A stretch of DNA of 64,000 nt, from the NCBI GenBank assembly GCA_003131315.1, contig PKUV01000120.1, forward strand, positions 33,721-97,720, read 5' to 3'. Below, piece by piece: positions 1-64,000 of the stretch (position 1 is the stretch's first letter; each line of letters begins with the position of its first letter). The notes below the pieces were generated by a model. That model saw only the letters and a list, made by a program, of their open reading frames with translations. It had not been told where the DNA came from and made no database searches. The stretch is from Acidobacteriaceae bacterium (GTDB lineage: Bacteria; Acidobacteriota; Terriglobia; Terriglobales; Acidobacteriaceae). A program made the translations under genes and the position numbers.

Positions 1-90
1 CCTGTGTCGCCGCTTCGCGGCTCGACCGATGGGTGTTTCACTTTCTTGCTGCGCTCGGGGGATGCGGCACAGACTCACCCGTCCCAGCGA
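1..90. repeat. Interspersed intergenic repeat, copy 1
   Basis: These first bases closely resemble 2503-2580. Both contain the small hairpin CCGCTTCGCGG followed by similarly spaced blocks ending in CTCGGGG and CACARACTC. The match is clear by eye but not exact. No convincing protein is encoded here. It looks like a short dispersed intergenic element cut by the window edge. Confidence 0.55.
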
Positions 91-155
91 CGAACCCGCA
101 TAGTCAACACAACGAAGGATGAAAGCTCGCTTGATTTCTGCCTCCGCCGCCTAGA

Positions 156-192
156 ATGTTTCAAACATTTCTCCATTTTCTTGTTTGAAACA
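156..192. promoter_or_regulatory. Paired TGTTT-N-AAACA palindromes before the MerR gene
   Basis: Two perfect 11-bp palindromes, TGTTTCAAACA (157-167) and TGTTTGAAACA (182-192), are centred 25 bp apart just before the MerR-family gene. They have the same arms and differ only in the central base. Close spacing, symmetry and position suggest an autoregulatory operator of the adjacent regulator. The second palindrome overlaps a possible TTG start at 185, which argues for translation starting at ATG 206. The operator role is inferred. Confidence 0.6.
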
Positions 193-205
193 GAACGTGC
201 TCAAG

Positions 206-676
206 ATGCAACGACAGTTCACATCCAACGACGTGATCGCTCTGACCGGAATCTCCGCCCGCCAGTTGCAATGGTGGGACGAACGGGGCATCGTGGCGCC
301 CGGTCGCAAGGGGCACAGACGCATCTACAACTGGGACGAACTCGTCACCGTGGCGGTCATCTGCCAGCTTCGCCGGCGGGGCTTCTCGCTTCAACGCATG
401 CGCAAAGTGATTGGGTTCCTACAGCAGGAATTCGGCACCAGCCTTGCGGCTACAGTCAGTGCGTCTTCGGAGTATCACCTTCTTACCGACGGCACTCATC
501 TTTATTTGCGCACCTCGGCGCGACAGGTCGTGGATCTGTTAAAGAACGCCCGGCAGCCAATGTTCGATATATGCCTGAGCGACGAAGTCCGCCGGGTTCG
601 AGCGGAGATTCAGGCTCGCAAGAAGACTGCGGTTTCGGAACGGGTTCGGCCTTTACGCCGGGGTCAGAGGGCGTAA
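206..676 (+). CDS. MerR-family transcriptional regulator
   Basis: A DNA-binding regulator of about 156 residues. The N-terminus carries a MerR-type winged helix: TSNDVIALTGISARQLQWW, then the usual aromatic/wing segment with GRKGHRRIYNWDEL, then a helix with RRRGFSLQRMRKVIGFL. The remaining C-terminal part is short and lacks an obvious B12-binding or metal-binding cysteine motif, so the effector is unknown. ATG 206 is preferred to the upstream in-frame TTG at 185, because the latter lies inside a palindrome that looks like the operator. The downstream zinc-ribbon gene starts 44 bp later and may be co-transcribed. Confidence 0.8.
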   Translation: MQRQFTSNDVIALTGISARQLQWWDERGIVAPGRKGHRRIYNWDELVTVAVICQLRRRGFSLQRMRKVIGFLQQEFGTSLAATVSASSEYHLLTDGTHLYLRTSARQVVDLLKNARQPMFDICLSDEVRRVRAEIQARKKTAVSERVRPLRRGQRA

Positions 677-720
677 CTCAGTGAGCGTAAGACGAGCGTA
701 AACGGAAAGCGGGGGGAAAC

Positions 721-987
721 ATGATGATCGGCGAATTGAGCATTATCAACGAGTGGATTCCCGAGCAGATGGAACCCGGCACCGTGTTCGTGCTGGAGAA
801 CGCGGGCGAAGTGGGAGAGAAAGAGGACCCCTATTGGGCGGTGCTCTCCTGCCCTTCATGCGGCACGCTGGGCTTGATTACGCGCAAACAGATGGCCGGA
901 CTCCTGCCGACAATCTGCGGCTCCGCCGAATGCTCGGCGCAGTTTTTCATCAAGGACGAAGAGATCACGCCACGGAAGCCGTTTTAG
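721..987 (+). CDS. Small zinc-ribbon-like hypothetical protein
   Basis: An 88-residue protein of unknown function. Its centre holds a CPSCG knuckle followed about 22 residues later by CGSAEC, a four-cysteine arrangement expected for a zinc ribbon. There is no signal peptide or membrane segment, so it is probably cytoplasmic. A G-rich stretch just before the tandem ATG codons at 721 and 724 can serve as ribosome binding site. It follows the MerR gene on the same strand and could be in its transcript. No family name is offered. Confidence 0.6.
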   Translation: MMIGELSIINEWIPEQMEPGTVFVLENAGEVGEKEDPYWAVLSCPSCGTLGLITRKQMAGLLPTICGSAECSAQFFIKDEEITPRKPF

Positions 988-1037
988 TCGTAGAGACGCG
1001 GCTTGCAGCGCCTCAGACTGCCCACAAACTCGTGCGC

Positions 1038-1208
1038 GGCTGAACGGGCTGCGGAAAAAGTCGGATGTCGAAGGCCAGCCCCTGAAGGGGCATCCGATTT
1101 TGAATAACTTCGGCATCGCTAAAGCGATGCCCTGATACGAATCCCTTTCCCAAGAACTTGCGAGAATCAGAGGATCTCAGCAGCTTGAGACGCGGCCAGC
1201 CGCGTCTC
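1038..1208. repeat. Hairpin-rich intergenic region with REP-like units
   Basis: Several unrelated short perfect hairpins are strung together: GCCCCTGAAGGGGC (1078-1091), GGCATCGCTAAAGCGATGCC (1112-1131) and 10-bp arms with a CA loop at 1187-1208. The last reaches the ribBA stop codon and may help end ribBA transcription, although no U-run follows. The segment GCGGCTGAAC-N-GGCTGCGGAAAA near 1038 recurs near 2600. No gene is visible from 988 to 1207. Confidence 0.6.
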
Positions 1209-2389
1209 TACGGATGCGTTTTCGGGACCGAAAACTTCACCGGAACTTGCTCGACAATCTCGATATCAAATCCTTCCAGCGCAGCCACCCTTCGCGGGTG
1301 ATTGGTCAAGAGTCGAATGCGCTTCAAATTCAGATCGAAAAGGATCTGAGCTCCCAGTCCGATCTCGCGATGAATCTTTCGCTCGCTTTCGGGAAGCGAT
1401 GGCAAACGCCGTTCCCGATGAAACGTGAGAAACGACTGGTCCCCGATTTTCTCCGCCGAGAAGCCTTTGGACGTCTGGTGCAAGTAGATCAACGCACCCC
1501 GCCCCTCCTCGGCAATAATCTTTAGTGAAGCCTCGAGTGTCTGATTGCAGTCGCACCCGGTGGCGCCGAAAACGTCGCCCAGCAGGCAATGCGCGTGCAT
1601 GCGGACCAGCACCGGCTCGGACGAATCGCTAATGTCGCCACGGCTGATGTCTCCGCGAATGAGTGCCATATGGGATCCGCCACCGTCCACTTCGCTCTCG
1701 TAGGCGATCACGCGGAATTCCCCGTGCTTGGTTCCGACCATCGCCTCGCCCACTCGATGCACGTAGCGCTCATGCTGCATCCGGTAGCGGATCAACTCCG
1801 CAACCGTGAGCATTTTCATTTCATGGGTGCGGCAGAACTCGATCAGGTCGGGCACGCGAGCCATCGTGCCGTCGTCTTTCATGATTTCGCAGATGATCCC
1901 CGCCGGGACCATGCCGGCAAGCCGAGCCAGATCCACGGAAGCTTCGGTCTGCCCGGCGCGCACCAGCACTCCGCCCTTGCGCGCTCGCAGCGGGAACACG
2001 TGCCCCGGCCGCGCCAGATCCGATGGCCGCGTCGCCGGATCGATTGCCGTTTTGATGGTATGCGAACGATCGTACGCCGAAATTCCCGTGGTCACGCCGT
2101 CGCGGGCGTCAATCGCCTCGCAAAAAGCAGTCCCGTATTGCGATGTGTTCTCGCTGGTCATGGGACCGATACGCAGGTGGTCGAGCCGTTCTTCGGTCAT
2201 GGCCAGGCAGACGAGGCCGCGTCCGTGTTTGGCCATGAAGTTAATCGCTTCGGGAGTAACTTTTTCCGCGGCGAGCGTGAGATCGCCTTCATTCTCGCGA
2301 TCCTCGTCGTCGACAACGACGATCATTCGCCCAGCGCGGATCTCTTCGATCGCAGTGGGGACATCGGTAAAGGGTAAATTAGGAGTCAT
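1208..2389 (-). CDS. ribBA: Bifunctional DHBP synthase / GTP cyclohydrolase II-like protein (RibBA)
   Basis: A riboflavin-pathway fusion of 393 residues. Residues 5-205 form the 3,4-dihydroxy-2-butanone-4-phosphate synthase domain (DDEDRENEGD, then GVTTGISAYDR, then RPGHVFPLRA). Residues 210-390 match GTP cyclohydrolase II, with zinc cysteines C-x10-C-x-C and the LLTNHPRRVAALEGF segment. Two departures are visible. The GHTEA metal-binding histidine is Gln147 (GQTEA). The cyclohydrolase lacks the usual RQEGRxIGL block, having HQTSKGF instead, and its D-x-R-x-Y catalytic block reads IHREI, keeping Arg but not Asp. Whether both activities persist is uncertain. Monocistronic in this window. Confidence 0.9.
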   Translation of the reverse strand: MTPNLPFTDVPTAIEEIRAGRMIVVVDDEDRENEGDLTLAAEKVTPEAINFMAKHGRGLVCLAMTEERLDHLRIGPMTSENTSQYGTAFCEAIDARDGVTTGISAYDRSHTIKTAIDPATRPSDLARPGHVFPLRARKGGVLVRAGQTEASVDLARLAGMVPAGIICEIMKDDGTMARVPDLIEFCRTHEMKMLTVAELIRYRMQHERYVHRVGEAMVGTKHGEFRVIAYESEVDGGGSHMALIRGDISRGDISDSSEPVLVRMHAHCLLGDVFGATGCDCNQTLEASLKIIAEEGRGALIYLHQTSKGFSAEKIGDQSFLTFHRERRLPSLPESERKIHREIGLGAQILFDLNLKRIRLLTNHPRRVAALEGFDIEIVEQVPVKFSVPKTHP

Positions 2390-2394
2390 AGAAG

Positions 2395-2720
2395 GCTGTT
2401 CCCCTCAGGGGCTAAAGAGTCTCTGTCGCAACTCGGTGCCGTCCCTGACGGGACTCCGGATTGTCGCACTTTGCCTTCCCGGCACTTACGTGCCGGGCTT
2501 TCTTGTGCCGCCGCTTCGCGGCTGGAGCGATGGCGCGTTCTACTTTTTTCCTAGTGCTCGGGGTTGCGACACAAACTCTAAAGCCCCTCTCTAAAATAAC
2601 GCGGCTGAACAGGCTGCGGAAAAGTATTCTCTACGCCGCAATCTAATCGCAGCGGCTAAAGCCGGATTCAAGACAGTGCAGTTATCGCAGCGCTGAAAGC
2701 GCTGCGCCACCCAAAATCAA
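2395..2720. repeat. Hairpin-rich intergenic region, including repeat copy 2
   Basis: About 330 bp without a credible gene. It holds hairpins GTCCCTGACGGGAC (2441-2454), CCCGGCACTTACGTGCCGGG (2478-2497) and a 9-bp-arm hairpin at 2686-2706 beside the DUF4126 stop. It also holds the second copy of the element at the window start (2503-2580) and the second GCGGCTGAAC-N-GGCTGCGGAAAA unit (about 2600). The hairpins may be terminators or mobile palindromic units. Their sequences differ, but their style is shared with 1038-1208. Confidence 0.6.
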
Positions 2721-2722
2721 GT

Positions 2723-3400
2723 CTAGGCAGCGTTTAAATCGCGCCGCTTCGACGGCGTCAGTTCGTTCTCCGCACCATTTTCTGCGGCATGAAACAGGTT
2801 CTTCAGAGCCCGCGACATAGCCCGAAACACCCATCGCATCACGACCACGATCACGGCCAGAAAGGCGGCAACGATCAGGGCAGCCGCAATCGGGTGCTGG
2901 GTAGCAAGCCAGGTCAAGAATACAGCGAGCGTGTCTTCTCCCGCGCTGAGCACGAAATTCGAAACCGGCTCTGGAGACGGGGTCACGGCCACCCGCGCCG
3001 CCGTCTTGCCTCCGTGCGCCGCCAGGGCGATTGCCCCGCCTGCCAGCACCGCCAGCAACTGCTTCTCTGGCGAAAGCTGGGAGGTCGCGCCGTAGGCGAT
3101 CAAGGCCGCCACGGGAATTCGAACAAAGGTATGCAGGGCATTCCAGATCAAATCGAAAGCTGGGATCTTGTCAGCGAAAAACTCAATGGCAAAAAGCACG
3201 CCAGATGCCGCAATCACCCACCAACTGGCAAGCAGATGCAGCCCGGAAGGCAAATCGAGCAGGCCAGCATGGGCCAGCAGTCCGAGTGTGGCCACCGTGG
3301 CATACGCATTGAGCCCGGCCGCGAAGCTTACCGCCACGATCAGACCTACGAGTTCGGAACCAGCGAGTTCGGAGCCTCCAAACTTCATGCCTGCCAGCAT
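2723..3400 (-). CDS. DUF4126 family membrane protein
   Basis: An integral membrane protein of about 225 residues, recognised by the family opening SFAAGLNAYATVATLGLL and by several hydrophobic helices spread over the chain. The last 35 residues are charged and probably cytoplasmic. The family has no established biochemical role. ATG 3400 is chosen because an AGGAGG lies 12 bases before it; an in-frame TTG at 3424 is less likely and ATG 3388 is possible. It is followed downstream by hairpin-rich DNA and preceded by a small same-strand hypothetical gene. Confidence 0.75.
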   Translation of the reverse strand: MLAGMKFGGSELAGSELVGLIVAVSFAAGLNAYATVATLGLLAHAGLLDLPSGLHLLASWWVIAASGVLFAIEFFADKIPAFDLIWNALHTFVRIPVAALIAYGATSQLSPEKQLLAVLAGGAIALAAHGGKTAARVAVTPSPEPVSNFVLSAGEDTLAVFLTWLATQHPIAAALIVAAFLAVIVVVMRWVFRAMSRALKNLFHAAENGAENELTPSKRRDLNAA

Positions 3401-3487
3401 ATCCGCACCCGGCCTCCTAGCCAATACCCCGGAAAACAGGAAAGGGTCGCCTGCGGCGACCCTCCCAGTAAACCCGGTTCCCTGCGG

Positions 3488-3715
3488 TTACAGGGTGGAT
3501 TCGATTTCAAAACCCCAAGCTTCCAGCAGTGGCTCGGGAATGTACTTGGAATTCTTGTTCCGGCGCGCCCATTCCCGCAGCCGTGTAGACCGCAAATACT
3601 GGTCGGGGGAGAGCTTATACTCGTGCACAACCTGCTCGAATTCCGTGATTGTCGGAACAACCGGCCCGATGGGCTCGGGCTTGCCCCAGTTGGGGTTTCC
3701 GCGTCGCTTAGCCAT
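3488..3715 (-). CDS. Small conserved-looking hypothetical protein
   Basis: A 75-residue, charged, soluble protein with no cysteines and no membrane segment. The N-terminus is basic (MAKRRGNPNWGKP) and the rest is mainly helical, ending with PEPLLEAWGFEIESTL. The RxREWARRNKN stretch might contact nucleic acid, but no known fold is recognised. It lies upstream of the DUF4126 gene on the same strand. The length and regular composition suggest a real gene. Function unknown. Confidence 0.55.
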   Translation of the reverse strand: MAKRRGNPNWGKPEPIGPVVPTITEFEQVVHEYKLSPDQYLRSTRLREWARRNKNSKYIPEPLLEAWGFEIESTL

Positions 3716-4291
3716 GAAAAATATACCCTCTTGTGAACGGGATAAGGACTTCTTCTTTGTAAGTCTCTATCTTCTTTAGATTCCGAGAAGAACCTAGGGG
3801 ATTCACCGGCAAAAGGAAACCCAGAACCAGGGATTCTAGCCCCTCGGCCTCTATGGAAGCTACTGATAATAATAGGTTTCTCTCCGTTAGTCAATAGAAA
3901 AGTTGACTCCGTTACGTCTTGTGGCGTATCCCCTTTGTGCACAGCCACTTGCAGTTTGCCCCGGAGGAACACGTCCAGGCCCGTCAGGATATGGATAAAC
4001 GGATCAACCCTCTATTGAACCGCCGTCTCCAAGCCGATAAGCCTAGCAGCGGCATTGTCTTTGGAGGGGTGGTCCCCGGAGCAAGAGGTGACCGGAGTAA
4101 CCGGAAGACCAGGCCATGGCGTTGACCACGGAATCTCATAGACTTAGAGTGCGAACGGGGAGTGTTCCGATCGCCCAACTAGGGACTGGCGATCTCTATC
4201 CCGACCGAGCGCACGCGAAGGCGCTTCGCAAGGCATTCACCACTATCCGCTTCGGCAAAGCCGGGACGGCGCACAAAAACCGATCTGAATC
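3716..4291. other. Intergenic region with no recognised gene
   Basis: About 575 bp without a supported coding region. It contains AT-rich patches near 3720-3790 and 3865-3910 that could carry promoters for the divergent neighbours, and a run of imperfect repeats around 4070-4115 (GTGACCGG, GTAACCGG). I compared it with c-di-GMP riboswitches and RNase P RNA from memory and saw no match. A short open frame at 3919-4125 has no protein-like features. Confidence 0.4.
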
Positions 4292-4303
4292 GTGATTCGA
4301 AGC

Positions 4304-5458
4304 ATGAACTTGAAGTCTCTACTACTGAGTTCCGACGAAAAGACGGTGCGCGTGCTGCGCCGGGTCCTCAGCGACCTGGAAATTGACGTCGAACATTGCT
4401 CCGCCGCAGACGATGCCATCCGCCGGATCACCCGTCAGCGTTTCGAAGCGATCATCGTAGATGGGGCGAATGCGGAGGAAGCTGGCAGCGTGTTGCGAGG
4501 AGCCAAAGCCGCTCCCGTCAACAAGCGAGCCCTCACGATCATGCTGGTGGAATCTCCCGTCGGACTCAAGGGCAGTTTCGAAATGGGGGCCCATTTCGTC
4601 CTCCACAAACCCCTTGCGGTCGAGCGCGCCAAAGCCAGCTTTCGTGCGGTTCGCGCCCTGATGAAGCGTGAACGGCGGCTGCAGCTGCGGGTCGCTGTGC
4701 AAGTTCCGGTCGAGTGTTACGGCTCGAGCCGGTACAAAGCCAAGACCCTCGATCTCTGCGAAGGCGGCATGGCGATCCAGTTTTCCGGCCGCGTCGCAAA
4801 AGAAAACTCGCTCCGCTTCTCGCTCGAATTGCCGGGCATGAACCAGAAGCTCGAAATCTATGGAGAGCTGGCATGGGAAGGCAACGGCGATCAGGCCGGG
4901 GTCCGTTTCAAGAATGCCACCGACGAGCAGCGCAACACCATTCGCCAGTGGTTGAACACCCAGCTTCCTGAGCCCGAGCAGGACGACCCACCCGTGAATT
5001 GCTGTCTCACCGACCTCAGCCTCGGCGGCGGCTATCTCACGACAAACTCACCCTTCCCGAGGGGCACGCGTGTCATCCTTTCGATCAAGACCGCCGACCT
5101 CGAAGTCCGCGCCGGAGGCGTCGTACTGGTCGCGCATCCGGAATTCGGGATGGGAGTGGAGTTTCTCCAGACTACGACCGAGCAACGCGATCAGGTTCTC
5201 CGCATGATCACGACTCTGCGCGCCAACGGAGATAAATCTCCCGCGCTTCAGGTCGAACCCGACGGACTGGAAACGCCATTGCCCGACGATGGCTTGGCTA
5301 CGTTCCAGGCTTCCGGAACCCAGGCTTCCGCAACCGAAGTCTCCGGAACCGAAGACACACTCGTCGATCTGTTCCGGCACAAGTTCCAGGTCCCGGTCGA
5401 AACCTTCCTGCAGCAGATGCGCGAAGAGCGCCAGTCTGTCGAGTCGCACTCACGCTAA
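4304..5458 (+). CDS. Receiver-like / tandem PilZ-domain protein
   Basis: A cytoplasmic protein of about 384 residues. The N-terminal 120 residues resemble a degenerate response-regulator receiver (LLLSSDEKTVRVLRRVL, FEAIIVDGA, FVLHKPLAVERA). A first PilZ domain follows, with an Arg-rich RRLQLR segment and DLCEGGMAI, matching the c-di-GMP-binding RxxxR and D-x-S-x-x-G signatures apart from Cys for Ser. A second PilZ domain contains DLSLGGGYL but no clear RxxxR. It probably senses cyclic di-GMP or is an orphan adaptor. Start: ATG 4304, with GTG 4292 as alternative. Confidence 0.75.
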   Translation: MNLKSLLLSSDEKTVRVLRRVLSDLEIDVEHCSAADDAIRRITRQRFEAIIVDGANAEEAGSVLRGAKAAPVNKRALTIMLVESPVGLKGSFEMGAHFVLHKPLAVERAKASFRAVRALMKRERRLQLRVAVQVPVECYGSSRYKAKTLDLCEGGMAIQFSGRVAKENSLRFSLELPGMNQKLEIYGELAWEGNGDQAGVRFKNATDEQRNTIRQWLNTQLPEPEQDDPPVNCCLTDLSLGGGYLTTNSPFPRGTRVILSIKTADLEVRAGGVVLVAHPEFGMGVEFLQTTTEQRDQVLRMITTLRANGDKSPALQVEPDGLETPLPDDGLATFQASGTQASATEVSGTEDTLVDLFRHKFQVPVETFLQQMREERQSVESHSR

Positions 5459-5476
5459 CCTCCTTATACATTTCTC

Positions 5477-6352
5477 TTACACCTCGGAAATAAACTCGCT
5501 CACCGTCCCACGCTGCAGCAAATACGCTCCCGGTCCCTGCTGTCCGCGAACCGAACGGCAGAACTCGACCACAAAGAATCCCGCTTTCATGGCCTGGCGG
5601 AATGCCCAGCGCGTCGCGTCGCGCCACTCGCGCGCCAATCCCATGTCCGTGCGCTCGACCTCCAGAATGTCGCCCGGGATTTCAATGCTCACGCGCTGCC
5701 GCGCCAGTGACTCCGCCAGATCGGCCCGTCCCGGTTTCCCGCTGGGATCGAAACGCACCAGCGGAGCCAGCAGCCTCATGGCATCGAGCGTTTCCACTCG
5801 CCCATTCTTACCGGCCAGCCGATCCCGCACCCGCCGCGAATTCAGCATCCACCGCACCCACAGGCGGTCCGTTCCGTTCCGATGCAGCATGCTGGAGGTT
5901 TCCGGCCCGTAGAAATCCACCTTATAGGTATCGGAAACCACGCCCAGCTTGGAAAAATTGAAGTGCGCGTTCCGGCTCTGTAGCGGATCGTAGGTCCACG
6001 TCATCTCATGAACGCCCATGGCCATGGCCCGCTCACGCTGCGCCTGCTTCAGTCGCGAGCCCAGATCCAGATGCCGGTACGCATCGAGCACCGCCAGCAT
6101 GTGCGAGTGAATCGTCGTCTGTCCATGCTCGCGGCCGAGAAATCCGAAGGCGAACCCGACCAACTTGTCCTTATCAAAGGCACCCACGAACATATTGCCC
6201 GCTGCCTTGCAGGCAATGGCCAGCGTCAGGGGCAAGGTGTCCTCGTCCGCCATCCCCCAAACTTCTTTCTCTACCGCTTTCAACTGGCTGAGGTCGTCAA
6301 TGCTCTTGAGGTCGCGAATCCCAATCTGTTGCGCGCCACCGCGGGACATCAT
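5477..6352 (-). CDS. GNAT-superfamily protein (predicted N-acetyltransferase-like, COG3375 type)
   Basis: A soluble protein of about 291 residues. The central part has GNAT-like features: LVGFAFGFLG (strand 4), then HSHMLAVLDAYRHLDLGSRLKQAQRERAMAMG, which fits the acetyl-CoA binding strand-loop-helix, and WTYDPLQSRNAHFNFSKLGV. This resembles the large predicted acetyltransferases of COG3375; the substrate is unknown. Start is at the tandem ATG (6352/6349) with GAGAAAGG upstream. It is convergent with the PilZ gene, with only 18 bp between their stops. Confidence 0.7.
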   Translation of the reverse strand: MMSRGGAQQIGIRDLKSIDDLSQLKAVEKEVWGMADEDTLPLTLAIACKAAGNMFVGAFDKDKLVGFAFGFLGREHGQTTIHSHMLAVLDAYRHLDLGSRLKQAQRERAMAMGVHEMTWTYDPLQSRNAHFNFSKLGVVSDTYKVDFYGPETSSMLHRNGTDRLWVRWMLNSRRVRDRLAGKNGRVETLDAMRLLAPLVRFDPSGKPGRADLAESLARQRVSIEIPGDILEVERTDMGLAREWRDATRWAFRQAMKAGFFVVEFCRSVRGQQGPGAYLLQRGTVSEFISEV

Positions 6353-6563
6353 GGCCGGCCTTTCTCGCGTTTCCAGTTCTGTTCGTTGGGCATGGCGATG
6401 GGCATGGCAATCTCCGCGCAGAAGTCCGGCGCTGAAGAGACACAACCGTTTACAGCACCGATTACATACTTGTCAACAGCAATCAAAATCTGGCGGGAGT
6501 AGAGCCTCATATCGAGCTGCTGCCATCTCGCCCCGCGCAGCCCATTCCACGCATCTAACCTAC

Positions 6564-7571
6564 ATGCTACCCTCGAACCCGGAGACGAACACTGCCGTGA
6601 AACCGATTACCCAGCTTCTGCTCTTAACCGCCCTGATCGTGCTGGGGAACTCCCTGCTGCTGGCCGCCGATCGCGGCACCCTGGTCCGCGACGCCGTCAT
6701 CTACTTGTCTCCCGACACAACTTCCAGCAAGCTCGGTCAGGCCGAACGCGGACGGGAACTCATTCTCCTCGACAAAAGCCACAACTGGCTGCACGTCGAA
6801 GCTCTGCTTGGCTTCGCGCAAACTCCCGACGCCGCCTTCGTTTTGGAGGACGAGGACGAGGGCAAGACCATCAGCGGATGGGTGCTCGATACCGGCGTCG
6901 TCTGGGCGTCCACTCCCAACGGCGACCGCATCCTGTTCGGCGCCGCCGTCGATTCTGAAGACGAGGCCAGCCGCCGCCACGGACGCCGCGGCGCAGCCCA
7001 GGACGCCTTGCGCCTCTATCGCCGCGTCTACGACATCTTCCCCAACGCCCCCCTTGCCGGCGAAGCCCTCTACCGTGCCGCCGACATTAAATGGCAGATC
7101 GACAAATCAGACATGCAGTCCCGGCCCTCCGCGCGCGAGAAAGAATCCTACCTTCGCGAAGGCATCGACGAGCAGTCCATGAAGCGGGTGATGAAAAAGT
7201 TCCCTGGCACCAAGTGGGCCGAACTCGCCGCCTTCCACCTGCTCGACAACAAACTCTGCGGAGACTGGCAGGGCTCTTCCAAGTGCCCCGACAAGGAAGC
7301 CGACATGTACGAAAAGTACGTAAAAGAACACCCCGAATCTCCCGCCGCTCCCGAGGCACTGTACAACGCCGCTTCTCGCCGAGCCGCCCTGATCGAGATT
7401 TATAAGACAGAAGAACAACCAAAGAAGTCCGACCAATCAAAGAACCTGGCCATCTCGCTCGCCCAGCAGTTAGTCTCGAAGTATCCGCAAAGCGACTGGT
7501 CGTCCCGCGGACAAACACTGCTGTTCCTAGTGCAGGGAGGAGTACCGACGTACGGAAACGCGATGCAGTAG
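6564..7571 (+). CDS. Secreted SH3-like / TPR-like repeat protein
   Basis: About 335 residues with an N-terminal signal sequence (PITQLLLLTALIVLGNSLLLAA), so exported to the periplasm or beyond. After cleavage there is a bacterial SH3-like segment (RDAVIYLSPDTTSSKLGQAERGRELILLDKSHNWLHVE) of the kind used for wall or peptide binding. Helical tetratricopeptide-type repeats follow (ALRLYRRVYDIFPNAPLAGEALYRAADI; KYVKEHPESPAAPEALYNAA), resembling the outer-membrane lipoprotein YbgF/BamD style. Start may be ATG 6564 or GTG 6597. A structural or envelope-assembly role is inferred. Confidence 0.65.
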   Translation: MLPSNPETNTAVKPITQLLLLTALIVLGNSLLLAADRGTLVRDAVIYLSPDTTSSKLGQAERGRELILLDKSHNWLHVEALLGFAQTPDAAFVLEDEDEGKTISGWVLDTGVVWASTPNGDRILFGAAVDSEDEASRRHGRRGAAQDALRLYRRVYDIFPNAPLAGEALYRAADIKWQIDKSDMQSRPSAREKESYLREGIDEQSMKRVMKKFPGTKWAELAAFHLLDNKLCGDWQGSSKCPDKEADMYEKYVKEHPESPAAPEALYNAASRRAALIEIYKTEEQPKKSDQSKNLAISLAQQLVSKYPQSDWSSRGQTLLFLVQGGVPTYGNAMQ

Positions 7572-7808
7572 GGTATCGGGGTGGTCGCTTTAGACCCTCA
7601 AAAGCATCTGGCCCTCCGGTAAATTGCAGCGTCGCGAGTAAGTTTCGAGCTGCGCCATGCGTCATATAACATCACCGCGAACATCTACGATGCTGCAGTC
7701 TCAGATGAGAAGCAAGAGGCGCACCGTGGAGTGCTGAGAATGGCGACCAGTACTCGAACCCGTGCCGGGCAGGAATCAGGAACTTCTGCAAGTGCCTGAA
7801 TTTGATGT

Positions 7809-7852
7809 TGGCGTCCCCGACGGGATTTGAACCCGTGTCGTCGCCGTGAAAG
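7809..7852 (-). other. 3' half of tRNA-Glu(UUC): attachment-site scar
   Basis: Read on the minus strand this is the anticodon loop CTTTCAC (anticodon TTC), the 3' anticodon stem GGCGA, variable loop CGAC, T-arm ACGGG-TTCAAAT-CCCGT, the 3' acceptor strand CGGGGAC, discriminator G and encoded CCA. Every element aligns with the 3' half of bacterial tRNA-Glu. The 5' half is missing: the bases before the loop (GTTGTT) do not pair with GGCGA. A break exactly at the anticodon loop is typical of tyrosine-recombinase integration. The orientation places the inserted DNA at higher coordinates. Confidence 0.85.
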
Positions 7853-8030
7853 AACAACCACAATAAGGAAATACAACGACTTGCAAGAGGCGGGCGGCCC
7901 CCTAAGTCCTTGCTAGTCCGTACAAGCTGAAAGATCTACGTACCGTAATCCGTACCGCGAAAAAAGCCGTTACGTTGCAGGCAGAACTACCGGGTACCAA
8001 CCGAATGCATTCAGGCCGACGGCCCGGTAA
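7853..8030. other. Junction segment next to the tRNA scar
   Basis: No gene is visible. Short direct repeats containing CCGTAC lie near 7918 and 7943-7957 (CGTACCG occurs twice), which could be integrase arm-type sites or chance. The segment separates the tRNA-Glu fragment from a truncated DinB gene, consistent with an insertion boundary. No integrase gene is in this window; it would be expected near the intact tRNA at the other end. Confidence 0.35.
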
Positions 8031-8351
8031 AATGAGCTTGACGCTTCTCAGGCCAGTTTCGAGCCGGCGGTTCCTAACGGTCTGAACGAGATTCACGCCG
8101 CTCTCGATCAGAGCATCCGGTCCGCAGAGGAGCGCCTTAGCGGGATGGGTGAGCAGGCAGCCCTGGGAACCTGGCGTCTGACACTGCGAGGAAAAGAACT
8201 CTTCAGCAAACTGCGGGTTGGCTTCCTTCGCTCGATCATGCTCAACCACTGGTACCATCATCGGGGTCAACTTTCGGTCTACCCCCGTCTGCTTGACGTT
8301 CCGGTTCCGGTGATTTGCGGCCGCAGCACGGATGAAGACTCTTTAACGTGA
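8031..8351 (+). pseudogene. DinB-family protein, C-terminal half only
   Basis: The frame opened after a TAA at 8028 encodes the C-terminal half of a DinB/DUF1572-type four-helix protein. The diagnostic end is present: LRSIMLNHWYHHRGQLSVY then RLLDVPVPVICG, with the family's metal-binding histidines in the HWYHHRGQ helix. The N-terminal half and a start codon with ribosome site are absent. DinB proteins are metal-dependent transferase-like proteins, often thiol-linked. The truncation next to the tRNA-Glu scar suggests the gene was cut by an insertion or deletion. Confidence 0.7.
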
Positions 8352-8389
8352 AGACGGGTCCCTTGCCGTCCGAATTATGCTGGTGAGTT

Positions 8390-8722
8390 ATGCCATTTGA
8401 CGAAGCTTTGGCAGAGCGAGTTCGCGTACTTTTGCACGGACCTCGTTCGCTGAAGGTAGAAAAGCGAATGTTCGGCGGCCTCGCGTTCATGGTGAACGGT
8501 CATATGTGCTGTGGGATAGTTGGCAGGAACTTTGTGGTGCGCACGGGGCCAAAACAATACGAAGCGGCACTCTCTAAGCCACATACACGGCCCATGGATT
8601 TCACCGGCCGCCCGATGCGAGGGTTCGTGTACGTAGGTCCCGAGGGGTACCAGTCGACTCGGGACCTACAGACTTGGATTCAGTGCGGCCTGCAGTTCGT
8701 CGCATCCCTGCCCGCGAAATGA
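8390..8722 (+). CDS. TfoX N-terminal domain protein
   Basis: A complete small protein of 110 residues matching the stand-alone TfoX_N domain: MPFDEALAERVRVLL, then VEKRMFGGLAFMVNGHMCCGI, then VVRTGPKQYEAAL and a final PMDFTGRPMRGFVYVGPEG segment. Such stand-alone proteins are distant relatives of the competence regulator TfoX (Sxy), but their own function is not established and DNA binding should not be assumed. It lies 38 bp after the truncated DinB gene on the same strand. Confidence 0.8.
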   Translation: MPFDEALAERVRVLLHGPRSLKVEKRMFGGLAFMVNGHMCCGIVGRNFVVRTGPKQYEAALSKPHTRPMDFTGRPMRGFVYVGPEGYQSTRDLQTWIQCGLQFVASLPAK

Positions 8723-8957
8723 TCACTGCGGGCGTTCAGTGGAGAGACCGCGGTGCCATTTCCTTCTGCAACCATTAGAGGTGGACCGAGTAGATCAGAT
8801 CCCGGACCGGCACCTGCTCACAATTTGACGAAAGATCTGAATCCGAACCTTCGCAGATCATTGTTCCAGCATCCCGCTGCTGCAGTCCGATATCGTCACG
8901 CTTCGCGGATCTTCGTATTACGGGTCCGCTTCGCCCTCCAGCTTGGTCTCCAGAAAC
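8723..8957. other. Intergenic region without a recognised gene
   Basis: No credible coding region between the TfoX-like gene and the sigma-factor remnant. The minus strand here continues the open frame of that remnant without recognisable protein similarity. Confidence 0.4.
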
Positions 8958-9101
8958 CTGCTGCTTCACGCCGATGAGCTCGATAGCCCTTTGGTAGGCG
9001 CATTTCAAGGTTATTGGGCCGACATCAAGCAGCAACGCAATCTCGCGTGCCGAATACCCTTCAAAGTTTCGCAGCACGAAGACAAAGCGCGCCAGGGTCA
9101 T
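8958..9101 (-). pseudogene. Remnant of an ECF sigma factor (region 4)
   Basis: About 48 codons encode a sigma-70 region 4 helix-turn-helix: FVFVLRNFEGYSAREIALLL, then DVGPITLKCAYQRAIELI, closely following the usual family pattern. Regions 1-2 are missing upstream, where the frame runs into the end of the neighbouring secreted-protein gene, and no stop or natural C-terminus follows. It is a decayed fragment, consistent with rearranged DNA close to the tRNA scar. Confidence 0.6.
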
Positions 9102-10387
9102 TGCGGCCCGGGCGGCGGCGGAGGCGTCCCGGAAGGCGGTGCAGCCGGGCCAACAGGGGCGGGCATCGTAAGGCTTGCCTTCCCGATCAAGTCGATCCAT
9201 TGACGGTGCTTGTCTTCAGGGATCGGAAGCTTTCGATTCGTGTATACGACGCGATACATCGCCGTCTTGCCGGTGATGAACCGGCTTACCTCGTATTGAT
9301 TGTCCCAGCCTTTGCATCCGGTCGTCTGCCATTCAACCGTGAAATCGGTCTTGCCTTCCTGAAGAACTGTAAAGGTCGCGTTGGGACACCGCTTGAGTAT
9401 CTTCTGCTTGAACTCGAGAGCGGTGCCATCGGCTGTCGTTCGTTCCTGGTAGCCGGGCATCGATTGCACGGTGACCAGTTCGGTCCAGTTATCCACTGTC
9501 TCGCCGGGGAGAACATATTCTTTCGGTTGCTGCACTCCCGGCAGATCCATGGAGCCGAGGCGCCACGCGCGCTCATCGAAAACAACCGCGATGTGTTCGC
9601 CCGACGCTGCAGAAGCGGCATCAGCCGCGGCCTTCTTCGCCTTCGTTTCACAGAAATTGTGAGCCACCTCCACATCATGTGGTGTGTAGCCCTTGGTCAA
9701 CATCAGAATCTGCACATTTTTCTGCGTCGACAATATTCGCAGTCCGTTGTCTTCATACTTCTTCCCGACGTAAGCGCCAGAGTAGTTGAAGACGTCTACG
9801 ACTTTGTATTCCGACTCCGCAGAAAAGGAACGGTTTGGGGTAACAGCGACGCTTCGGCATTCCGCCGGATGTGCCGCCGCAGGGGCTGGCTTCGGCGGCA
9901 TGGAATCGACAATAGCGAAGTCGTGATTCTTGATGTCCTCCGGATCGCTCGGCTTGGTCTTGCCCAGCTCAGACCATCCCTGCTCGGGCGGCATGAGCGT
10001 CGTTTCCACGCGGACTTTGAGTCCAGCCTCCGCGAAGCCCAACTGGATGTAGTAGGTCTCCCCCGGTTTCACATCCAGAATCACGGCTGCGGCCTTCTCG
10101 GTGGAGCGAACCACATGCTGGCCAGGATCGAGATTCACACCGAGAAAATGCCCGCTCCTCATCCGCAGCATCTCTTTTTCGTCGATGTAAACGGAGGGTT
10201 TGTTGCCACTGATTCCAAGGCGCACCCAATACACGTAGAGGGTCGCTTTCGCGCCCGGGACGACGGAATCGCCCGCTTTCTGTTCCTGTCCCGGGGAGGC
10301 AGTTTGGTTTGCTGCCGGTGCTGGCTGCTGAGCAAACGCAAACACCACCATCGCAAGAAAAAGGATGAACACGGTTCCTGCCTTCAT
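9098..10387 (-). CDS. Secreted DUF2846-domain protein
   Basis: About 429 residues. The N-terminus MKAGTVFILFLAMVVFAFAQ is a signal peptide. Residues about 45-135 match DUF2846 (LYVYWVRLG, PSVYIDEKEMLRM, FLGVNLDPGQHVV, VKPGETYYIQLGF), a domain of exported lipoproteins and secreted proteins of unknown role. The C-terminal 230 residues are a separate, probably beta-rich domain with a few cysteines and a proline-rich tail. ATG 10387 is chosen because the signal peptide starts there; the frame is open 25 codons further upstream. It follows the octaheme cytochrome gene by 133 bp, probably as a separate unit. Confidence 0.65.
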   Translation of the reverse strand: MKAGTVFILFLAMVVFAFAQQPAPAANQTASPGQEQKAGDSVVPGAKATLYVYWVRLGISGNKPSVYIDEKEMLRMRSGHFLGVNLDPGQHVVRSTEKAAAVILDVKPGETYYIQLGFAEAGLKVRVETTLMPPEQGWSELGKTKPSDPEDIKNHDFAIVDSMPPKPAPAAAHPAECRSVAVTPNRSFSAESEYKVVDVFNYSGAYVGKKYEDNGLRILSTQKNVQILMLTKGYTPHDVEVAHNFCETKAKKAAADAASAASGEHIAVVFDERAWRLGSMDLPGVQQPKEYVLPGETVDNWTELVTVQSMPGYQERTTADGTALEFKQKILKRCPNATFTVLQEGKTDFTVEWQTTGCKGWDNQYEVSRFITGKTAMYRVVYTNRKLPIPEDKHRQWIDLIGKASLTMPAPVGPAAPPSGTPPPPPGPQ

Positions 10388-10520
10388 ATTGCCTCCAATG
10401 AGCCATCGTCGAGGGTGTGCCATGTTTACGCAAAAACGCAAGACGAAGGCCGTTAGTTTCATACAGAAAGCCGGCGCCCCCTCAGCTGCAATTACCCTTC
10501 TTGTCGGACACCGATATTCT

Positions 10521-11801
10521 TCACTGGTCGTACTTCTTCTTATAGAACTCGATTTGCTGTTGGAGTTGCTCTTTGCTCAGGCCTTTTGTCCACTGGTGGT
10601 AAGGGCTGTTCATGACGTCTGCGGTCACGCCGGGAAGAAGCGCCTCAGCTTGGGGAACGAATTCCGTATAGAACGTCTTGGCGACCTCGTAGAAGCCGTG
10701 CCACTGGGTATAGTCCGGGCCCATCATTGCCGTGCCCATCCGGGCCCGCCGCCCCTGATGATGCCAGAGCTCGTAGTAGGTCCATTCGATCTTTTCATCG
10801 AACGGCGTCTTCGTCAGCTTATTGGCGGCATAGAGCTTATCCATGATCGCTTTGGCTGGCTTGGCAAACTTCTCGTTATAGAGATCGACTGTGTTCTCGT
10901 ATTGCTTATAGAAGTTTCCTACCCAGCCGGTCGCGTGGCAGTTCGAGCAGACGTCCTGCATGGCGGCGCGACGCTTCTCCCAGTTTTCCAGCTTGAAACT
11001 GATGACTGGCCGGAGGGTGAAGCTGATACGGTCGCCTACATCGTGTGTCACCGGCTGATTGCTGGTCGCGCTCATGTGACAGGTTGCGCACGTCGGTGCC
11101 GCGGAATAATCCTTGCCAACCACCCAGGACTTTGAATCCAGGTTCATCTTCGCAATGTTTGCGCGGAACTGAATGCCGTGTTTCGATTCGGTGTAGATCT
11201 CCATTTGCGGATGATCGGGACCCAGGTGACACTTCCCACAGTTCTCGGGCTGGCGAGCCAGTGCTGAGCTGAAGGAGTGTCGCCCGTGACAGGCAGCGCA
11301 GGAGCCGCGGCTGCCGTCAGGATTCACGCGCCCAATCCCGCTGTTTGGCCAGGTATCCGCATCAAATTTGCCGTCCTTCAAATACCTGACTTCGCTGCCG
11401 TGACACTGCCGGCATCCGTTGGCTGCAGCTGGGCCGCCCTCCACGACCTCTCCCAGCATGTTATCCAGAGACCCGATGAATTGTGCCGCCTGAGCATGAC
11501 GACTCTTTGCGAACTGTTCCGTTTCTTTGCCGTGACAACGCGCACAGTAGTTGGGCGTGACAATCACGGCAATGCGATGGCCGTAGTGCTCAAATGTGGA
11601 GGGATCTTTCTCATTGGCACGATGGCACGAGTAGCAGTCCACATTCTTCTTGGCGTGGGCGCTTTCTCGCCACTGCTCCACAATGCCCGGCGTGCTAGTG
11701 CTGTGGCAATCGAGACATGCTTGGCCTTCTGGGGAAACCTGGGCACGAGCAACTGTAATCAGCGGGAAGAGGAGAAAACCGAGAAGAGCTACAAAGCGCA
11801 T
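10521..11801 (-). CDS. Octaheme cytochrome c of the hydroxylamine oxidoreductase (HAO) family
   Basis: A periplasmic protein of 426 residues with signal peptide MRFVALLGFLLFPLITVARA. Eight CxxCH motifs start at about residues 29, 56, 86, 130, 168, 188, 238 and 285. The C-terminal family block WHHQGRRARMGTAMMGPDYTQWHGF follows. HAO-family octahemes either oxidise hydroxylamine or hydrazine, or reduce nitrite; the difference depends on a tyrosine cross-linked to the catalytic heme. A Tyr is present in GPDYTQWHG, but without an alignment I cannot say whether it is that residue. Its position after moeA in the nar operon favours nitrite reduction. A Crp-like palindrome lies 98 bp upstream. Confidence 0.85.
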   Translation of the reverse strand: MRFVALLGFLLFPLITVARAQVSPEGQACLDCHSTSTPGIVEQWRESAHAKKNVDCYSCHRANEKDPSTFEHYGHRIAVIVTPNYCARCHGKETEQFAKSRHAQAAQFIGSLDNMLGEVVEGGPAAANGCRQCHGSEVRYLKDGKFDADTWPNSGIGRVNPDGSRGSCAACHGRHSFSSALARQPENCGKCHLGPDHPQMEIYTESKHGIQFRANIAKMNLDSKSWVVGKDYSAAPTCATCHMSATSNQPVTHDVGDRISFTLRPVISFKLENWEKRRAAMQDVCSNCHATGWVGNFYKQYENTVDLYNEKFAKPAKAIMDKLYAANKLTKTPFDEKIEWTYYELWHHQGRRARMGTAMMGPDYTQWHGFYEVAKTFYTEFVPQAEALLPGVTADVMNSPYHQWTKGLSKEQLQQQIEFYKKKYDQ

Positions 11802-11891
11802 GAGACCTCCACTCGACAACATTTTTGTTGCAATCATATGCTCAGCCGTCACCCGTCCCCATGCAAGATGCTCTGCGACTTTTGTGACCCC

Positions 11892-11907
11892 CGTGACCTG
11901 CGTCACG
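11892..11907. promoter_or_regulatory. Crp-like operator upstream of the octaheme gene
   Basis: CGTGACCTGCGTCACG is a perfect 16-bp palindrome centred 98 bp before the octaheme start. It matches the TGTGAC-N4-GTCACA pattern seen at nine other sites here. It suggests a second, Crp/Fnr-controlled promoter inside the moeA-octaheme gap. Binding is inferred. Confidence 0.6.
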
Positions 11908-11917
11908 TGGGTCTGTG

Positions 11918-13195
11918 CTAGTCCGTTGTTTGTTTGCAGCTGCCCACGCTGTCCCAGTCGAGCACCTGAACCTTGACCGTATCGCCGGGGTTGAAGGTCG
12001 CCGGCCCCTCAGGGAGAACAATCAGGCTGTTCGCCATCGCAGGGTTTCGCACCAGTGCGGAGCACTGATTTTCAAGGGGACGAACCAGAAACTCAGAGCC
12101 CATCACGGAAGTCCGGGCCAGTACGATGTAACGCGAGCCCGCCTTGGATTTCGCACGCCCCGTAAGCGTTGCCCTCACCTCTGGCAACTCGGTTCTCGTG
12201 CGGCCAGCCATCCGGAGCACGATGGGACGCACAAACTCCTGGAAGCAAACGAATGCGGCCGAAGGATTGCCAGGAAGGACACAAACCGGGAGCGTTCCCC
12301 ACATGCCGAATGCAAATGGCTTACCCGGCCTGATGGCGACTCTGCGAAACTCAAAATCGACGCCCATACTTTCCAGCACGGACTTGACGAGATCCCGCTC
12401 ACCCACGGAGGCACCTCCAGTGGTAAGGAGAAGGTCCGCGCCTTCCCTCGCAGAATCAAGCGAGGCACACAATCTCTCACAACTGTCCGCGACTACGCCG
12501 CAGTATTGTGCTTCGGCGCCACACTGGGAAAGGAGCGCCAATAAGGCGTAAGCGTTGCTGTTGCGGACCTGCCCACAGGCGGGTGTGTCAGACACATCCA
12601 CCAGTTCGCTCCCGGTACAAAGAACACTGACCCGAGGTCGCCGGTATACGCGCAGTCGAGATCTACCCACAAATGCGAGCAGGGCGATCAGCGCGGGACC
12701 GAGCACTTCCCCGCGCTCCAGCAGCATCTCTCCGCAACGGACATCTTCTGCGGGCGGGAAAATGCAACTTCCGGGTTTGATTGGTTCCTCAATGAAGACC
12801 ACTCCGTCCCGGACCTGGACCTGCTCATGCGGAATGACCGCATCTGCATCGCAGGGCACGGGCGCACCTGTCGTGATGCCGATCACGGTGCCGACCGCGA
12901 GCGCCGTCTTTCCGTCCCCGGCAAAGACCTTCCCCGCAACTGGAATTCCGACCGGGGACTGGGGCGAAGCAGCGATGGTATCGGACGCCCGAAGTGCGTA
13001 GCCATCCATCGCCGAGCGCGGATACGGCACAAGATCTTCTTCCGCGATAACGTTTTCAGCGGCCACGCGCCCCAGCAGGTCGGACAATGAACCATATTCA
13101 CTGTTCAAAACGTTGACCGCAGTGGACACGATCCTCTGTGCCGTATCGAATGCGATGAGCTCGGCGGCGAGTGTTGTACTCTTTGCGCTCATCAT
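11918..13195 (-). CDS. moeA: Molybdopterin molybdotransferase MoeA
   Basis: A cytoplasmic enzyme of 425 residues that inserts molybdenum into adenylylated molybdopterin to make Moco, needed by NarG. Family landmarks are clear: PYPRSAMDGYALRASD, VAGKVFAGDG, GITTGAPVPCDADAVIPHE, then the MoaB/MogA-like core with RPRVSVLCTGSEL, TTGGASVGERDLV, RPGKPFAFG and LPGNPSAAFVCFQEFV. The start at 13195 overlaps the end of narK by an ATGA, so it belongs to the nar operon. No other molybdenum-cofactor gene is present in the window. Confidence 0.95.
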   Translation of the reverse strand: MMSAKSTTLAAELIAFDTAQRIVSTAVNVLNSEYGSLSDLLGRVAAENVIAEEDLVPYPRSAMDGYALRASDTIAASPQSPVGIPVAGKVFAGDGKTALAVGTVIGITTGAPVPCDADAVIPHEQVQVRDGVVFIEEPIKPGSCIFPPAEDVRCGEMLLERGEVLGPALIALLAFVGRSRLRVYRRPRVSVLCTGSELVDVSDTPACGQVRNSNAYALLALLSQCGAEAQYCGVVADSCERLCASLDSAREGADLLLTTGGASVGERDLVKSVLESMGVDFEFRRVAIRPGKPFAFGMWGTLPVCVLPGNPSAAFVCFQEFVRPIVLRMAGRTRTELPEVRATLTGRAKSKAGSRYIVLARTSVMGSEFLVRPLENQCSALVRNPAMANSLIVLPEGPATFNPGDTVKVQVLDWDSVGSCKQTTD

Positions 13196-14523
13196 CCCCT
13201 GCTCTGTGTTTCCGGGATCGACGCGAGCGATCGAGCTGCGGACTGCTCTTCGCGCGTGTACTTCAGCACCCACACCACGCCCAGCCCGGACATTGCCAGG
13301 AACACAAACACGATGAAGCCGATCGCGTAGCCACGCTGGCCGAGATCGTGTACCGCAAAACCGAGCATCGGCGGAATAACGAACCCGCCAAGCGCTCCCA
13401 ATCCGCCGACCCAACCCACCGCCCCCCCCACCGCTTCGGGCACCTCCTGCGGCACTAGCTTAAACACCGCCGCATTGCACACTCCCATGCCAATGGCCAA
13501 CAGGATTGCGCCGGGCAGGGCAAGTTCCAACTGCGTAGCACTGGTCATGATGATGGCTCCGTTCGCCATGATCAGCAGGGCGAGGATCGCCGTGTTTTCC
13601 CCGCCTTCGCGCAAGCGGTCCGAAAGCATGCCGCCCCCAATGCGAATCGCCGAGGTCAACACCGAGTAGAGCGCCGTCAATAATCCTGCTTTCACCGCGC
13701 TCACGCCGAAATAGGACCGCCAATAGGTCGGGAACCACGCCGTCAGAGCGATGAAGCCGCCGAAGGTTGTGAAGTAGACCCACACGAGCGCCCAGGTCTT
13801 CCATGTGCGCGCCGAAACTTTCAGGCTCTGGACTAAACTCCCTGCGGGAAACAAGGACTGACCGCTCGCGCGTGCCAGGCTGCGGGCCTCCTCTGGATTC
13901 ACGCCTTGCTGCAGAAGCTGGAAGAAGCAAGCGTTGCGGCCGAGCAGAGCGTAGAGAATCGTGCCTGCCAGCAGGAACACGAACCACGCCGCATAGGATC
14001 TGGCCAGCCCCATGCTGGCAAGCGCGACGGGCAAGAGGAACGAAAACAATCCCGGAGCCAGGTTCCCCACGCCCCCGTAGATGGCCAGCGCGCGGCCCTG
14101 TTTGGCCTGGGGAAACCAGTAGGAAACCTGGCTGATCCCAACCGAGAAGGTGGCGATACCGCAACCGCAGAGGACGCCGAGCAGAAGAAGAACAGGGTAA
14201 AGATTGCGCGAGAGGTGATCGGGATAGAGAGCAGAAATCACCGCAAGCAGACCCGCCATTCCCACGAGAGAGAGGGTCAGCAACACCAGAAATGGCTTGC
14301 GCCCTCCGGTAGTATCGACCCACGCCGAAAAGGGAATGCGGAGTAGCGATCCGGACAGAGCGGGGGCCGATACCAGGAATCCCACCATGATCGGTGAGAG
14401 ATGCATCACCTCCTGAAATCTGCTGGCGGTCGGCCCGAACAGTGCGACGGCCGCGAAGCCGGCAGCGAATCCCAGGGTCGCTGCGAACAGGCTGCCATTG
14501 GGTGTTCCTTTGAATTGATTCAC
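13192..14523 (-). CDS. narK: NarK-type nitrate/nitrite transporter (MFS)
   Basis: A 443-residue polytopic protein with about twelve membrane helices. It shows nitrate/nitrite-porter features: GFAAGFAAVALFGPTAS at the start, IPFSAWVDTTGGRKPF (the MFS loop 2-3 motif), a glycine-rich ATFSVGISQVSYWFP with GGVGNLAPG, and a matching second-half GGAVGWVGGLGALGGF (nitrate signature). It should import nitrate to cytoplasmic NarG and/or export nitrite. Both ends overlap neighbouring genes by four bases, showing translational coupling. Direction and substrate cannot be read from the sequence. Confidence 0.85.
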   Translation of the reverse strand: MNQFKGTPNGSLFAATLGFAAGFAAVALFGPTASRFQEVMHLSPIMVGFLVSAPALSGSLLRIPFSAWVDTTGGRKPFLVLLTLSLVGMAGLLAVISALYPDHLSRNLYPVLLLLGVLCGCGIATFSVGISQVSYWFPQAKQGRALAIYGGVGNLAPGLFSFLLPVALASMGLARSYAAWFVFLLAGTILYALLGRNACFFQLLQQGVNPEEARSLARASGQSLFPAGSLVQSLKVSARTWKTWALVWVYFTTFGGFIALTAWFPTYWRSYFGVSAVKAGLLTALYSVLTSAIRIGGGMLSDRLREGGENTAILALLIMANGAIIMTSATQLELALPGAILLAIGMGVCNAAVFKLVPQEVPEAVGGAVGWVGGLGALGGFVIPPMLGFAVHDLGQRGYAIGFIVFVFLAMSGLGVVWVLKYTREEQSAARSLASIPETQSRG

Positions 14524-15662
14524 GGCTCAATTCCCTTCTTAGTGATCATCAGGTTCCTCATCGTCCAAAGCAGCCCGGCAAACGTAGCCATCCAGGCGGT
14601 GACAGCGATGTACACGAAGCAATGTGGAATCCACAGCAGGAACGGCAAGTCCAAAGCCTGCGCCAACTGGTAGGTGCACACCGTGTACATGCCCAGCGGG
14701 AATACGGCGCCCCAATACAGTGGGTCGTAGCTCAAGCGGAATCGCTTGTAAACGTGCCTCCAGATGGCGAGCGTTACCAGCATGGGAATCCACCACGTAG
14801 CGGTTGCCCAAAAGAAGACGGTGAAGCCCTTTAGGAACGGCAGCAGCGCCAGGAGGAAAGGGGCCCGCGATGCGTTGAGGATCAGGTTGGCCCCGGCGAG
14901 CGTCGAAATCGCCATCGCCCCCATGTTGATCCAATAGGGCGGCATCAGGTCGGACGGCAGAAAACGGAAGAACGTGTAGCGGTAGAAGATCAGCGAAATG
15001 ACCCAGATGTACAGCATTCCTCCACACAGCCACATGCAAAGCGAGAAGAAGAGCATCTCGGTTTCGTGCGCTGGGAACCGGCCTGCAAGGAGCGTACCCA
15101 AGCTGGACACGGCCTGAGTGGCTACTACAGCAATCAACCATCCCCCGTGAATGCCTTCCGCCAGCGATGGCTTGTCTTCCTTGACGGTAAAGCCAGTAAA
15201 GATTGCGTAGGTGAACCCAGCCCACAGCGGCAAGGCGAGAAACCACATGGCGGTCGCCACCGTGAAGTGACCAGAGATGATGATCTGTTGCCGCCCTAAT
15301 ACGCTGGTTCCAGCCACAATGGTAAAGAATCCTGGGCCGCGTTTGTGGTCAATCAGGTCATGGAAGAAATCTCGGGGAAACATAATCACTCGTGCCAGTG
15401 TGAGCGCCCACAGCACAACAAAGACACCAATGTTCAGCCACGAGAGGCCAACGGCGAGCGACCGCAACCCGGTCAGTTGGGAGGCAATGGCCACGATCCC
15501 GGTTGCCATCACCATGGCGAAGTAGGCGGGATGGAGATTCTTGACCGCATCGAGGATGATGTCCCGCGGCAGACTCTTGACTAGCCCGCCAGGCACGCCA
15601 CCTTCGTGCCGTTCTATCGCGGCCGTCGTCGAGCGCCCCGCATCTAGCTCCATTGCTCCCAT
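14520..15662 (-). CDS. SLAC1/TehA (TDT) family anion channel
   Basis: A 380-residue membrane protein with ten predicted helices. It is typical of the tellurite-resistance/dicarboxylate transporter family that also contains the plant anion channel SLAC1: LHPAYFAMVMATGIVAIA near the start, GPGFFTIVAGTSVLG, and repeated conserved phenylalanine and proline residues within helices. SLAC1 homologues conduct anions including nitrate. Between actF and narK in a nitrate-respiration operon, a nitrate or nitrite permeation role is likely, though it is inferred. Overlaps narK by four bases. Confidence 0.8.
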   Translation of the reverse strand: MGAMELDAGRSTTAAIERHEGGVPGGLVKSLPRDIILDAVKNLHPAYFAMVMATGIVAIASQLTGLRSLAVGLSWLNIGVFVVLWALTLARVIMFPRDFFHDLIDHKRGPGFFTIVAGTSVLGRQQIIISGHFTVATAMWFLALPLWAGFTYAIFTGFTVKEDKPSLAEGIHGGWLIAVVATQAVSSLGTLLAGRFPAHETEMLFFSLCMWLCGGMLYIWVISLIFYRYTFFRFLPSDLMPPYWINMGAMAISTLAGANLILNASRAPFLLALLPFLKGFTVFFWATATWWIPMLVTLAIWRHVYKRFRLSYDPLYWGAVFPLGMYTVCTYQLAQALDLPFLLWIPHCFVYIAVTAWMATFAGLLWTMRNLMITKKGIEP

Positions 15663-15709
15663 GATTGCGGTTACCGTTCGTTATCTCCTGCGTGCGCTCT
15701 GGGCACAGA

Positions 15710-16882
15710 TCACGCGTGATAATGCAAACTCTCCGCCAGATACGGATCTCGTACCGGAACCAGCGGCGCGCGACGCAGTGCTGCAAGGAAACCGAGGCCG
15801 AATACACCCACCAGCCCCGCCACAAGACCGATCTCCCAGATTCCGATTTGTGGTTTTCCGCCCGAGAATGGCGGCATGATCATCAGGTAGAGATCCAGCC
15901 AGCGTCCGGCGAGCAGCACGATACTGACCCTCACCAGGATTCCGGTCCTCTGCTTGTTCATCCTCGGCAGCAGCGCGAAGAAAGGCACGACCCAGTTCAA
16001 AACCAGGTTGAGCACAAACAGCGGCTGCCAGAAACCGTGCAGCCGGCGGACATAGTAGACGGTCTCTTCGGGCAGATTCGCGTACCAGATCAGCATGTAC
16101 TGGCTGAACCATAAGTAGGCCCAGAACGTGCTGAAGGCGAACATCAACTTACCGACATCGTGCAGGTGTTGCTCGCGGATGACGCTCTTGAGGGGGCTAT
16201 GCCGTTGCAACCACACCAGCAACAATGCGAGCGTAGCTAATCCGCTCAGAAACGCGCCAGCAAAGTTGTAGAACCCGAAAATCGTGCTGCACCACTCCGG
16301 CTCCAACGACATGATCCAGTCGAAACTCGCCAGCCAGAAAGTGATCCCGAAGAACACCAGAAATAGTGCCGCCAAGGCGGTGCCGCGGCGGGTGTGGCCG
16401 AGATCACCGTCCGAATCCTGCTGACGGGAGATCCTTAACATGGCCCAGGCGAACCCGAGCCAGCCCAACAGATAGACCGCGGCACGAATGCGGAAAAAGG
16501 GCAAGCTTAACCACATCAGCTTGAACCCTGGGGCATCGCCCTGAACGTGCAGGCCGCCGGTCCACGGATAGAGCGACGGATGGAGAATCAGAATACAGAT
16601 TATTCCCAGCGCTCCCAGCGGGAGCACACCAGACATGGCTTCGGGCACGCGTCGCAGCGCCGTGCTCCAATGAGCGCCGCTGACATACTGAATCGCGATC
16701 CACGCCATCCCGGCCAGCGCCAACCCCAGAAGGTAGTAGCTAACGAGCAAGAGGTTAAGCCAGATCCTATGGGGCGCTAAGAATAGACCTGCGACCAAGG
16801 TCGCCGCGCCGATCCCCGCCAGCGTCTGCATTCGCCCGACAATCTTTGCGCTGGGCTCAAAGGTGAAATCGCGCGCGTTCAT
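15710..16882 (-). CDS. actF: Alternative complex III subunit ActF
   Basis: A 390-residue membrane protein with about ten hydrophobic segments, matching the ActF/quinol:cytochrome-c oxidoreductase membrane subunit, which is related to ActC-NrfD. Recognisable pieces are IWLNLLLVSYYLLGLALAGMAWIAIQYVSGAHWSTALRR near the N-terminus and SLEPEWCSTIFGFYNFAG in the middle. It ends the act block and overlaps actE by four bases; the next gene starts 47 bp later. It is a core membrane part of the complex, probably without its own heme. Confidence 0.85.
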   Translation of the reverse strand: MNARDFTFEPSAKIVGRMQTLAGIGAATLVAGLFLAPHRIWLNLLLVSYYLLGLALAGMAWIAIQYVSGAHWSTALRRVPEAMSGVLPLGALGIICILILHPSLYPWTGGLHVQGDAPGFKLMWLSLPFFRIRAAVYLLGWLGFAWAMLRISRQQDSDGDLGHTRRGTALAALFLVFFGITFWLASFDWIMSLEPEWCSTIFGFYNFAGAFLSGLATLALLLVWLQRHSPLKSVIREQHLHDVGKLMFAFSTFWAYLWFSQYMLIWYANLPEETVYYVRRLHGFWQPLFVLNLVLNWVVPFFALLPRMNKQRTGILVRVSIVLLAGRWLDLYLMIMPPFSGGKPQIGIWEIGLVAGLVGVFGLGFLAALRRAPLVPVRDPYLAESLHYHA

Positions 16883-17541
16883 GGCTGCCCCCCTGAGATT
16901 TTCGCGACGTCAGATTGCGTAGTCTTCAACTGTGGAGTGGAAGGCGCCGTGGGAGTGGGTAGCGGCACGGACGTGGCAGTCGCCTGCATCGTTCGCACAT
17001 ACAGGATCGCGTTCCAGCGATCGTCACGGGAAAGCTGGCTGGCATACGATGGCATATTGTTCTGACCGTAGGTGAGCACGTGAAACAACTGCCCGTCCTT
17101 CATCTTCAGCGCATGCTCAACGAGGAGTGATGGTGGCGGTGGGTACCCCCGCTGCGCGACTGGTCCGTTCCCTGCCCCAGCGGCTCCGTGGCAAACCGCA
17201 CAAAAGTTAGAGAAGACAAAGGCTCCACGTTCCCGGGCCCGCACGTTGCCCGGATCTAGCGAACTCTTGAGATCTTCTCCCGCGCGCAGCGCGTCTTGTG
17301 GCGTGGCCGCGTAGTGCAATGGCATGGAACCGCGCGCGATCGTTCCCGGCTCCGGGCGCTGCAACGTGCCTCCATTGGCAAAATTCGGGTTGGGGGCAAA
17401 CGCGTTGTAGCGCGGGGAGTGCACCATTTGCGGAATAAACTCGAAATTGGGCCTCGTGGGATCTGAGCTAAAGATCCAACTGGCTGTAACCGACACGACC
17501 ACGGCCAGAAGCAGGAACCCGTTCAGTACCACGCGTCCCAT
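16879..17541 (-). CDS. actE: Alternative complex III cytochrome c subunit ActE
   Basis: A 220-residue membrane-anchored monoheme cytochrome. The single N-terminal helix (VVLNGFLLLAVVVSVTASWIF) anchors a periplasmic domain with the heme site CAVCHGAAGAGNGPV and a distal methionine candidate in NNMPSYASQLS. This is the standard ActE architecture: it passes electrons from the complex to soluble cytochromes. The start at 17541 shares its first base with the actD stop. The proline/threonine-rich C-terminal tail is probably disordered. Confidence 0.9.
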   Translation of the reverse strand: MGRVVLNGFLLLAVVVSVTASWIFSSDPTRPNFEFIPQMVHSPRYNAFAPNPNFANGGTLQRPEPGTIARGSMPLHYAATPQDALRAGEDLKSSLDPGNVRARERGAFVFSNFCAVCHGAAGAGNGPVAQRGYPPPPSLLVEHALKMKDGQLFHVLTYGQNNMPSYASQLSRDDRWNAILYVRTMQATATSVPLPTPTAPSTPQLKTTQSDVAKISGGQP

Positions 17542-18071
17542 TACGCGACCTCCCCGGTGATCTGCTCTTCCACGTGCACGGCATGGAGCTTCTCGAACAT
17601 CTTTTGAACTTCGGCCGGTTCGAAGGTCGAGTCGGTCTGTTCCAGGACAACCGCAAACCGGTTATCCGTAACTCCGGCTACCGGTAGCACCGCCCGTTTT
17701 GCGGGATAAAGCCGACAAACAAAAAAGAAGGAGAGTACCGCTCCTACAGCCGCGAAGAGCACCATCACCTCGAACGTGACCGGGACAAAAGCAGGAAGGG
17801 AGTTGAACGGCTTGCCTCCCACATTGACAGGCCAGTCCACCGCGGTGGTCCAAAACTCGAACCACACTTTCAAGCCGCCCCCCAAGACCCCCAATGCGAA
17901 AACCACCCAGGGGATACGCGACGGTGCCAGCCCCATCGCTTCTTCGACTCCGTGGACAGCATAAGGCGTGTAGACGTCCACGATCTTGAAATTGCGCTGG
18001 CGCGAGGCGCGAATGGCCGCCAAGGTGTCGTCCTCGCTCTCGAAAACTCCGACCAACAGTCGTTTACTCAT
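17541..18071 (-). CDS. actD: Alternative complex III subunit ActD (DUF3341)
   Basis: A 176-residue protein with the DUF3341 fold: an N-terminal soluble segment ([21 protein letters not shown]), then two membrane helices near residues 55-75 and 95-120, with the family phrase [27 protein letters not shown]. It is a structural membrane subunit of the alternative complex III. It overlaps actC upstream and actE downstream, in the canonical act order. Confidence 0.9.
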
Positions 18072-19440
18072 GGGCGGACTCCAGCCGGGGCTTGCCGTAT
18101 TTCAGGACTCCCTTGACCTCGGCCACGGCAATCACCGGAATGAAACGGCAGAACAACAGGAACAATGTGAAGAACAACCCGAAGCTGCCCAGCAGCGTGG
18201 CCACTTCCACCCGAGTGGGTGCATAGTGAAACCAATTCGCGGGGATGAAGTCGCGAGATAAAGAGGTGACAATGATTATGAAACGCTCGAACCACATCCC
18301 CACGTTGACCAAAATACAAATCGTAAATACCGCTGGAACATTAGTTCGCACCCTGCGGAACCAAAGCAACTGGGGAACGAAGACGTTGCACCCGACCATG
18401 GTCCAGTAGCCCCAGAACAACGGCCCCAGGGCGCGGTTCAGGAACACGAACTGTTCGTAGGAACTCCCGGAGTAGAGTGCGGTGAAGAACTCAGTTCCGT
18501 ACGCCAATCCCACGATGGCGCTGGTGGTGATCACCAGCTTGCACATGCGGTCGATGTGGCGGATGGTGATGTAATCTTCAAGGTGCATCAGCTTGCGGGC
18601 GATGATCATCAACGTAAGTACCATCGCCATGCCGGAGAAGATTGCGCCCGCCACGAAGTATGGCGGGAAAATGGTGGCATGCCAGCCCGGAAGCACGGCC
18701 GTGGCGAAATCCCAGCTCACGATGGTGTGTACCGAGATCACCAGCGGCGTACCGAGGCCCGCCAACATCAGGTACACAACCTCATAACGCTGCCATGCCC
18801 GGTAGGAACCGTTCCAGCCCAGGCTGAGCACGCCGGCAAGTTTGCGCCTCCACTTGGCGGTGGCGCGGTCGCGAATGGTTGCCAAGTCAGGCAGCATGCC
18901 GATGAACCAAAACATCGCCGAGACCGTGAAGTAAGTTGAGATGGCGAAGAAATCCCACACCAGCGGCGAGCGGAAGTTCACCCAGAGCGGGCCGCGCGTG
19001 TTGGGATAGGGGAACATCCAGTAGGCAAACCAGGGCCGGCCGGTGTGGATGACTGGAAAAATCCCGGCGCACATGACGGCAAAGATGGTCATTGCTTCGG
19101 CGGCGCGGTTGACCGACGTACGCCAGCGCTGCCGGAACAAGAAGAGGATGGCTGAGATCAGCGTGCCGGCGTGGCCGATTCCGATCCAGAAGACGAAGTT
19201 GGTAATGTCGAAGGCCCAGCCCACGGTGCGGTTCAGTCCCCACGTTCCCACACCTACCGAAATCTGGTAGGCGATGGCGGCGGCTCCCAGCAACAGGAAC
19301 GAGGACGAGATCAGTAACGCCACCCACCACAGCGCGGTGGGGCGCGCCTCCATGGGCGCGCACACATCGTGCGTGACCTGCGCGATCGACTTGTCGCCCT
19401 CGATGAGAGGCTGTGGCAGCGCGATTGCGGCTTCAGCCAT
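18064..19440 (-). CDS. actC: Alternative complex III subunit ActC (NrfD-like)
   Basis: A 458-residue membrane protein with about ten helices of the NrfD/PsrC type, expected to hold the quinol-binding site of the complex. Typical features are [28 protein letters not shown] near the N-terminus, [33 protein letters not shown] in the middle, and [29 protein letters not shown]. All are shared with ActC of characterised complexes. It overlaps actB and actD by eight bases each. Confidence 0.92.
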
Positions 19441-22400
19441 GATGTTCTTCCTTGCTCTCCTCTTTTCCCTCTTGGGGGCGATTGCGCACGATGGTCAGAT
19501 ATCCCACGGCAGGGCGCACGTTGAGTTCCTCCAGAACACGGTAGCGCCGCGGGTTCGCCATCATTTTGCTGACGTGGCTGTTTGCGTCGTTCAGGTCGCC
19601 GAAGAAGATCGCCCGCGCCGGACAGGATTGCTGGCACGCGGTCTCGACGACGCCGTCTGAAACTCTTTCGCCCCGCCGCTTGGCTTCGATCTTGGCTTCC
19701 TGGATCCTCTGTACGCAGAACGTGCACTTCTCCATCACGCCGCGCGAACGCACTGCGACATCGGGATTCAAAACGAGGTTCTGCAGCTGGTCGTCGTGTG
19801 CGTAGTTGAACCAGTTGAAGCGCCTCGCCTTGTACGGACAGTTGTTGGCGCAGTAGCGGGTCCCAATGCAGCGGTTGTAGACCTGCTGGTTCAGACCGTC
19901 TTCGCTGTGCACGGTTGCCAGCACCGGGCATACCGTTTCGCAAGGCGCGTTTTCACACTGCTGGCACATCAGGGGCTCGTAGGCAACTTCGATCTGGCCA
20001 GATTCTGTTTCCGAGTAGTAGCGGTCAATGCGTATCCAGTGCATCTCGCGGTTGCGGCGAATTTCGTCCCTGCCAACGACCGGAATGTTGTTCTCCACCT
20101 GGCAGGCGATCACGCAGGAGGAACAACCGGTGCAGGCGTTTTGATCAATCACCATGCCCCAGCGCGGCCCAGTGTAGGGATGGTCCGTGGGCCACAGATC
20201 CTCTTTTTCTTCGTGGTCTTCCACACCGGCATGCGGGTCTTTCAGAAAACTCGCCAGAGTCGTTTCCTGAACGATCTGCCGGGGCCCACTACCCGGAGGC
20301 GTGAGCTTCTTGGGAACAGTCAATGTATTGTGCGTCTGCGTAGATGCCAGCTCGCGCTGCTTACCAGTGCGGCTGACCTTGACCTGAACGCCGTCGTATT
20401 TTAGACCGCCTTCACTCAATCTCAGAAGCGGAGCGGCGTTCACGCCGACTACACCGTTGTCTCCGACGCTGACTAAGGCGTCGAGCCACTGCGGCCCGAC
20501 CTTCGCGAAGCGGGCACTCAACTTGCTGCCATAGCCCAGAGCGACGGCCACAACCTGATCCTGCTGGCCGGGTTGGATGTACGCCGGAAGTTCGAACACC
20601 TGGCCACCGCTGCTCCCCAGGCAAACCACGTCTCCATCCTCGACACCGAGCCGTTGGGCAGCGGCTGGCGCGATGCACGCGTAGTTGTCCCACGTCACCT
20701 TGGTGATTGGGTCGGGAAGTTCGTGCAGCCATGGGTTGTATGCATTCCGGCCATCGAGCATTGCGACGGTGGGGTAGAGCACGAGGGCAAAAGCGCCTGT
20801 CTCCGACCGCGGAGCTTTCAGAATTGGCCGGGCTACTTGCGCATTGAATTCTTTTGACTTGATCGGAAGTGGTTCAACCTCGGCAAACCCATCGTGCACC
20901 GCGCGGTCCCAGAACGCATCGAAGTTCGATTCTCTCTTCTGACGAGGGAAGATGTCTGCCTTCCAGTGTTCTCGCAGGAGGTCATAGGCCGACTTGGGTT
21001 TTCCGTTCCAGGTTGCGATCGTTTCCACGAGCGATCGCGCGTCCCCCAGCGGATGAATCGTTGGCTGAGACACACTGACCAGCCCGCTCACCGGCTCGGC
21101 ATCATTCCACGATTCCAGATAGTGTTGCTCGGGCAGAACGTAGCGCGCCAGGGCGGCGGTTTCGTCCACGCGCTGCGCGAAGCTGACCAGCAGGGGCACC
21201 TTTCGCAGCGCCCCCGCCAGACCGTCACCGCCCGGCAAATCGAAGGCCGGGTTCGCTCCGTAGACAAAGAGAGCCTTTACATTGCCATCCTGCAATTCAG
21301 CGAGAAGTCCGCCCAGTTCTTTGTCGCTTCCTTGCACCTGCAGGGACGGCTTCTCGACATCGAGCGTTGAGCCGTAGTTCCCCAGCAGGTGGTTGAGGTA
21401 GTTGCTCTGAAGCTGCTGCTGTAGATCGTTGCTGCCGCACACGATCAAGCTTCGCCCGCGCGCGTGCCAAAGGCGGTCCGCCAGTTCATCCAGGAATGCC
21501 GCACCGACAGAAGAAGCAGTCTCTGGCTCGTCACAAGGAACCGCCGTTCCCGTTTTACGCGCAATTCTCTGCGCCAGGTGCGTGAGCAGAAGACCCATCT
21601 CTCCCGGCGCAACCGCAAATCGCCGGTCGGCCTTGCTGCCGGTCACGCTCATGCGCGGTTCGAACTGTACGTGATAGGAGCCGCGCTTTGCCTCCAGATC
21701 GCGTCCGGCGCGATAGTCCGCGGTGTATCCCACAGGCGAGATCCACGTCCCCAGAAAATCTGCATCGAAGCTGACAATGACTTCGGCTTTATCGAAGTGA
21801 AACTGCGGCAGGATGCGAACGCCGTGCGTTTGCTCATGGGCATCGAGCAGCGCGGAACTTGACAGCGGGTCGTAAACGATGTGCCGCGCATCGGGGAAAC
21901 CGTTGAGAAATTCTTGGATCGTGGCGCGCGTAGTTGGACTAGTGATGGTTCCACTCAAGAAACGAACCGCTCCGCGATCACCACGAATACTCGCGAGCCC
22001 AGCCTGGATCTCCCGGTCAACTTCGGCCCAGGAGGATCTCTTTCCTTCCTTCAAAGGGTGCTGCAGACGCTGCGAGTCGTAGAGACCGAGAATGTTCGCC
22101 TGCCCTGTAGCACACAATCCCCCGCGCGAGACCGGGTGCTGAGGATTGCCTTCCAGCTTGATGGGCCGACCGTCCCGCACTTTGGCGAGTAAGCCGCAAC
22201 CGGCACTGCAACCGCCGCACGTGGAGGCATAGAAAAGCGCGCGTCCGGGAACCATTTCCTCAGGTTGCGAAAGTAGAGGAATTGCCCGCTGCACAGGAGC
22301 GCGGCTGCAACCTGTAGCAAAAGCCACTCCCAGCGTGAATCCGGTCGCTTTCAGGAAATCGCGGCGGCGGAACTGGCGCGGCCCGCCTTCCGGAAACTCG

Positions 22401-22483
22401 TCCGCAAGAGTCTTCAGAACGCCGGGGCCAGCATCCCGCTCTTGCAGGCTCTTCCAGTACCGCTTTGTTCTTCGCTTGCTCAA
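19433..22483 (-). CDS. actB: Alternative complex III iron-sulfur subunit ActB
   Basis: About 1016 residues. A twin-arginine signal ([11 protein letters not shown]) is followed by FATGC, a possible lipobox, so it is probably a periplasm-facing lipoprotein. Residues about 60-720 are a molybdopterin-oxidoreductase-like domain, known in this family to lack the cofactor. The last 280 residues are a ferredoxin-like domain with cysteine blocks [39 protein letters not shown] and CQQSC. TTG 22483 is chosen because a GAGGAGAG ribosome site precedes it and it lies ten bases after the actA stop. The fused MoCoBD-FeS form is normal for ActB. Confidence 0.92.
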
Positions 22484-22493
22484 ACAACTCTCC

Positions 22494-23246
22494 TCAGTAG
22501 TGGCAGGTGGAACAGTCGATGGAGGCATACACCCGATGCGTCACGGACATCGGTCCCTGTGCCGCTGGAGCCGGCGCGCTGGTGAAGTTTCCATTGCCAT
22601 CCAGTCCAGCGCGATCCACTCCGCGATGGCAATTCACGCACCATCCCATGCTCAAATCCTCAACTTGGCGAACGCGCTCCATGGTCTCAACCGGACCGTG
22701 GCACTTCTGGCACGCGACTCCAGCATTGACGTGTGGGCGATGGTCGAAATAGACGAAGTCCGGCAGGTTGTGAACCTTCATCCAAGCGATCGGGGCGGTC
22801 GGTTTGGCCGGGTCGGGTTGCATCTTTTCGTTGAGCGCCAACGCGTCGTAGATCTTCTGGATTTCCGGAGAAACCACTCGCCGGGGTTCACGCTTCTCTT
22901 TCTTCGCCAATTCGTCTTCCGCTCGGATTGCTCCCAGCGGAGCGGCAACGAACCGATGACAGTTCATGCAGACGTTCGCGGCCGGTATCCCGGCGTGGCG
23001 GCTCTTCTCCGCTCCCGAGTGGCAGTACAGGCACTGCACTTGCAACTCGCCGGCGTGCAGACGATGGGAAAAAGCCACCGGCTGTGTTGGCTCGTAGCCC
23101 AGCTGATTGCCGGGCAAGGCGTACGCGTTGAACTTGGGCGCCAGGATCAGCAAGCTGAACCCCAGCGCGGTCAGAAGCACCAGCGTCACGAATGGGCTGG
23201 CGAGGTACCGCAGTATGCCCGACGGTTTTGCTTGTGGCCTTGCCAT
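22494..23246 (-). CDS. actA: Alternative complex III pentaheme cytochrome ActA
   Basis: A 250-residue protein with one N-terminal membrane anchor (FVTLVLLTALGFSLLILAPK) and five CxxCH motifs (CLYCH, CMNCH, CQKCH, CVNCH, CSTCH), the ActA pattern. The preceding phrase PVAFSHRLHAGELQVQCLYCH is diagnostic. ATG 23246 starts five bases after the narI stop codon, so translation of the complex follows directly from nitrate reductase. It relays electrons from the iron-sulfur subunit to ActE and soluble carriers. Confidence 0.92.
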   Translation of the reverse strand: MARPQAKPSGILRYLASPFVTLVLLTALGFSLLILAPKFNAYALPGNQLGYEPTQPVAFSHRLHAGELQVQCLYCHSGAEKSRHAGIPAANVCMNCHRFVAAPLGAIRAEDELAKKEKREPRRVVSPEIQKIYDALALNEKMQPDPAKPTAPIAWMKVHNLPDFVYFDHRPHVNAGVACQKCHGPVETMERVRQVEDLSMGWCVNCHRGVDRAGLDGNGNFTSAPAPAAQGPMSVTHRVYASIDCSTCHY

Positions 23247-23250
23247 CCCG

Positions 23251-23973
23251 TCAGTCCCTCGCCCCGCTCGGCCGGCGCGGCCACACCGGCAGAATCCCGA
23301 TCCCATACCAGCGCACCAACTGAGGTTTGCGCCACAGGTAGGGCACCGGCGCAACCAGCGCGTGCACCAGACGGGTGAAGGGGAAGAATCCGACAATCAG
23401 CCAGCCATTGACCACGTGAAACTTCACGATGAAGGGCATCGTCACGAGATAGCTGATGTCCGGCCGGAACAAGAAAATGGAATGCAGATAGGGGGCCGCG
23501 GACGTCGAATACCAGGAAGTTCCCCACGGATAGAAAATTGCCACGTAGATTCCGGCAGCCGCCTGGAGTATGAGCATGGACTCAATGATCCAATCGGCGG
23601 GGGTGGTCACGGTTCTAGCTTTCGGATAGCGGATGCGGCGCTCGATCACGCCCACGAAACCCACCAGCGCCATCAGGGCAAAGGCCAGGCTGAAGATCTC
23701 CAGCACATAAAGCCTCAGCGGTCGGCTGTTCCAGAGCAGGATCTGGCGCGGGATCAGCAGTCCCAGCAAGTGTCCCAAGAGGATTGCGATGATGCCGTAG
23801 TGGAGCGCGGTCAATCCCCAGAAGTGCTGGTTGTTTTCCAGAAACTGCGACGACAAGCTGGAGTAGGTAAACGGCGCCTTGCGATAGCGAAGGATCGTGC
23901 CCAGGAAAAATGTGAACAGGGCCACGTAAGGCAGCATCGCGAAGAGCAGCAAGTTCATGGTTGGATTCGTCAT
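23251..23973 (-). CDS. narI: Nitrate reductase gamma subunit NarI
   Basis: A 240-residue diheme cytochrome b that oxidises quinol at the periplasmic side and passes electrons to NarH. Five membrane helices are expected. All four heme ligands of the E. coli protein are present: His58 and His68 (ALHYGIIAILLGH), and His186 and His204 (KFHVVNGWLIVGFFPFTRLVH). So it is a fully equipped membrane quinol oxidase rather than a degenerate partner of complex III. It sits 13 bp after narJ and five bases before actA. Confidence 0.95.
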   Translation of the reverse strand: MTNPTMNLLLFAMLPYVALFTFFLGTILRYRKAPFTYSSLSSQFLENNQHFWGLTALHYGIIAILLGHLLGLLIPRQILLWNSRPLRLYVLEIFSLAFALMALVGFVGVIERRIRYPKARTVTTPADWIIESMLILQAAAGIYVAIFYPWGTSWYSTSAAPYLHSIFLFRPDISYLVTMPFIVKFHVVNGWLIVGFFPFTRLVHALVAPVPYLWRKPQLVRWYGIGILPVWPRRPSGARD

Positions 23974-23985
23974 CGCTTTGGTCCT

Positions 23986-24543
23986 TCAAGCCAACACTTT
24001 GAGTAACGGTTCAGTCTCCGGAGAGGCCAGCGGTATCTCCGGAAACTGGCTGTGTAACAAACTCCGGACCGCCAGCAGTAGGTTTTCAAACGGATTCTCC
24101 TTGCCGCGCATGGCCTGGAGCATCTTCTCCAGCGCCGGCAGCACACAAGCCGCAACGAAGTCGGCGGCCGCTTCGTGCTCCATCCGCTCCACTAATCGCA
24201 AGACGTGGGTAAGGTGGTCGGGAAGTTCGGTGGATTCCTCCAGCCCATGCCGCCGCAACTCCTCTCTCATCCGGACCATCAGCAGCCCGCGTTCGTAGTT
24301 CTCGCCGAACAGATGCCATCCCAATTCCAGGGAGCACACCGGATTGAGATCCAACGTCTGGGTGAACAGCTCCTGGAGTTGGTCGGTTCTCAGGCCCCGC
24401 ATCTGGGCCGCAAACGCCTCCAGTTGCCCGCGGCACTCTTGCGGAGCAACCTGCACGCTCGCTTCAATCCGCTGCGGATAGTCCGCCTCGGGATAGGTCA
24501 ACAAAGCAACCAGCGCGTTGTAGATGGCGGCATCCGGCATCAC
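23986..24543 (-). CDS. narJ: Nitrate reductase assembly chaperone NarJ
   Basis: A 185-residue cytoplasmic helical protein of the TorD/NarJ chaperone family. It should hold NarG while the molybdenum cofactor is inserted and the complex attaches to NarI. Features are ALVALLTYPEADYPQRIEASVQ at the start, LGWHLFGENYERGLLMVRMRE in the middle (family signature Y-x-R-G) and LPDHLTHVLRLVERM. It overlaps narH by four bases. Confidence 0.92.
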   Translation of the reverse strand: MMPDAAIYNALVALLTYPEADYPQRIEASVQVAPQECRGQLEAFAAQMRGLRTDQLQELFTQTLDLNPVCSLELGWHLFGENYERGLLMVRMREELRRHGLEESTELPDHLTHVLRLVERMEHEAAADFVAACVLPALEKMLQAMRGKENPFENLLLAVRSLLHSQFPEIPLASPETEPLLKVLA

Positions 24544-26030
24544 ATTCCCCTCTGTGGCCCGCTGACAAAACCGAAGCCCGCACTGGCCTTGTGCTCCAGC
24601 GGATCTTCCATCATCTGGATCGCTTCTTCGCGGTGCATCGGCGGAATCACGAAGCGGTCTTCAAAGGTGCAGAGCGAAGTGAGCCGGTAGATCGCCTCAG
24701 CCTCTTCGGACGAGCAGTCCGCCTCAGCCAGCATGCGGCTGGAGACTTCCATCGTCACGTCGCCTACGGTCAACGCGCGCCGGTACCAGCGCACCGCTTT
24801 TTGTTTGCGCAGGGCGTAGCGCACTTTGTTTTCCTGGCCCGCACCCAGCAGCTTGGCCAGATAGGCCACGGGAACGCGCGACTGCTCGATATCGTGGAAT
24901 AGGTCACCCGACACATGGTCGATCACACCGCCCTCTTTGCTTGCCATGACCGGCGACATCGGCGGCACATAGAACAGCATCGGGAAGGTTCGGTATTCGA
25001 GGTGGGGCGGCAACGCCAGCTTCCAGACCTTCACAAACTGGTAGACGGGAGACTTCTGCGCCGATTCGACGACCGAGTCGTGTATTCCATTGGCCCGAGC
25101 CCCCGCGATCACTTCAGGATCGAAAGGATCGAGAATGAGTGAGCGCTGTCCTTCAATCAGCTGATCGTCCGGCAGCTTGGCAACTTCCTCGATTCGTGCC
25201 GCGTCGTAGAGCAACACGCCGAGGTAGCGAATTCGTCCGACGCAAGAGTGGAAACATGCCGGCGCTTGCCCGGTTTCCAGGCGCGGATAGCACAGGATGC
25301 ACTTCTCCGATTTTCCGGTGGACCAGTTGAAATAGGTCTTCTTATACGGGCACGCGGCCACGCAGGCACGCCAACCCCGGCAGCGCTTCTGGTCGATCAG
25401 CACGATGCCGTCTTCCCCGCGTTTGTAGAGCGCGCCCGACGGACACGCCGCCACGCACGCCGGATTTAGACAGTGATTGCAGATGCGCGGAAAGTAGAAG
25501 AACACCAGGCGCTCGGTAGCGAAGAGTTGCTCGCGCTGCTCGGGTGTCAGGCTCTCCAGGTTCGGATCGTTCTGCGCGTACACCGGCGACCCGCCCAGGT
25601 CGTCATCCCAGTTCGGTCCGGCTTCCACATTGATGTACTCGCCCGTGATCATGGAGATCGGCTTGGCCGTGGGCTGGTCCGCACCTTCGGGAGCATTGAA
25701 CAGGTTCTGGTAATCGTAGGTCCACGGCTCGTAGTAATCGTCCAGGGTGGGCTGGTTGGGATTGTGGAAAATGTTGAACAGGGCGCTACTCTTGTTCTGG
25801 GACTTGAGCTCAAGATCGCCATTCTTCTTTTCCCAGCCGCCTTTGTACCGCTCCTGGTCTTCCCAACGCGTGGGGAAACCCGTGCCGGGCTTGGTTTCCA
25901 CGTTGTTCCACCACATGTATTCCGTGCCTTTGCGATCGGTCCAGATGTTCTTGCAGGCGATCGAGCAGGTGTGGCAACCAATGCACTTGTCGAGGTGAAA
26001 CACCATCGAAACTTGCGAGCGTACATTCAT
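24540..26030 (-). CDS. narH: Nitrate reductase beta subunit NarH
   Basis: A 496-residue iron-sulfur protein linking NarI hemes to NarG. Four cysteine blocks are visible: CIGCHTCSIACKN, CNHCLNPACVAACP, CRGWRACVAACP and CILCYPRLETGQAPACFHSC. The Trp in CRGWRAC replaces a cysteine, as in the [3Fe-4S] site of E. coli NarH. There is no twin-arginine signal, so the enzyme faces the cytoplasm. It starts 55 bp after the narG stop. Confidence 0.95.
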   Translation of the reverse strand: MNVRSQVSMVFHLDKCIGCHTCSIACKNIWTDRKGTEYMWWNNVETKPGTGFPTRWEDQERYKGGWEKKNGDLELKSQNKSSALFNIFHNPNQPTLDDYYEPWTYDYQNLFNAPEGADQPTAKPISMITGEYINVEAGPNWDDDLGGSPVYAQNDPNLESLTPEQREQLFATERLVFFYFPRICNHCLNPACVAACPSGALYKRGEDGIVLIDQKRCRGWRACVAACPYKKTYFNWSTGKSEKCILCYPRLETGQAPACFHSCVGRIRYLGVLLYDAARIEEVAKLPDDQLIEGQRSLILDPFDPEVIAGARANGIHDSVVESAQKSPVYQFVKVWKLALPPHLEYRTFPMLFYVPPMSPVMASKEGGVIDHVSGDLFHDIEQSRVPVAYLAKLLGAGQENKVRYALRKQKAVRWYRRALTVGDVTMEVSSRMLAEADCSSEEAEAIYRLTSLCTFEDRFVIPPMHREEAIQMMEDPLEHKASAGFGFVSGPQRGM

Positions 26031-26085
26031 GGTCAGTTCTCAATTCCCGGTTGTCGGTTCTCAGTTGCTTCGTCGAAGCGCACAG

Positions 26086-29000
26086 TTACCACTTCAATTC
26101 CGGCAGCTTGCGCACCAGCACGTGCGTATCGCGGTTACATCCGGTCGGGCCCCAGTAATTAAAGTGAAAAGTGAATTGTCCATAGCCGCCTGCCATCAGG
26201 TTCGGCTTTAGCCGCGTGCGTGTGAGGCTGTTGTGGCCGCCAGCACGCCGGTTGCCGCGCAATGGTGAAGTCGGCACCGAGTAAGTGCGCTCCGGCGAGT
26301 GATACTGAATGCAAATGCCCCGCGGAATACGGGCACTGACGGCGGCACGCGTGACCACGACTCCGTTGTCGTTGTGCACTTCGACCCAGTCGTTGTCCAC
26401 GATGTCGATTTCGGCTGCGTCCTTGTCGTTAATCCAGAACGGCTCGACCCCGCGCGACAGCGTGGTCATGCGCTGGTTGTCGCCGTAAGTCGAATGGATA
26501 TGCCACTTCCCGTGCGGCGTCAGGTAGTTAAGCATCTTGGTCTTCCCAACTTCCTTGCTGAACTTCAGGTCGGCATACTGTGTGGGTAACGGCTTGGGCT
26601 TGTACGTCGGCAGGTGTTCGCCGAACTGGATGTAAAGCGGATGGTCGAGATAGAAATGCTGCCGCCCGGTTAGCGTGCGCCACGGCATCAGGCACTCCAC
26701 GTTGTAGGTGAAGGGTGAGTAAGCGCGTCCGTTCTCGGTCAGCCCAGACCACATGGGGCTGTTGAGCAAGCGATGCGGATGTGCCTGCAAGTCCTTGTAG
26801 CTCAGTCGTACCCCGCGGTTCTTCTCCGCCAGGTGCACCAGGGGCACGCCCGCTTTTTCTTCCATCTCCTTGTAGGAGCGATACGCGAGTTCGCCGTTGG
26901 TTACGCTGGCGAAGCGCAGAACGATGTTGCAGGCCTGCTCGTCTTCGAGCAGCGATGGATACTTCTTGCCGTCCCACGCAACCGTCGGACACGTCTTGAG
27001 GGCCGCGTCGTATTCGTCCTCAATCCCGTAGTGCGTGCCGTGCGCTCCCAGTCCGCCCGACCGCGCCAGTGGACCGAAAGAGATGTACTGCTTATAGAGG
27101 TTCTTGTAATCGCGCGTAACCACCTTCAATCCCGGCATGGTTTTGCCCGGAATGGCTTCCACTTCTCCGCTCAGCCAGTCCTTGATGTCGGGCTGCGCGA
27201 TCTCCGCCGCCGAATCGTGCGCCAAGGGCGAGGCCACCAGATCTTTCACCGGCTCGGGGAAATGCTTCTCCGCCAGTTCCGAGAACTTCTTCGCGATCGC
27301 GCGGAAGATTTGCCAGTCGCTCTTGGACTCCCAGGCCGGCGGCACGGCCGCCGACAACGGATGGATGAAGCTGTGCATGTCGGTGGTGTTCAGGTCGGCC
27401 TTCTCGTACCAGGTAGCGGCGGGCAAAATGATGTCCGAGTAGAGCGCGGACGTGTCCATGCGGAAGTTGAGGTCCACCACCAGGTCCATCTTTCCCTGGG
27501 GTGCGTTCTTGTGCCATTCCACCTCGCGCGCACTGCCTTCCGCCAAGTTGTCATCGGAGATCGCGTTGTTGTGTGTGCCCAGGTAGTGCTTGAGAAAATA
27601 CTCGTGCCCCTTGGCGCTGGCCATAAGCGCATTGCCGCGCCAGATGTACCATATCCGCGGCCAGTTCTCCGGCGCGTCCGGATCTTCCACTGAGAACTTC
27701 AGCTTGCGGTCTTTCAGTTGCTCCACTGCATAGTTCACAACCGCTTCGTCGCTCTTGGCTCCGGAGGCTTCCGCTTCTTTCACCACCTCCAACGGGCTCT
27801 TCTGAAATTGCGGATAGAACGGCAGCCATCCCGAGCGCACCGCTCGCACCTGCAGGTCCATGGTGTGTCCATGAGCAAGGTTCGCGGAGGACGACCCGTT
27901 GCCGTTGGCAGGAGGAACCGTGTGGTAGTCGGTAAAGTCGCGCTCGTAGCGCCATTGGTCTGTATGCACATAGTGCCAGCTAGGCGCATTCTGCAGCCGG
28001 GCCGCGGGGAACCAGTCGCGGCCAAACGCAATCGCCGACCACGGTTCTCCCGGCGCCAGTTTTTCCTGTCCGACGTAGTGCGCCAATCCCCCGCCGTTCA
28101 CGCCGATGCAGCCGCAGAACATCAAGGCGTGGATCGCGGAGCGATACATCAGGTTGGCGTGGTACCAGTGATTGATGCCGGCGCCGATGATCACCGTGCA
28201 CTTGCCGTTGGTGAGTTCCGCCGTGCTCGCCCATTCGCGAGCGAAACGCAGCAATACTTGCCGGCTGATGCCCGTGTATTTTTCGGTCCAGGCAGGCGTG
28301 TAGGGCTGGCTCTCGTCGTCGTAGTTTGCGGGATACTCGCCCTCCAGCCCGCGCGACACTCCGTACTGCGCCATCAGCAGGTCGTAAACCGTGGTGACGG
28401 TTACTGTCTCTCCGCTCGCACTCTTGACACGTCGTACCGGTACAGAGCGGGTGAGCGTGCGCCCGTCGCCGAAGTCATTCAGCGCCACGGGAACTACCCC
28501 ATCGCTCTGCTCCAGAAAAGTCAGGATGGGGTCGATGGCCGAGCCATCGACGCCGTCTTTCAGCAGCAGGTTCCACTTGCCTTTCTCTTTTCCCCAACGG
28601 AAGCCAGAGCTGCCCATCGGCATCTTCGGCCGGTTCGCAGCCGCATCCCACATGAGGAATTTCCAGTCGCCGTTCTCTATGTCTTTGTAGCCATCCAACC
28701 GGTTGGCCCGAAGCAACTTCCCCGCCTGCCACTTCCCGTCGTGTTCTGTGAGTTCCACCAGGTAGGGCGAATCGGTGTACTGTTTCGCATAGTTCAGAAA
28801 ATATGGGATTTTCTTTTCATGATGGAATTCCTTGAGCAGGACGTGGTTCACCGCCATCCACCAGGCCCCGTCCTGTCCCGCATTGATCGCCACCCACTCG
28901 TCGGCGTACTTCGAGACCTGAGAGAAGTCCGGCGAGAAGACCCACATCTTCGAGCCGTTGTGACGAGCTTCTGCGGCGAAGTGGCAATCGGGCGTGCGGG

Positions 29001-29745
29001 TCATGTTCAGATTGGAGCCCACCACCGCCAGCAGTTTTGCATTGTACCAGTCGGCCGATTCCTGCACATCCGTTTGCTCGCCCCAGGTCTCAGGTGAGGC
29101 CGAAGGCAGATCGGAATACCAGTCGTAGAAAGAAAGGGACACTCCGCCCATCAATTGCAGCATCCGGGCGCCACTGGCGTAACTGATCATCGACATCGCA
29201 GGAATGGGTGAAAACCCTGCAATGCGATCCGGCCCATGCTTCTTGATGGTGTAGATGTTGGCGGCCGCGATCAACTCCAGCATGGTGTCCCAGTCGGCGC
29301 GGCGCAGACCGCCTTTGCCCCGGGCCTTCTGCCAGCGCTGCCGCGACTCGGGATTCTCCACCAGTGACTTCCACGCCTCGACCGGATCCTCGTGCCGAGC
29401 CCGGGCCTGCTTCCACAGATCGAGCAACGCGCCCCGCACATATGGGTACTTCACCCTCAGCGGGCTGTAGAGGTACCAGGAGTAGGAAATACCGCGCTGA
29501 CAGCCACGCGGCTCATAGGGAGGAAGGCCGCTTTCGAGCAGAGGATAATCCAGTCCCTGCATTTCCCAGGTGACGATGCCGTCCTTGACGTGGATCTGCC
29601 AGGTGCAGCCGCCCGTGCAGTTCACGCCATGCGTCGAGCGCACGATCTTGTCGTGCTGCCAGCGGTTGCGGTAGAACTCCTCCCAATTGCGCAGCTTGGG
29701 ATCGACTTCGTCCCGGATCCACGAGATCGCGTCTCGGGTTTTCAT
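26086..29745 (-). CDS. narG: Nitrate reductase alpha subunit NarG
   Basis: A 1219-residue molybdopterin catalytic subunit that reduces nitrate to nitrite. Strong similarity to E. coli NarG runs throughout: [54 protein letters not shown] (the Asp is the molybdenum ligand), [16 protein letters not shown] and [17 protein letters not shown]. The H-x3-C-x3-C-x~34-C block for the FS0 cluster is intact. No signal peptide is present, so active-site nitrate must be imported. It overlaps the diheme cytochrome gene by an ATGA. A nitrite-oxidising direction cannot be excluded from sequence alone. Confidence 0.96.
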
Positions 29746-30644
29746 CCTTCACCTCGGTCGTCTTTGTGGACCATGCTCCGGCGCACTCCCCGAAGCCGCG
29801 TTTTCCAAAGCGCGTCCAGCGAAATCAGGCCCAGCACCATGCCGCCCACTCCGAGCAGGAAGAAATTCAGCAACGAAGTAGTGTCATCCTGCCCGCCTTT
29901 TTTCGCGGAGTCTTCAAATAGGGCCACGAGCGAGAGGATCTCATCGGGCTGGATCGCGTGGTCTTTGAATACCGGTGACATCGTGGGACTTGCCGGCGAC
30001 GACAACCACGCCGCCAATCCCTTGCGCCCCAGCAGCCGCTCATAAACCCGTGTGAGATCGGGACCGAGCCGTCCGCCGCCGAGCAACGTCAGTCCTTTCA
30101 TCGTGTGACAGGACATGCACGCCGGGCCGCCACCGCTCAACCGCTGCTCACCCAGAAAAACCAGCTTCCCTTTCGCCACGTCCTGCGCCGTCAGCGGGCG
30201 GTCGCTGATCTGCATTCCAGCGAACTGCGAGCGCGGCAGCTTGGATTCGGCAGCAATCATGTCGAGCAGCGCCTGCGCCTGCTGTGGGCTCAGGTTCGCA
30301 ATGTTCGGCATCACGACGCCGCGTGCTTCCTGCTGCAGCTTCGCGGCGTAGGGATCACCGCTATCGATTATTGCTTTCGGGCTCTGCAGGAACTGGACAA
30401 ACCACGCACGATCCTTGCGAGTCGTAACGTCCTTGAGATCTGGCCCGGTGAGCCGCCCGCCACCAATGGTGTGACAACTCGTACAGTTCTGCTTGAAGAA
30501 TGCTGCGGCGTCCTGCCCCCAAGAGTTCGCATTTGCACAGAACAGAAGGACCGCCAGCGCGGCAATGACAAGAGGAACGCGTGAGCACAGAAAAGGCTTC
30601 GTCTCTGCCGTGCCCCGATTGCGCAGTCCGTAGCTCGATTTCAT
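29742..30644 (-). CDS. Membrane-anchored diheme cytochrome c
   Basis: A 300-residue exported cytochrome with N-terminal signal or anchor ([21 protein letters not shown]). It has two class-I-like c domains with heme sites [17 protein letters not shown] and [16 protein letters not shown], and methionine candidates in [12 protein letters not shown] and SPTMSPVF. A second hydrophobic stretch near residue 260 ([19 protein letters not shown]) probably anchors the C-terminus. It precedes narG with a four-base overlap and probably carries electrons between complex III and periplasmic reductases. ATG 30644 has a GGAGG ribosome site and overlaps the rrf2 stop. Confidence 0.85.
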
Positions 30645-31108
30645 CCCTGACCTCCTGCAACTGGAAGATCCGCGGCATACGGAGAAATACCGCCGGGGGG
30701 TGGCATTTGCGGAGCCAGGGTTGAGAGCGGAGTGGAAACCAAGAAACCCAGGTATCTTGCTTGGACGTCGGCCCACAAAATATGGGCGTTGCAGGAGGAC
30801 GTACTCGAACACGGCTTCTGGTGTTGGAGAAAACAGGCCGGCTTATTTCGAGATATACCGTCAAACAATTCGACCACGTCGATCAAGAAGATCTCTCCCG
30901 CTGGCCTATGCAGACGATACCCACCGCCTGAACCTCGAGTCGTATCCACTAGCTTGGCATTGCGCAGCGTGAGCAGGATCTTGGAGAGGTAGTTTGCGGG
31001 GATGTCCGCCGCCTTGGCGAGATCTCTGCCCAGAAGGGCCGCCCCTTGAGGCTGACCTGCCAGATGCGCCAGAGCCCTGAGAGCATATTCCGAAGTAGTG
31101 GAGAGCAT
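30641..31108 (-). CDS. Rrf2-family (NsrR/IscR-like) regulator
   Basis: A DNA-binding regulator of about 155 residues at the head of the nar operon. The winged helix reads MLSTTSEYALRALAHLAGQ, then LAKAADIPANYLSKILLTLR, then TTRGSGGGYRLHRPA, all Rrf2 hallmarks. Three cysteines (C-x7-C-x5-C in CFLQHQKPCSSTSSC) can hold an iron-sulfur cluster, as in NsrR or IscR, so nitric oxide, redox or iron-sulfur status is the likely signal. The tail after residue 120 is longer than usual and proline-rich. ATG 31108 is chosen; an in-frame TTG at 31129 is possible. Its stop overlaps the cytochrome start (ATGA). Confidence 0.85.
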   Translation of the reverse strand: MLSTTSEYALRALAHLAGQPQGAALLGRDLAKAADIPANYLSKILLTLRNAKLVDTTRGSGGGYRLHRPAGEIFLIDVVELFDGISRNKPACFLQHQKPCSSTSSCNAHILWADVQARYLGFLVSTPLSTLAPQMPPPGGISPYAADLPVAGGQG

Positions 31109-31182
31109 TGTTGATCTCTGGATGTACAAGTCTTTTTAATCTCCTCCGACTAATCGCGTCTGTGATTGTTGTCCTATATCTG

Positions 31183-31211
31183 CGTGATTAGGATCACACT
31201 TGCGTGTGATC
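31183..31211. promoter_or_regulatory. Crp-like site and overlapping perfect palindrome at the nar operon promoter
   Basis: CGTGATTAGGATCACA (31183-31198) is a Crp-type palindrome 82 bp before the rrf2 start. It overlaps a separate perfect inverted repeat, GATCACACTTGCGTGTGATC (31192-31211), with 8-bp arms and a 4-bp centre. The two share the right half-site and could not both be filled. This gap separates the nar operon from the divergent AhpD-like gene, so both may be controlled here. Confidence 0.6.
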
Positions 31212-31341
31212 GCGTCGCGACACGATATACACCCCGACCGACTCCATTCACCGCATTCTCGGCGATTCGCGAACCGTGAAGAGAGGTGGAAATGCGCTAA
31301 TCTAGAGATAGGGTCAAGAACCATGAGAGGGGATCACGCAA

Positions 31342-31659
31342 ATGCCGCGAGGATCATTGCCAAAACCTGTGCAGGACTTCAGGAAGCGCTATCCTGATGT
31401 ATGGAAAGCCTTCAATCAACTAGGTGACCAGTGCCACGATGCAGGTCCGCTGGACGAAAAGACCAGGCGTTTGGTAAAGGTCGCTCTCTCGATTGGCGCG
31501 GGCCTGGAAGGCGCGACGCATTCCGCGGTCCGAAATGCGCGGAAGTCGGGCGTCACGACAGCAGAAATTAACCATGTTGCCGTGCTGGCCGTGAGTACCC
31601 TGGGCTTGCCCGCGGCCACCCGTGCCTTCACTTGGATGGCAGATAAGTCGCGGCGTTAG
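31342..31659 (+). CDS. Carboxymuconolactone decarboxylase / AhpD-like protein
   Basis: A 105-residue all-helical protein of the CMD family: RLVKVALSIGAGLEGATHSAVRNARKSGVTTAEINHVAVLAVSTLGLP is the repeat unit. The redox CxxC found in AhpD peroxidase partners is absent (EGATHS replaces it), so an AhpD-type thiol reaction is unlikely. ATG 31342 is preceded by GAGAGGGG. It is transcribed away from the nar operon from a shared control region, hinting at joint regulation by the Crp-type factor. Confidence 0.75.
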   Translation: MPRGSLPKPVQDFRKRYPDVWKAFNQLGDQCHDAGPLDEKTRRLVKVALSIGAGLEGATHSAVRNARKSGVTTAEINHVAVLAVSTLGLPAATRAFTWMADKSRR

Positions 31660-31721
31660 CGCTCTGACAAAATCGCGGAATTCACGGGCGACACAGCCGT
31701 TCATCGAAAAATAGTTGATGC

Positions 31722-32015
31722 CTAATCTCCCAAGGAATCGCTGCCGTCAGGATTCTTTGTCACTGCTTCTCGCTCCGTTTCATCGCTCCATCGACCGATG
31801 GCTCTGTCTCCGGAGAAGGGCAGCCAAGCCATTTGGATGGCTTCGTCGCGGCAAGCCGAGATGCAATGCTCCTCACTTCCGCATGTATCTGGGAGCACAA
31901 GCACCGCAAGCCCGTCCACCATTGCTAAAGACTTGGGACCGCAAGCGTCCTCACACAAACCACATCCTGTGCATTGATCCGCAAGAATGATGGGCATCCA
32001 TTTGCCGACCACCAC
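31722..32015 (-). CDS. 4Fe-4S ferredoxin
   Basis: A small protein of about 97 residues with two cysteine blocks, CTGCGLCEDACGP and CGSEEHCISACRDEA. The first is a standard CxxCxxCxxxC cluster site; the second has C-x5-C-x3-C, so together they give seven of the eight usual cysteines of a two-cluster ferredoxin (a 4Fe-4S plus a 3Fe-4S or altered site). A charged C-terminal tail follows. Start is uncertain among GTG 32021, 32015, 32012 and ATG 31997; AGGAGAGG lies upstream. It may be an electron partner of the flavoprotein encoded immediately upstream on the same strand. Confidence 0.7.
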   Translation of the reverse strand: MVVGKWMPIILADQCTGCGLCEDACGPKSLAMVDGLAVLVLPDTCGSEEHCISACRDEAIQMAWLPFSGDRAIGRWSDETEREAVTKNPDGSDSLGD

Positions 32016-32091
32016 GCACACCTCTCCTGTCCTCCCCAGTTGGTACCCCATGGGGGAATTCACAGCAGATTCTAGGGAGTCGGCGTCCGCA

Positions 32092-33630
32092 TCAGCAATG
32101 ACTTAGGTCACGAGCACAAGCTGGACGCGGATGGCTCGCATCTCCGCTTGACCTGACGCGAGAGCCGACGCCGGTTATCAGTTTCGCAATCACATCCGCC
32201 GCGCTGTAAGTTGAGGCACCAGGCCGCAGGAACCGATCGACACCCACCAAGTCATTTCCCGAGGTAATCAGAGCCTGCTCGGTGTATTTTCCGTTTCGTA
32301 CCTGCGGGTGTCCGATGTTCGCCAGGAGAGCGTTGCAGAGGCATTTCTTCCCCGATGTGTCTTCGAGCCGTCCGCCCTTTGACAAATACGTGGTCACGGG
32401 TTCTGCGGAGCAGCGGTAGTCGATCGCTCCCGACGGCGTTCTGTATGCTTCGCGCAAATAACCCAGGTCACAGATGCGGGGGCGAGCGGAATAGACTTGG
32501 TCCTCGGAAAGCGACCCTTCCAATTGTGCAACTTTGAATGGGAAACTTGTCGGTGAAGCCACTGAGTCGGTGAATACTCGTGCCGTGCCCGAACGGACCT
32601 TTTCCAAGAGTGCCCGCTTGTAGTCGTTCTTTAGGCCTGACTCGTCGCAGAATGCAAATGCCGTACCGACCTGCACGCCTGTCGCTCCCGCGTTTAGCGC
32701 TTCCGCAAGCTTCTCGGGCGAACCATATCCTCCGGCAAGCCAGAACGGAACGCCAAGAGCCATAATTTTCTCCAGATCGACAGCGTCGCGCTCTCCGTAA
32801 ATTGCCTCTCCTCTTTCGTCAAGCTGCAACTTGCCGCGGGGCGGCGCGTTGTGGCCGCCGGCCGTGTATCCCTCAATCACGAATCCGTCGACCTTGCCGT
32901 CGGCCCTCTTCAGCATGGTTGTCGCCAAGGTATTGGAGGCAATGATCGCGATGAACTTCGGCCGCGTGAGTGGCGGAAGATCACGTGCCACGACTTCCCT
33001 CGGCGTGAATACCATAGTTCTATCGTCATCGTCGTGCGCCCCAGTGACCTGGAGGAGATAGGTTGCAGGCTCGTGATTTGCGAAGTGATCGAGCACTCCC
33101 GGAATCTTAAGCGGCACTCCAGCCCCCATCAGAATGCATCCCACGCCAGCGAGCATCGCGCCGTAGATCGAAGGCAAATGTGGGAGTTGGACTTTTTCCA
33201 GGTAGTTGATTCCGACTGGATTGTCGTGGCCTTCGCGCGCCAGAATCACTTCAACGAAATTGGCCACGACGCAAAGTTCCTTCAGTTCGAAGGGAGTATC
33301 CTTCAAGTGAGTCGGCAAGGACTTGTAGGGGGCTCTTTCCGCCTTCCCGCCTGGGATGTAATACGTGCTCCAAATGCGGTCGGCGATTTCCGGAATCGGA
33401 AACTGATCAAGACCGCGGCGCATGTGGCCACCGAGATCGCCATCTTGTAAGCGCCTGACAAGAATCGAATCCAACGCCGTTCCAGAGACCACGCCAAGCT
33501 GGCCAAGTCGGGATACCGCCCTCGCCAGCCGCCAATTGGAAACGGCTGCGCCCATTCCACCCTGAATGATCGTCGGAAGATTGCCCGTTGCAGGATTGCC
33601 CATGATGAAACACGCGGAGCGAAAGGGCAT
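32092..33630 (-). CDS. Nitronate monooxygenase-like flavoprotein
   Basis: About 512 residues, a TIM-barrel FMN protein of the 2-nitropropane dioxygenase/NMO superfamily: IIQGGMGAAVSNWRLARAVSRLG at the start, then DGFVIEGYTAGGHN, then WLAGGYGSPEKLAEALNAGATGVQVGTAFAF, the phosphate-binding end of the barrel. It is longer than single-domain NMOs. A C-terminal part contains cysteines (KKCLCNAL) and a sequence resembling the lid of PfaD-like proteins. It may oxidise nitronates, toxic nitro compounds expected in nitrogen-oxide metabolism. ATG 33630 or 33603 starts it; neither has a strong ribosome site. Confidence 0.7.
   Translation of the reverse strand: MPFRSACFIMGNPATGNLPTIIQGGMGAAVSNWRLARAVSRLGQLGVVSGTALDSILVRRLQDGDLGGHMRRGLDQFPIPEIADRIWSTYYIPGGKAERAPYKSLPTHLKDTPFELKELCVVANFVEVILAREGHDNPVGINYLEKVQLPHLPSIYGAMLAGVGCILMGAGVPLKIPGVLDHFANHEPATYLLQVTGAHDDDDRTMVFTPREVVARDLPPLTRPKFIAIIASNTLATTMLKRADGKVDGFVIEGYTAGGHNAPPRGKLQLDERGEAIYGERDAVDLEKIMALGVPFWLAGGYGSPEKLAEALNAGATGVQVGTAFAFCDESGLKNDYKRALLEKVRSGTARVFTDSVASPTSFPFKVAQLEGSLSEDQVYSARPRICDLGYLREAYRTPSGAIDYRCSAEPVTTYLSKGGRLEDTSGKKCLCNALLANIGHPQVRNGKYTEQALITSGNDLVGVDRFLRPGASTYSAADVIAKLITGVGSRVRSSGDASHPRPACARDLSHC
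32097..32112. promoter_or_regulatory. Crp-like operator before the ferredoxin gene
   Basis: AATGACTTAGGTCACG, read on the minus strand as CGTGAC-CTAA-GTCATT, lies inside the last codons of the nitronate-monooxygenase-like gene, about 90 bp before the ferredoxin start. It belongs to the same palindrome family as the other sites. Being within coding sequence it is weaker evidence. Confidence 0.45.
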
Positions 33631-33745
33631 TATTTCAGAGACGCGGGACTTTCATTGTCTGAGTTCTGTAATAGATTTCGGTTCCTAGCAGTTCAGCGAG
33701 CGGGGAATATAACTCTTCGCAGTTGGCGGGAGTAACTCTTTGGTT

Positions 33746-34318
33746 CTACTTACGACCTGCGGATATCTCGGTCACGACTCTGATTTTTCTCCGAGCCTCC
33801 ATTTCCTCCGCGATGATCAATTTCTCAGCCCCGGACAACATTCGGGCTGCCCAAGGAAACACCAGGCTGTCCTCGACACCGATGTGCTGTTTGTACATTG
33901 ATGCGAGACTGGCAACGACATGTCGAAAGTCGCCGACGTCAGGACTGGATAGACAGCCGGTCAAAAGATACTGCGCCCCCAGACGGTCAACTTCGGCGTG
34001 CAACGGGGCTGCCCAGCGATGCTCGTCCTCCAGTTGGTCCAGCTTCGAGAATGCAGACTCGATTTCAGGATGGTGAATCTGACGCAACCGTGGAAATAGC
34101 GACTCCTCCTCGTCAGCCGTGTGCTTTGGTGCGGCTTGCGCGAAGTAGCGCAAGGCAGACTCCAGCGCTCGGCGGGTCTCCTCCGTGGCAGGACGGTCTA
34201 TCACATTCGCAACCGCATCGAGTGTGCCGAGGAACATCTCAACCCGCCGGTGGCAGTCCGAGAGCAGGCCGGTGGGGTCAGTGAAGTTGTGAGTCTTGGC
34301 TCCAATCTGGACTGGCAT
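33746..34318 (-). CDS. Hemerythrin-like protein
   Basis: A 190-residue four-helix protein with hemerythrin HHE features: LLSDCHRRVEMFLG (first helix His), PKHTADEEESLFPRL (HxxxE), LEDEHRWAAPLH and MYKQHIGVEDSLVFPWA (HxxxE/D). It probably holds a non-heme di-iron centre that binds NO or O2. A Crp-like palindrome is centred 40 bp before its start, an activating position in this regulator family. It lies near qNor and Ric, supporting a role in nitrosative stress. Confidence 0.85.
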   Translation of the reverse strand: MPVQIGAKTHNFTDPTGLLSDCHRRVEMFLGTLDAVANVIDRPATEETRRALESALRYFAQAAPKHTADEEESLFPRLRQIHHPEIESAFSKLDQLEDEHRWAAPLHAEVDRLGAQYLLTGCLSSPDVGDFRHVVASLASMYKQHIGVEDSLVFPWAARMLSGAEKLIIAEEMEARRKIRVVTEISAGRK

Positions 34319-34350
34319 AGTCTCAGTTTACCGGCCAGGTGGAATAGCGC

Positions 34351-34366
34351 TGTGACAAAAGTCTCA
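34351..34366. promoter_or_regulatory. Crp-like operator before the hemerythrin gene
   Basis: TGTGACAAAAGTCTCA lies 40 bp (centre) before the hemerythrin ATG. The left half is the full consensus and the right half has one mismatch. The distance leaves room for a promoter between site and gene. Confidence 0.6.
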
Positions 34367-34406
34367 GAGCGATGAAAGTAAGTTTGCCTGGAGGCCACGG
34401 GCACCC

Positions 34407-35114
34407 TTATGCCTCGCGTCTTCTTTCGATTCCGAGGCCGCTCCCCAGGGCGACATCGAGGAATTCAGCAAGAATGCATCGGCCAACCTGTTCGACCACG
34501 GAGCGCCTCTGCTCTGCTCGCTCAGTTAAGTCAGGCGGCAAATGCGCACGCCACGCCGACCAGGTATCCGAGTCCGGCTCAATGTGAAATTGCAAACCAT
34601 AGGCACACCTTCCAAAGCGAAACGCCTGGTGGGGGTATTCCGTATTGGAAGCCAGTAATGTCGACCCCTCCGGCAAATCGAAGGTATCTCCGTGCCAATG
34701 GAATACGGGAACGGACGGTCCGCTCGATCGGAACAACGGGTCTTGCTTCCCCGCAGTAGTCAGTTCGATGAATCCAAACCCGATCTCCGGCCCATGCCCT
34801 CGAAAGACTCTCGCGCCGAGCGCTCGCGCGAGCAGTTGAGCGCCCAGACACACGCCAAGCACAGGACGATCCTGCCGAACAAGTTCTGCGATGAGGTCAC
34901 ATTCTCCGGCCAAAAAGGGATGCTTGTCTGTTTCATAAGCACCCATGGGACCACCCATCACGACCAGGCCCCCAACCTCATCGGGCCGCGGTAAGCCAGC
35001 TCCGAGGTCCAGGCGTCGGATGTCTGTATGGACACCTCGCCTCCGAGCTTCGGAAGCAATCAGCCCCGGGCCCTCCCACTCTACATGCTCCAGTATTGTC
35101 AAAGGACCGTTCAT
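34407..35114 (-). CDS. Class I glutamine amidotransferase-like protein
   Basis: A 235-residue protein of the GATase1 family (GuaA-type, stand-alone). The catalytic triad is recognisable: nucleophile Cys in VLGVCLGAQLLA, and His and Glu in LQFHIEPDSDTW. Oxyanion glycines GGPMGAYE lie near the N-terminus. No synthetase domain follows, so the acceptor of the released ammonia is unknown; many such proteins are uncharacterised glutaminases or peptidases. It is on the same strand as hemerythrin and qNor. Confidence 0.8.
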   Translation of the reverse strand: MNGPLTILEHVEWEGPGLIASEARRRGVHTDIRRLDLGAGLPRPDEVGGLVVMGGPMGAYETDKHPFLAGECDLIAELVRQDRPVLGVCLGAQLLARALGARVFRGHGPEIGFGFIELTTAGKQDPLFRSSGPSVPVFHWHGDTFDLPEGSTLLASNTEYPHQAFRFGRCAYGLQFHIEPDSDTWSAWRAHLPPDLTERAEQRRSVVEQVGRCILAEFLDVALGSGLGIERRREA

Positions 35115-35149
35115 GCAAGCGCCGTTTGCTTTCAGTTCACTGCTTCTCT

Positions 35150-35173
35150 CAAGGGGGAATAATCACCCCCTTG
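35150..35173. terminator. Inverted repeat between qNor and the amidotransferase gene
   Basis: CAAGGGGG (35150-35157) pairs with CCCCCTTG (35166-35173) around an 8-base loop. It could be a transcription terminator for qNor on the minus strand, but no T-run follows on either strand. The whole gap 35115-35305 otherwise shows nothing. Confidence 0.35.
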
Positions 35174-35305
35174 GGTTGGGTACACGTGCAATGGCAGCCC
35201 AAAGGCTTCGGATATGGAGAAGCAACAATTCAACCGCTGGACCCGAACCAATGCGACCCCGACGCCGGGTTGCGCTAGCCAGGTCAACAAGAATGTGCAG
35301 TTTTT

Positions 35306-37597
35306 CTAGCGATGACTGACGGGCTCCTCCTGCGGCCGCACTTCCCACTCCCCTTCGGCCACGTATCCGCTCTTGTCGTAGGAATGCCCGGTAAGCAGGC
35401 CGAGAACAAACCAGCCGAGGACTACGGCGCCCGCCCCAAAGACGGTATCGCCGATCATGCGCATCCAGCGCAGTTGGTTCATGCCGCCGGAGTGGAGGAA
35501 TTCCGAGGAGCGAGCGTACCACGTTCCATATTCAACCGAGGCCCAGGCCTGCATCAGTCCGATGGGGAGCACACTCAGCAAGACCATGAGAGCGAGTCCG
35601 ATGTTGAGGGACCAGAAAGAAAACCACAACGGACCATTTTTCCACGCCCTTCCCGGACGAAGAGCGCGCAGGCAAAAGAGCATCAAGCCCAGGCCCAACA
35701 TGCCATAGACGCCGAACAGCGCCGTGTGGGCGTGCACCGGGGTGGTGTTCAAGCCTTGCATGTAATAGAGCGCGATCGGTGGATTGATGAAGAAACCGAA
35801 CAATCCAGCGCCCACGAAATTCCAGAACGCAACCGCAACGAAGAAATAGATCGGCCACTTGTAAGCGGCGACCCACATGTGCTGTTGCCGCGAGCGTGCC
35901 AGGCGAATGTTTTCCCAGGCCTCGAAACCGATCAGTACCAGGGGAACAACTTCCAAAGCGCTGAAGACAGCGCCGAGACCGAGTACGATGTTCGGCGTGC
36001 CCGCGAAGTAAAGATGATGGAAGGTGCCAATGATTCCCCCGGAGAGAAACACGGCCGTGGAGAACATGACGGCGCGCGTCGCAGTGGTTACCGAGAGCAG
36101 TTTCAGGCGGGTAAGTAGGAATGCGATCACAACCGTGGCAAAGACTTCAAAGAAACCTTCCACCCACAGATGCACCACCCACCAGCGCCAGTACTCCGCT
36201 GTCACCAGGTTGCTGCGCTGTCCGTACATCAGGCCAGCCGCATAGAAGAGAGGAATCGCGACGCTCGAAAGCAGGAACATCAGCAGCAGCGAGTAGTTCT
36301 CGTCTTTTTTCATGAGCGCCGGTTTCAGAGCACGCCACATGAGCCAGAGCCAAAAAGTAAGTCCGCCAAACAGCAGAATCTGCCAGAACCGGCCCAGGTC
36401 CACGTACTCATAACCCTGCGTACCGAACCAAAACCAGAGGTTGCCGAGCTTGTGTTCAATGCTCATCCACTCACCAGCAAGGGAGCCAACGACCACGAAG
36501 AGCAGCGCGCCAAACAGAACATTCACGCCGAGCCTCTGGCCTTTCGGTTCCACTCCGCTCACTGCGGGAGCCACGTAGAGCCCGGTCGCGAGCCAGGAGG
36601 TTGCGATCCAGAAGAGCGCAATCTGCAAGTGCCAGGTGCGCGTCACGCTGTAGGGAAGCCAGCGATCCAATGGGATGCCGTAAAAGCCGGACCCCTCCAC
36701 GCCGTAATGCGCGGTGAGAGCGCCGAGGCCGACTTGAACCACCCACAACGCGGCAACGACAAAGAAAAATTTCACCGTGGCCCGTTGCGAAGGAGTCGGC
36801 CTCAACCCGAGCAATGGATCGTTTCCGGGGAGGAATTCCTCCGCCACCGTCCGGGGCTGCGAAGCAAAGTACCAGACCATGCCCCCCACGCCCGCCAGCA
36901 ACAACACAAAGCTGACAACGCTCCACACGATGGCACCGCCCGTCGGTTGATTTCCGATGAGCGGTTCGTGCGGCCAGTTTTGCGTGTAGGTCACGTCGGT
37001 GCCCGGGCGGTTCGTCGAGGCGGCCCATGAAGTCCACCAGAAGAACGCACTCATTTGGCGAAGCTTGACGGGATCGCTAAGGGCGTTGCGCTGTATGGCA
37101 TAATCATCGCGCCCGCGGCTGAATATGTCCGAGTAATAACGATAGAGTTCGTCGAATGCTTCGGCGCGGATTGGATCCAGCGTAATTCGGTCAGTAACTG
37201 GATCATAAGTATTGTGCCGCATGGTTTGCTTGAGGCGGGCTTGCAGTGCGGCCTGCTGCTCGATACCCAAGGCCGCGTAATTGGCAGCGCCAGATTCTTT
37301 GGCCCAGCGGTCGAGAATGAATACACACTCGCGGTGCAGCCAGTCGGCGCTCCAGTCGGGGGCAATGTAAGCGCCGTGGCCCCAAACCGTGCCCACCTCC
37401 TGGCCGCCGATCGACTGCCAGGCTCCCTGGCCGTCCTGGATGGTGCTGCCGTTGAACAATACGCGGCCCTCGGTGGTGACCACTTGCGAGGGGATCGGTG
37501 GGGCGCTCTTCAGGACTTTAATTCCCACTCCGCCCAGAACGGCGAAGGAAATCGTCATTACAAAACCTAAAGCAATCCACAGCTTTCTATAAGACAT
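35306..37597 (-). CDS. norZ: Quinol-dependent nitric oxide reductase (qNor)
   Basis: A 763-residue single-subunit NO reductase. An N-terminal extension with cytochrome-c-like fold (but no CxxCH) precedes the heme-copper catalytic domain, as in quinol-type enzymes. Landmarks are TSWAASTNRPGTDVTYTQNWPHEP, VVHLWVEGFFEVF (metal-binding His plus the conserved Glu), GTFHHLYFAG (two His of the FeB site) and VHAHTALFGVYG (heme ligands). About 14 helices are expected. It reduces 2 NO to N2O using membrane quinol and detoxifies NO. It follows the cupin gene by 165 bp on the same strand. Confidence 0.93.
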   Translation of the reverse strand: MSYRKLWIALGFVMTISFAVLGGVGIKVLKSAPPIPSQVVTTEGRVLFNGSTIQDGQGAWQSIGGQEVGTVWGHGAYIAPDWSADWLHRECVFILDRWAKESGAANYAALGIEQQAALQARLKQTMRHNTYDPVTDRITLDPIRAEAFDELYRYYSDIFSRGRDDYAIQRNALSDPVKLRQMSAFFWWTSWAASTNRPGTDVTYTQNWPHEPLIGNQPTGGAIVWSVVSFVLLLAGVGGMVWYFASQPRTVAEEFLPGNDPLLGLRPTPSQRATVKFFFVVAALWVVQVGLGALTAHYGVEGSGFYGIPLDRWLPYSVTRTWHLQIALFWIATSWLATGLYVAPAVSGVEPKGQRLGVNVLFGALLFVVVGSLAGEWMSIEHKLGNLWFWFGTQGYEYVDLGRFWQILLFGGLTFWLWLMWRALKPALMKKDENYSLLLMFLLSSVAIPLFYAAGLMYGQRSNLVTAEYWRWWVVHLWVEGFFEVFATVVIAFLLTRLKLLSVTTATRAVMFSTAVFLSGGIIGTFHHLYFAGTPNIVLGLGAVFSALEVVPLVLIGFEAWENIRLARSRQQHMWVAAYKWPIYFFVAVAFWNFVGAGLFGFFINPPIALYYMQGLNTTPVHAHTALFGVYGMLGLGLMLFCLRALRPGRAWKNGPLWFSFWSLNIGLALMVLLSVLPIGLMQAWASVEYGTWYARSSEFLHSGGMNQLRWMRMIGDTVFGAGAVVLGWFVLGLLTGHSYDKSGYVAEGEWEVRPQEEPVSHR

Positions 37598-37762
37598 GAA
37601 CGAGTACCTTTCCTAACAAGCCTCTATTGAATTGTCCGTTGATCTAATTCGTTTTGCGATATCTTACACGTGCGCGGAACGCTGAGGCTGCATAAAGATA
37701 GCGAATAAATTCACTGCAAGCGAACACGTCCCACGTTCTTGCTGCTCAGTCTACTTCTTGTG

Positions 37763-38110
37763 TCATGAACGAATCATGGTCAGTAGCATTTTGAACTTGG
37801 TGATGGCTTTCAGGGCGTGCGGATGATGGGCCGGCATTAGGACGACATCCCCAGGTTTGGCGCGTAATGGCTTGCTATCAACCGTGACTTCCACCTCGCC
37901 TTCCAACACCTGCACTAAGGCATCAAAAGGTGCAGTATGTTCACTGAGGCCTTGCGTTTCGTCGAAGGCGAAGAGCGTAACGTTTCCCGTCTCTCGGCTG
38001 ACTATCGTTCGACTGACGATCGACCCCTCTTGGTAGCTGATCAAGTTCAATAGATTGATCGCCTCTGAAACTGGAACCTCAGAACCCGTCTTTGGCTTCG
38101 GAGAGCTCAT
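37763..38110 (-). CDS. Cupin-domain protein
   Basis: A 115-residue single-domain cupin. Motif 1 lies around GLSEHTAPFDALVQVLEGEVEV and motif 2 around PGDVVLMPAHHPHALKA, giving the usual histidine/glutamate metal set. Function is not known; small cupins often bind metals or sense ligands. It overlaps the DUF6448 gene by an ATGA, so the two are co-translated, and qNor follows downstream. Confidence 0.75.
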   Translation of the reverse strand: MSSPKPKTGSEVPVSEAINLLNLISYQEGSIVSRTIVSRETGNVTLFAFDETQGLSEHTAPFDALVQVLEGEVEVTVDSKPLRAKPGDVVLMPAHHPHALKAITKFKMLLTMIRS

Positions 38111-38787
38111 CTGTGCTCCGCTTCTGCTTCGATGGCATTTTGAGGTTGATGTTCCGCGTGCAGTTCCTCTTCCGAAGACGCTCCGGATTCGTGGAAATGA
38201 CCCTGGACTGGCATTGTGGACGCTTCGTGGATCCGCTCGACGTAATGAACAAACTCGACGTAGGCTTCAACATACTCGCGTCCTGCGGCGAGATCATCGG
38301 CGCGAAAGTTCTTCTTCGTCAGCGCCTTTTCATAGTGTTCTCGCAGGCCCCTTTGCATCGCGTCGGTCAACAGTGCCTTCAGCGATCCCATGGAACCTTC
38401 CTCAAGCGCTCGGTCTGCAGCGGGAATTGCCGGCCCAAGATCGCGCCCTGCGGGTTTGAGTCCGGTATAGGGCGCTCCTTCCCCCGCACGATGAAGACGT
38501 ACCAGCGTCTCAAAGAAGTATTGATCTGCAAGCTCCATCGCGTCGGGGCTCAGATTCCTTACCGCCAATGTCGCCTGGAAAACTTGCCTGACTTCGGCTT
38601 CATCCTTTTTCTGGACCCATATGAGGACCAGACTCGCATCATGGGTCTCGAGTGCTCTGCGAGCAGCCTTAACCACTGGGCCGTCCATTCCGTCGCAGTG
38701 TGCTGACGCCGTGCTGCTTACAATGAACAGAACCATCGTTGCTATAAGGGTGGAACGCTGCAGCGATACAATGTGTTGTCTACTCAT
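38107..38787 (-). CDS. Exported DUF6448-type protein
   Basis: A 226-residue protein with a signal peptide (STLIATMVLFIVSSTASA) followed immediately by HCDGMDGPVVKAARRALE, a His-Cys-Asp start characteristic of the DUF6448 family. The rest is mainly helical (RALEEGSMGSLKALLTDAMQRGLREHYEKAL), and the tail is rich in His and Glu (GHFHESGASSEEELHAEH), which might bind metal. Function is unknown. It is coupled to the cupin gene, overlapping by four bases. Confidence 0.7.
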   Translation of the reverse strand: MSRQHIVSLQRSTLIATMVLFIVSSTASAHCDGMDGPVVKAARRALETHDASLVLIWVQKKDEAEVRQVFQATLAVRNLSPDAMELADQYFFETLVRLHRAGEGAPYTGLKPAGRDLGPAIPAADRALEEGSMGSLKALLTDAMQRGLREHYEKALTKKNFRADDLAAGREYVEAYVEFVHYVERIHEASTMPVQGHFHESGASSEEELHAEHQPQNAIEAEAEHR

Positions 38788-38834
38788 TTTCCCCTCCCAG
38801 AGGACGGCAACCGCTCAGGAACCAGACGGTCCCG

Positions 38835-39260
38835 TTAGCTTTCCTGTCTTTTCTTGTGCCACGCGATTGTTAGTAAGAAGACACTCTGTTTCAGTGCTTC
38901 CACATCGTGAGCCACCGCGCCGTCAAGCGCTAGCAAGCTACCGACGGGCAGTTCTACGGTCGCATCGGCCAAGTGAAGGCGTATGTGGCCCGCCACCGTA
39001 AGAATCGTGATTCTCGCTTCGGTCTTGTGCTCCTTCATGACGGTGTTCGCCTTCATTGAAATGAGGACAACGCGCAAGTCAGGGTATTTCACGAGCGTCT
39101 TGGAACTGCGGCCCGTGCCCCGCAGCCATGATTCCTGCTGGCGCAGTTGCTTGACCTCTTCCGGGAGGCTGACTTGCAGCAGCGAACTCGCTAGATGAGG
39201 CAGCCGCTGCATGCTCTTAATGCTCTTACGGGATTTACTGACGCTTTTCTGTAGAGCCAT
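38835..39260 (-). CDS. Small cupin-like protein
   Basis: A 141-residue soluble protein. The C-terminal 80 residues are cupin-like: LRVVLISMKANTVMKEHKTEARITILTVAGHIRLHLADATVEL, then GSLLALDGAVAHDVEA. The N-terminus is basic and Ser/Lys-rich. Metal ligands are fewer than in classical cupins. It belongs to the same-strand run Ric-NnrS-cupin-DUF6448-cupin-qNor, which may form one NO-response operon. Its function is not recognised. Confidence 0.6.
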   Translation of the reverse strand: MALQKSVSKSRKSIKSMQRLPHLASSLLQVSLPEEVKQLRQQESWLRGTGRSSKTLVKYPDLRVVLISMKANTVMKEHKTEARITILTVAGHIRLHLADATVELPVGSLLALDGAVAHDVEALKQSVFLLTIAWHKKRQES

Positions 39261-39369
39261 GTTTCCTACCTCCGTTGCCTGCTTGTGATGTCCGCGCAGG
39301 GTGTTTCGGTTCTTGCGCTAGAGTACCGTGCAGGAAAAATCACTGTACTCCTTAAGGTGTAGCATTCCA

Positions 39370-40701
39370 CTAGATCTCCTGTGACGCAGGACGCCGCGCA
39401 AATGTGAGCAACAGATTGATAGCGAAAATCGTGACCGCCGTCATTTCTGTGATGGCCGACACTGGCAACCAAGACCAGGCCCATCCCGCAAATCCTTGAT
39501 AGGCGAGAATCTCGGAGCTGACGCGAAGCAGGCATCCTGTCCCCAGCAGTAGGAGCGAGAGAAACATCAGTCTGGTGCTGAACAGCAGGCGCATTCCGGA
39601 AAATGCCGGCAGGATCCTCTGGCCCACGCTGAACACCATCGTGGCCAGGAAGCCCACGGTCAGTGCGTGGCGCGATGCACCCCAGATGCCATGAGAGCTC
39701 TCGACAGAATTGGCCCAGATTCCCAGAGCGGCCGCGACGGTTGCCCAGACGTACGCCAGGCGCACAAATACCGGAAAGCTCACGTGCACTCCCTTCACCT
39801 TCGGCGGCTGCTGTGTTCGTTCAAAGAAACGGAGGGCCCAGACTGCGACGAGGATCCCTCCCAATAACAAGAGCACAGTGGATCTCATCCAGCCCATCAT
39901 TGCGGTAATCACACCCGCGGAGTTCACTGCGACTGCCAGAGGGAGAACGCGGCCGCGTACCGGGCGCAAGCCCAGGAAGACCGGGAGCCACTTGGCGCTG
40001 AATCCCCAGACGAAGGGGACGAGGAATCCCCAGGTCTCGAGCACCAGGAACCGCTGGTCGAATTCAGTGGGGAGATCCGGTGAAACGCCACGATAGGCAA
40101 GGAACAATGCGGCGCCCAAATTGACAACCAGGGTAAGCAAAAGACCTGCGGCGGCCGCGATGACCACGAGTACCCATCCGTCTAACTTCTGTCTGCCGGA
40201 GTCCTGCGGGCGGTGACCGGAAACCGAATGGAAGAAGATCACGAATGCAAATAGTTCCAGCGCCGCGGAAACAGGAAGCGTAAAGCGCCATTGCCACTGG
40301 CAGACACCGATCGACCAGCGCAGGCTGACGCCCGATGTCCAGAGCACCCAGCACACCCATGCGGTCCACAGCGCGAACGGATTCATCCGCCGCAACTTAG
40401 GAATGGAATAGAAGCCAATGCCCAGAATGAACGTGCCGATCCAGCCGAAGATCTGCGCGTGCCCGTGGGACTGGATCCATCCCGCAGAAACCGAATTCGC
40501 GGCGTGGCGACTGCTGATCGCGAGCAGGTTCCAGACCCCCAGGAACGTTCCCGGCAGGAGCATGAACACCAAGCCGGTCGAGATGTAGAGCATCAGCAAG
40601 CGCGAGAGACTCCTCTCCCGCGTCCGCGTGATCTCGAAGATCTCCTCCGCCATTAGCCTCCTTCCAGCTTGGGTCTCGACCCGTGTTGCCAGCGCAGCCA
40701 T
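39370..40701 (-). CDS. nnrS: NnrS-family membrane protein
   Basis: A 443-residue protein with about twelve hydrophobic helices. It is identified as NnrS-like by GWIQSHGHAQIFGWIGTFILGIGFYSIPKL near the N-terminus and by SRHALTVGFLATMVFSVGQRILPAF near the C-terminus, both histidine-containing family signatures. NnrS proteins are heme/copper membrane proteins that protect against nitric oxide. ATG 40701 follows the ric stop by 16 bp, so the two genes form an operon. Confidence 0.82.
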   Translation of the reverse strand: MAALATRVETQAGRRLMAEEIFEITRTRERSLSRLLMLYISTGLVFMLLPGTFLGVWNLLAISSRHAANSVSAGWIQSHGHAQIFGWIGTFILGIGFYSIPKLRRMNPFALWTAWVCWVLWTSGVSLRWSIGVCQWQWRFTLPVSAALELFAFVIFFHSVSGHRPQDSGRQKLDGWVLVVIAAAAGLLLTLVVNLGAALFLAYRGVSPDLPTEFDQRFLVLETWGFLVPFVWGFSAKWLPVFLGLRPVRGRVLPLAVAVNSAGVITAMMGWMRSTVLLLLGGILVAVWALRFFERTQQPPKVKGVHVSFPVFVRLAYVWATVAAALGIWANSVESSHGIWGASRHALTVGFLATMVFSVGQRILPAFSGMRLLFSTRLMFLSLLLLGTGCLLRVSSEILAYQGFAGWAWSWLPVSAITEMTAVTIFAINLLLTFARRPASQEI

Positions 40702-40717
40702 CGTTTCCGTTCCTTGG

Positions 40718-41443
40718 TTAGTGCTTTTGTTCCATTTCGATCGCGCGCGGGAAAAGGATGTTGTTTTCCAGGTGAATGTGCTGGTGTAAGTCCGTCTCGA
40801 AAGCAGCCAGGGCCTTATAGAGCGTCTGGTAACTGATGCAGGCATCGCCTGGAGGCGTGTATCCAGCACTCGCCTGACGCATCACTCGCAAGGCATCGCC
40901 TGCTGCGTCATGCTCGCGCATCATCATGACCACAGGATTCTGCACGGTGCCGAATGGCGGCGGCAGGATCGGTTCCCTTTGGATCACAGCTTCCTCCATC
41001 CGCACAATATAGGGGAAGAGCATCATCTCTTCCTTCATCATGTGCGGCGTGAGTTCCTGAGCGACTTCCTGAAAGCTGGCGCGGACCTGCTGCAGCTCAG
41101 GATGGTTCTTGCCGTGTACCGAGTGGACCTTGTCGAACAGCGGTCCCAGCCGAGCGATCTCCTCCCGTGTGTACTTGTGGTGCGTGCTGGTGATGTGGGC
41201 AACCAGATCGGCTAAAGGCTCTGTCTGCCAGTTGCGGTCCGTTTGTTTGGCTCGTGCTGTCTGCTCTGCCAGTTCAAGGGAATCCAGTACCTGATCTACG
41301 GACAGGTTTGAAGCAGCACACGCCTCTTCCAACGATTTGTTTCCGCCGCAGCAGTAGTCGATCCCGAATTTTTCGAATATGCGAGTGGCCTCGGGGAATT
41401 CCACCGCCACCTCGCGTACCGTCTTTGCAGTGCTCACGCTCAT
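40718..41443 (-). CDS. ric: Iron-sulfur cluster repair di-iron protein Ric (ScdA/YtfE/NorA type)
   Basis: A 241-residue protein. The N-terminal ScdA_N domain has EFPEATRIFEKFGIDYCCGGNKSLEEAC; the C-terminal hemerythrin-like domain has HITSTHHKYTREE, MMKEEMMLFPYI, MREHDAAGDALRVM and HQHIHLENNILFPRA, supplying the di-iron ligands. Such proteins repair iron-sulfur clusters damaged by NO or peroxide. Two Crp-like sites lie in the gap upstream, one 83 bp away. It leads the minus-strand NnrS run. Confidence 0.93.
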   Translation of the reverse strand: MSVSTAKTVREVAVEFPEATRIFEKFGIDYCCGGNKSLEEACAASNLSVDQVLDSLELAEQTARAKQTDRNWQTEPLADLVAHITSTHHKYTREEIARLGPLFDKVHSVHGKNHPELQQVRASFQEVAQELTPHMMKEEMMLFPYIVRMEEAVIQREPILPPPFGTVQNPVVMMMREHDAAGDALRVMRQASAGYTPPGDACISYQTLYKALAAFETDLHQHIHLENNILFPRAIEMEQKH

Positions 41444-41518
41444 GATGTTTCTCCTCGTAGCCCGCTCCTTTCGCGAGTCTGCTACGTTGCGACACTATCG
41501 GAGCAGGCCGCGGAGAAC

Positions 41519-41627
41519 GATGACTTTTGTCACATCGCCGAAAGAAAGTGTGGCCCTCTCCAACTGGCGGTAAGGGTTCCGTTGCCACCGAACGCCACAT
41601 TTCAAGGCAGCTGTGACAAAAGTCATT
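41519..41627. promoter_or_regulatory. Two Crp-like operators in the ric / zinc-ribbon divergent gap
   Basis: GATGACTTTTGTCACA (41519-41534; minus strand TGTGACAAAAGTCATC) and TGTGACAAAAGTCATT (41612-41627) are near-identical and face opposite ways, as if one serves ric and the other the plus-strand gene. They are 93 bp apart and lie 83 and 87 bp from the respective starts. This mirror arrangement is strong positional evidence. Confidence 0.7.
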
Positions 41628-41706
41628 GCGGCCTGAAATGGACGTGCGCTAGCGTGCAGCAGATCAGGTTGGCTCGGCGGTATTGCTCAATGGGCTGCGG
41701 GCGGCC

Positions 41707-41961
41707 ATGCACGGGGAGGTCTTGGTAGACACCTCTGTGTATTTCGGCGTGTGCTGCCGCCGGTGTGACAATCGCATCGCGCTGGTCGAGGTCATCTCCG
41801 GACCGAGGATCTACCAGTGGTTTGTGCCACGGATCCCGCCATTTGAGGTGCGTTGCAACCATTGCGGCGTGACCCAGACCTACCGCTACCGTCACATAAT
41901 CGTTTTCGAGTTCCCGACACTTGAGAACCTCGAGACGCGCGCTGCTTTCCGATATGTCTGA
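41707..41961 (+). CDS. Small zinc-ribbon-like hypothetical protein
   Basis: About 84 residues with two CxxC knuckles, CCRRCDNRIALV and CNHCGVTQTY, spaced for a four-cysteine zinc ribbon, then a hydrophobic/charged end. An in-frame ATG at 41683 is possible but ATG 41707 (MHGEVLVD) is preferred by its distance from the palindrome. It is divergent from ric and preceded by a Crp-like site, so probably part of the NO/nitrogen regulon. Function unknown. Confidence 0.55.
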   Translation: MHGEVLVDTSVYFGVCCRRCDNRIALVEVISGPRIYQWFVPRIPPFEVRCNHCGVTQTYRYRHIIVFEFPTLENLETRAAFRYV

Positions 41962-41993
41962 GATTTGCTGGAAAGTCTTCGATGGGCTGGAGT

Positions 41994-42707
41994 TTACTCG
42001 GAGGCCTGGCTCGCTTCTTCCAATGCTTTCAGATCGAGGATCAGTACATGGCGGCCATCGAGTTGCAACATCCCTTCCGCCTGTAGCCGGCTGAGATTGC
42101 GGGAGACGAGTTCGCGCACCGTTCCGATCTGCGAAGCCAACTCCTGGTTACTGGCGGGCAAGGCAACCTGGATGCCTTCGCTGGCGCGTTTGCCCTCCTT
42201 TTGCGCCAGTCTCAGGAGGAACGACGCGAGCCGGTGACGCACAGTTGTAAACGAGAGCTCTTCGATGATCCCAACCAGCCGCCGCAGGCGTGCGCCGACG
42301 ACCCTCAATACTTTGAGAGTCACCTGGGGATGGGCCAGGCACAAAGCGTGGAAATCCTGCTTGCTAACGAACAGCAGTGTGGCGTCGTCGACTGCCGCCG
42401 CCGATGCCGGATAGCTTCCGCCGTCAAAGACCGGCAACTCCGCCACCGAGCTACCCGGCCCGTCCACGCTGAGCACATGCTCGCGTCCACCGGAGGAACT
42501 CTTGAAGATACGGATGTGCCCAGATTCGACCACGTACATGCCCAAGCAAGGTTCACCTTCGCCGAAAACAATCTCTCCCGCTACATAGCGGCGCGGAATA
42601 GCGCGCTGCAGGAGAAAAGCGAGTTCGCCTTCGGTCAACCCAGAAAAGATTGGGACCTTCGCCAACGTCGGACCATGATTGACTTTCGTTTCCGGCACGG
42701 TAGCCAT
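41994..42707 (-). CDS. Crp/Fnr-family transcriptional regulator (Dnr/NnrR-like)
   Basis: A 237-residue regulator with an N-terminal cyclic-nucleotide-type beta barrel (VPIFSGLTEGELAFLL, GEIVFGEGEPCLGMYVVESGHIRIF) and a C-terminal winged helix. The recognition helix reads IGTVRELVSRNLSRLQ; the R-E-x-x-x-R pattern is the Crp set that reads TGTGA, unlike Fnr's E-x-x-S-R. No Fnr cluster cysteines are seen at the N-terminus, so oxygen sensing by [4Fe-4S] is unlikely; a heme/NO sensor like Dnr is possible. ATG 42707 is preferred because the upstream ATG at 42749 lies beyond a palindromic operator. Confidence 0.85.
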   Translation of the reverse strand: MATVPETKVNHGPTLAKVPIFSGLTEGELAFLLQRAIPRRYVAGEIVFGEGEPCLGMYVVESGHIRIFKSSSGGREHVLSVDGPGSSVAELPVFDGGSYPASAAAVDDATLLFVSKQDFHALCLAHPQVTLKVLRVVGARLRRLVGIIEELSFTTVRHRLASFLLRLAQKEGKRASEGIQVALPASNQELASQIGTVRELVSRNLSRLQAEGMLQLDGRHVLILDLKALEEASQASE

Positions 42708-42728
42708 TGTATCCGAGCAGATTCCAGC

Positions 42729-42744
42729 TGTGACATCAGTCACA
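42729..42744. promoter_or_regulatory. Perfect Crp-like operator between regulator and radical SAM gene
   Basis: TGTGACATCAGTCACA is a perfect 16-bp palindrome. It is centred 30 bp before the regulator start and 69 bp before the divergent radical SAM start, implying autoregulation plus control of the other gene. Confidence 0.75.
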
Positions 42745-42805
42745 TGCACCCGGTCACGGGTCTGGCAGTCTTGCCTCCGAGATAAGAAGCAGGCAGGAGG
42801 GCAGT

Positions 42806-43942
42806 GTGGAACCGCGATTTGACTTCAATGAGCGCCCTTTTATTGTGATCTGGGAGACAACCCAGGCGTGTGATCTCGCCTGCGTGCACTGCCGCGCATG
42901 TGCCCAGCCCCTCCGCAGCAGTCTCGAACTGAGCACCGACGAAGCCAAGCGCCTTATCGACGAGGTCGCCGCGCTCGAAGCTCCAGTCTTTGTCCTCACC
43001 GGCGGCGACCCCCTGAAGCGCCCCGACGTCTTCGAATTGGTCGAATACGCATCGAGTCACGGGGTCCGGATATCCCTTACGCCAAGTGCCACCCCGCTCC
43101 TGACGCAGGAAGCCATTCAAAAACTGAAAGAGTGTGGCCTGGCGCGGTTGGCCATCAGTCTCGATGGGCCAAGCGCCGACATTCACGACGCATTCCGTCG
43201 GGTTCATGGTTCCTACGATTGGACACTGCGCGCAGTGCGCTGGGCGCGGGAGATCCGGCTGCCGGTTCAGATCAACACCACGATCACCCGACACAACCTG
43301 CAGTACCTGGATTCGATGATCGCGCTGCTTGAGCAACTCGACATCGTGCTGTGGAGCGTTTTCTTCCTCGTGCCAACCGGCCGGGGTTCGACGGCCGACC
43401 TGATCTCGGCCGAGGAGTTCGAGCAGGTCTTTGAAAAACTCTACGAAACCTCGCACCGGGTGAAATTTGATATCAAGAGCACGGAAGCACAGCACTATCG
43501 CCGCTTTCTGCTACAGCGCCGGACGGAAGAAAAGCGCAAAGGCGGCGACCAGTCACTCCCGCCGATGCCTGGCATAAGTACCGCAGACGGAATCGGACGC
43601 GCCCGCGGAATCAACGACGGCAAGGGCTTCGTTTTCATCTCTCACCTCGGAGAGGTGTTCCCCAGCGGGTTTCTGCCCGTCTCGGCGGGAAATATACGCA
43701 AGCAGTCATTGAAGGACCTCTACCGGCATTCACCGCTTTTTGTCTCTCTGCGTGACAGCAAGAACCTCAAAGGCAAGTGCGGCATTTGTGAATTCCGCGA
43801 GATCTGCGGCGGATCGCGAGCGCGAGCTTATGCCCTGACCGGCGACGTGTTTGCCGAGGAGCCCTGCTGCGTCTGGGAACCGAAGCAGCCCGTTACCGGA
43901 GGCGGCGCAGGTACGCGTCCAGTGGAGCAAACACGCGTGTAG
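42806..43942 (+). CDS. Radical SAM/SPASM-domain protein (NirJ/AhbD-like superfamily)
   Basis: A 378-residue enzyme. The radical SAM cluster site is CDLACVHC (C-x3-C-x2-C) in WETTQACDLACVHCRACAQP. The barrel continues with VFVLTGGDPLKRPDVFELVEYA, and a SPASM tail has GKCGICEFREICGGSRARAYALTGDVFAEEPCC. It resembles the TIGR04053-type group, near the heme-modifying NirJ/AhbD enzymes, but no heme d1 genes lie nearby, so its substrate is unknown. It is divergent from the Crp/Fnr gene with a palindrome between. Its 3' end overlaps the convergent UnbV gene by 50 bp. Confidence 0.85.
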   Translation: MEPRFDFNERPFIVIWETTQACDLACVHCRACAQPLRSSLELSTDEAKRLIDEVAALEAPVFVLTGGDPLKRPDVFELVEYASSHGVRISLTPSATPLLTQEAIQKLKECGLARLAISLDGPSADIHDAFRRVHGSYDWTLRAVRWAREIRLPVQINTTITRHNLQYLDSMIALLEQLDIVLWSVFFLVPTGRGSTADLISAEEFEQVFEKLYETSHRVKFDIKSTEAQHYRRFLLQRRTEEKRKGGDQSLPPMPGISTADGIGRARGINDGKGFVFISHLGEVFPSGFLPVSAGNIRKQSLKDLYRHSPLFVSLRDSKNLKGKCGICEFREICGGSRARAYALTGDVFAEEPCCVWEPKQPVTGGGAGTRPVEQTRV

Positions 43943-46553
43943 GATCCGGCGAACCGTCCCATTGCTGTTCAAACACGTTCAGGAATCCAGACTCGCTATA
44001 CATCCGATGTTGCACATCGCCTTCGAGCGCGGAACCGGCCGGCTTCCAGTCACGTCCTCTGGCGTTGCGTGCAGTGTCTAGCATTACCGACGCCCTCCCA
44101 AGGTCCCGTTGCTTCCAGGCGATGTAGCTGCGTAGAAACCATACGTTTACTGCGCGCGGATTCGCCTGACAGGCGCGGGCAAAGCGCTGTTCCGCATTCG
44201 CAAGGTCTCCCTGCGCCAGTGCCACCTGGCCGAGAAGAACCAGTGTTCCGGTCTCTTCCGAATTCAGGTGGAGAGCAGCATCCAATGCCTGTCGCGCAAG
44301 CTCCAGTTGGCTCCTCGAAGATGCGGAGGCGGCGAGAAGTTCTCCTTTCCGTTGAAAGGCGCGATGATTCTGCGGATTGATTCTAGCCAGCGCGTCGAGC
44401 TCCGCAATCGCCGATGGAATGTCGTTCAGTGCCGCCAGGCAATTCGCGAGATAGTAGTGCGAATCCTCATGGCCCGGATTCATCGCGAGTGCCTCGCGGA
44501 ATAATTGTGCAGCCTTCGCAAAGTCCCGCTCACGCTTCATGGCATCCATCGCCGCATGCTGCTTTTCCCAGAACTGTACGAGCCCTGCTCTGTCGAGTTG
44601 GACGCTTGGGTTGGCCCGAGCAAGGTTGGCAGGATGCGGAGTAAAAGACTTCGCCTCCGACTCGCCCTGGGTAATTTCCCAAATGTTATTGGCCGCAAGA
44701 TTTGTCCAGGTCTCCGCCCGCCCGCGCAGCCAGCGCACTTCCAGGCGATCGATCTTCGTTGTCGCGCCCAGCCCGATATGAACGCGGTGGCTGTCTTGCG
44801 ACAGGTAAGAAGAACTGCCCACCGTCCGGCGTATCGGGACCTTGCCCGTCCACGCGATCACGGTTGCACCGTCGCCGAGTCCCAATGGGGCTCCGGTTGG
44901 CGGAACCCGGCTGTGCAGCCTGAACTCGGCCCAATTGCCCTGCGGGATGTCGTTGCGCAACAGCCGCACACCTTCGCCTTGATCCACGATAGCCACATCC
45001 ATCGCACCGTCGTTGTTGAAGTCCGCGACGGCGAGCCCGCGGCTCACATGTGGCTCGGAGAAGGAGCGGTTCCACGGCGCCAGATCGTAGAAGAAACTGC
45101 CTTGGGCATTCCAGAACAAGAACGACGGCATGGGAGTCAGACGGCGTGGTACTGTTTCCTTTTGTTCGAAAGTGCTCCCGTTGGCGACCATGAGATCAGG
45201 CCAGCCATCGGAGTCGAAATCGACGAAGCTCGTGCCCCATCCGATCTTCTGCAACGAGGGTTGCCCGATGCCCATGTTGGCGGCCACGTCGGTGAAGTGC
45301 AACTCCGACGCGTTCGCCATTCCTTTCTGCTCAGAGAGCAGTGATTGATAGAGCGCGAACCCCTGCGCGATCCAGTGCGAAATAAAAAGATCGTCGTCGC
45401 CATCGCGGTCGAAATCCCCTGCGGCCAAGCCCATGGAGCCGCGGTACTCTTCGACCCATGCGCTTCTGCCGGCATCCACGAAGGTCCCGTGGCGGTTCAG
45501 GTACAGCTTGTTCTCCGAGATGTCATTGGCCACATAGAGATCGGGCCAGCCATCGCCATCGAAATCGTGCCAGAGAGCGCTCAGGCTCCGGCCTTCCGGA
45601 TTCGCGACTCCAAGTTCCTGAGCAACTTCCGTGAATGTGCCATTTCCATTATTGCGAAACAGCAGGTTGCGCTCCGGTTCGTAGGAGGCGGGATTTAGCG
45701 TATATGGGACTTCGAGTCCGAACTGCGTTGAGCTGGCGGACGCGTCACGCTCTCCCGGTTTGTACTTTACGTATCCACAGACGTAAAGGTCGAGATAGCC
45801 GTCCCGGTTGTAATCGCCCCACGAGGCGCCCGCCCAGAAGCCTTTTGGGGAAGGAAAGCTCTTGTCACGGACCAAGTGGCCGCGGTCGTTGCGAAACAGG
45901 ATGATGGTGTCGTAACCGGTGACGACCAAGTCCAGCCAGCCATCATTGTTGTAGTCGCCCCAGGCGGCGCCCATGCCGTGAATCCGGAGGTCGGGAAAAT
46001 CCTCGGCTTTCTCAAAACGGCCATCGCCCAAGTTGCGATAGAGCACAGACGGCGCGAGTTGCGAGGCAGGCACACCGAGCGGGCCCCCGCCACTCACTAC
46101 GAACAGGTCATCCAACCCATCATTGTCAAAGTCACCCCATGCCACGCCGGACCCCATGTCCTCCGGCAACTGGGAAGTGCGCGCACCTTCGAACTGCCGG
46201 AAGGACGCCAAGCCTGCGGCCTTCGTCACATCGGTGAATCGCGGCTCGGGCGCCCCCGGTGGAAGATTTCGTCCCGGATCGACCAACCGATCAACCGCGC
46301 GCGAACTCACCGTGTTCTTCACGGCCTGGAGCGGGACGGGTGTCGCTTGTGTGGCCGGTCCGCTCAGCGTACTGGTGATGTCTTTCGAAGCCTCTCCCGG
46401 GGTGTACTCCTCGGGCGCATTCTCCTTGCGAATCCGCCACGTAACCAGAGCCGCGATCAGCACCAGAACAACGAACGTGGAAGCCGTCCACGTGACACGG
46501 CGCAGTCGTTTTGATCCGGTTCGAGGGCGTTCGGCGGGAGCTGTTACCGGCAT
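43893..46553 (-). CDS. FG-GAP/ASPIC-UnbV protein with TPR tail
   Basis: An 886-residue exported or membrane-anchored protein. One helix (residues 24-43) is the anchor. Seven FG-GAP/VCBS-type blades with calcium motifs follow (DFDNDGLDDL, DYNNDGWLDL, DYNRDGYLDL, DFDGDGWPDL, DFDRDGDDDL, DFDSDGWPDL, DFNNDGAMDV), forming a beta-propeller. The ASPIC/UnbV domain comes next (GDGATVIAW, then VHIGLGATTKIDRLEVRWLRG). The final 230 residues are TPR-like repeats. Such proteins mediate protein or surface interactions; function is unproven. It overlaps the upstream multiheme gene by ten bases, so the two are co-expressed. Confidence 0.85.
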   Translation of the reverse strand: MPVTAPAERPRTGSKRLRRVTWTASTFVVLVLIAALVTWRIRKENAPEEYTPGEASKDITSTLSGPATQATPVPLQAVKNTVSSRAVDRLVDPGRNLPPGAPEPRFTDVTKAAGLASFRQFEGARTSQLPEDMGSGVAWGDFDNDGLDDLFVVSGGGPLGVPASQLAPSVLYRNLGDGRFEKAEDFPDLRIHGMGAAWGDYNNDGWLDLVVTGYDTIILFRNDRGHLVRDKSFPSPKGFWAGASWGDYNRDGYLDLYVCGYVKYKPGERDASASSTQFGLEVPYTLNPASYEPERNLLFRNNGNGTFTEVAQELGVANPEGRSLSALWHDFDGDGWPDLYVANDISENKLYLNRHGTFVDAGRSAWVEEYRGSMGLAAGDFDRDGDDDLFISHWIAQGFALYQSLLSEQKGMANASELHFTDVAANMGIGQPSLQKIGWGTSFVDFDSDGWPDLMVANGSTFEQKETVPRRLTPMPSFLFWNAQGSFFYDLAPWNRSFSEPHVSRGLAVADFNNDGAMDVAIVDQGEGVRLLRNDIPQGNWAEFRLHSRVPPTGAPLGLGDGATVIAWTGKVPIRRTVGSSSYLSQDSHRVHIGLGATTKIDRLEVRWLRGRAETWTNLAANNIWEITQGESEAKSFTPHPANLARANPSVQLDRAGLVQFWEKQHAAMDAMKRERDFAKAAQLFREALAMNPGHEDSHYYLANCLAALNDIPSAIAELDALARINPQNHRAFQRKGELLAASASSRSQLELARQALDAALHLNSEETGTLVLLGQVALAQGDLANAEQRFARACQANPRAVNVWFLRSYIAWKQRDLGRASVMLDTARNARGRDWKPAGSALEGDVQHRMYSESGFLNVFEQQWDGSPDPTRVFAPLDAYLRRLR

Positions 46554-48622
46554 GATGACTCAGCTCCGTTGCGTGCCACGCAAACAGTGGCGGTTGCACT
46601 GGCAATATCAACGGCTGGTGCAGTAAGGCCCGACTTCTCTCCCATCGTGTAGTTCAGCAGAAATTGGTCGATCTTGCGGTAGTGCAGCGTGGCCTCGATG
46701 CGTAGTATTCCGCTTGCGTGGCCGAGCGGCACCGAGAACTCGCGATCTCCGTTCGTGTTGGATGCAGGAGCGCGCGGACCACCGGACGGACACATCACGT
46801 TGTACTCGACGGTGTCGGAGTATCCCGGAAACAATGAGCGGCGATACCGTACCCCAACCATCTCCCACAAGTTGTGCCGGTCTATCAGATTGCCGTACTG
46901 GTCGACGGGTTCGGCCTTGAACAGAAACGTACCCGGCTCAAGGAAGTGACGTGCATCGCGTTGTCCCGAAGTGAAAACAATGTGACCGCCCTCATCTTCG
47001 ACCCGCAGCTCGATCCAACTCTGGATCATGTCGAGAGGGCCGGTCGGATAGTCGTGCCCAACTTTGTTCGAGGTCATGATCACACGCACGGGCACCGTCT
47101 GGCCGGGTGCAACAGTTGGCGGACTCTCAATGCGTATCTTCACCACCGGCCCCTCCGCCCATTTGTTGCGAATTTCCGGAATCTCGATATCGCCGTGCAA
47201 CCAACGCTCGGTCAATTCCACTTGCTTGTCCGCGCCATCCAGGTGCAGCAGCGCAGGCACGAAGTTGTTCGCCGCGAGAAAGCGGTGACTGCGGTGCTTG
47301 TGATCGTCGGGCGTACGGTTGTAGTCGGTGGAGTCTCCCGCGGCTGGATCGTTGGAATCCGTCAGGGGCATGTGACACTCGCGGCACTCGACGGTCGTGC
47401 GCGCGTCGCCCTTGTGGTTCCAGTGGCTGGCAGCCCAGTTGTCATATTGGTTCTGCAGTTGCACCCAGCCGACGCGGTTCACTTCCTGATCGATGAATTG
47501 TTTGTGGCAGGCTGCGCAATACTCGGGCTTCTTGTACATGCGCTTGCTCAAGCGGTTGTGCTGCGCAGGCCAGGCGCGGATCAGGAAATTGCGTGCCACC
47601 GCACCCACCGTGTGGTCCGGGCTCCATTGCCAGAGATATTCAGTGGGCTGCGACATGGTGTAATTCGCGTTGCCCTGGATGTCCGTCTTCTGAATGGAGT
47701 GACAGGCGAGACAGGAAATGCCTTCGTTGTAGCCCTGCAGCCCCGTGAGCTTCTCGACAAAGATGTTCTTGGTTCCCGAAAACAGCGAAATCGGATCGTG
47801 GCACCCGCCACAATAGCGCGTAGACTCCGGCCCATTCTGCTTGGCCATGACGTTCTGTATACCCTGGAAAATCGGGTCCATGGCGGCATAGCGGTGGGCA
47901 CTGGTTTTCCATTCGTCGTAGATCTCAGTGTGGCATCCACCTGCGCCACAAGTCTCCGAGCCCGCGAGCGACCGCGCATCGAACGCGCCGTTCGTGGCAG
48001 TGTGAGCCAAACTGGGCGCAAAGGGACGATCTTTGCCAAAGGCATAGCTGTAATTGGACGGAAACGTGTTCCGATATTTCGTTCCGGAGTAGCCCAGCGT
48101 GAGAGCGGCAGCGAGACCGACTCCCAGAACCGTCACACCTGCGCTGGCACCCAACCATCCTGGAGCGCCTCTGGAGGCCTCGACCCTTCTCCGCCGCCAC
48201 CACGCGATGAAGATGTGAGGAACGGTCGCAGCGACGGTCAGCAAGGTTGAGATCAGGTGTAAGTACCGCAGCCACGATGAGGTTTTGACGCCCAGCATTG
48301 CCTGCCAAGTCACCACCAGTCCCGAGATTAGACAGATGGCCAGTGCACCAATCCCGACGTAGCCAAGCAGCAACACGTCCGACAGCGCCTGGTCGGAGTA
48401 GTCATTCCAATGCCGAACCAAATACCACGCCAACGGAGCGATCGTTACTACTCCGGCGATCGTGTGCAGCAGCAGCCCCCATTCTGTTGCCGGACGAAAT
48501 AGGCCGAGCGTGATTGCGAGACCCGAGACCAGTTCGAACAGGAGAATTGCCCCTGTTGCTCTGGCTAGCAGGCTCGACCAACCAACTCGGACACGGTTGG
48601 CCAAAGCTTCAGGTGATTGCAT
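46544..48622 (-). CDS. Membrane cytochrome b / multiheme cytochrome c fusion
   Basis: A 692-residue protein. Residues 15-180 are a membrane domain of about five helices with histidines (LLHTIAGVVTIAPLAWYLVRHW, LRYLHLISTLLTVAATVPHIFIAWW), suggesting a cytochrome-b561-like quinone-side module. A periplasmic multiheme domain follows with CGAGGCH (CX4CH, unusual), CGGCH, CLACH, CAACH and CRECH: four canonical c-heme sites plus one extended. The C-terminal 250 residues are beta-rich. Similar fusions can move electrons from quinol to periplasmic acceptors. ATG 48622 has a GGAG upstream; GTG 48628 is an alternative. A Crp-like site lies 130 bp upstream. Confidence 0.7.
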   Translation of the reverse strand: MQSPEALANRVRVGWSSLLARATGAILLFELVSGLAITLGLFRPATEWGLLLHTIAGVVTIAPLAWYLVRHWNDYSDQALSDVLLLGYVGIGALAICLISGLVVTWQAMLGVKTSSWLRYLHLISTLLTVAATVPHIFIAWWRRRRVEASRGAPGWLGASAGVTVLGVGLAAALTLGYSGTKYRNTFPSNYSYAFGKDRPFAPSLAHTATNGAFDARSLAGSETCGAGGCHTEIYDEWKTSAHRYAAMDPIFQGIQNVMAKQNGPESTRYCGGCHDPISLFSGTKNIFVEKLTGLQGYNEGISCLACHSIQKTDIQGNANYTMSQPTEYLWQWSPDHTVGAVARNFLIRAWPAQHNRLSKRMYKKPEYCAACHKQFIDQEVNRVGWVQLQNQYDNWAASHWNHKGDARTTVECRECHMPLTDSNDPAAGDSTDYNRTPDDHKHRSHRFLAANNFVPALLHLDGADKQVELTERWLHGDIEIPEIRNKWAEGPVVKIRIESPPTVAPGQTVPVRVIMTSNKVGHDYPTGPLDMIQSWIELRVEDEGGHIVFTSGQRDARHFLEPGTFLFKAEPVDQYGNLIDRHNLWEMVGVRYRRSLFPGYSDTVEYNVMCPSGGPRAPASNTNGDREFSVPLGHASGILRIEATLHYRKIDQFLLNYTMGEKSGLTAPAVDIASATATVCVARNGAESSCR

Positions 48623-48926
48623 GTTCACGCTCCGCAGAATGGAGCAAAGCTACGGTCGCAAAATGCCCGCGACAATAGTCCTTTTGCTCTACCGTCATTT
48701 TTTGCGCTCGACAAAAGCATTCAAACTTACAAAGCGGAATCGCGAGTAGCAATGACCAAAGTCACAGCCGCAGACCAACGCAGTGGTAGACGCCAGAGGT
48801 GGCTGGGAACCAAAGCCTTTGGAATTGACTCGAGGAATCCGGTCGGAGGGAAGGTTCGCATCCTCCTGTGACATAAGTCATCGTCTCCATCCCATCGCCC
48901 GCCTAGGCTACCTCTAGGAGAGAACC
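48623..48926. promoter_or_regulatory. Divergent control region with two Crp-like operators
   Basis: The 300-bp gap holds AATGACCAAAGTCACA (48751-48766, facing the multiheme gene) and TGTGACATAAGTCATC (48867-48882), whose centre is 52 bp before the DUF438 gene start. No gene is apparent in the gap. The sites resemble those before ric and the regulator. Confidence 0.65.
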
Positions 48927-50180
48927 GTGAGTGAATTGATTGACAATCGGGTGCATCGTATTTCCGTTCTCAAGGAAATCATCCAGCACCTGCATGCGGG
49001 TGGGGCTCCAGAACTAGTCAAAGAACGTCTGCGCGATATCGTCGGTCACACGGACGCGACCGAAATCATGGCCATGGAGCAACAGCTCATGGCCGAGGGT
49101 ATGCCCGTCGAAGAAGTACGCGCAATGTGTGACCTGCATTCGCAGGTCACCCGCGATGTGCTGGTCCAACTCGATCCACCCCCGCCCATTCAACCTGGCC
49201 ATCCGCTGGACACCTTCCGTCGCGAAAATGCCGCGCTCAAACAGGTGATCGCGACCATGCGAGGGATCTTTGCCGAGATCGCCAACCTCGACGGGAATGC
49301 CGACGCAAAGGAAGTTGTTCTTCGCCTCCGCCAGTCGGCAAACGATCTCATGGACCTCGACAAACACTACCAGCGGAAAGAGCATGCGCTGTTTTCGTGT
49401 CTTGAGCGGCACGGAATCACCGGACCGTCCAAGGTGATGTGGTCGAAAGACGATGACGTCCGGAAGCTGCTCAAACAGATGAATCAAGCGGCGCATGACT
49501 GTGGTCCGACAGTTACAGAAGCCAGCCGGCTTCTCACCCAACACGCCGCGCCGGCACTGTCAGCTGTCGAAGAAATGATATTCAAAGAGGAAAACATCCT
49601 CTTTCCAATGTCTTTGCAGACGCTCACGGACAACGAGTGGGCCGAGATCTGGTCCGCTTCCCCGCAATATGGCTGGTGTCTGGTCGAACCCCGGACTGGG
49701 TATGATCCCCCGGCGACCGCAAGCGCAACGACCGGCGCCGTACCGCGGGACGGCACCATCATGATGCCCACCGGCCACGTCAGCGTCGAACAGTTGACCG
49801 CCGTGCTCTCCACCTTGCCGCTCGACCTGACGTTCGTCGATGCCGAAGATCGGGTCGCCTTCTTTAGCGAAGGCCCCGACCGTATCTTCGCACGCAGCAA
49901 AGCCATCATCGGCCGCAAGGTTCAGCACTGTCATCCGCCTCGGAGCGCCGAAACGGTCAACAATATCCTGGAGGATTTTCGTTCGGGTCGTCAGAATGTC
50001 GCCGAGTTCTGGATTAACTTCCAGGGCAAGTTCGTGCACATTCGTTATTTCGCAGTGCGCAACGCCGAAGGAGGATATTTGGGCACAGTGGAACTCACGC
50101 AGGACTTGGCACCGTTACGCCAACTCTCCGGGGAGAGACGTCTTCTCGCGTACGAATGCCGAGATGTCAACTCGGCCTAG
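48927..50180 (+). CDS. DUF438 / hemerythrin / PAS-domain protein
   Basis: A 417-residue cytoplasmic protein in three parts. Residues 1-75 are the DUF438 helical domain (LIDNRVHRISVLKEIIQHLHAG, ERLRDIVGHTDATEIM). Residues about 95-235 are hemerythrin-like (DLDKHYQRKEHALFSCLERHG, then KEENILFPM with HxxxE-type ligands). Residues about 290-400 are a PAS domain (LDLTFVDAEDRVAFFS, GRKVQHCHPPRS). The family is linked to NO and redox stress in other bacteria. A Crp-like site is 52 bp upstream. It is transcribed away from the multiheme/UnbV pair. Confidence 0.85.
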   Translation: MSELIDNRVHRISVLKEIIQHLHAGGAPELVKERLRDIVGHTDATEIMAMEQQLMAEGMPVEEVRAMCDLHSQVTRDVLVQLDPPPPIQPGHPLDTFRRENAALKQVIATMRGIFAEIANLDGNADAKEVVLRLRQSANDLMDLDKHYQRKEHALFSCLERHGITGPSKVMWSKDDDVRKLLKQMNQAAHDCGPTVTEASRLLTQHAAPALSAVEEMIFKEENILFPMSLQTLTDNEWAEIWSASPQYGWCLVEPRTGYDPPATASATTGAVPRDGTIMMPTGHVSVEQLTAVLSTLPLDLTFVDAEDRVAFFSEGPDRIFARSKAIIGRKVQHCHPPRSAETVNNILEDFRSGRQNVAEFWINFQGKFVHIRYFAVRNAEGGYLGTVELTQDLAPLRQLSGERRLLAYECRDVNSA

Positions 50181-50463
50181 GCCTTGCATGATCGGGTGAC
50201 CCGTCCACGGACACTGTTCACATGAGCAGCTCTGCATAGGAGTTCCAAGAGAGTATTGCGGCTCCGGCTCAGACCGCCAAAGAAGCCAGCAGCGGAGATC
50301 GTCACGCCCACAGACTATTGGCGAAGGAAGCCGCCGCGGCAGAATCCAAATAGTAGAAATTCAGAGCGGGCGGGAAAAAACGGGGATAGCCTGAACCAGA
50401 CCTTGAGGTGGCGAGTTCACGTGGTCGAGCCTATCGGGTCCCGCCTATCCTCCGACATCATCT
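50181..50463. other. Intergenic region with no recognised feature
   Basis: About 280 bp between two convergent genes (DUF438 and PepSY-like). Short open frames here lack protein character. No convincing terminator hairpin was found by eye. Confidence 0.4.
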
Positions 50464-50931
50464 CTATTCTTCATGGTCGAGCGGTTTACCGTCCGGCCCG
50501 ATCTGCACTTCCGACTTCTTGCCGTCCGTCAAAACTTGCGCCTCGTAGGCCACCAGCTTGTCACGCTTGGTGAGTGACTCGACCTTCGTAAGTTTTCCTT
50601 TGCCGGCTTTGTTCTGCAATCCCTGCCTTACAGCCGGGGATAAAGAGTCGATCGCGACTTGTTCTTCCACCTCGACGATCTCGCCGTCGGCATTCATCAG
50701 CACGTCTTTGCTGTGGCCCCTGACTAGTAGCTCAGCCTCGTAATAGACTTGGCCGTGCTCTTTCTCTTGAGAAAACCCGCGAATCGTCGCCCCTTCACTC
50801 TGTGCTGCGACGGTCTTCTCCACCGCCGCGGGCAGGTCGGAACGTTTTATGTTCTTCTCCCGCGCCTCGGCGCTCATTGAATACAGCGTGCACAAGGCGA
50901 CAACAAGACCGCAGCACTTTGAAACTCTCAT
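50464..50931 (-). CDS. Secreted PepSY-like protein
   Basis: A 155-residue exported protein with signal peptide (CCGLVVALCTLYSMSAEA). It carries two PepSY-like halves: LPAAVEKTVAAQSEGATIRGFSQEKEHGQVYYEAELLVRGHSKDVLMNADGEIVEVEE, then a second copy ending GKKSEVQIGPDGKPLDHEE. PepSY-like domains are thought to inhibit or scaffold partners in the periplasm. ATG 50931 has a CAGGAGAA ribosome site. It is isolated from its neighbours. Confidence 0.75.
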   Translation of the reverse strand: MRVSKCCGLVVALCTLYSMSAEAREKNIKRSDLPAAVEKTVAAQSEGATIRGFSQEKEHGQVYYEAELLVRGHSKDVLMNADGEIVEVEEQVAIDSLSPAVRQGLQNKAGKGKLTKVESLTKRDKLVAYEAQVLTDGKKSEVQIGPDGKPLDHEE

Positions 50932-51039
50932 GGGTTTTCTCCTGCACAAGCGGGACGACGCAATCTGAGCAGACTATACCTGCGCCTGCGCGAGCGAACA
51001 AGGAGATCATCGCATATGTTGGCTACTGGCTGAAAAGGG

Positions 51040-51416
51040 GGCGGCCGGCCGAAACCGCCCTGTCTTGCAGGCTAGAACGACTGTGAGAAGCGGGCCTCCA
51101 GGAATTCGCCCAGCTTCGCCATGGCACGGAATTGTGGGATCGAATCCAGTTCCTTGAACGCGGACGTAAACGCATTCGAGAGACTCCAGATCGTCCGCGG
51201 CCGGAATTCCTCGTACTTGGGTTCGAAGTAGAGGTCATGCACGTTGCGGGCTAGGTGTTTCGGGGCTTCGAGTTTGCCCTCAACGAATGCCTCGTAGATG
51301 ACCACCTTGGCGGTGACATCCGTCAGTTCGCTCCTCTGCCAAGTCTCCACTTGTTTTCGCATCGGCTCAAAGTTTCGCTGCATGCGGTCAACTCCAACCG
51401 AAATGCAGTCGATGAG
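51040..51416 (-). pseudogene. DUF932-family gene, C-terminal fragment, copy A
   Basis: The minus strand encodes the C-terminal part of a DUF932 (plasmid/phage-associated) protein: DCISVGVDRMQRNFEPMRKQV, ELTDVTAKVVIYEAFVEGKL, HDLYFEPKYEEFRPRTIWSL and AMAKLGEFLEARFSQSF, stop at 51072. An open frame continues upstream to 51701, but that sequence does not look like the family's N-terminus, and the repeat with copy B stops at 51416. The whole segment is duplicated at 63565-63943. Function of the family is unclear; it is common on mobile elements. Confidence 0.7.
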
Positions 51417-51654
51417 TGAGAACGCCTTCGAGTATTTTGCGAGCACGGGCGTAAACACTCCTGAGACAATGTGACAAAAGTGGAATCCGGCTCTGTCCGC
51501 GTTAACTCTCGCGACAAGCCTATCTCGACACAAGCGACCACTCGGCGAAGGCAAGTTCCGCATCCTGCCGTACGGAATCCTCTTGCACAAGATTTGCCAT
51601 GGTCCTGCCAATCGTGGACTCGCTGATTCTGCGATGGTGTCATAATGCTCCTCA

Positions 51655-52273
51655 ATGGATTCCGTACTGCCAGTCCCGGCAGCCGCTACGCTCCACCGCA
51701 TTCGTCAGATTCAAACAATCACGATCGCATGGATGAGCGTCGAGGCTGTTGTATCCCTCTCGGCAGCATGGATGGCTCGCAGCCCTGCGTTGCTGGCTTT
51801 CGGCGGTGACAGCGCCATCGAACTCTTCTCCGCGGTAGTTGTTTATTGGCGGTTTCGGCCAAAAGGGGCACGAGATGTGGACAGAACACTTGGCAGCCCG
51901 AATCACCGGAGCTCTTCTGTTCGCAGTGGCGGCCTACGTAGCGTTGATCGCTACCTTGGCGCTACTTGGACATCGTGAAGTGAGGCCAAGCTTTCTCGGC
52001 ATCGTTGTATTAATGGTGGCAGCGGTTGCGATGCCCCTGCTCGCACAGCAGAAGCGCCGGCTGTCCGCCTTGAGTGCCAGTGCAGCACTGAGAGCAGATG
52101 CTGCGGAGTCCGCCCTCTGTGGCTACTTGTCGATCATCGCACTCGCAAGCCTGGTTGCGAATGCCTTCTGGGGAATCACCTGGGCCGATCCTGTGGCTGC
52201 TCTGTGCCTGATACCGCTAGTTATGAGAGAGGGCTGGCAGGCTCTCAGAGGAAGGCCGTGCGACTGCCGCTGA
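51655..52273 (+). pseudogene. Cation diffusion facilitator-like transporter, frameshifted
   Basis: Two overlapping frames together encode a five- to six-helix membrane protein: the first frame gives TITIAWMSVEAVVSLSAAWMARSPALLAFGGDSAIELFSAVVVYW, the second AARITGALLFAVAAYVALIATLALLG up to ADPVAALCLIPLVMREGWQALRG. The GGDSAIEL and RADAAESALC pieces fit metal-binding aspartates of CDF exporters, and the total of about 200 residues is a short version of the family. The frame changes near 51865 at AAAAGGGG: one extra base. It could be a real mutation, a sequencing error or programmed slippage. Confidence 0.65.
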
Positions 52274-52404
52274 TAGTTCTAGGCGGAGCCCCTACTTGGC
52301 GAATGAGAGCAAGAGTATGCGGTCTGCCACTGTTTTCCACAGAGCGGACATCGCACGGGGTCTCGACCGCTCCCACTGCCGGATCACGAGCTGTTCACGC
52401 GTCC

Positions 52405-52611
52405 CTACGCACCTGCTCCTTTCGCCTTCTTCTGCACCAATTCGGCTTCGGCCTGTAACCAGTCGTCGAGTTCGTGTCCGTCTTGCCTTTCCCGTCGCTC
52501 GTACAGTTCGTAGGCGCGCAAACGGACTTGGGCCTGAAATTGGTCAGTTGTTGTTTGAGCGCTCTCAGTTGTGGTCCTGGCCTTGGCAGGCGGTGTGTGG
52601 GCACGTTTCAT
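52405..52611 (-). CDS. DUF2934-family small protein
   Basis: A 68-residue soluble protein containing the DUF2934 signature RLRAYELYERRERQDGHELDDWLQAEAEL, common in Acidobacteriota and some Proteobacteria. The N-terminus is rich in Thr/Ala and low in structure. Function is unknown. No operon is obvious. Confidence 0.8.
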   Translation of the reverse strand: MKRAHTPPAKARTTTESAQTTTDQFQAQVRLRAYELYERRERQDGHELDDWLQAEAELVQKKAKGAGA

Positions 52612-52652
52612 TGCATTCCTCCTCCACGCAACCGTTGTGCATCGAGTCTAGG

Positions 52653-52850
52653 CTAGTCGCTAGAGGGCTTCAACTTGGAAACAAGCATCACGTACCGAGC
52701 AGTGGCGAGCGTGAGATCGTCGGCAAGCCGACGATGGAGCTTGATGTCAGGCGGGTTAGAGTCTGGACGGTCAAGGTATTTTACTAGTGCCTCGAACGCT
52801 TGACGCATCTTGTACTCGGCGGCCCTAAGTTCTTCGTCAAATGTCGTCAT
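52653..52850 (-). CDS. Small helical hypothetical protein
   Basis: A 65-residue soluble protein, helical throughout (MTTFDEELRAAEYKMRQAFEALVKYLDRPDSN, then LHRRLADDLTLATARYVMLVSKLKP). No cysteines, signal or membrane helix. ATG 52850 is chosen for the protein-like composition. It follows the fur gene on the same strand with a 70-bp gap. Family not recognised. Confidence 0.45.
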   Translation of the reverse strand: MTTFDEELRAAEYKMRQAFEALVKYLDRPDSNPPDIKLHRRLADDLTLATARYVMLVSKLKPSSD

Positions 52851-52920
52851 CACCGCGAATTGTAGTATCCGCCCCGCGTTAAACACGTTCTCGTTTGATG
52901 GTCGCCTTCTAGATCGGGCC

Positions 52921-53367
52921 CTAACGGCGACACGCGGTGCAGTATCCCCCGACTTCCAGCCGAGCCACAAGAATATGAAAGCGGCATTCCTGCTCCATCT
53001 GACTCTTGAGAGATTCGAATCGCTCGCTCACAAACTCGGTGATCTTGCCACAGCGCAGACAAGCCATGTGAATGTGGTCGCGGCCCAGTTTGCGTTCGTA
53101 GTAGTGGCCTTCACCATTCAGATGCATCAAGTCGAGTTCGTCAATCATACCTTGCCGCTTTAACAATCCCAGTGTCCGGTAGACGGTGCTGCGATCGACA
53201 GAAGGGTCCAACTTCTGTGCCTTGCGCAAGAGTTGACTGGCGTCTAAATGTTTGTTGGCAGTTTCGATCACGCTCAGAATGGCACGGCGCTGATCGGTCA
53301 TGCGGATCCCTCGCTGTGCCAGCAGCGCCTGCAGGCGTCCAGGAATCTCGGTCTCGGGAAACGGCAT
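52921..53367 (-). CDS. fur: Fur-family regulator
   Basis: A 148-residue metal-dependent repressor. The winged helix has MTDQRRAILSVIETANKHLDASQLLRKAQ and STVYRTLGLLKRQGMI. The regulatory part has ERKLGRDHIHMACLRCGKITEF, and the C-terminus ends GGYCTACRR; two CxxC pairs give a structural zinc site. Specificity among Fur, Zur and PerR cannot be settled from sequence, but the neighbouring FeoAB and receptor genes favour iron. A TTGC palindrome before its start and a second in the divergent gap suggest autoregulation. Confidence 0.85.
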   Translation of the reverse strand: MPFPETEIPGRLQALLAQRGIRMTDQRRAILSVIETANKHLDASQLLRKAQKLDPSVDRSTVYRTLGLLKRQGMIDELDLMHLNGEGHYYERKLGRDHIHMACLRCGKITEFVSERFESLKSQMEQECRFHILVARLEVGGYCTACRR

Positions 53368-53387
53368 GGTTCATCCTCGCGCTGTGA

Positions 53388-53497
53388 GTCGCAACTGGTT
53401 GCAATGACGCTGCGACAGAATCTTGCGGCCCGCATTGACAGTCGCGGCTCGGGAACCGTACCCTTAGATTGTAATCGTTGTTGCGACTGAGTTGCAA
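53388..53497. promoter_or_regulatory. TTGCRAC-type palindromes in the fur divergent gap
   Basis: TCGCAACTGGTTGCAA (53389-53404, two-base centre) lies about 30 bp before fur. TTGCGAC-TGA-GTTGCAA (53481-53497) lies about 28 bp before the divergent Cys-rich gene. A third, TTGCGAC-TGT-GTCGTAA, is at 57205-57221 before the TonB receptor. The arms are nearly identical, so these are candidate operators, possibly for the local Fur. Confidence 0.6.
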
Positions 53498-53516
53498 CAC
53501 GAAACTGAAAGAAATC

Positions 53517-53843
53517 ATGGCCAGCGAACCACGCCAGTGTGCGGACGACGTCAGACCGTTTCAGTGCTTCTTCTGTCCGAACGGCTGCGTCTGCCTCCGC
53601 TGGCATCGCACTTTGCTTCTGCATTTCAGCCGGGACGACGTGTCCCGCGCACTGGAGTGTCTGGAAGACCTGCTGAAGCAGCCCACGGGCGCGTTCGTCC
53701 TGGGCGGCGGGCCGTTTTGCGCCTGCCGCGCGGCCGATGGCTTCTGCTATCTGGTGTGTCAGGACCGAGTCGTTCTCCGGCTTTCGGCGGAAAACGCCCG
53801 CGACCTGTATAGCGAACTGGCCTCTGTCCGAGCCCGAGTCTGA
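53517..53843 (+). CDS. Cysteine-rich hypothetical protein
   Basis: A 108-residue soluble protein with a dense N-terminal cysteine set (CADDVRPFQCFFCPNGCVC) then LRWHRTLLLHFSRDDVSRALECLEDLL and GGGPFCACRAADGFCYLVCQDRVVLRLS. The arrangement could hold zinc or an iron-sulfur cluster. It is divergent from fur, with a TTGC palindrome just upstream, so may be iron-responsive. No family recognised. Confidence 0.55.
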   Translation: MASEPRQCADDVRPFQCFFCPNGCVCLRWHRTLLLHFSRDDVSRALECLEDLLKQPTGAFVLGGGPFCACRAADGFCYLVCQDRVVLRLSAENARDLYSELASVRARV

Positions 53844-54030
53844 ACGCCGTCAATCAGTCTCAACGGGAGAAAACAAGGCTGAGTCAGTTGGAAGACTTAA
53901 AGACCGGTTCCAACGCCCGAACCTTTCGCGAAGGGGGGCGTGGGAACCGGGAATCGACAACCTCATGGGCTGACGACTGTAGATACCATACCGTCGGCCG
54001 GCCTGGGAATTCAAGAAAAGGAGCGGGTGA
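53844..54030. other. Gap without a recognised gene
   Basis: About 190 bp between the Cys-rich gene and the outer-membrane protein. An AGGAG sits seven bases before the latter's ATG. No further site was recognised. Confidence 0.4.
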
Positions 54031-55026
54031 ATGGGCGGCAATACATGCATCTTTCGCAGAAGTGTCACTCTTTGCAGCGATCATCCCAGTAGAAGAAAGA
54101 TTTTCAAACTTCGACGATTGGGCGCAGCTTGTTTGCTCTCCGTGCTGATTCTGGCGGTACTCGCTTTGCCCGAAGCGCGGGCTGACGAACCGGTCTTCGG
54201 GTTCAGCTACACGACCGACCTGCTTCCGAAGCACAAGTTTGAACTGGAACAATGGTCCACAACCCGCTTTACGAAGTATCCCGGCGGCAAATTCTGGTTG
54301 CAGGAGAATCGCACGGAGGAGGAATGGGGCTGCAGTGACAAGCTGCAACTATCCCTCTATCAGATCTATGATTCGACCCACGCATTTCACAATGGTCCTT
54401 TCGGGGCGACGACGCCGGCGGAGCAGTTTCAGTACTACAACCCGGGTCCTGACGATCATTTCAGCGCTACTAAGTTCATCGGTGTTTCCGGGGAGGTAAT
54501 CTACCGGCTGACCAGTCCCTACACTCATCACGTCGGCGTGGCGCTCTACACGGAACCCACCGTCGGCGCCGCGTTTTTCGAGTTCGAAAACAGACTCATA
54601 TTTCAGAAAAACTTCAGAGACGACCGCCTCATCTTTGCCGCAAACCTAACCTACGCACCGGAGTTGCGGCGGGTGGCAGACCCTTCGAACCCATCGAAGA
54701 AGAGCATCCAGGAAGAAACAGACGCGAATATCAGTCTGGGTGCGTCGTACCGCTTCAGGAGGAATTGGTCGGGCGCGTTTGAAATCTTCAACGAGCGCGA
54801 ATTCAACAGCTACAACTTCACGCAGGAATCCAACAGCGGCTACTACCTGGGGCCGGCCGTCCACTACGGGGGAAAGAATTTCTTCGTTACCGCGGGGTTC
54901 TACGAGCAAATGCCCTGGGCAAGCCCGCATGTGGCCACCGTACCGGGCGGTATCGTGGGCGGGCGAATCGTTGACAACGATTTTGAGAAGTATCGCGTCC
55001 GCGTGAAAGTCGGCTGGTACTTCTGA
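54031..55026 (+). CDS. Outer-membrane beta-barrel-like protein (DUF6662-type)
   Basis: A 331-residue exported protein. A signal helix (LGAACLLSVLILAVLALPEARA) precedes FGFSYTTDLLPKHKFELEQWSTTRF, followed by alternating strands such as HVGVALYTEPTVGAAFFEFENRLIF and GYYLGPAVHYGGKNFFVTAGFY, ending with a C-terminal aromatic GWYF as expected of outer-membrane barrels. It leads the FMN-binding/ApbE/membrane-protein run. It may be a porin or scaffold; function unproven. AGGAG lies seven bases before the start. Confidence 0.65.
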   Translation: MGGNTCIFRRSVTLCSDHPSRRKIFKLRRLGAACLLSVLILAVLALPEARADEPVFGFSYTTDLLPKHKFELEQWSTTRFTKYPGGKFWLQENRTEEEWGCSDKLQLSLYQIYDSTHAFHNGPFGATTPAEQFQYYNPGPDDHFSATKFIGVSGEVIYRLTSPYTHHVGVALYTEPTVGAAFFEFENRLIFQKNFRDDRLIFAANLTYAPELRRVADPSNPSKKSIQEETDANISLGASYRFRRNWSGAFEIFNEREFNSYNFTQESNSGYYLGPAVHYGGKNFFVTAGFYEQMPWASPHVATVPGGIVGGRIVDNDFEKYRVRVKVGWYF

Positions 55027-55034
55027 GGCAGAGC

Positions 55035-55568
55035 ATGAAAGCGAAACTCATTTTTATCCCACTCGCGGGTATCGTGATCGCTGGCGGACCAGCCTACGCT
55101 ACCGTGTTCCTCTCGGTGGAGCAGGCGCAATCGGTCCTGTTCCCTGGAGCAACGTTTCAGCCCGACACACGCATGCTTACCGATGAGCAGGTCAAGGCCA
55201 TTGAGCGCGCGTCGGGTGTCAATGTTCGTAGCAAGCAGATGAAAGTCTGGCGGGTCTCCACCGGTGGCTGGTTCATCGTCGACGAGGTGGTAGGCAAGCA
55301 CGAGTACATTCCCTTCGCGTTGGGCCTGGATGATCGAGGCGCAGTGAAGGGGGTAGAGGTCTTGGAGTACCGGGAAGCCTACGGGGACCAGATTCGCAAT
55401 CCGGAATGGCGCAAGCAGTTTTTAGACAAAGGACCGGACACGAAGCTTCAACTCGGCAAGAACATCCACAACATATCCGGAGCGACTCTCTCCTGCAAAC
55501 ATATAACCGATGGGGTGCAACGCCTTTTGGCAACCTATGAACTCGTACTCAAACAGTCTGAGCGTTGA
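55035..55568 (+). CDS. Flavinylated FMN-binding domain protein
   Basis: A 177-residue exported protein with signal peptide (LIFIPLAGIVIAGGPAYA) and an FMN-binding domain ending in NISGATLSCKHITDGV. The motif S-G-A-T-x-S contains the Thr (about residue 151) that ApbE modifies covalently with FMN. It should be a periplasmic one-electron carrier. It starts eight bases after the outer-membrane gene and overlaps apbE, encoding its own maturation enzyme next door. Confidence 0.9.
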   Translation: MKAKLIFIPLAGIVIAGGPAYATVFLSVEQAQSVLFPGATFQPDTRMLTDEQVKAIERASGVNVRSKQMKVWRVSTGGWFIVDEVVGKHEYIPFALGLDDRGAVKGVEVLEYREAYGDQIRNPEWRKQFLDKGPDTKLQLGKNIHNISGATLSCKHITDGVQRLLATYELVLKQSER

Positions 55569-56439
55569 ACGAGCGCAGCCGTGGCTGGGTACGCTCGTCA
55601 GCATTCGGATCGAGGGGCTTCCGGTCCCGCAAGCACACCGCGCAATCGATGCCGCATTCAAGGAAATAGCGGTGGTTCATCGCAGGATGAGCTTTCACGA
55701 TGCGGACAGCGACGTCGGCCAGCTCAACCGGAACAGGACTCGCCGGCCGGTGACCGTGCACCCCTACACGTTTGAGGTGCTGCAGTGGGCGATGAGGTTG
55801 TCCAGTTTCTCCAACGGCTGTTTCGATATTTCTGTGGCTGCGGAGCTGGTGGACTGGCAACTCCTGCCTCGCCCTGCTGGCGCGGAGCATGTCCCGCGCG
55901 GTTCATGGCGGGACATTGAACTGCTGCCCGATTGCCAGGTCGTATTTCATCGGCCCCTGTGGATCGACCTAGGTGGGATCGCCAAGGGCTTTGCCGTAGA
56001 TCGTGCCACGGAGCGCCTGCGCGCCTGCGGCGCGTTGCACACCGTCGTCAATGCTGGTGGAGACATTCGGGTACAGGGAAAGAGTGCGGCGATGATTCGC
56101 TTGGGGGCAGAATCGTCAACGCATGCGATGCCTGTGCTTGAACTGGCCGATGGCAGCGTGGCTGGCAGCAGCAGTCAACGGCAGTGGCGCTGCGATGCCG
56201 GACTCCCGTGCAGTCCTCATGTCGATGGCATTCAGCGTTCACCTGCGCCCACAGACCGTTTTGTTTGCGTCGTGGCAAAACAATGCGTTGTGGCCGATGC
56301 CTTGACGAAGGTTGTTATGGCGCAGGGCCAGGATAGCGTCCGGACTCTGCGGCAGTTTGGAGCATCGGCCCATCTGTACGCTTCGCCAGGTGTATGGCGC
56401 CACCTTGAGCCTGACGAGAGGGGAGCGGAAACAGAGTGA
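55537..56439 (+). CDS. apbE: FAD:protein FMN transferase ApbE
   Basis: A 300-residue enzyme that moves FMN from FAD to a Thr/Ser of target proteins. Features are LGTLVSIRIEGL, MSFHDADSDVGQLNR, FDISVAAEL, WIDLGGIAKGFAVDRATERL and NAGGDIRVQGK, all ApbE family blocks. No clear signal peptide or lipobox is seen, so its location is uncertain. It overlaps the FMN-binding gene by 32 bp (ATG 55537) and the next gene by four. Confidence 0.92.
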   Translation: MNSYSNSLSVERAQPWLGTLVSIRIEGLPVPQAHRAIDAAFKEIAVVHRRMSFHDADSDVGQLNRNRTRRPVTVHPYTFEVLQWAMRLSSFSNGCFDISVAAELVDWQLLPRPAGAEHVPRGSWRDIELLPDCQVVFHRPLWIDLGGIAKGFAVDRATERLRACGALHTVVNAGGDIRVQGKSAAMIRLGAESSTHAMPVLELADGSVAGSSSQRQWRCDAGLPCSPHVDGIQRSPAPTDRFVCVVAKQCVVADALTKVVMAQGQDSVRTLRQFGASAHLYASPGVWRHLEPDERGAETE

Positions 56440-57005
56440 ATGCTTCGTCTAAGAAGCCGGGAAGGCTGGGACATTCCAGGCGGATTGCTCTCTACACAAT
56501 CGGTATCGGAGTTTGGCTCTCCGGCGGGCTGTGGCTGGTCTTTCACTATTTCCTGGTCAAAGAGGGGGAATTCGGTCCGACGGCAAATCCCCTCGAACCG
56601 TGGTGGTTGAAGCTGCATGGGGCATTCGCGTTTGCTGCTATATGGATATTCGGCCTCATGTGGGGCGTGCATATCACCGACGCATGGCCGCACAAGCACT
56701 GGCGGTGGTCGGGCGGCGTGCTGGCTGGCGTCTTTGCCTTCCTGATCGTGAGCGGTTACCTGCTCTACTACGCGGGGGATGACAGGGTTCGTCCCATTGT
56801 GTCCGTACTTCATTGGGGGATAGGCTTGGCGTGCCCGATCTTCTTTGTTGCCCACCGCCTCCATCTTAAGAAGTATCGGTACCGACAGCCGATGCTTTCA
56901 GCGCCGGCTTCCTTCATGGCCCAAACTGTCCGAGCCGACGCCCTGGCAGATGGTAGCGCTCCTGTTGCTCAACGTCATGCCAGCGACGCCGAGGACTCCC
57001 GCTGA
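56436..57005 (+). CDS. Four-helix membrane cytochrome-b-like protein
   Basis: A 189-residue membrane protein with four helices (about residues 17-40, 60-82, 92-115, 122-143). Histidines lie in or next to helices (VFHYFLV, KLHGAFAFAAIWIFGLMWGVHI, VLHWGIGLACPIFFVAHRLH), the pattern of diheme b-type quinol-linked proteins such as DUF4405 members. It could pass electrons from quinol to the flavinylated periplasmic protein. GTG 56436 overlaps the apbE stop (GTGA). Heme is inferred. Confidence 0.65.
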   Translation: MNASSKKPGRLGHSRRIALYTIGIGVWLSGGLWLVFHYFLVKEGEFGPTANPLEPWWLKLHGAFAFAAIWIFGLMWGVHITDAWPHKHWRWSGGVLAGVFAFLIVSGYLLYYAGDDRVRPIVSVLHWGIGLACPIFFVAHRLHLKKYRYRQPMLSAPASFMAQTVRADALADGSAPVAQRHASDAEDSR

Positions 57006-57096
57006 TGATCCGGCCCTGGGGAGGACGACCGTTCAGGTCGATTGGATGTAACTCGAAGTGGGAAAGCGACGGACTCTACGCACGGCCCTCACAACA

Positions 57097-57221
57097 GGCT
57101 GTGATTTTGGTCACAGCCTTTCTCGGAGCGATTTGCGATTATGAAAATGAAATTCAGTTTCAACTAGAGTCGCGGCAGCCGCGATTTTATTTTTGGGTCA
57201 TCTGTTGCGACTGTGTCGTAA
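57097..57221. promoter_or_regulatory. Receptor promoter with Crp-like, Fur-box-like and TTGC palindromes
   Basis: Three operators lie in line. TGTGATTTTGGTCACA (57100-57115), within a longer GGCTGTGA/TCACAGCC palindrome, fits the Crp type. GAAAATGAAATTCAGTTTC (57143-57161) matches the E. coli Fur box at 14 of 19 positions. TTGCGACTGTGTCGTAA (57205-57221) resembles the fur-promoter palindrome. Both iron and anaerobic/NO signals may therefore control the receptor-feo genes. Confidence 0.6.
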
Positions 57222-57246
57222 CTAGTACAAAGACCGGAGGCGAGAG

Positions 57247-60200
57247 ATGAACCGGGATCAACAAACTTTCAAGGTTTCGCCATATAGATTACTCATCCTC
57301 ATAACTTCTTCGGCCGCGGTTCTCCTCATCATCTTATGTGGCTCGGGATGGGCGCAGATGGCGAGCATCTCCGGCACCGTCGTTGACCCTACCGGCGCCG
57401 TTGTCGCTGGCGCAACCGTCACAGTTCAGAACTCGGACGCCGGTCAGCACCAGAAGGGCACTACCGGCGATAATGGCTCGTTTAGTTTTCCCGCGCTTGC
57501 TCCCGGTCACTACCAGCTGCGAATCGATGCTTCCGGATTCAAGCCATACCTTCAGACCGGCATGGATCTCGGCGCGTCGGCTGCGCGCAAAGTGGACGTT
57601 GCGCTAGAGCTGAAGTCCGAAGCAACAACGGTCGAGGTCAGCGCTGACAGCGTCCAGATCGATATCTCAACCACCCAAATGGGCGAGACCATCGCCGCTA
57701 ACAAGATGACCAGCGTCCCCTTGAACGGGCGAAGCTTTACCGATCTGATGGCCATTCAACCTGGCATCGTTCCCACCAGTTCGCAGCAGCCCAATGCCGT
57801 GGTCATGAGCGGCGTCACCAGCACATCCCCGTCCGGCGATCTGAACGCGGGAAACACGTCCATCAGCGGTCAGCGGGAAACCGCGAATGGGTTCCGCGTT
57901 AACGGCAGTGATGTGGAAGAGGACGTGAACATGGGAACCGCCATTGTTCCCAATCTCGATTCGATCCAGGAATTGCGCCTTCTGACGAGCAGTTTCGATG
58001 CCGAATACGGCAACTACAGCGGTGGGCAGATTCTCGTTATCACCAAGTCCGGCGCCAATCAATTCCACGGGGACGGATTCGAGTTTTTGCGCAATACCAA
58101 CCTTGACGCGCGGAACTACTTCTCTGCCCAGCGTGCGAAGTTCGAACAGAATCAGTTTGGGGGAACACTCGGCGGGCCGCTCCATGAAGATCGAGTTTTC
58201 TTCTTTGCCGACTATCAAGGCACTCGCCTGAATCAGGGCGTAGACACGGGCCGGATTTCGGTGCCGTCAATGCAGGAACGCACGACAGGCAACTTCTCGG
58301 ACCTAGTGGATAATTCCAACGGCTTCAATCCGCTCGGTTTCTGCGGCGCCATGCAAGCGCCTGGCGCAACACAAACGCTTGAGATTCCCTGCACTGTAAG
58401 CGGGTCGAACATTGCAACAATGCTGTCCCGGAAATTGCCATACGCGGTCCAGAGCGGCGAGGCGTATTACTTCAGCGGACCCACGCAGCAGAATCCCAAA
58501 GGTGGACCCTGTGTTAGCAACGACCCGGTGAGCGGATGCGTTTTTCCGAACGCCACAGTCCCTATGAGCGCATGGGTCGCACCCGGCACGAATTTGCTGC
58601 CGTACATTCCCAAACCCAATCAGGCGGGAAATGTGTTTTCTACCTCGGCCTACAACGAGACCCTTCGCGATGACAAAGGAGCGATCAGAATCGACGCCAA
58701 CACGCGCTGGGGATCCGTTGCCGCGTACTACTTCCTGGACGATTACGCCCTGAACAATCCGTACCCGACAGGTCAGGGAGGGGCCAATGTTCCGGGCTTC
58801 AACGCCATGACGCTGGGCCGGGCGCAGTTGCTGAGTCTCGGCATCACCAAGGCGTTTGGGGCGAATGCGGTCAATGAATTGCATTTCAGCTACATGCGCG
58901 ATGCGAACAACGCAGGACGCCCGGTAGGTGGCGTAGGGCCGAGTTTGGCTTCCCAAGGATTTGTTGGGATCGTTCCGCTGGCTCCTGGGATTGAAGGCAT
59001 CGAGAACGTTTCGTTCAACGACTTCACCTTCGGCGTGGACACCACAGGACTAACGCAGGTCAACAATACATTCCAGTGGATGGAAAACTATTCCAGGACC
59101 ATCGGCAAACACACAATCAAGGTTGGCGGAGAATTCCACGTGGACCAGATAGACACTAACCCCGATCCCGTTTTTAATGGCGCTTTCGTGTTCCAGGGGA
59201 CCGAAACGGGCGCGGACTTGGCGGACTTTCTGCTTGGGATCGCGAGCAGCTACAACCAGGCCGATTCCCAGCGGTTCTACAACCGCAACAGGTATGAGGG
59301 CCTGTTCGCCCAGGATAGCTGGCGCATCAGGCACAATCTCACGCTGAACTACGGTTTGCGTTGGGACGTGATCTCGCCTTGGTCCGAGAAGTACAACCAG
59401 CTTCAGACCTTGGTTCTCGGCGAGCAATCCCGCGTTTACCCAGGAGCGCCGGCCGGGCTCGTCTTCCCCGGCGATACTGGCGTCCCGCGAACTCTTGCTC
59501 CGACGAAATACGACAACTTCGCGCCGCGCATTGGCTTTTCCTACTCTCCGGATCGGCAGAACGGCTGGCTCGCGAAGATCTTCGGCGGACCGGGTAAGAC
59601 CAGCATTCGCGCTGGCTATGGTCTTTTCTACACGGCATTCGAAGGCTTGTCCGCGGGCATCATGAGCGCTAACCCGCCCTACGGCTACGACTACACCAGT
59701 CTTGCCCCGCCATTGTTTGCCACACCTTTCGTCACGGCAGCAAGCGGCCGGAACGTCGGCCAGCGCTTCCCGTTAACGTTTCCCTCGTTTGGAGCATCGC
59801 CGAGTCATCCAGATTCGAGTGTCAACTGGTCGCAATACCTCCCGATCACTGGCGTGCCGGCCTTCTTCCACCGGAATGTGCCGCCTTACTCCGAGAGCTA
59901 CATGCTTTCACTCCAACGGGAAATTGCCCCGAAGACCCTCCTCAGCGTCAGTTATGTCGGTACGCAGGCTCATCACCTGCTTGTGCTGACTTCGGCGAAT
60001 CCAGGCAATCCCGCGTTGTGCTTGAGCCTCAGTCAAACGAATCAGGTCATGCCGGGCTCACCGACCTGCGGGCCATTTGGCGAAAGCGGCACCTACACCA
60101 CGCCTGCGGGCGCAGTCATTCAAGGAACGCGAGCACCCTTCAGCTCTCAGTTCGCCGCCATCACTTACCAGAAAACCATCGCGAATTCGAACTACAACGC

Positions 60201-60903
60201 GCTTCAGGTCAATCTCCGTCACAGCTCCGAACGACTGGAGTTCATGGTTGGCTACACGTACAGCAAGTCCCTTGACCAATCTTCCAGTTTGGCTGAAGCA
60301 GTCAATCCGCTCGATCCACAGTTAAGCAGGGCCCTTTCTGCTTTTGATATGCGTGACAATTTTGTGGCGAGCTACAGGTACCGGCTGCCGGTCAGCAATC
60401 TCTTCCGACACCAGCACGGTTGGACTGAAGGGTGGGCCCTCTCTGGCTTGACCCGGTTCACCACCGGGTTTCCTGTGACCCTTTACAACAACACCGACCG
60501 ATCGTTGCTCGGGACCATACCAAACGGTATCAACAACAACGGCGTCGACACGCCGAACTTCACCTCTGGCAACCTCGAAATCAATACCAACCCGCGTAAC
60601 GGAAACCCTGCCTTCAACGCCTCGCTTTTCACCCTCCCGGCACTGCGGCAGGTCGGCACTGCGCCAAGGCGTTTCTTCGGCGGGCCAGGAATCGACAATT
60701 TTGACATCGCACTCGAAAAGGACGTAAGGCTGTCCGAGTCCAGATCGCTAGAATTCCGGCTGGAGGCCTTCAATGTCTTCAACCATGCGCAGTTCTACGG
60801 GCCCGCGGCAGTCAATGGCAACATCAGCAGTGCCAATTTCGGTCAGGTAGTGAGTGCAGCGCCTCCGCGACTCGTTCAATTGGCTGCCAAATTCTCTTTC
60901 TAA
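57247..60903 (+). CDS. TonB-dependent receptor with carboxypeptidase-regulatory domain (Oar-like)
   Basis: A 1218-residue outer-membrane protein. After a signal segment (LLILITSSAAVLLIILCGSGWA) comes a carboxypeptidase-regulatory beta domain (SISGTVVDPTGAVVAGATVTVQN), then plug-like motifs (VPLNGRSFTDLMAIQPG, VNGSDVEEDVNMGTAIVPNLDSIQELRL) and a long barrel ending RLVQLAAKFSF. This Oar type is expanded in Acidobacteriota and usually has unknown substrates. With Fur, FeoA and FeoB beside it, iron chelates are a plausible cargo. Intact; its promoter holds three operator candidates. Confidence 0.85.
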   Translation: MNRDQQTFKVSPYRLLILITSSAAVLLIILCGSGWAQMASISGTVVDPTGAVVAGATVTVQNSDAGQHQKGTTGDNGSFSFPALAPGHYQLRIDASGFKPYLQTGMDLGASAARKVDVALELKSEATTVEVSADSVQIDISTTQMGETIAANKMTSVPLNGRSFTDLMAIQPGIVPTSSQQPNAVVMSGVTSTSPSGDLNAGNTSISGQRETANGFRVNGSDVEEDVNMGTAIVPNLDSIQELRLLTSSFDAEYGNYSGGQILVITKSGANQFHGDGFEFLRNTNLDARNYFSAQRAKFEQNQFGGTLGGPLHEDRVFFFADYQGTRLNQGVDTGRISVPSMQERTTGNFSDLVDNSNGFNPLGFCGAMQAPGATQTLEIPCTVSGSNIATMLSRKLPYAVQSGEAYYFSGPTQQNPKGGPCVSNDPVSGCVFPNATVPMSAWVAPGTNLLPYIPKPNQAGNVFSTSAYNETLRDDKGAIRIDANTRWGSVAAYYFLDDYALNNPYPTGQGGANVPGFNAMTLGRAQLLSLGITKAFGANAVNELHFSYMRDANNAGRPVGGVGPSLASQGFVGIVPLAPGIEGIENVSFNDFTFGVDTTGLTQVNNTFQWMENYSRTIGKHTIKVGGEFHVDQIDTNPDPVFNGAFVFQGTETGADLADFLLGIASSYNQADSQRFYNRNRYEGLFAQDSWRIRHNLTLNYGLRWDVISPWSEKYNQLQTLVLGEQSRVYPGAPAGLVFPGDTGVPRTLAPTKYDNFAPRIGFSYSPDRQNGWLAKIFGGPGKTSIRAGYGLFYTAFEGLSAGIMSANPPYGYDYTSLAPPLFATPFVTAASGRNVGQRFPLTFPSFGASPSHPDSSVNWSQYLPITGVPAFFHRNVPPYSESYMLSLQREIAPKTLLSVSYVGTQAHHLLVLTSANPGNPALCLSLSQTNQVMPGSPTCGPFGESGTYTTPAGAVIQGTRAPFSSQFAAITYQKTIANSNYNALQVNLRHSSERLEFMVGYTYSKSLDQSSSLAEAVNPLDPQLSRALSAFDMRDNFVASYRYRLPVSNLFRHQHGWTEGWALSGLTRFTTGFPVTLYNNTDRSLLGTIPNGINNNGVDTPNFTSGNLEINTNPRNGNPAFNASLFTLPALRQVGTAPRRFFGGPGIDNFDIALEKDVRLSESRSLEFRLEAFNVFNHAQFYGPAAVNGNISSANFGQVVSAAPPRLVQLAAKFSF

Positions 60904-60982
60904 AGTGTCGTGGTCGCGTGGCCACGTCGCAGATCTTCCTGGGGCGCCAGCCGTCCTTTGCACAAATGGAGACTGAAAGCGA

Positions 60983-61261
60983 ATGGAGCTAGAAATGACC
61001 TATCCGTGCGTCGCGCTCATCGATCTCGAAGTCGGGGAAGCAGGCACTATCGACCATATCTCCTTGCCTCCCGCCGATCAGCAGTTCCTGATGCGTATCG
61101 GTTTTGTTCCGGGCGCGCAGGTCAGATACTCCCGTCGCGCGCCCTTGGGCGACCCAGGTGTGTATTCGGTTGACGGAACCGAAATTGCGCTGCGGGCGGA
61201 GACCGCGAGTTACATCTTCGTTCAGCGAGGGTACCGTTCCGGATTGGGTGATTTGCCGTGA
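60983..61261 (+). CDS. feoA: Ferrous iron transport protein FeoA
   Basis: A 92-residue SH3-like cytoplasmic protein that supports FeoB: GEAGTIDHISLPPADQQFLMRIGFVPGAQVRYSRRAPLGDPGVYSVDGTEIALRAETASYIFV. The L-x-x-x-G-F/V-P-G-x-V block is the family signature. The start is ATG 60983; an internal Met is possible. It overlaps feoB by GTGA, so they are one operon, 80 bp after the receptor. Confidence 0.92.
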   Translation: MELEMTYPCVALIDLEVGEAGTIDHISLPPADQQFLMRIGFVPGAQVRYSRRAPLGDPGVYSVDGTEIALRAETASYIFVQRGYRSGLGDLP

Positions 61262-63153
61262 CGGCCATTCCGACTGAACCCTTGATCGCCACCCGTGGAA
61301 AAATCCCTGAGGGCCCGAGGCGTGACATCCGGACGGTGGCCCTGATCGGCCCGCCCAACTCGGGGAAGTCGACGCTGTTCAATCGTCTGACCCGCCTTCG
61401 TCAAAAGGTCGGGAATTACCCAGGCGTAACCGTCGAGCAGCGCGTCGGTCTGCTCGCTGGCAGCGGACAAGAGATCAAGCTCATTGATCTGCCCGGTGTG
61501 TACAGCCTGACGCCTTATTCCGAAGATGAACGAGTCGCCGTTGACGTGCTAACCGGTCAGATGGACGGCCTGCCTCGCCCGGATGCGGTTTTGCTGATCC
61601 TGGATGTAACCCATCTCTCACGCCAACTCGTATTAGCGGCACCCGTAATCGCTTTGGGTCTGCCTACCCTCGTGCTCTTGAATATGGCGGATGCTTTTGC
61701 AAAGGGAGGTGGCTCGCTGGACGTTCTCAAACTCGCCGAGGAACTGGGGACGCCCGTTGCCATGGTAAGTGCGACACAGGGGACCGGGTTGGACGCAGTG
61801 GCCCGATTCTTGGGAGGAGATCGCGATCAACGTCCAGTCCCTTTGCTTCCGATTCTACAGAATCTTCCGCAGTGCCGAAAATGGGCGAATCAGCTTGGCC
61901 GTCGAATCGACTACCAGCGCCCACTTCCCAACGTTTGGACCCGTCGGCTGGACGACATATTTCTGCACAAGCTGTGGGGGCCGCTCATTTTTGTGGTGGT
62001 CGTAGGTGCCGTTTTCCAAACTGTGTTTGGACTCGGCCAGCCCATGAGCACGGCGCTTCAGGATCTGCTCACAAAGCTTGGGCTGCAAGCGGCACCCTTT
62101 ATCCCTGCCGGTCTTCTCAGGTCACTTCTCGTGGATGGCCTTTGGAAGGGCGTGAGTTCCGTGCTGGTGTTCCTTCCCCAGATTCTGCTGCTCTTCCTCT
62201 TTATAGGGGTACTGGAGGATTCCGGCTATCTGGCCCGTGCTGCGCTGATAGCGGACCGTACAATGCGGAGCGTGGGGTTGAACGGAAAGGCCTTCATTCC
62301 TCTTTTATCGGCCCATGCGTGCGCCGTTCCCGCGATCATGGCGACGCGCACAATCGAGAACAAGCGAGACCGGATCGCGACCATTCTGATCGCGCCCTTC
62401 ATGACCTGTTCGGCCCGGTTGCCGATCTACACGTTGCTCATCGCCGCTTTTATTCCGGATCGCCCGGTCATCGGCGTACTGCTCGGAGCAAGGGCCTGCG
62501 CCATGCTCCTGCTCTACATGCTCGGGTTTCTTGCAGCCATCGCCACTGCGAAACTTCTCAAATCATCGGTACTCAAATCTGCTGCCGTTCCATTTGTGCT
62601 GGAACTTCCAGAGTATCGGCGTCCGACATGGCAGTCTATCGGCCTTCGCCTGCTCGATCGCGCACGGGTCTTCCTGCGGCAGGCGGGAACTGTCATCCTG
62701 GCAGTCTCTTTACTGGTGTGGGTCCTAACTCATCTGCCGCTCCGCGACGGCCATTCGCCAGAACTGGAGCACAGCGCGATCACCTACCTAGGGCATGGAA
62801 TTGAGCCGCTCATCCGGCCTCTCGGCTTCAATTGGAAAATCGGCGTCGGTCTGCTGACATCCATAATCGCGCGCGAAGTGATCGTCGGAACCCTGGGTAC
62901 GATCTATGGTGCTGATCCCGCAACGCAATCGATGACGCTCCAAAACGCGCTGCGGCAAGATCTCACTCCCGCCGGGGCCATGGCGCTGCTGGTCTTCTTT
63001 GCGTTTGCCATGCAATGCACATCGACTTTGGCGGTTGTTCGCCGCGAGACCAATAGCTGGAAATGGCCCCTCGTGCAATTTGCATACATGACCGGTATCG
63101 CTTACTCCTCGGCTCTATTGGTTAACCAAATCCTGTCAAGGCTTCTCAGATAA
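61258..63153 (+). CDS. feoB: Ferrous iron transporter FeoB
   Basis: A 631-residue inner-membrane Fe2+ importer. The N-terminal G domain has GPPNSGKST (G1), NYPGVTVEQ (G2), DLPGVYSL (G3) and NMAD (G4), and about ten membrane helices follow with the Gate motif CAVPAIMATR. GTG 61258 starts it after FeoA. Length is a little short of the usual 700-770, mainly because the C-terminal part is compact. It brings ferrous iron made available by reduction outside the cytoplasm. Confidence 0.95.
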   Translation: MTAIPTEPLIATRGKIPEGPRRDIRTVALIGPPNSGKSTLFNRLTRLRQKVGNYPGVTVEQRVGLLAGSGQEIKLIDLPGVYSLTPYSEDERVAVDVLTGQMDGLPRPDAVLLILDVTHLSRQLVLAAPVIALGLPTLVLLNMADAFAKGGGSLDVLKLAEELGTPVAMVSATQGTGLDAVARFLGGDRDQRPVPLLPILQNLPQCRKWANQLGRRIDYQRPLPNVWTRRLDDIFLHKLWGPLIFVVVVGAVFQTVFGLGQPMSTALQDLLTKLGLQAAPFIPAGLLRSLLVDGLWKGVSSVLVFLPQILLLFLFIGVLEDSGYLARAALIADRTMRSVGLNGKAFIPLLSAHACAVPAIMATRTIENKRDRIATILIAPFMTCSARLPIYTLLIAAFIPDRPVIGVLLGARACAMLLLYMLGFLAAIATAKLLKSSVLKSAAVPFVLELPEYRRPTWQSIGLRLLDRARVFLRQAGTVILAVSLLVWVLTHLPLRDGHSPELEHSAITYLGHGIEPLIRPLGFNWKIGVGLLTSIIAREVIVGTLGTIYGADPATQSMTLQNALRQDLTPAGAMALLVFFAFAMQCTSTLAVVRRETNSWKWPLVQFAYMTGIAYSSALLVNQILSRLLR

Positions 63154-63211
63154 TCGTCATGTACTGCCCCAAAAAGCCTTCTCCTGCCAATGATCCGCTT
63201 CATGCAACTTG

Positions 63212-63487
63212 TTAGTACTCTTCTGGCAAAAGCAGAGTGGTTGCAGACCGGTCCGCTTCGGTGATTATCCACAGCTTCTCCCCGACGTCTGTCTGGTAGC
63301 TGCTCAGCAATCGAAATCCATGAACCACACTGTACTCATTCTCTGCGACATCGGTTGGCTCCAGTTCGCCCCAGTCCCCGATTGCATGACGGGCCAGGAA
63401 CCAGGTAGGCGGCTGCTTCGCCTTCTCCAATGCAGCTAGCGCCCCGGGTGTGGCCACAATTTGCCCAAGTGGGAACAATGGAAACAT
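63212..63487 (-). CDS. Small conserved hypothetical protein
   Basis: A 91-residue soluble protein, MFPLFPLGQIVATPGALAALEK, then RHAIGDWGELEPTDVAENEYSVVHGFRLLSSYQ and GEKLWIITEADRSATTLLLPEEY. I recall similar proteins of unknown function in mobile DNA. It lies next to a DUF932 remnant, also on the minus strand, supporting a plasmid/element origin. No catalytic motif is visible. Confidence 0.6.
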   Translation of the reverse strand: MFPLFPLGQIVATPGALAALEKAKQPPTWFLARHAIGDWGELEPTDVAENEYSVVHGFRLLSSYQTDVGEKLWIITEADRSATTLLLPEEY

Positions 63488-63564
63488 GACGATGACTCCT
63501 CTCTTCAGCCCATGCGAGCGAGGCTCGCCCGCATGGGTCGTCTAAGCAAAGTGGAACTACTTGT
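63488..63564. other. Short gap without a gene
   Basis: No recognisable feature before the DUF932 remnant begins. Confidence 0.35.
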
Positions 63565-63943
63565 TGGGAAGGGACGGTCGGCCGACACTGCTCCGATGGC
63601 TAGAACGATTGTGAGAACCGGGCCTCCAGGGATTCGCCTAACTTCGCTGTCGCCTTGAATTGTGGGATGGGATCCAGTTCCTTGAATGCCGACGTGAACG
63701 CATTGGAAAGACTCCAGATCGTTCGCGGCCGGAATTCTTCGTATTTCGGCTCGAAGTAGAGGTCATGCACGCTGCGGGCAAGGTGCTTCGGAGCTTCAGT
63801 TTGCCCTCAACGAACGCCTCGTAGATGACCACCTCGGCCGTGACATCGGTGAGTTCACTCCTCTGCCAGAGCTCCACCTGCTTTCGCATCGGCTCGAAGT
63901 TTCGCTGCATTCGATCCATGCCAACCGAGATGCAGTCGATGAG
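63565..63943 (-). pseudogene. DUF932-family gene, C-terminal fragment, copy B (frameshifted)
   Basis: This segment repeats 51040-51416 at high similarity and encodes the same C-terminal DUF932 region (DCISVGMDRMQRNFEPMRKQV, ELTDVTAEVVIYEAFVEGKL). A one-base loss near 63795 (GCTTCAGTTTG where copy A has GCTTCGAGTTTG) shifts the frame, so the end of the protein is no longer in frame. Similarity stops at 63943, where copy A also diverges. The gene is not functional in this form. Confidence 0.7.
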
Positions 63944-64000
63944 CTCTATAAAAAGGGATGTCAAGAAAAAACTTCTGCCTTGACCGGAGGACGAGAGGAT
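63944..64000. other. Window edge, no feature
   Basis: Fifty-seven bases with no similarity seen to the DUF932 copy A flank and no gene. A mixed A-rich stretch is present. Confidence 0.3.

Follow-up and report, generated by a model that had tools for sequence, protein, structure and literature searches.

Porin-cytochrome conduits such as MtrCAB combine an inner-membrane quinol side, a periplasmic carrier and an outer-membrane barrel. Extracytosolic electron-transfer clusters associated with flavinylation, some of them linked to iron transporters and Fur, were described by Meheust 2021 (PMC8238504), where five membrane electron-transfer classes (NapH, MsrQ, PepSY, DsbD and NQR/RNF-like) are named and set by Pfam and KEGG. 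The DUF4405/FezC cytochromes of Huang 2024 (PMC11334425) have four central histidines and six helices, are associated with apbE and carry a suggested iron role. In Caulobacter an ApbE/DUF2271/DUF4198 cluster appears, with values between 12 and 51, in a table of iron-responsive and Fur-regulated genes (PMC3751524), and one study of Sphingobium strain SYK-6 (PMC7376174) states that its genes include none resembling a known periplasmic reductase such as vciB. Periplasmic reduction is a step of Fe2+ uptake without an assigned gene in some Gram-negative bacteria, and the module described here is a defined four-gene candidate for which the regulator site, the FMN residue and the four haem ligands have all been predicted.

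The module lies in the window, the whole 64-kb stretch of DNA, from a soil bacterium of the Acidobacteriaceae, that was analysed, with the following features in and around it.

52921-53367, minus strand: Fur-family regulator (PF01475, FUR, 3.8e-26)
53480-53498, both strands: palindromic Fur-box-like site GTTGCGACTGAGTTGCAAC, between fur and the module (palindrome search of the window)
53517-53843, plus strand: 108-aa Cys-rich ORF between box and module (ORF list)
54031-55026, plus strand: DUF6662 outer-membrane beta-barrel, 12 strands predicted (PF20367, 3.4e-7)
55035-55568, plus strand: exported FMN_bind protein (PF04205, 3.9e-9; signal-peptide-like N-terminal stretch)
55476-55493, plus strand: SGATLS flavinylation motif, Thr151 being the predicted FMN site (sequence)
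55510-56439, plus strand: ApbE FAD:protein FMN transferase (PF02424, 3.9e-39)
56436-57005, plus strand: 189-aa four-helix membrane protein, predicted di-haem b cytochrome (His61, 79, 126, 140)
57165-57189, plus strand: terminator-like hairpin (hairpin scan)
57204-57222, both strands: second palindromic Fur-box-like site GTTGCGACTGTGTCGTAAC, before the receptor (palindrome search)
57247-60903, plus strand: TonB-dependent-receptor-like outer-membrane protein, OMP_b-brl_4 (PF25183, 4e-177)
60983-61261, plus strand: feoA (PF04023, FeoA, 4.2e-17)
61258-63153, plus strand: feoB (TIGR00437, 7.5e-139; FeoB_N, 7.2e-48)

In the ORF list the DUF6662, FMN_bind, ApbE and 189-aa membrane protein genes are tightly packed and all on the plus strand, with 8 bp between the first two, an overlap of 59 bp between the FMN_bind and ApbE ORFs and one of 4 bp between the last two; the Fur-family gene flanks them on one side and the receptor, feoA and feoB on the other. 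ORFs and Pfam matches thus bear out the coupled run of four, flanked by fur and receptor-feoAB, that a sequence-only reading of this DNA had described. Module and receptor-feoAB are probably separate transcription units, as the 241 bp between them hold a terminator-like hairpin and a palindromic box (hairpins of this kind number 5 in the region against 4.3 expected, which is near chance). The 108-aa ORF that stands between fur and the module matched nothing in the Pfam and NCBIfam scans. By profile matches FeoB, ApbE and FMN_bind are each single-copy in this genome and all at this locus, the sole FeoB_C match is the feoB of the window, and the Fur-family genes of the genome number two including the window copy. 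Direct repeats at 51070-51416 and 63598-63943 were considered as the bounds of a mobile element, which is unsupported, the repeat being dispersed with 23 genome matches.

The four-gene set is probably a path for electrons that leads from the inner membrane, via the flavin protein, towards the outer membrane, and its conservation extends far beyond that of its neighbours. The complete module is found in 70 of 80 related loci (a subset kept from at least 494 relatives) from Acidobacteriota, Proteobacteria, Verrucomicrobiota and others, and so the run of four genes is beyond chance. Member by member the 80 loci hold FMN_bind in 80, ApbE in 79, the cytochrome in 78 and an outer-membrane barrel in 74; only 44 of them exceed 20 kb, and genes beyond a contig end may escape the count. 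In a sister set, the best-scoring 40 of 58 phylum matches outside the window's own genome, the cytochrome is present in 39, the barrel in 37 and ApbE in 23 of the 39 loci counted, L047 being left aside for an FMN_bind match above the E limit.

ApbE and FMN_bind both score above their Pfam cut-offs, the FMN_bind protein has an N-terminal hydrophobic stretch (as have 65 of the 80 relatives by a crude count), and its acceptor motif of the [S/T]GA[S/T] type is SGATLS with Thr151. SGATLS is invariant across three aligned FMN_bind sequences and occurs exactly in 71 of the 80 relatives, a motif of the general type occurring in 75; inspection of the N-terminus of the window ApbE gave no recognisable signal peptide. 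An FMN_bind substrate with such a motif, ApbE and a membrane electron-transfer protein are shared with the clusters described in PMC8238504. In contrast to these the membrane protein here falls by Pfam in none of the five classes named there, and a barrel is a near-constant partner; a text search of the main part of that paper gave no DUF6662, porin or beta-barrel. For the 189-aa protein those five classes gave no Pfam match at E up to 1, and they are absent among the 18 families matched by any of 60 aligned members at E 0.01; a distant kinship may exist.

The 189-aa protein itself has no Pfam match of its own at E 0.1, and its model consists of four long helices (pLDDT 86). Across the 60 aligned sequences His79 and His126 are invariant and His61 and His140 conserved to at least 90%; H61 and H79 are carried by predicted TM2 (54-83), H126 and H140 by predicted TM4 (118-149). 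The protein may hold two b haems, with His61/His126 as the putative pair near the periplasm and His79/His140 as that near the cytoplasm. Prokaryotic cytochrome b561 (PF01292, Ni_hydr_CYTB) is matched by 23 of the 60 members at E 0.01 (best 2e-7) and DUF4405 by 14 of the 60 at the same limit, the relative in L033 scoring 27.4 bits for DUF4405 against a cut-off of 26.7, and the window member matches neither. Four central conserved histidines, an apbE association and a suggested iron role are common to the module and to DUF4405/FezC as described in PMC11334425, whereas four membrane-length helices are predicted here and six are given for DUF4405, and the partners here are FMN_bind and a barrel in place of Flavodoxin_4. 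Foldseek returned no structural match for the membrane protein at E 0.001, and a sequence search of solved structures with two profiles returned nothing useful. With FMN_bind, ApbE and a four-histidine membrane protein whose relatives match b561 or DUF4405, the flavinylation electron-transfer module of the sequence-only reading is upheld.

The outer-membrane protein that the same reading had placed in the run proves to be a near-constant partner. It scores 30.5 bits for DUF6662 against a cut-off of 27 and is predicted to be a 12-strand barrel (AF2 pLDDT 88), with FapF (Z 22.7) and a COG4313 channel (Z 21.7) among the fold matches of the model; the best of these are secretion channels, small-molecule channels and autotransporter barrels. 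Two barrel types occur with the same core, DUF6662 in 63 and a porin in 16 of the 80 loci. In a literature search with subscription papers, preprints and supplements outside its scope, no paper contained the word DUF6662 and no title or abstract start described the four-gene set; the module gives DUF6662 a first functional context. Together with the near-constancy of the barrel (74/80 and 37/39 loci), its two types on one core and the lack of any CXXCH motif in the four window proteins are what would be expected of a flavin-based conduit across the outer membrane, in which the FMN protein would sit within or beneath the barrel and pass electrons to acceptors outside the cell, as in porin-cytochrome complexes but without c-type haems. 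We regard that as distinctly improbable: a protein plug would be a tight fit in a 12-strand barrel, the module includes no recognisable surface redox protein, and the best fold matches are of the channel and autotransporter kinds. The module resembles MtrCAB-type conduits in its putative quinol side at the inner membrane, its exported carrier and its predicted outer-membrane beta-barrel, and departs from them in its flavin carrier, its four proteins free of a c-type haem motif and its small 12-strand barrel.

An iron-type signature comes from the DNA upstream of the module. The window holds two palindromic sites, each on both strands, against 0.25 matches expected, one between fur and the module and the other before receptor-feoAB. 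Fur-box-like palindromes are found at the module start in 17 of 32 testable sister loci and 24 of 75 testable loci of the wider set, the remaining loci of the 40 and the 80 starting too near a contig end or lacking an FMN_bind match; at threshold the box is absent in 15/32 and 51/75. In the sister set 16.6 kb of operon starts contain 18 boxes and 493 kb of other DNA contain 6; in the wider set 39.0 kb of starts contain 28 boxes and 1,229 kb of other DNA contain 27. The density at module starts is thus 30-90 times that elsewhere in the same DNA, and a permuted-consensus control gave means of 0.36 and 0.52 boxes at the starts; these counts are to be read with some box variants having been chosen after seeing sites in these same loci, with loci of one genus not being independent and with one counted box (L094) being a simple repeat. 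For the 60 of the 80 loci with a DUF6662 start inside the locus, a box lies at 19 of the module starts, compared with 12 among 478 start regions of genes outside the module (p = 2e-12). Cultured strains that have both module and box include Dyella silvae (L082) and Novosphingobium sp. PhB165 (L105). Three loci (L073, L075 and L097) have both a palindromic site like that of the window upstream of the module and a close relative of the window Fur-family protein beside it, the two boxes of L097 appearing only at 3 mismatches. Among the seven loci closest to the window four (L072, L074, L076 and L077) lack a box at threshold, and none was found in the 13 Verrucomicrobiota-titled loci. A box regulon across the window genome was sought and not found, the pattern (up to 3 mismatches) being no more frequent than the control, 90/76 against 75/76; three other genomic sites that were examined, on C104 (30766), C170 and C83, lie inside coding ORFs.

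By these sites the module would often sit behind an iron-type control switch, with Fur as the putative binder of the box. A Fur-family gene is found in 4 of the 80 related loci, and one stands in the same run as the module in L039, L041, L044 and L057. The Fur-family proteins of L039, L047, L057 and L063 are only distant relatives of that of the window, which would suit a PerR-like regulator and a reversed flow, with the b-type protein as a sink for periplasmic oxidant, like superoxide oxidase, and the flavoprotein feeding quinone. E. coli superoxide oxidase is indeed among the fold matches of the 189-aa protein (Z 10.3, 3.6 A, 134 residues), but for helical bundles a Z under about 13 is uninformative, and the Kangiella and Ralstonia boxes look like classical Fur boxes. 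Such a reversal seems to us very unlikely indeed.

On balance, and by a modest degree, we favour a self-contained trans-envelope flavin module, responsive to iron and fed by quinol, whose periplasmic substrate is ferric iron or another electron acceptor. When iron is scarce, a Fur-family repressor would leave the palindromic box and the operon be expressed. The four-helix protein, with its two putative b haems, would take electrons from quinol and hand them to the flavin of the exported FMN_bind protein, an FMN predicted to be attached by ApbE at Thr151. Once reduced, this flavoprotein might in turn reduce, in the periplasm, ferric iron or small ferric chelates, the latter possibly entering through the DUF6662 or porin barrel, and Fe2+ would be taken up by FeoB where present (here the feoAB unit carries a like box) and otherwise by an importer elsewhere. 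Gene order, domains, motif, the four conserved histidines, the predicted barrel and helix topology and the enrichment of boxes are computed; Fur as box binder, haem, quinol as donor, the direction of electrons, iron as acceptor and the barrel as chelate route are what we infer from them. Fur control (predicted here), flavinylation or a putative haem-binding inner-membrane protein, and proposed periplasmic ferric reduction are features in common with the Caulobacter cluster (PMC3751524) and hiuABC (PMC13001220), in contrast to which the membrane and substrate protein families differ by name; the partner of hiuABC is a TonB receptor, that of the present module a small barrel. Against the preferred reading we count the rarity of adjoining FeoB, the lack of an FeoB-cytochrome association, the box-free loci, a box pattern without excess across the window genome, the absence of a recurrent iron family among the flanking ORFs tallied and the peroxidase in six porin-type loci.

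The sequence-only reading had gone further and proposed a ferric reductase making Fe2+ specifically for FeoB. In the window feoAB follows the module at a distance of about 4 kb, a matching box precedes the receptor gene that goes with it, and FeoB is also near the module in L056 and L149. FeoB is nevertheless found in only 2 of the 80 loci, as a strong match in L149 and a weak one (2.5e-5) in L076, and in 1 of 39 sister loci, and among 297 phylum genomes it is matched in 42 of 59 with the module cytochrome and 182 of 238 without (p = 0.40, no association); the 17 cytochrome-bearing genomes without an FeoB match comprise 10 that are at least 90% complete and 7 under 90%. The Feo linkage is therefore local and was rejected as the defining feature of the module, and a reductase dedicated to FeoB is unlikely; of the proposed iron link the regulatory signature at module starts survives. 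The receptor family was also discarded as evidence for iron, since the family is an expanded one here, PF25183 matching 81 stretches of the genome. A Pfam tally of 147 hand-picked flanking ORFs (73 upstream of 305 and 74 downstream of 305), a set that left out, among others, the Fur and receptor genes already known beside the module in L073, L075 and L097, gave no recurrent iron family and no family with more than 3 members at E 1e-5. The module looks like an uncharacterised iron-reducing system that mostly does not adjoin iron-uptake genes; it is widespread without them and with other partners, an outcome that the earlier reading had itself named as counting against it.

One of these partners is a cytochrome c peroxidase, carried by six porin-type loci, which suggests another acceptor than iron there. 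In L034 a CCP_MauG gene directly precedes porin, FMN_bind, ApbE and cytochrome, a gene annotated as cytochrome c peroxidase takes the equivalent position on an Ideonella dechloratans plasmid, and relatives are found in L126, L129, L138, L052 and L061. These loci would fit a supply of electrons from quinol through the di-haem b protein and the FMN protein to the peroxidase or another non-iron periplasmic oxidoreductase, expression under iron limitation then reflecting a flavin that replaces haem c, and so iron sparing, rather than iron uptake; flavinylation is considered possibly advantageous in iron-poor environments in PMC8238504. We think this rather unlikely, for with two queries strong peroxidase matches came only from porin-type and none from DUF6662 loci, the window proteins scanned include no peroxidase, the module still needs two haems if the histidines are read correctly, and the role needs no dedicated outer-membrane barrel.

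A bolder reading would join barrel, exported flavoprotein and di-haem b protein physically, either as a wire across the envelope or as a reductase coupled to a channel, and so make them a counterpart, free of haem c, of porin-cytochrome conduits that iron limitation would switch on in Acidobacteriota and Proteobacteria, with the two barrel types interchangeable on the same core; this we hold to be speculative and probably too strong. The module occurs in cultured strains.

The flavin module is confirmed in the window as four genes flanked by fur, a receptor gene and feoAB, which is the arrangement reported by the sequence-only reading. In the ORF map all four genes lie on the + strand and are almost gapless:

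54031-55026, + strand, DUF6662 ORF, above the Pfam cut-off
55035-55568, + strand, FMN_bind (FMNb) ORF, above the Pfam cut-off
55510-56439, + strand, ApbE ORF, overlapping FMN_bind by 59 bp, above the Pfam cut-off
56436-57005, + strand, ORF of a 189-aa membrane protein (the predicted cytochrome), overlapping ApbE by 4 bp

The FMN_bind protein has a signal-peptide-like N-terminus and contains SGATLS, in which Thr151 is predicted to carry FMN, and the genome (6.0 Mb) has a single FMN_bind match and a single ApbE match, both in the module. Upstream on the opposite strand lies one of the genome's two Fur-family genes, and 3' of the module a receptor-like protein is followed by feoAB, this feoB being the sole FeoB_C match in the genome. 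On either side of the fur-module-feo locus stands a copy (51070-51416 and 63598-63943, 87-88% alike) of a repeat about 400 bp long that is dispersed through the genome, with 23 matches.

Three aligned FMN_bind proteins were searched against genome_contigs, and the best 80 of at least 494 relatives were kept, their record titles naming Acidobacteria, Dyella, Luteibacter, sphingomonads, Caulobacteraceae, Variovorax, Verrucomicrobia, Nitrospinaceae and others. Within these best 80, ApbE is nearby in 79, the cytochrome in 78 and an outer-membrane barrel in 74 (DUF6662 in 63, porin-like in 16, both in 5); all four genes occur in 70, and some of the missing genes reflect contig ends (L130, L136, L146). 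Across the phylum the cytochrome occurs in 59 of 297 genomes, and the neighbourhoods of the best-scoring 40 of its 58 matches outside the window's genome provided a sister set. Every one of the 39 loci counted there has the cytochrome, 37 have a barrel (porin type 36, DUF6662 1) and 23 have ApbE. Given the counts in both sets, the core is the FMN protein, the cytochrome and the barrel. The 59 cytochrome-bearing genomes include no other member of the family or class of the window's genome, and so the distribution is patchy; close FMNb relatives (60-81%), among the best 80 of at least 494, are found in other Acidobacteria MAGs and in Dyella, a pattern that hints at transfer.

Feo lies outside this module. 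FeoB occurs in 2 of the 80 loci, once weakly (L076, 2.5e-5), and in 1 of the 39 sister loci, and FeoA in none of either set, the loci extending at most 10 kb per side with 44 of the 80 longer than 20 kb. A Fur-family gene was found in 4 and 7 loci of the two sets respectively, and a related receptor in 5 loci and 1 locus. Of the 297 phylum genomes 224 have FeoB, which shows no association with the cytochrome (42 of 59 with it, 182 of 238 without; Fisher p = 0.40). The sequence-only reading had named wide occurrence without iron genes and with other partners as grounds for refutation, and on these grounds the Feo part of its proposal, Fe2+ made for FeoB, is not upheld. No recurrent Pfam family emerged from 147 hand-picked flanking ORFs (of 610), many being housekeeping genes.

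What does stand of the iron interpretation is the control signature. Between fur and the module is a 19-bp palindrome, GTTGCGACTGAGTTGCAAC, a near copy of which precedes the receptor and feoAB, and like boxes lie upstream of the module in L073 (0 mismatches), L075 and L097; the close loci L072, L074, L076 and L077 have none there at threshold. Directly after the box in the window is a Cys-rich 108-aa ORF (53517-53843), with no Pfam or NCBIfam match and no counterpart among the ORFs listed for the fetched loci. Scoring used five Fur-type consensus variants at a threshold of at least 13 of 16. Boxes at this threshold precede 19 of 60 DUF6662 starts and, for other genes of these loci, 12 of 478 starts (permuted-consensus control, 7 of 2,400). 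In whole-locus scans the sister set has 18 boxes in 16.6 kb of operon starts and 6 in 493 kb elsewhere (17 of 32 loci with a box at the operon start); the 80-locus set has 28 in 39.0 kb of operon starts and 27 in 1,229 kb elsewhere (24 of 75 loci). Permuted consensus at operon starts gives 0.36 and 0.52. Behind these figures, some variants derive from the loci tested, same-genus loci are non-independent, and the box counted in L094 is a simple repeat. One example is ATTGATAATAATTATCATT, from a Kangiella MAG; another, from Novosphingobium, is AATGCGAAGCAATCGCATT. The iron-type signature persists despite the missing Feo link, boxes of Fur, PerR and Zur being indistinguishable in these scans even though the classical variants are those of Fur. 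Most or all of the module is kept in 13 Verrucomicrobiota-titled loci (L090, L092, L093, L096, L102, L104, L106, L107, L111, L118, L119, L123, L127), none of which has a Fur-type box, so that in these the module may be controlled differently or serve another role.

The 189-aa protein is likely a di-haem b cytochrome, judging from conservation, profile matches of its relatives and modelling. It matches no Pfam family of its own (at E up to 1 only VKOR, 0.15, and DctQ, 0.67), and 23 of 60 aligned members match cytochrome b561 (prokaryotic) and 14 of 60 DUF4405 at E 0.01, the sister protein in L033 passing the DUF4405 cut-off. Across the window protein and 59 relatives His79 and His126 never vary, and conservation of His61 and His140 is at least 90%. 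AlphaFold2 predicts four long helices (mean pLDDT 86), the second carrying His61 and His79 and the fourth His126 and His140; from loop charge we read 61/126 as facing the periplasm and 79/140 the cytoplasm. Among structures it aligns best with hydrogenase-1 cytochrome b (Z 11.4 over 133 residues at 4.1 A), with cytochrome b6f and with a designed di-haem protein; ion-channel and chemoreceptor helices come further down, and for helical bundles a Z under about 13 says little. Passages of PMC11334425 report haem b binding in vitro by DUF4405 and FezC, but describe these as six-helix or dimeric, unlike the four helices predicted here.

In the simplest reading, under iron shortage the module would be expressed and quinol would reduce the two b haems, these the FMN protein, and this a ferric species in the periplasm. 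Precedents are a Caulobacter table of iron-responsive and Fur-regulated genes that includes ApbE/DUF2271/DUF4198 (in PMC3751524), hiuB (in PMC13001220) and iron-transporter co-localisations (in PMC8238504). For DUF6662, a word for which the literature search found no paper, the predicted structure is a 12-strand barrel (mean pLDDT 88), nearest in fold to FapF (Z 22.7, 3.0 A, 238 residues) and then a COG4313 channel (Z 21.7, 2.7 A, 233 residues); the barrel may be an entry for ferric chelates or the exit of an electron wire. In some porin-type relatives a cytochrome c peroxidase lies in or near the FMNb-ApbE-cytochrome run, peroxidase relatives occurring in six such loci (L034, L052, L061, L126, L129, L138; L109 weakly) and, with the queries used, in no DUF6662 locus; an Ideonella plasmid (L155) also has a gene annotated cytochrome c peroxidase. 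The core can therefore have other partners, for which reason iron as the electron acceptor is something we infer.

The ApbE of the window's clade (55510-56439; L072-L151) seems to lack a signal peptide: a rough hydrophobicity count, made on stop-to-stop frames, places a hydrophobic stretch ahead of the first ApbE motif in 0 of 76 scored and in 15 of 20 from the sister set, FMNb starts being signal-peptide-like in both. This leaves two options: flavin is added prior to export, or this ApbE exits the cytosol in some other way. In sister locus L041 a RibD_C (riboflavin pathway) gene (7966-8682) directly follows the fur-porin-FMNb-cytochrome run, a possible flavin supply link. Upstream in the window is a nitrate/NO island (24540-42749) with nitrate reductase beta subunit, NorB-type NO reductase, ScdA/hemerythrin, a Crp-type regulator and, below cut-off, an NnrS-like gene, and nearer the locus (46544-48628, - strand) a multihaem cytochrome-like protein with a hydrophobic N-terminal part matches Cytochrome_C7 and C554 in Pfam.
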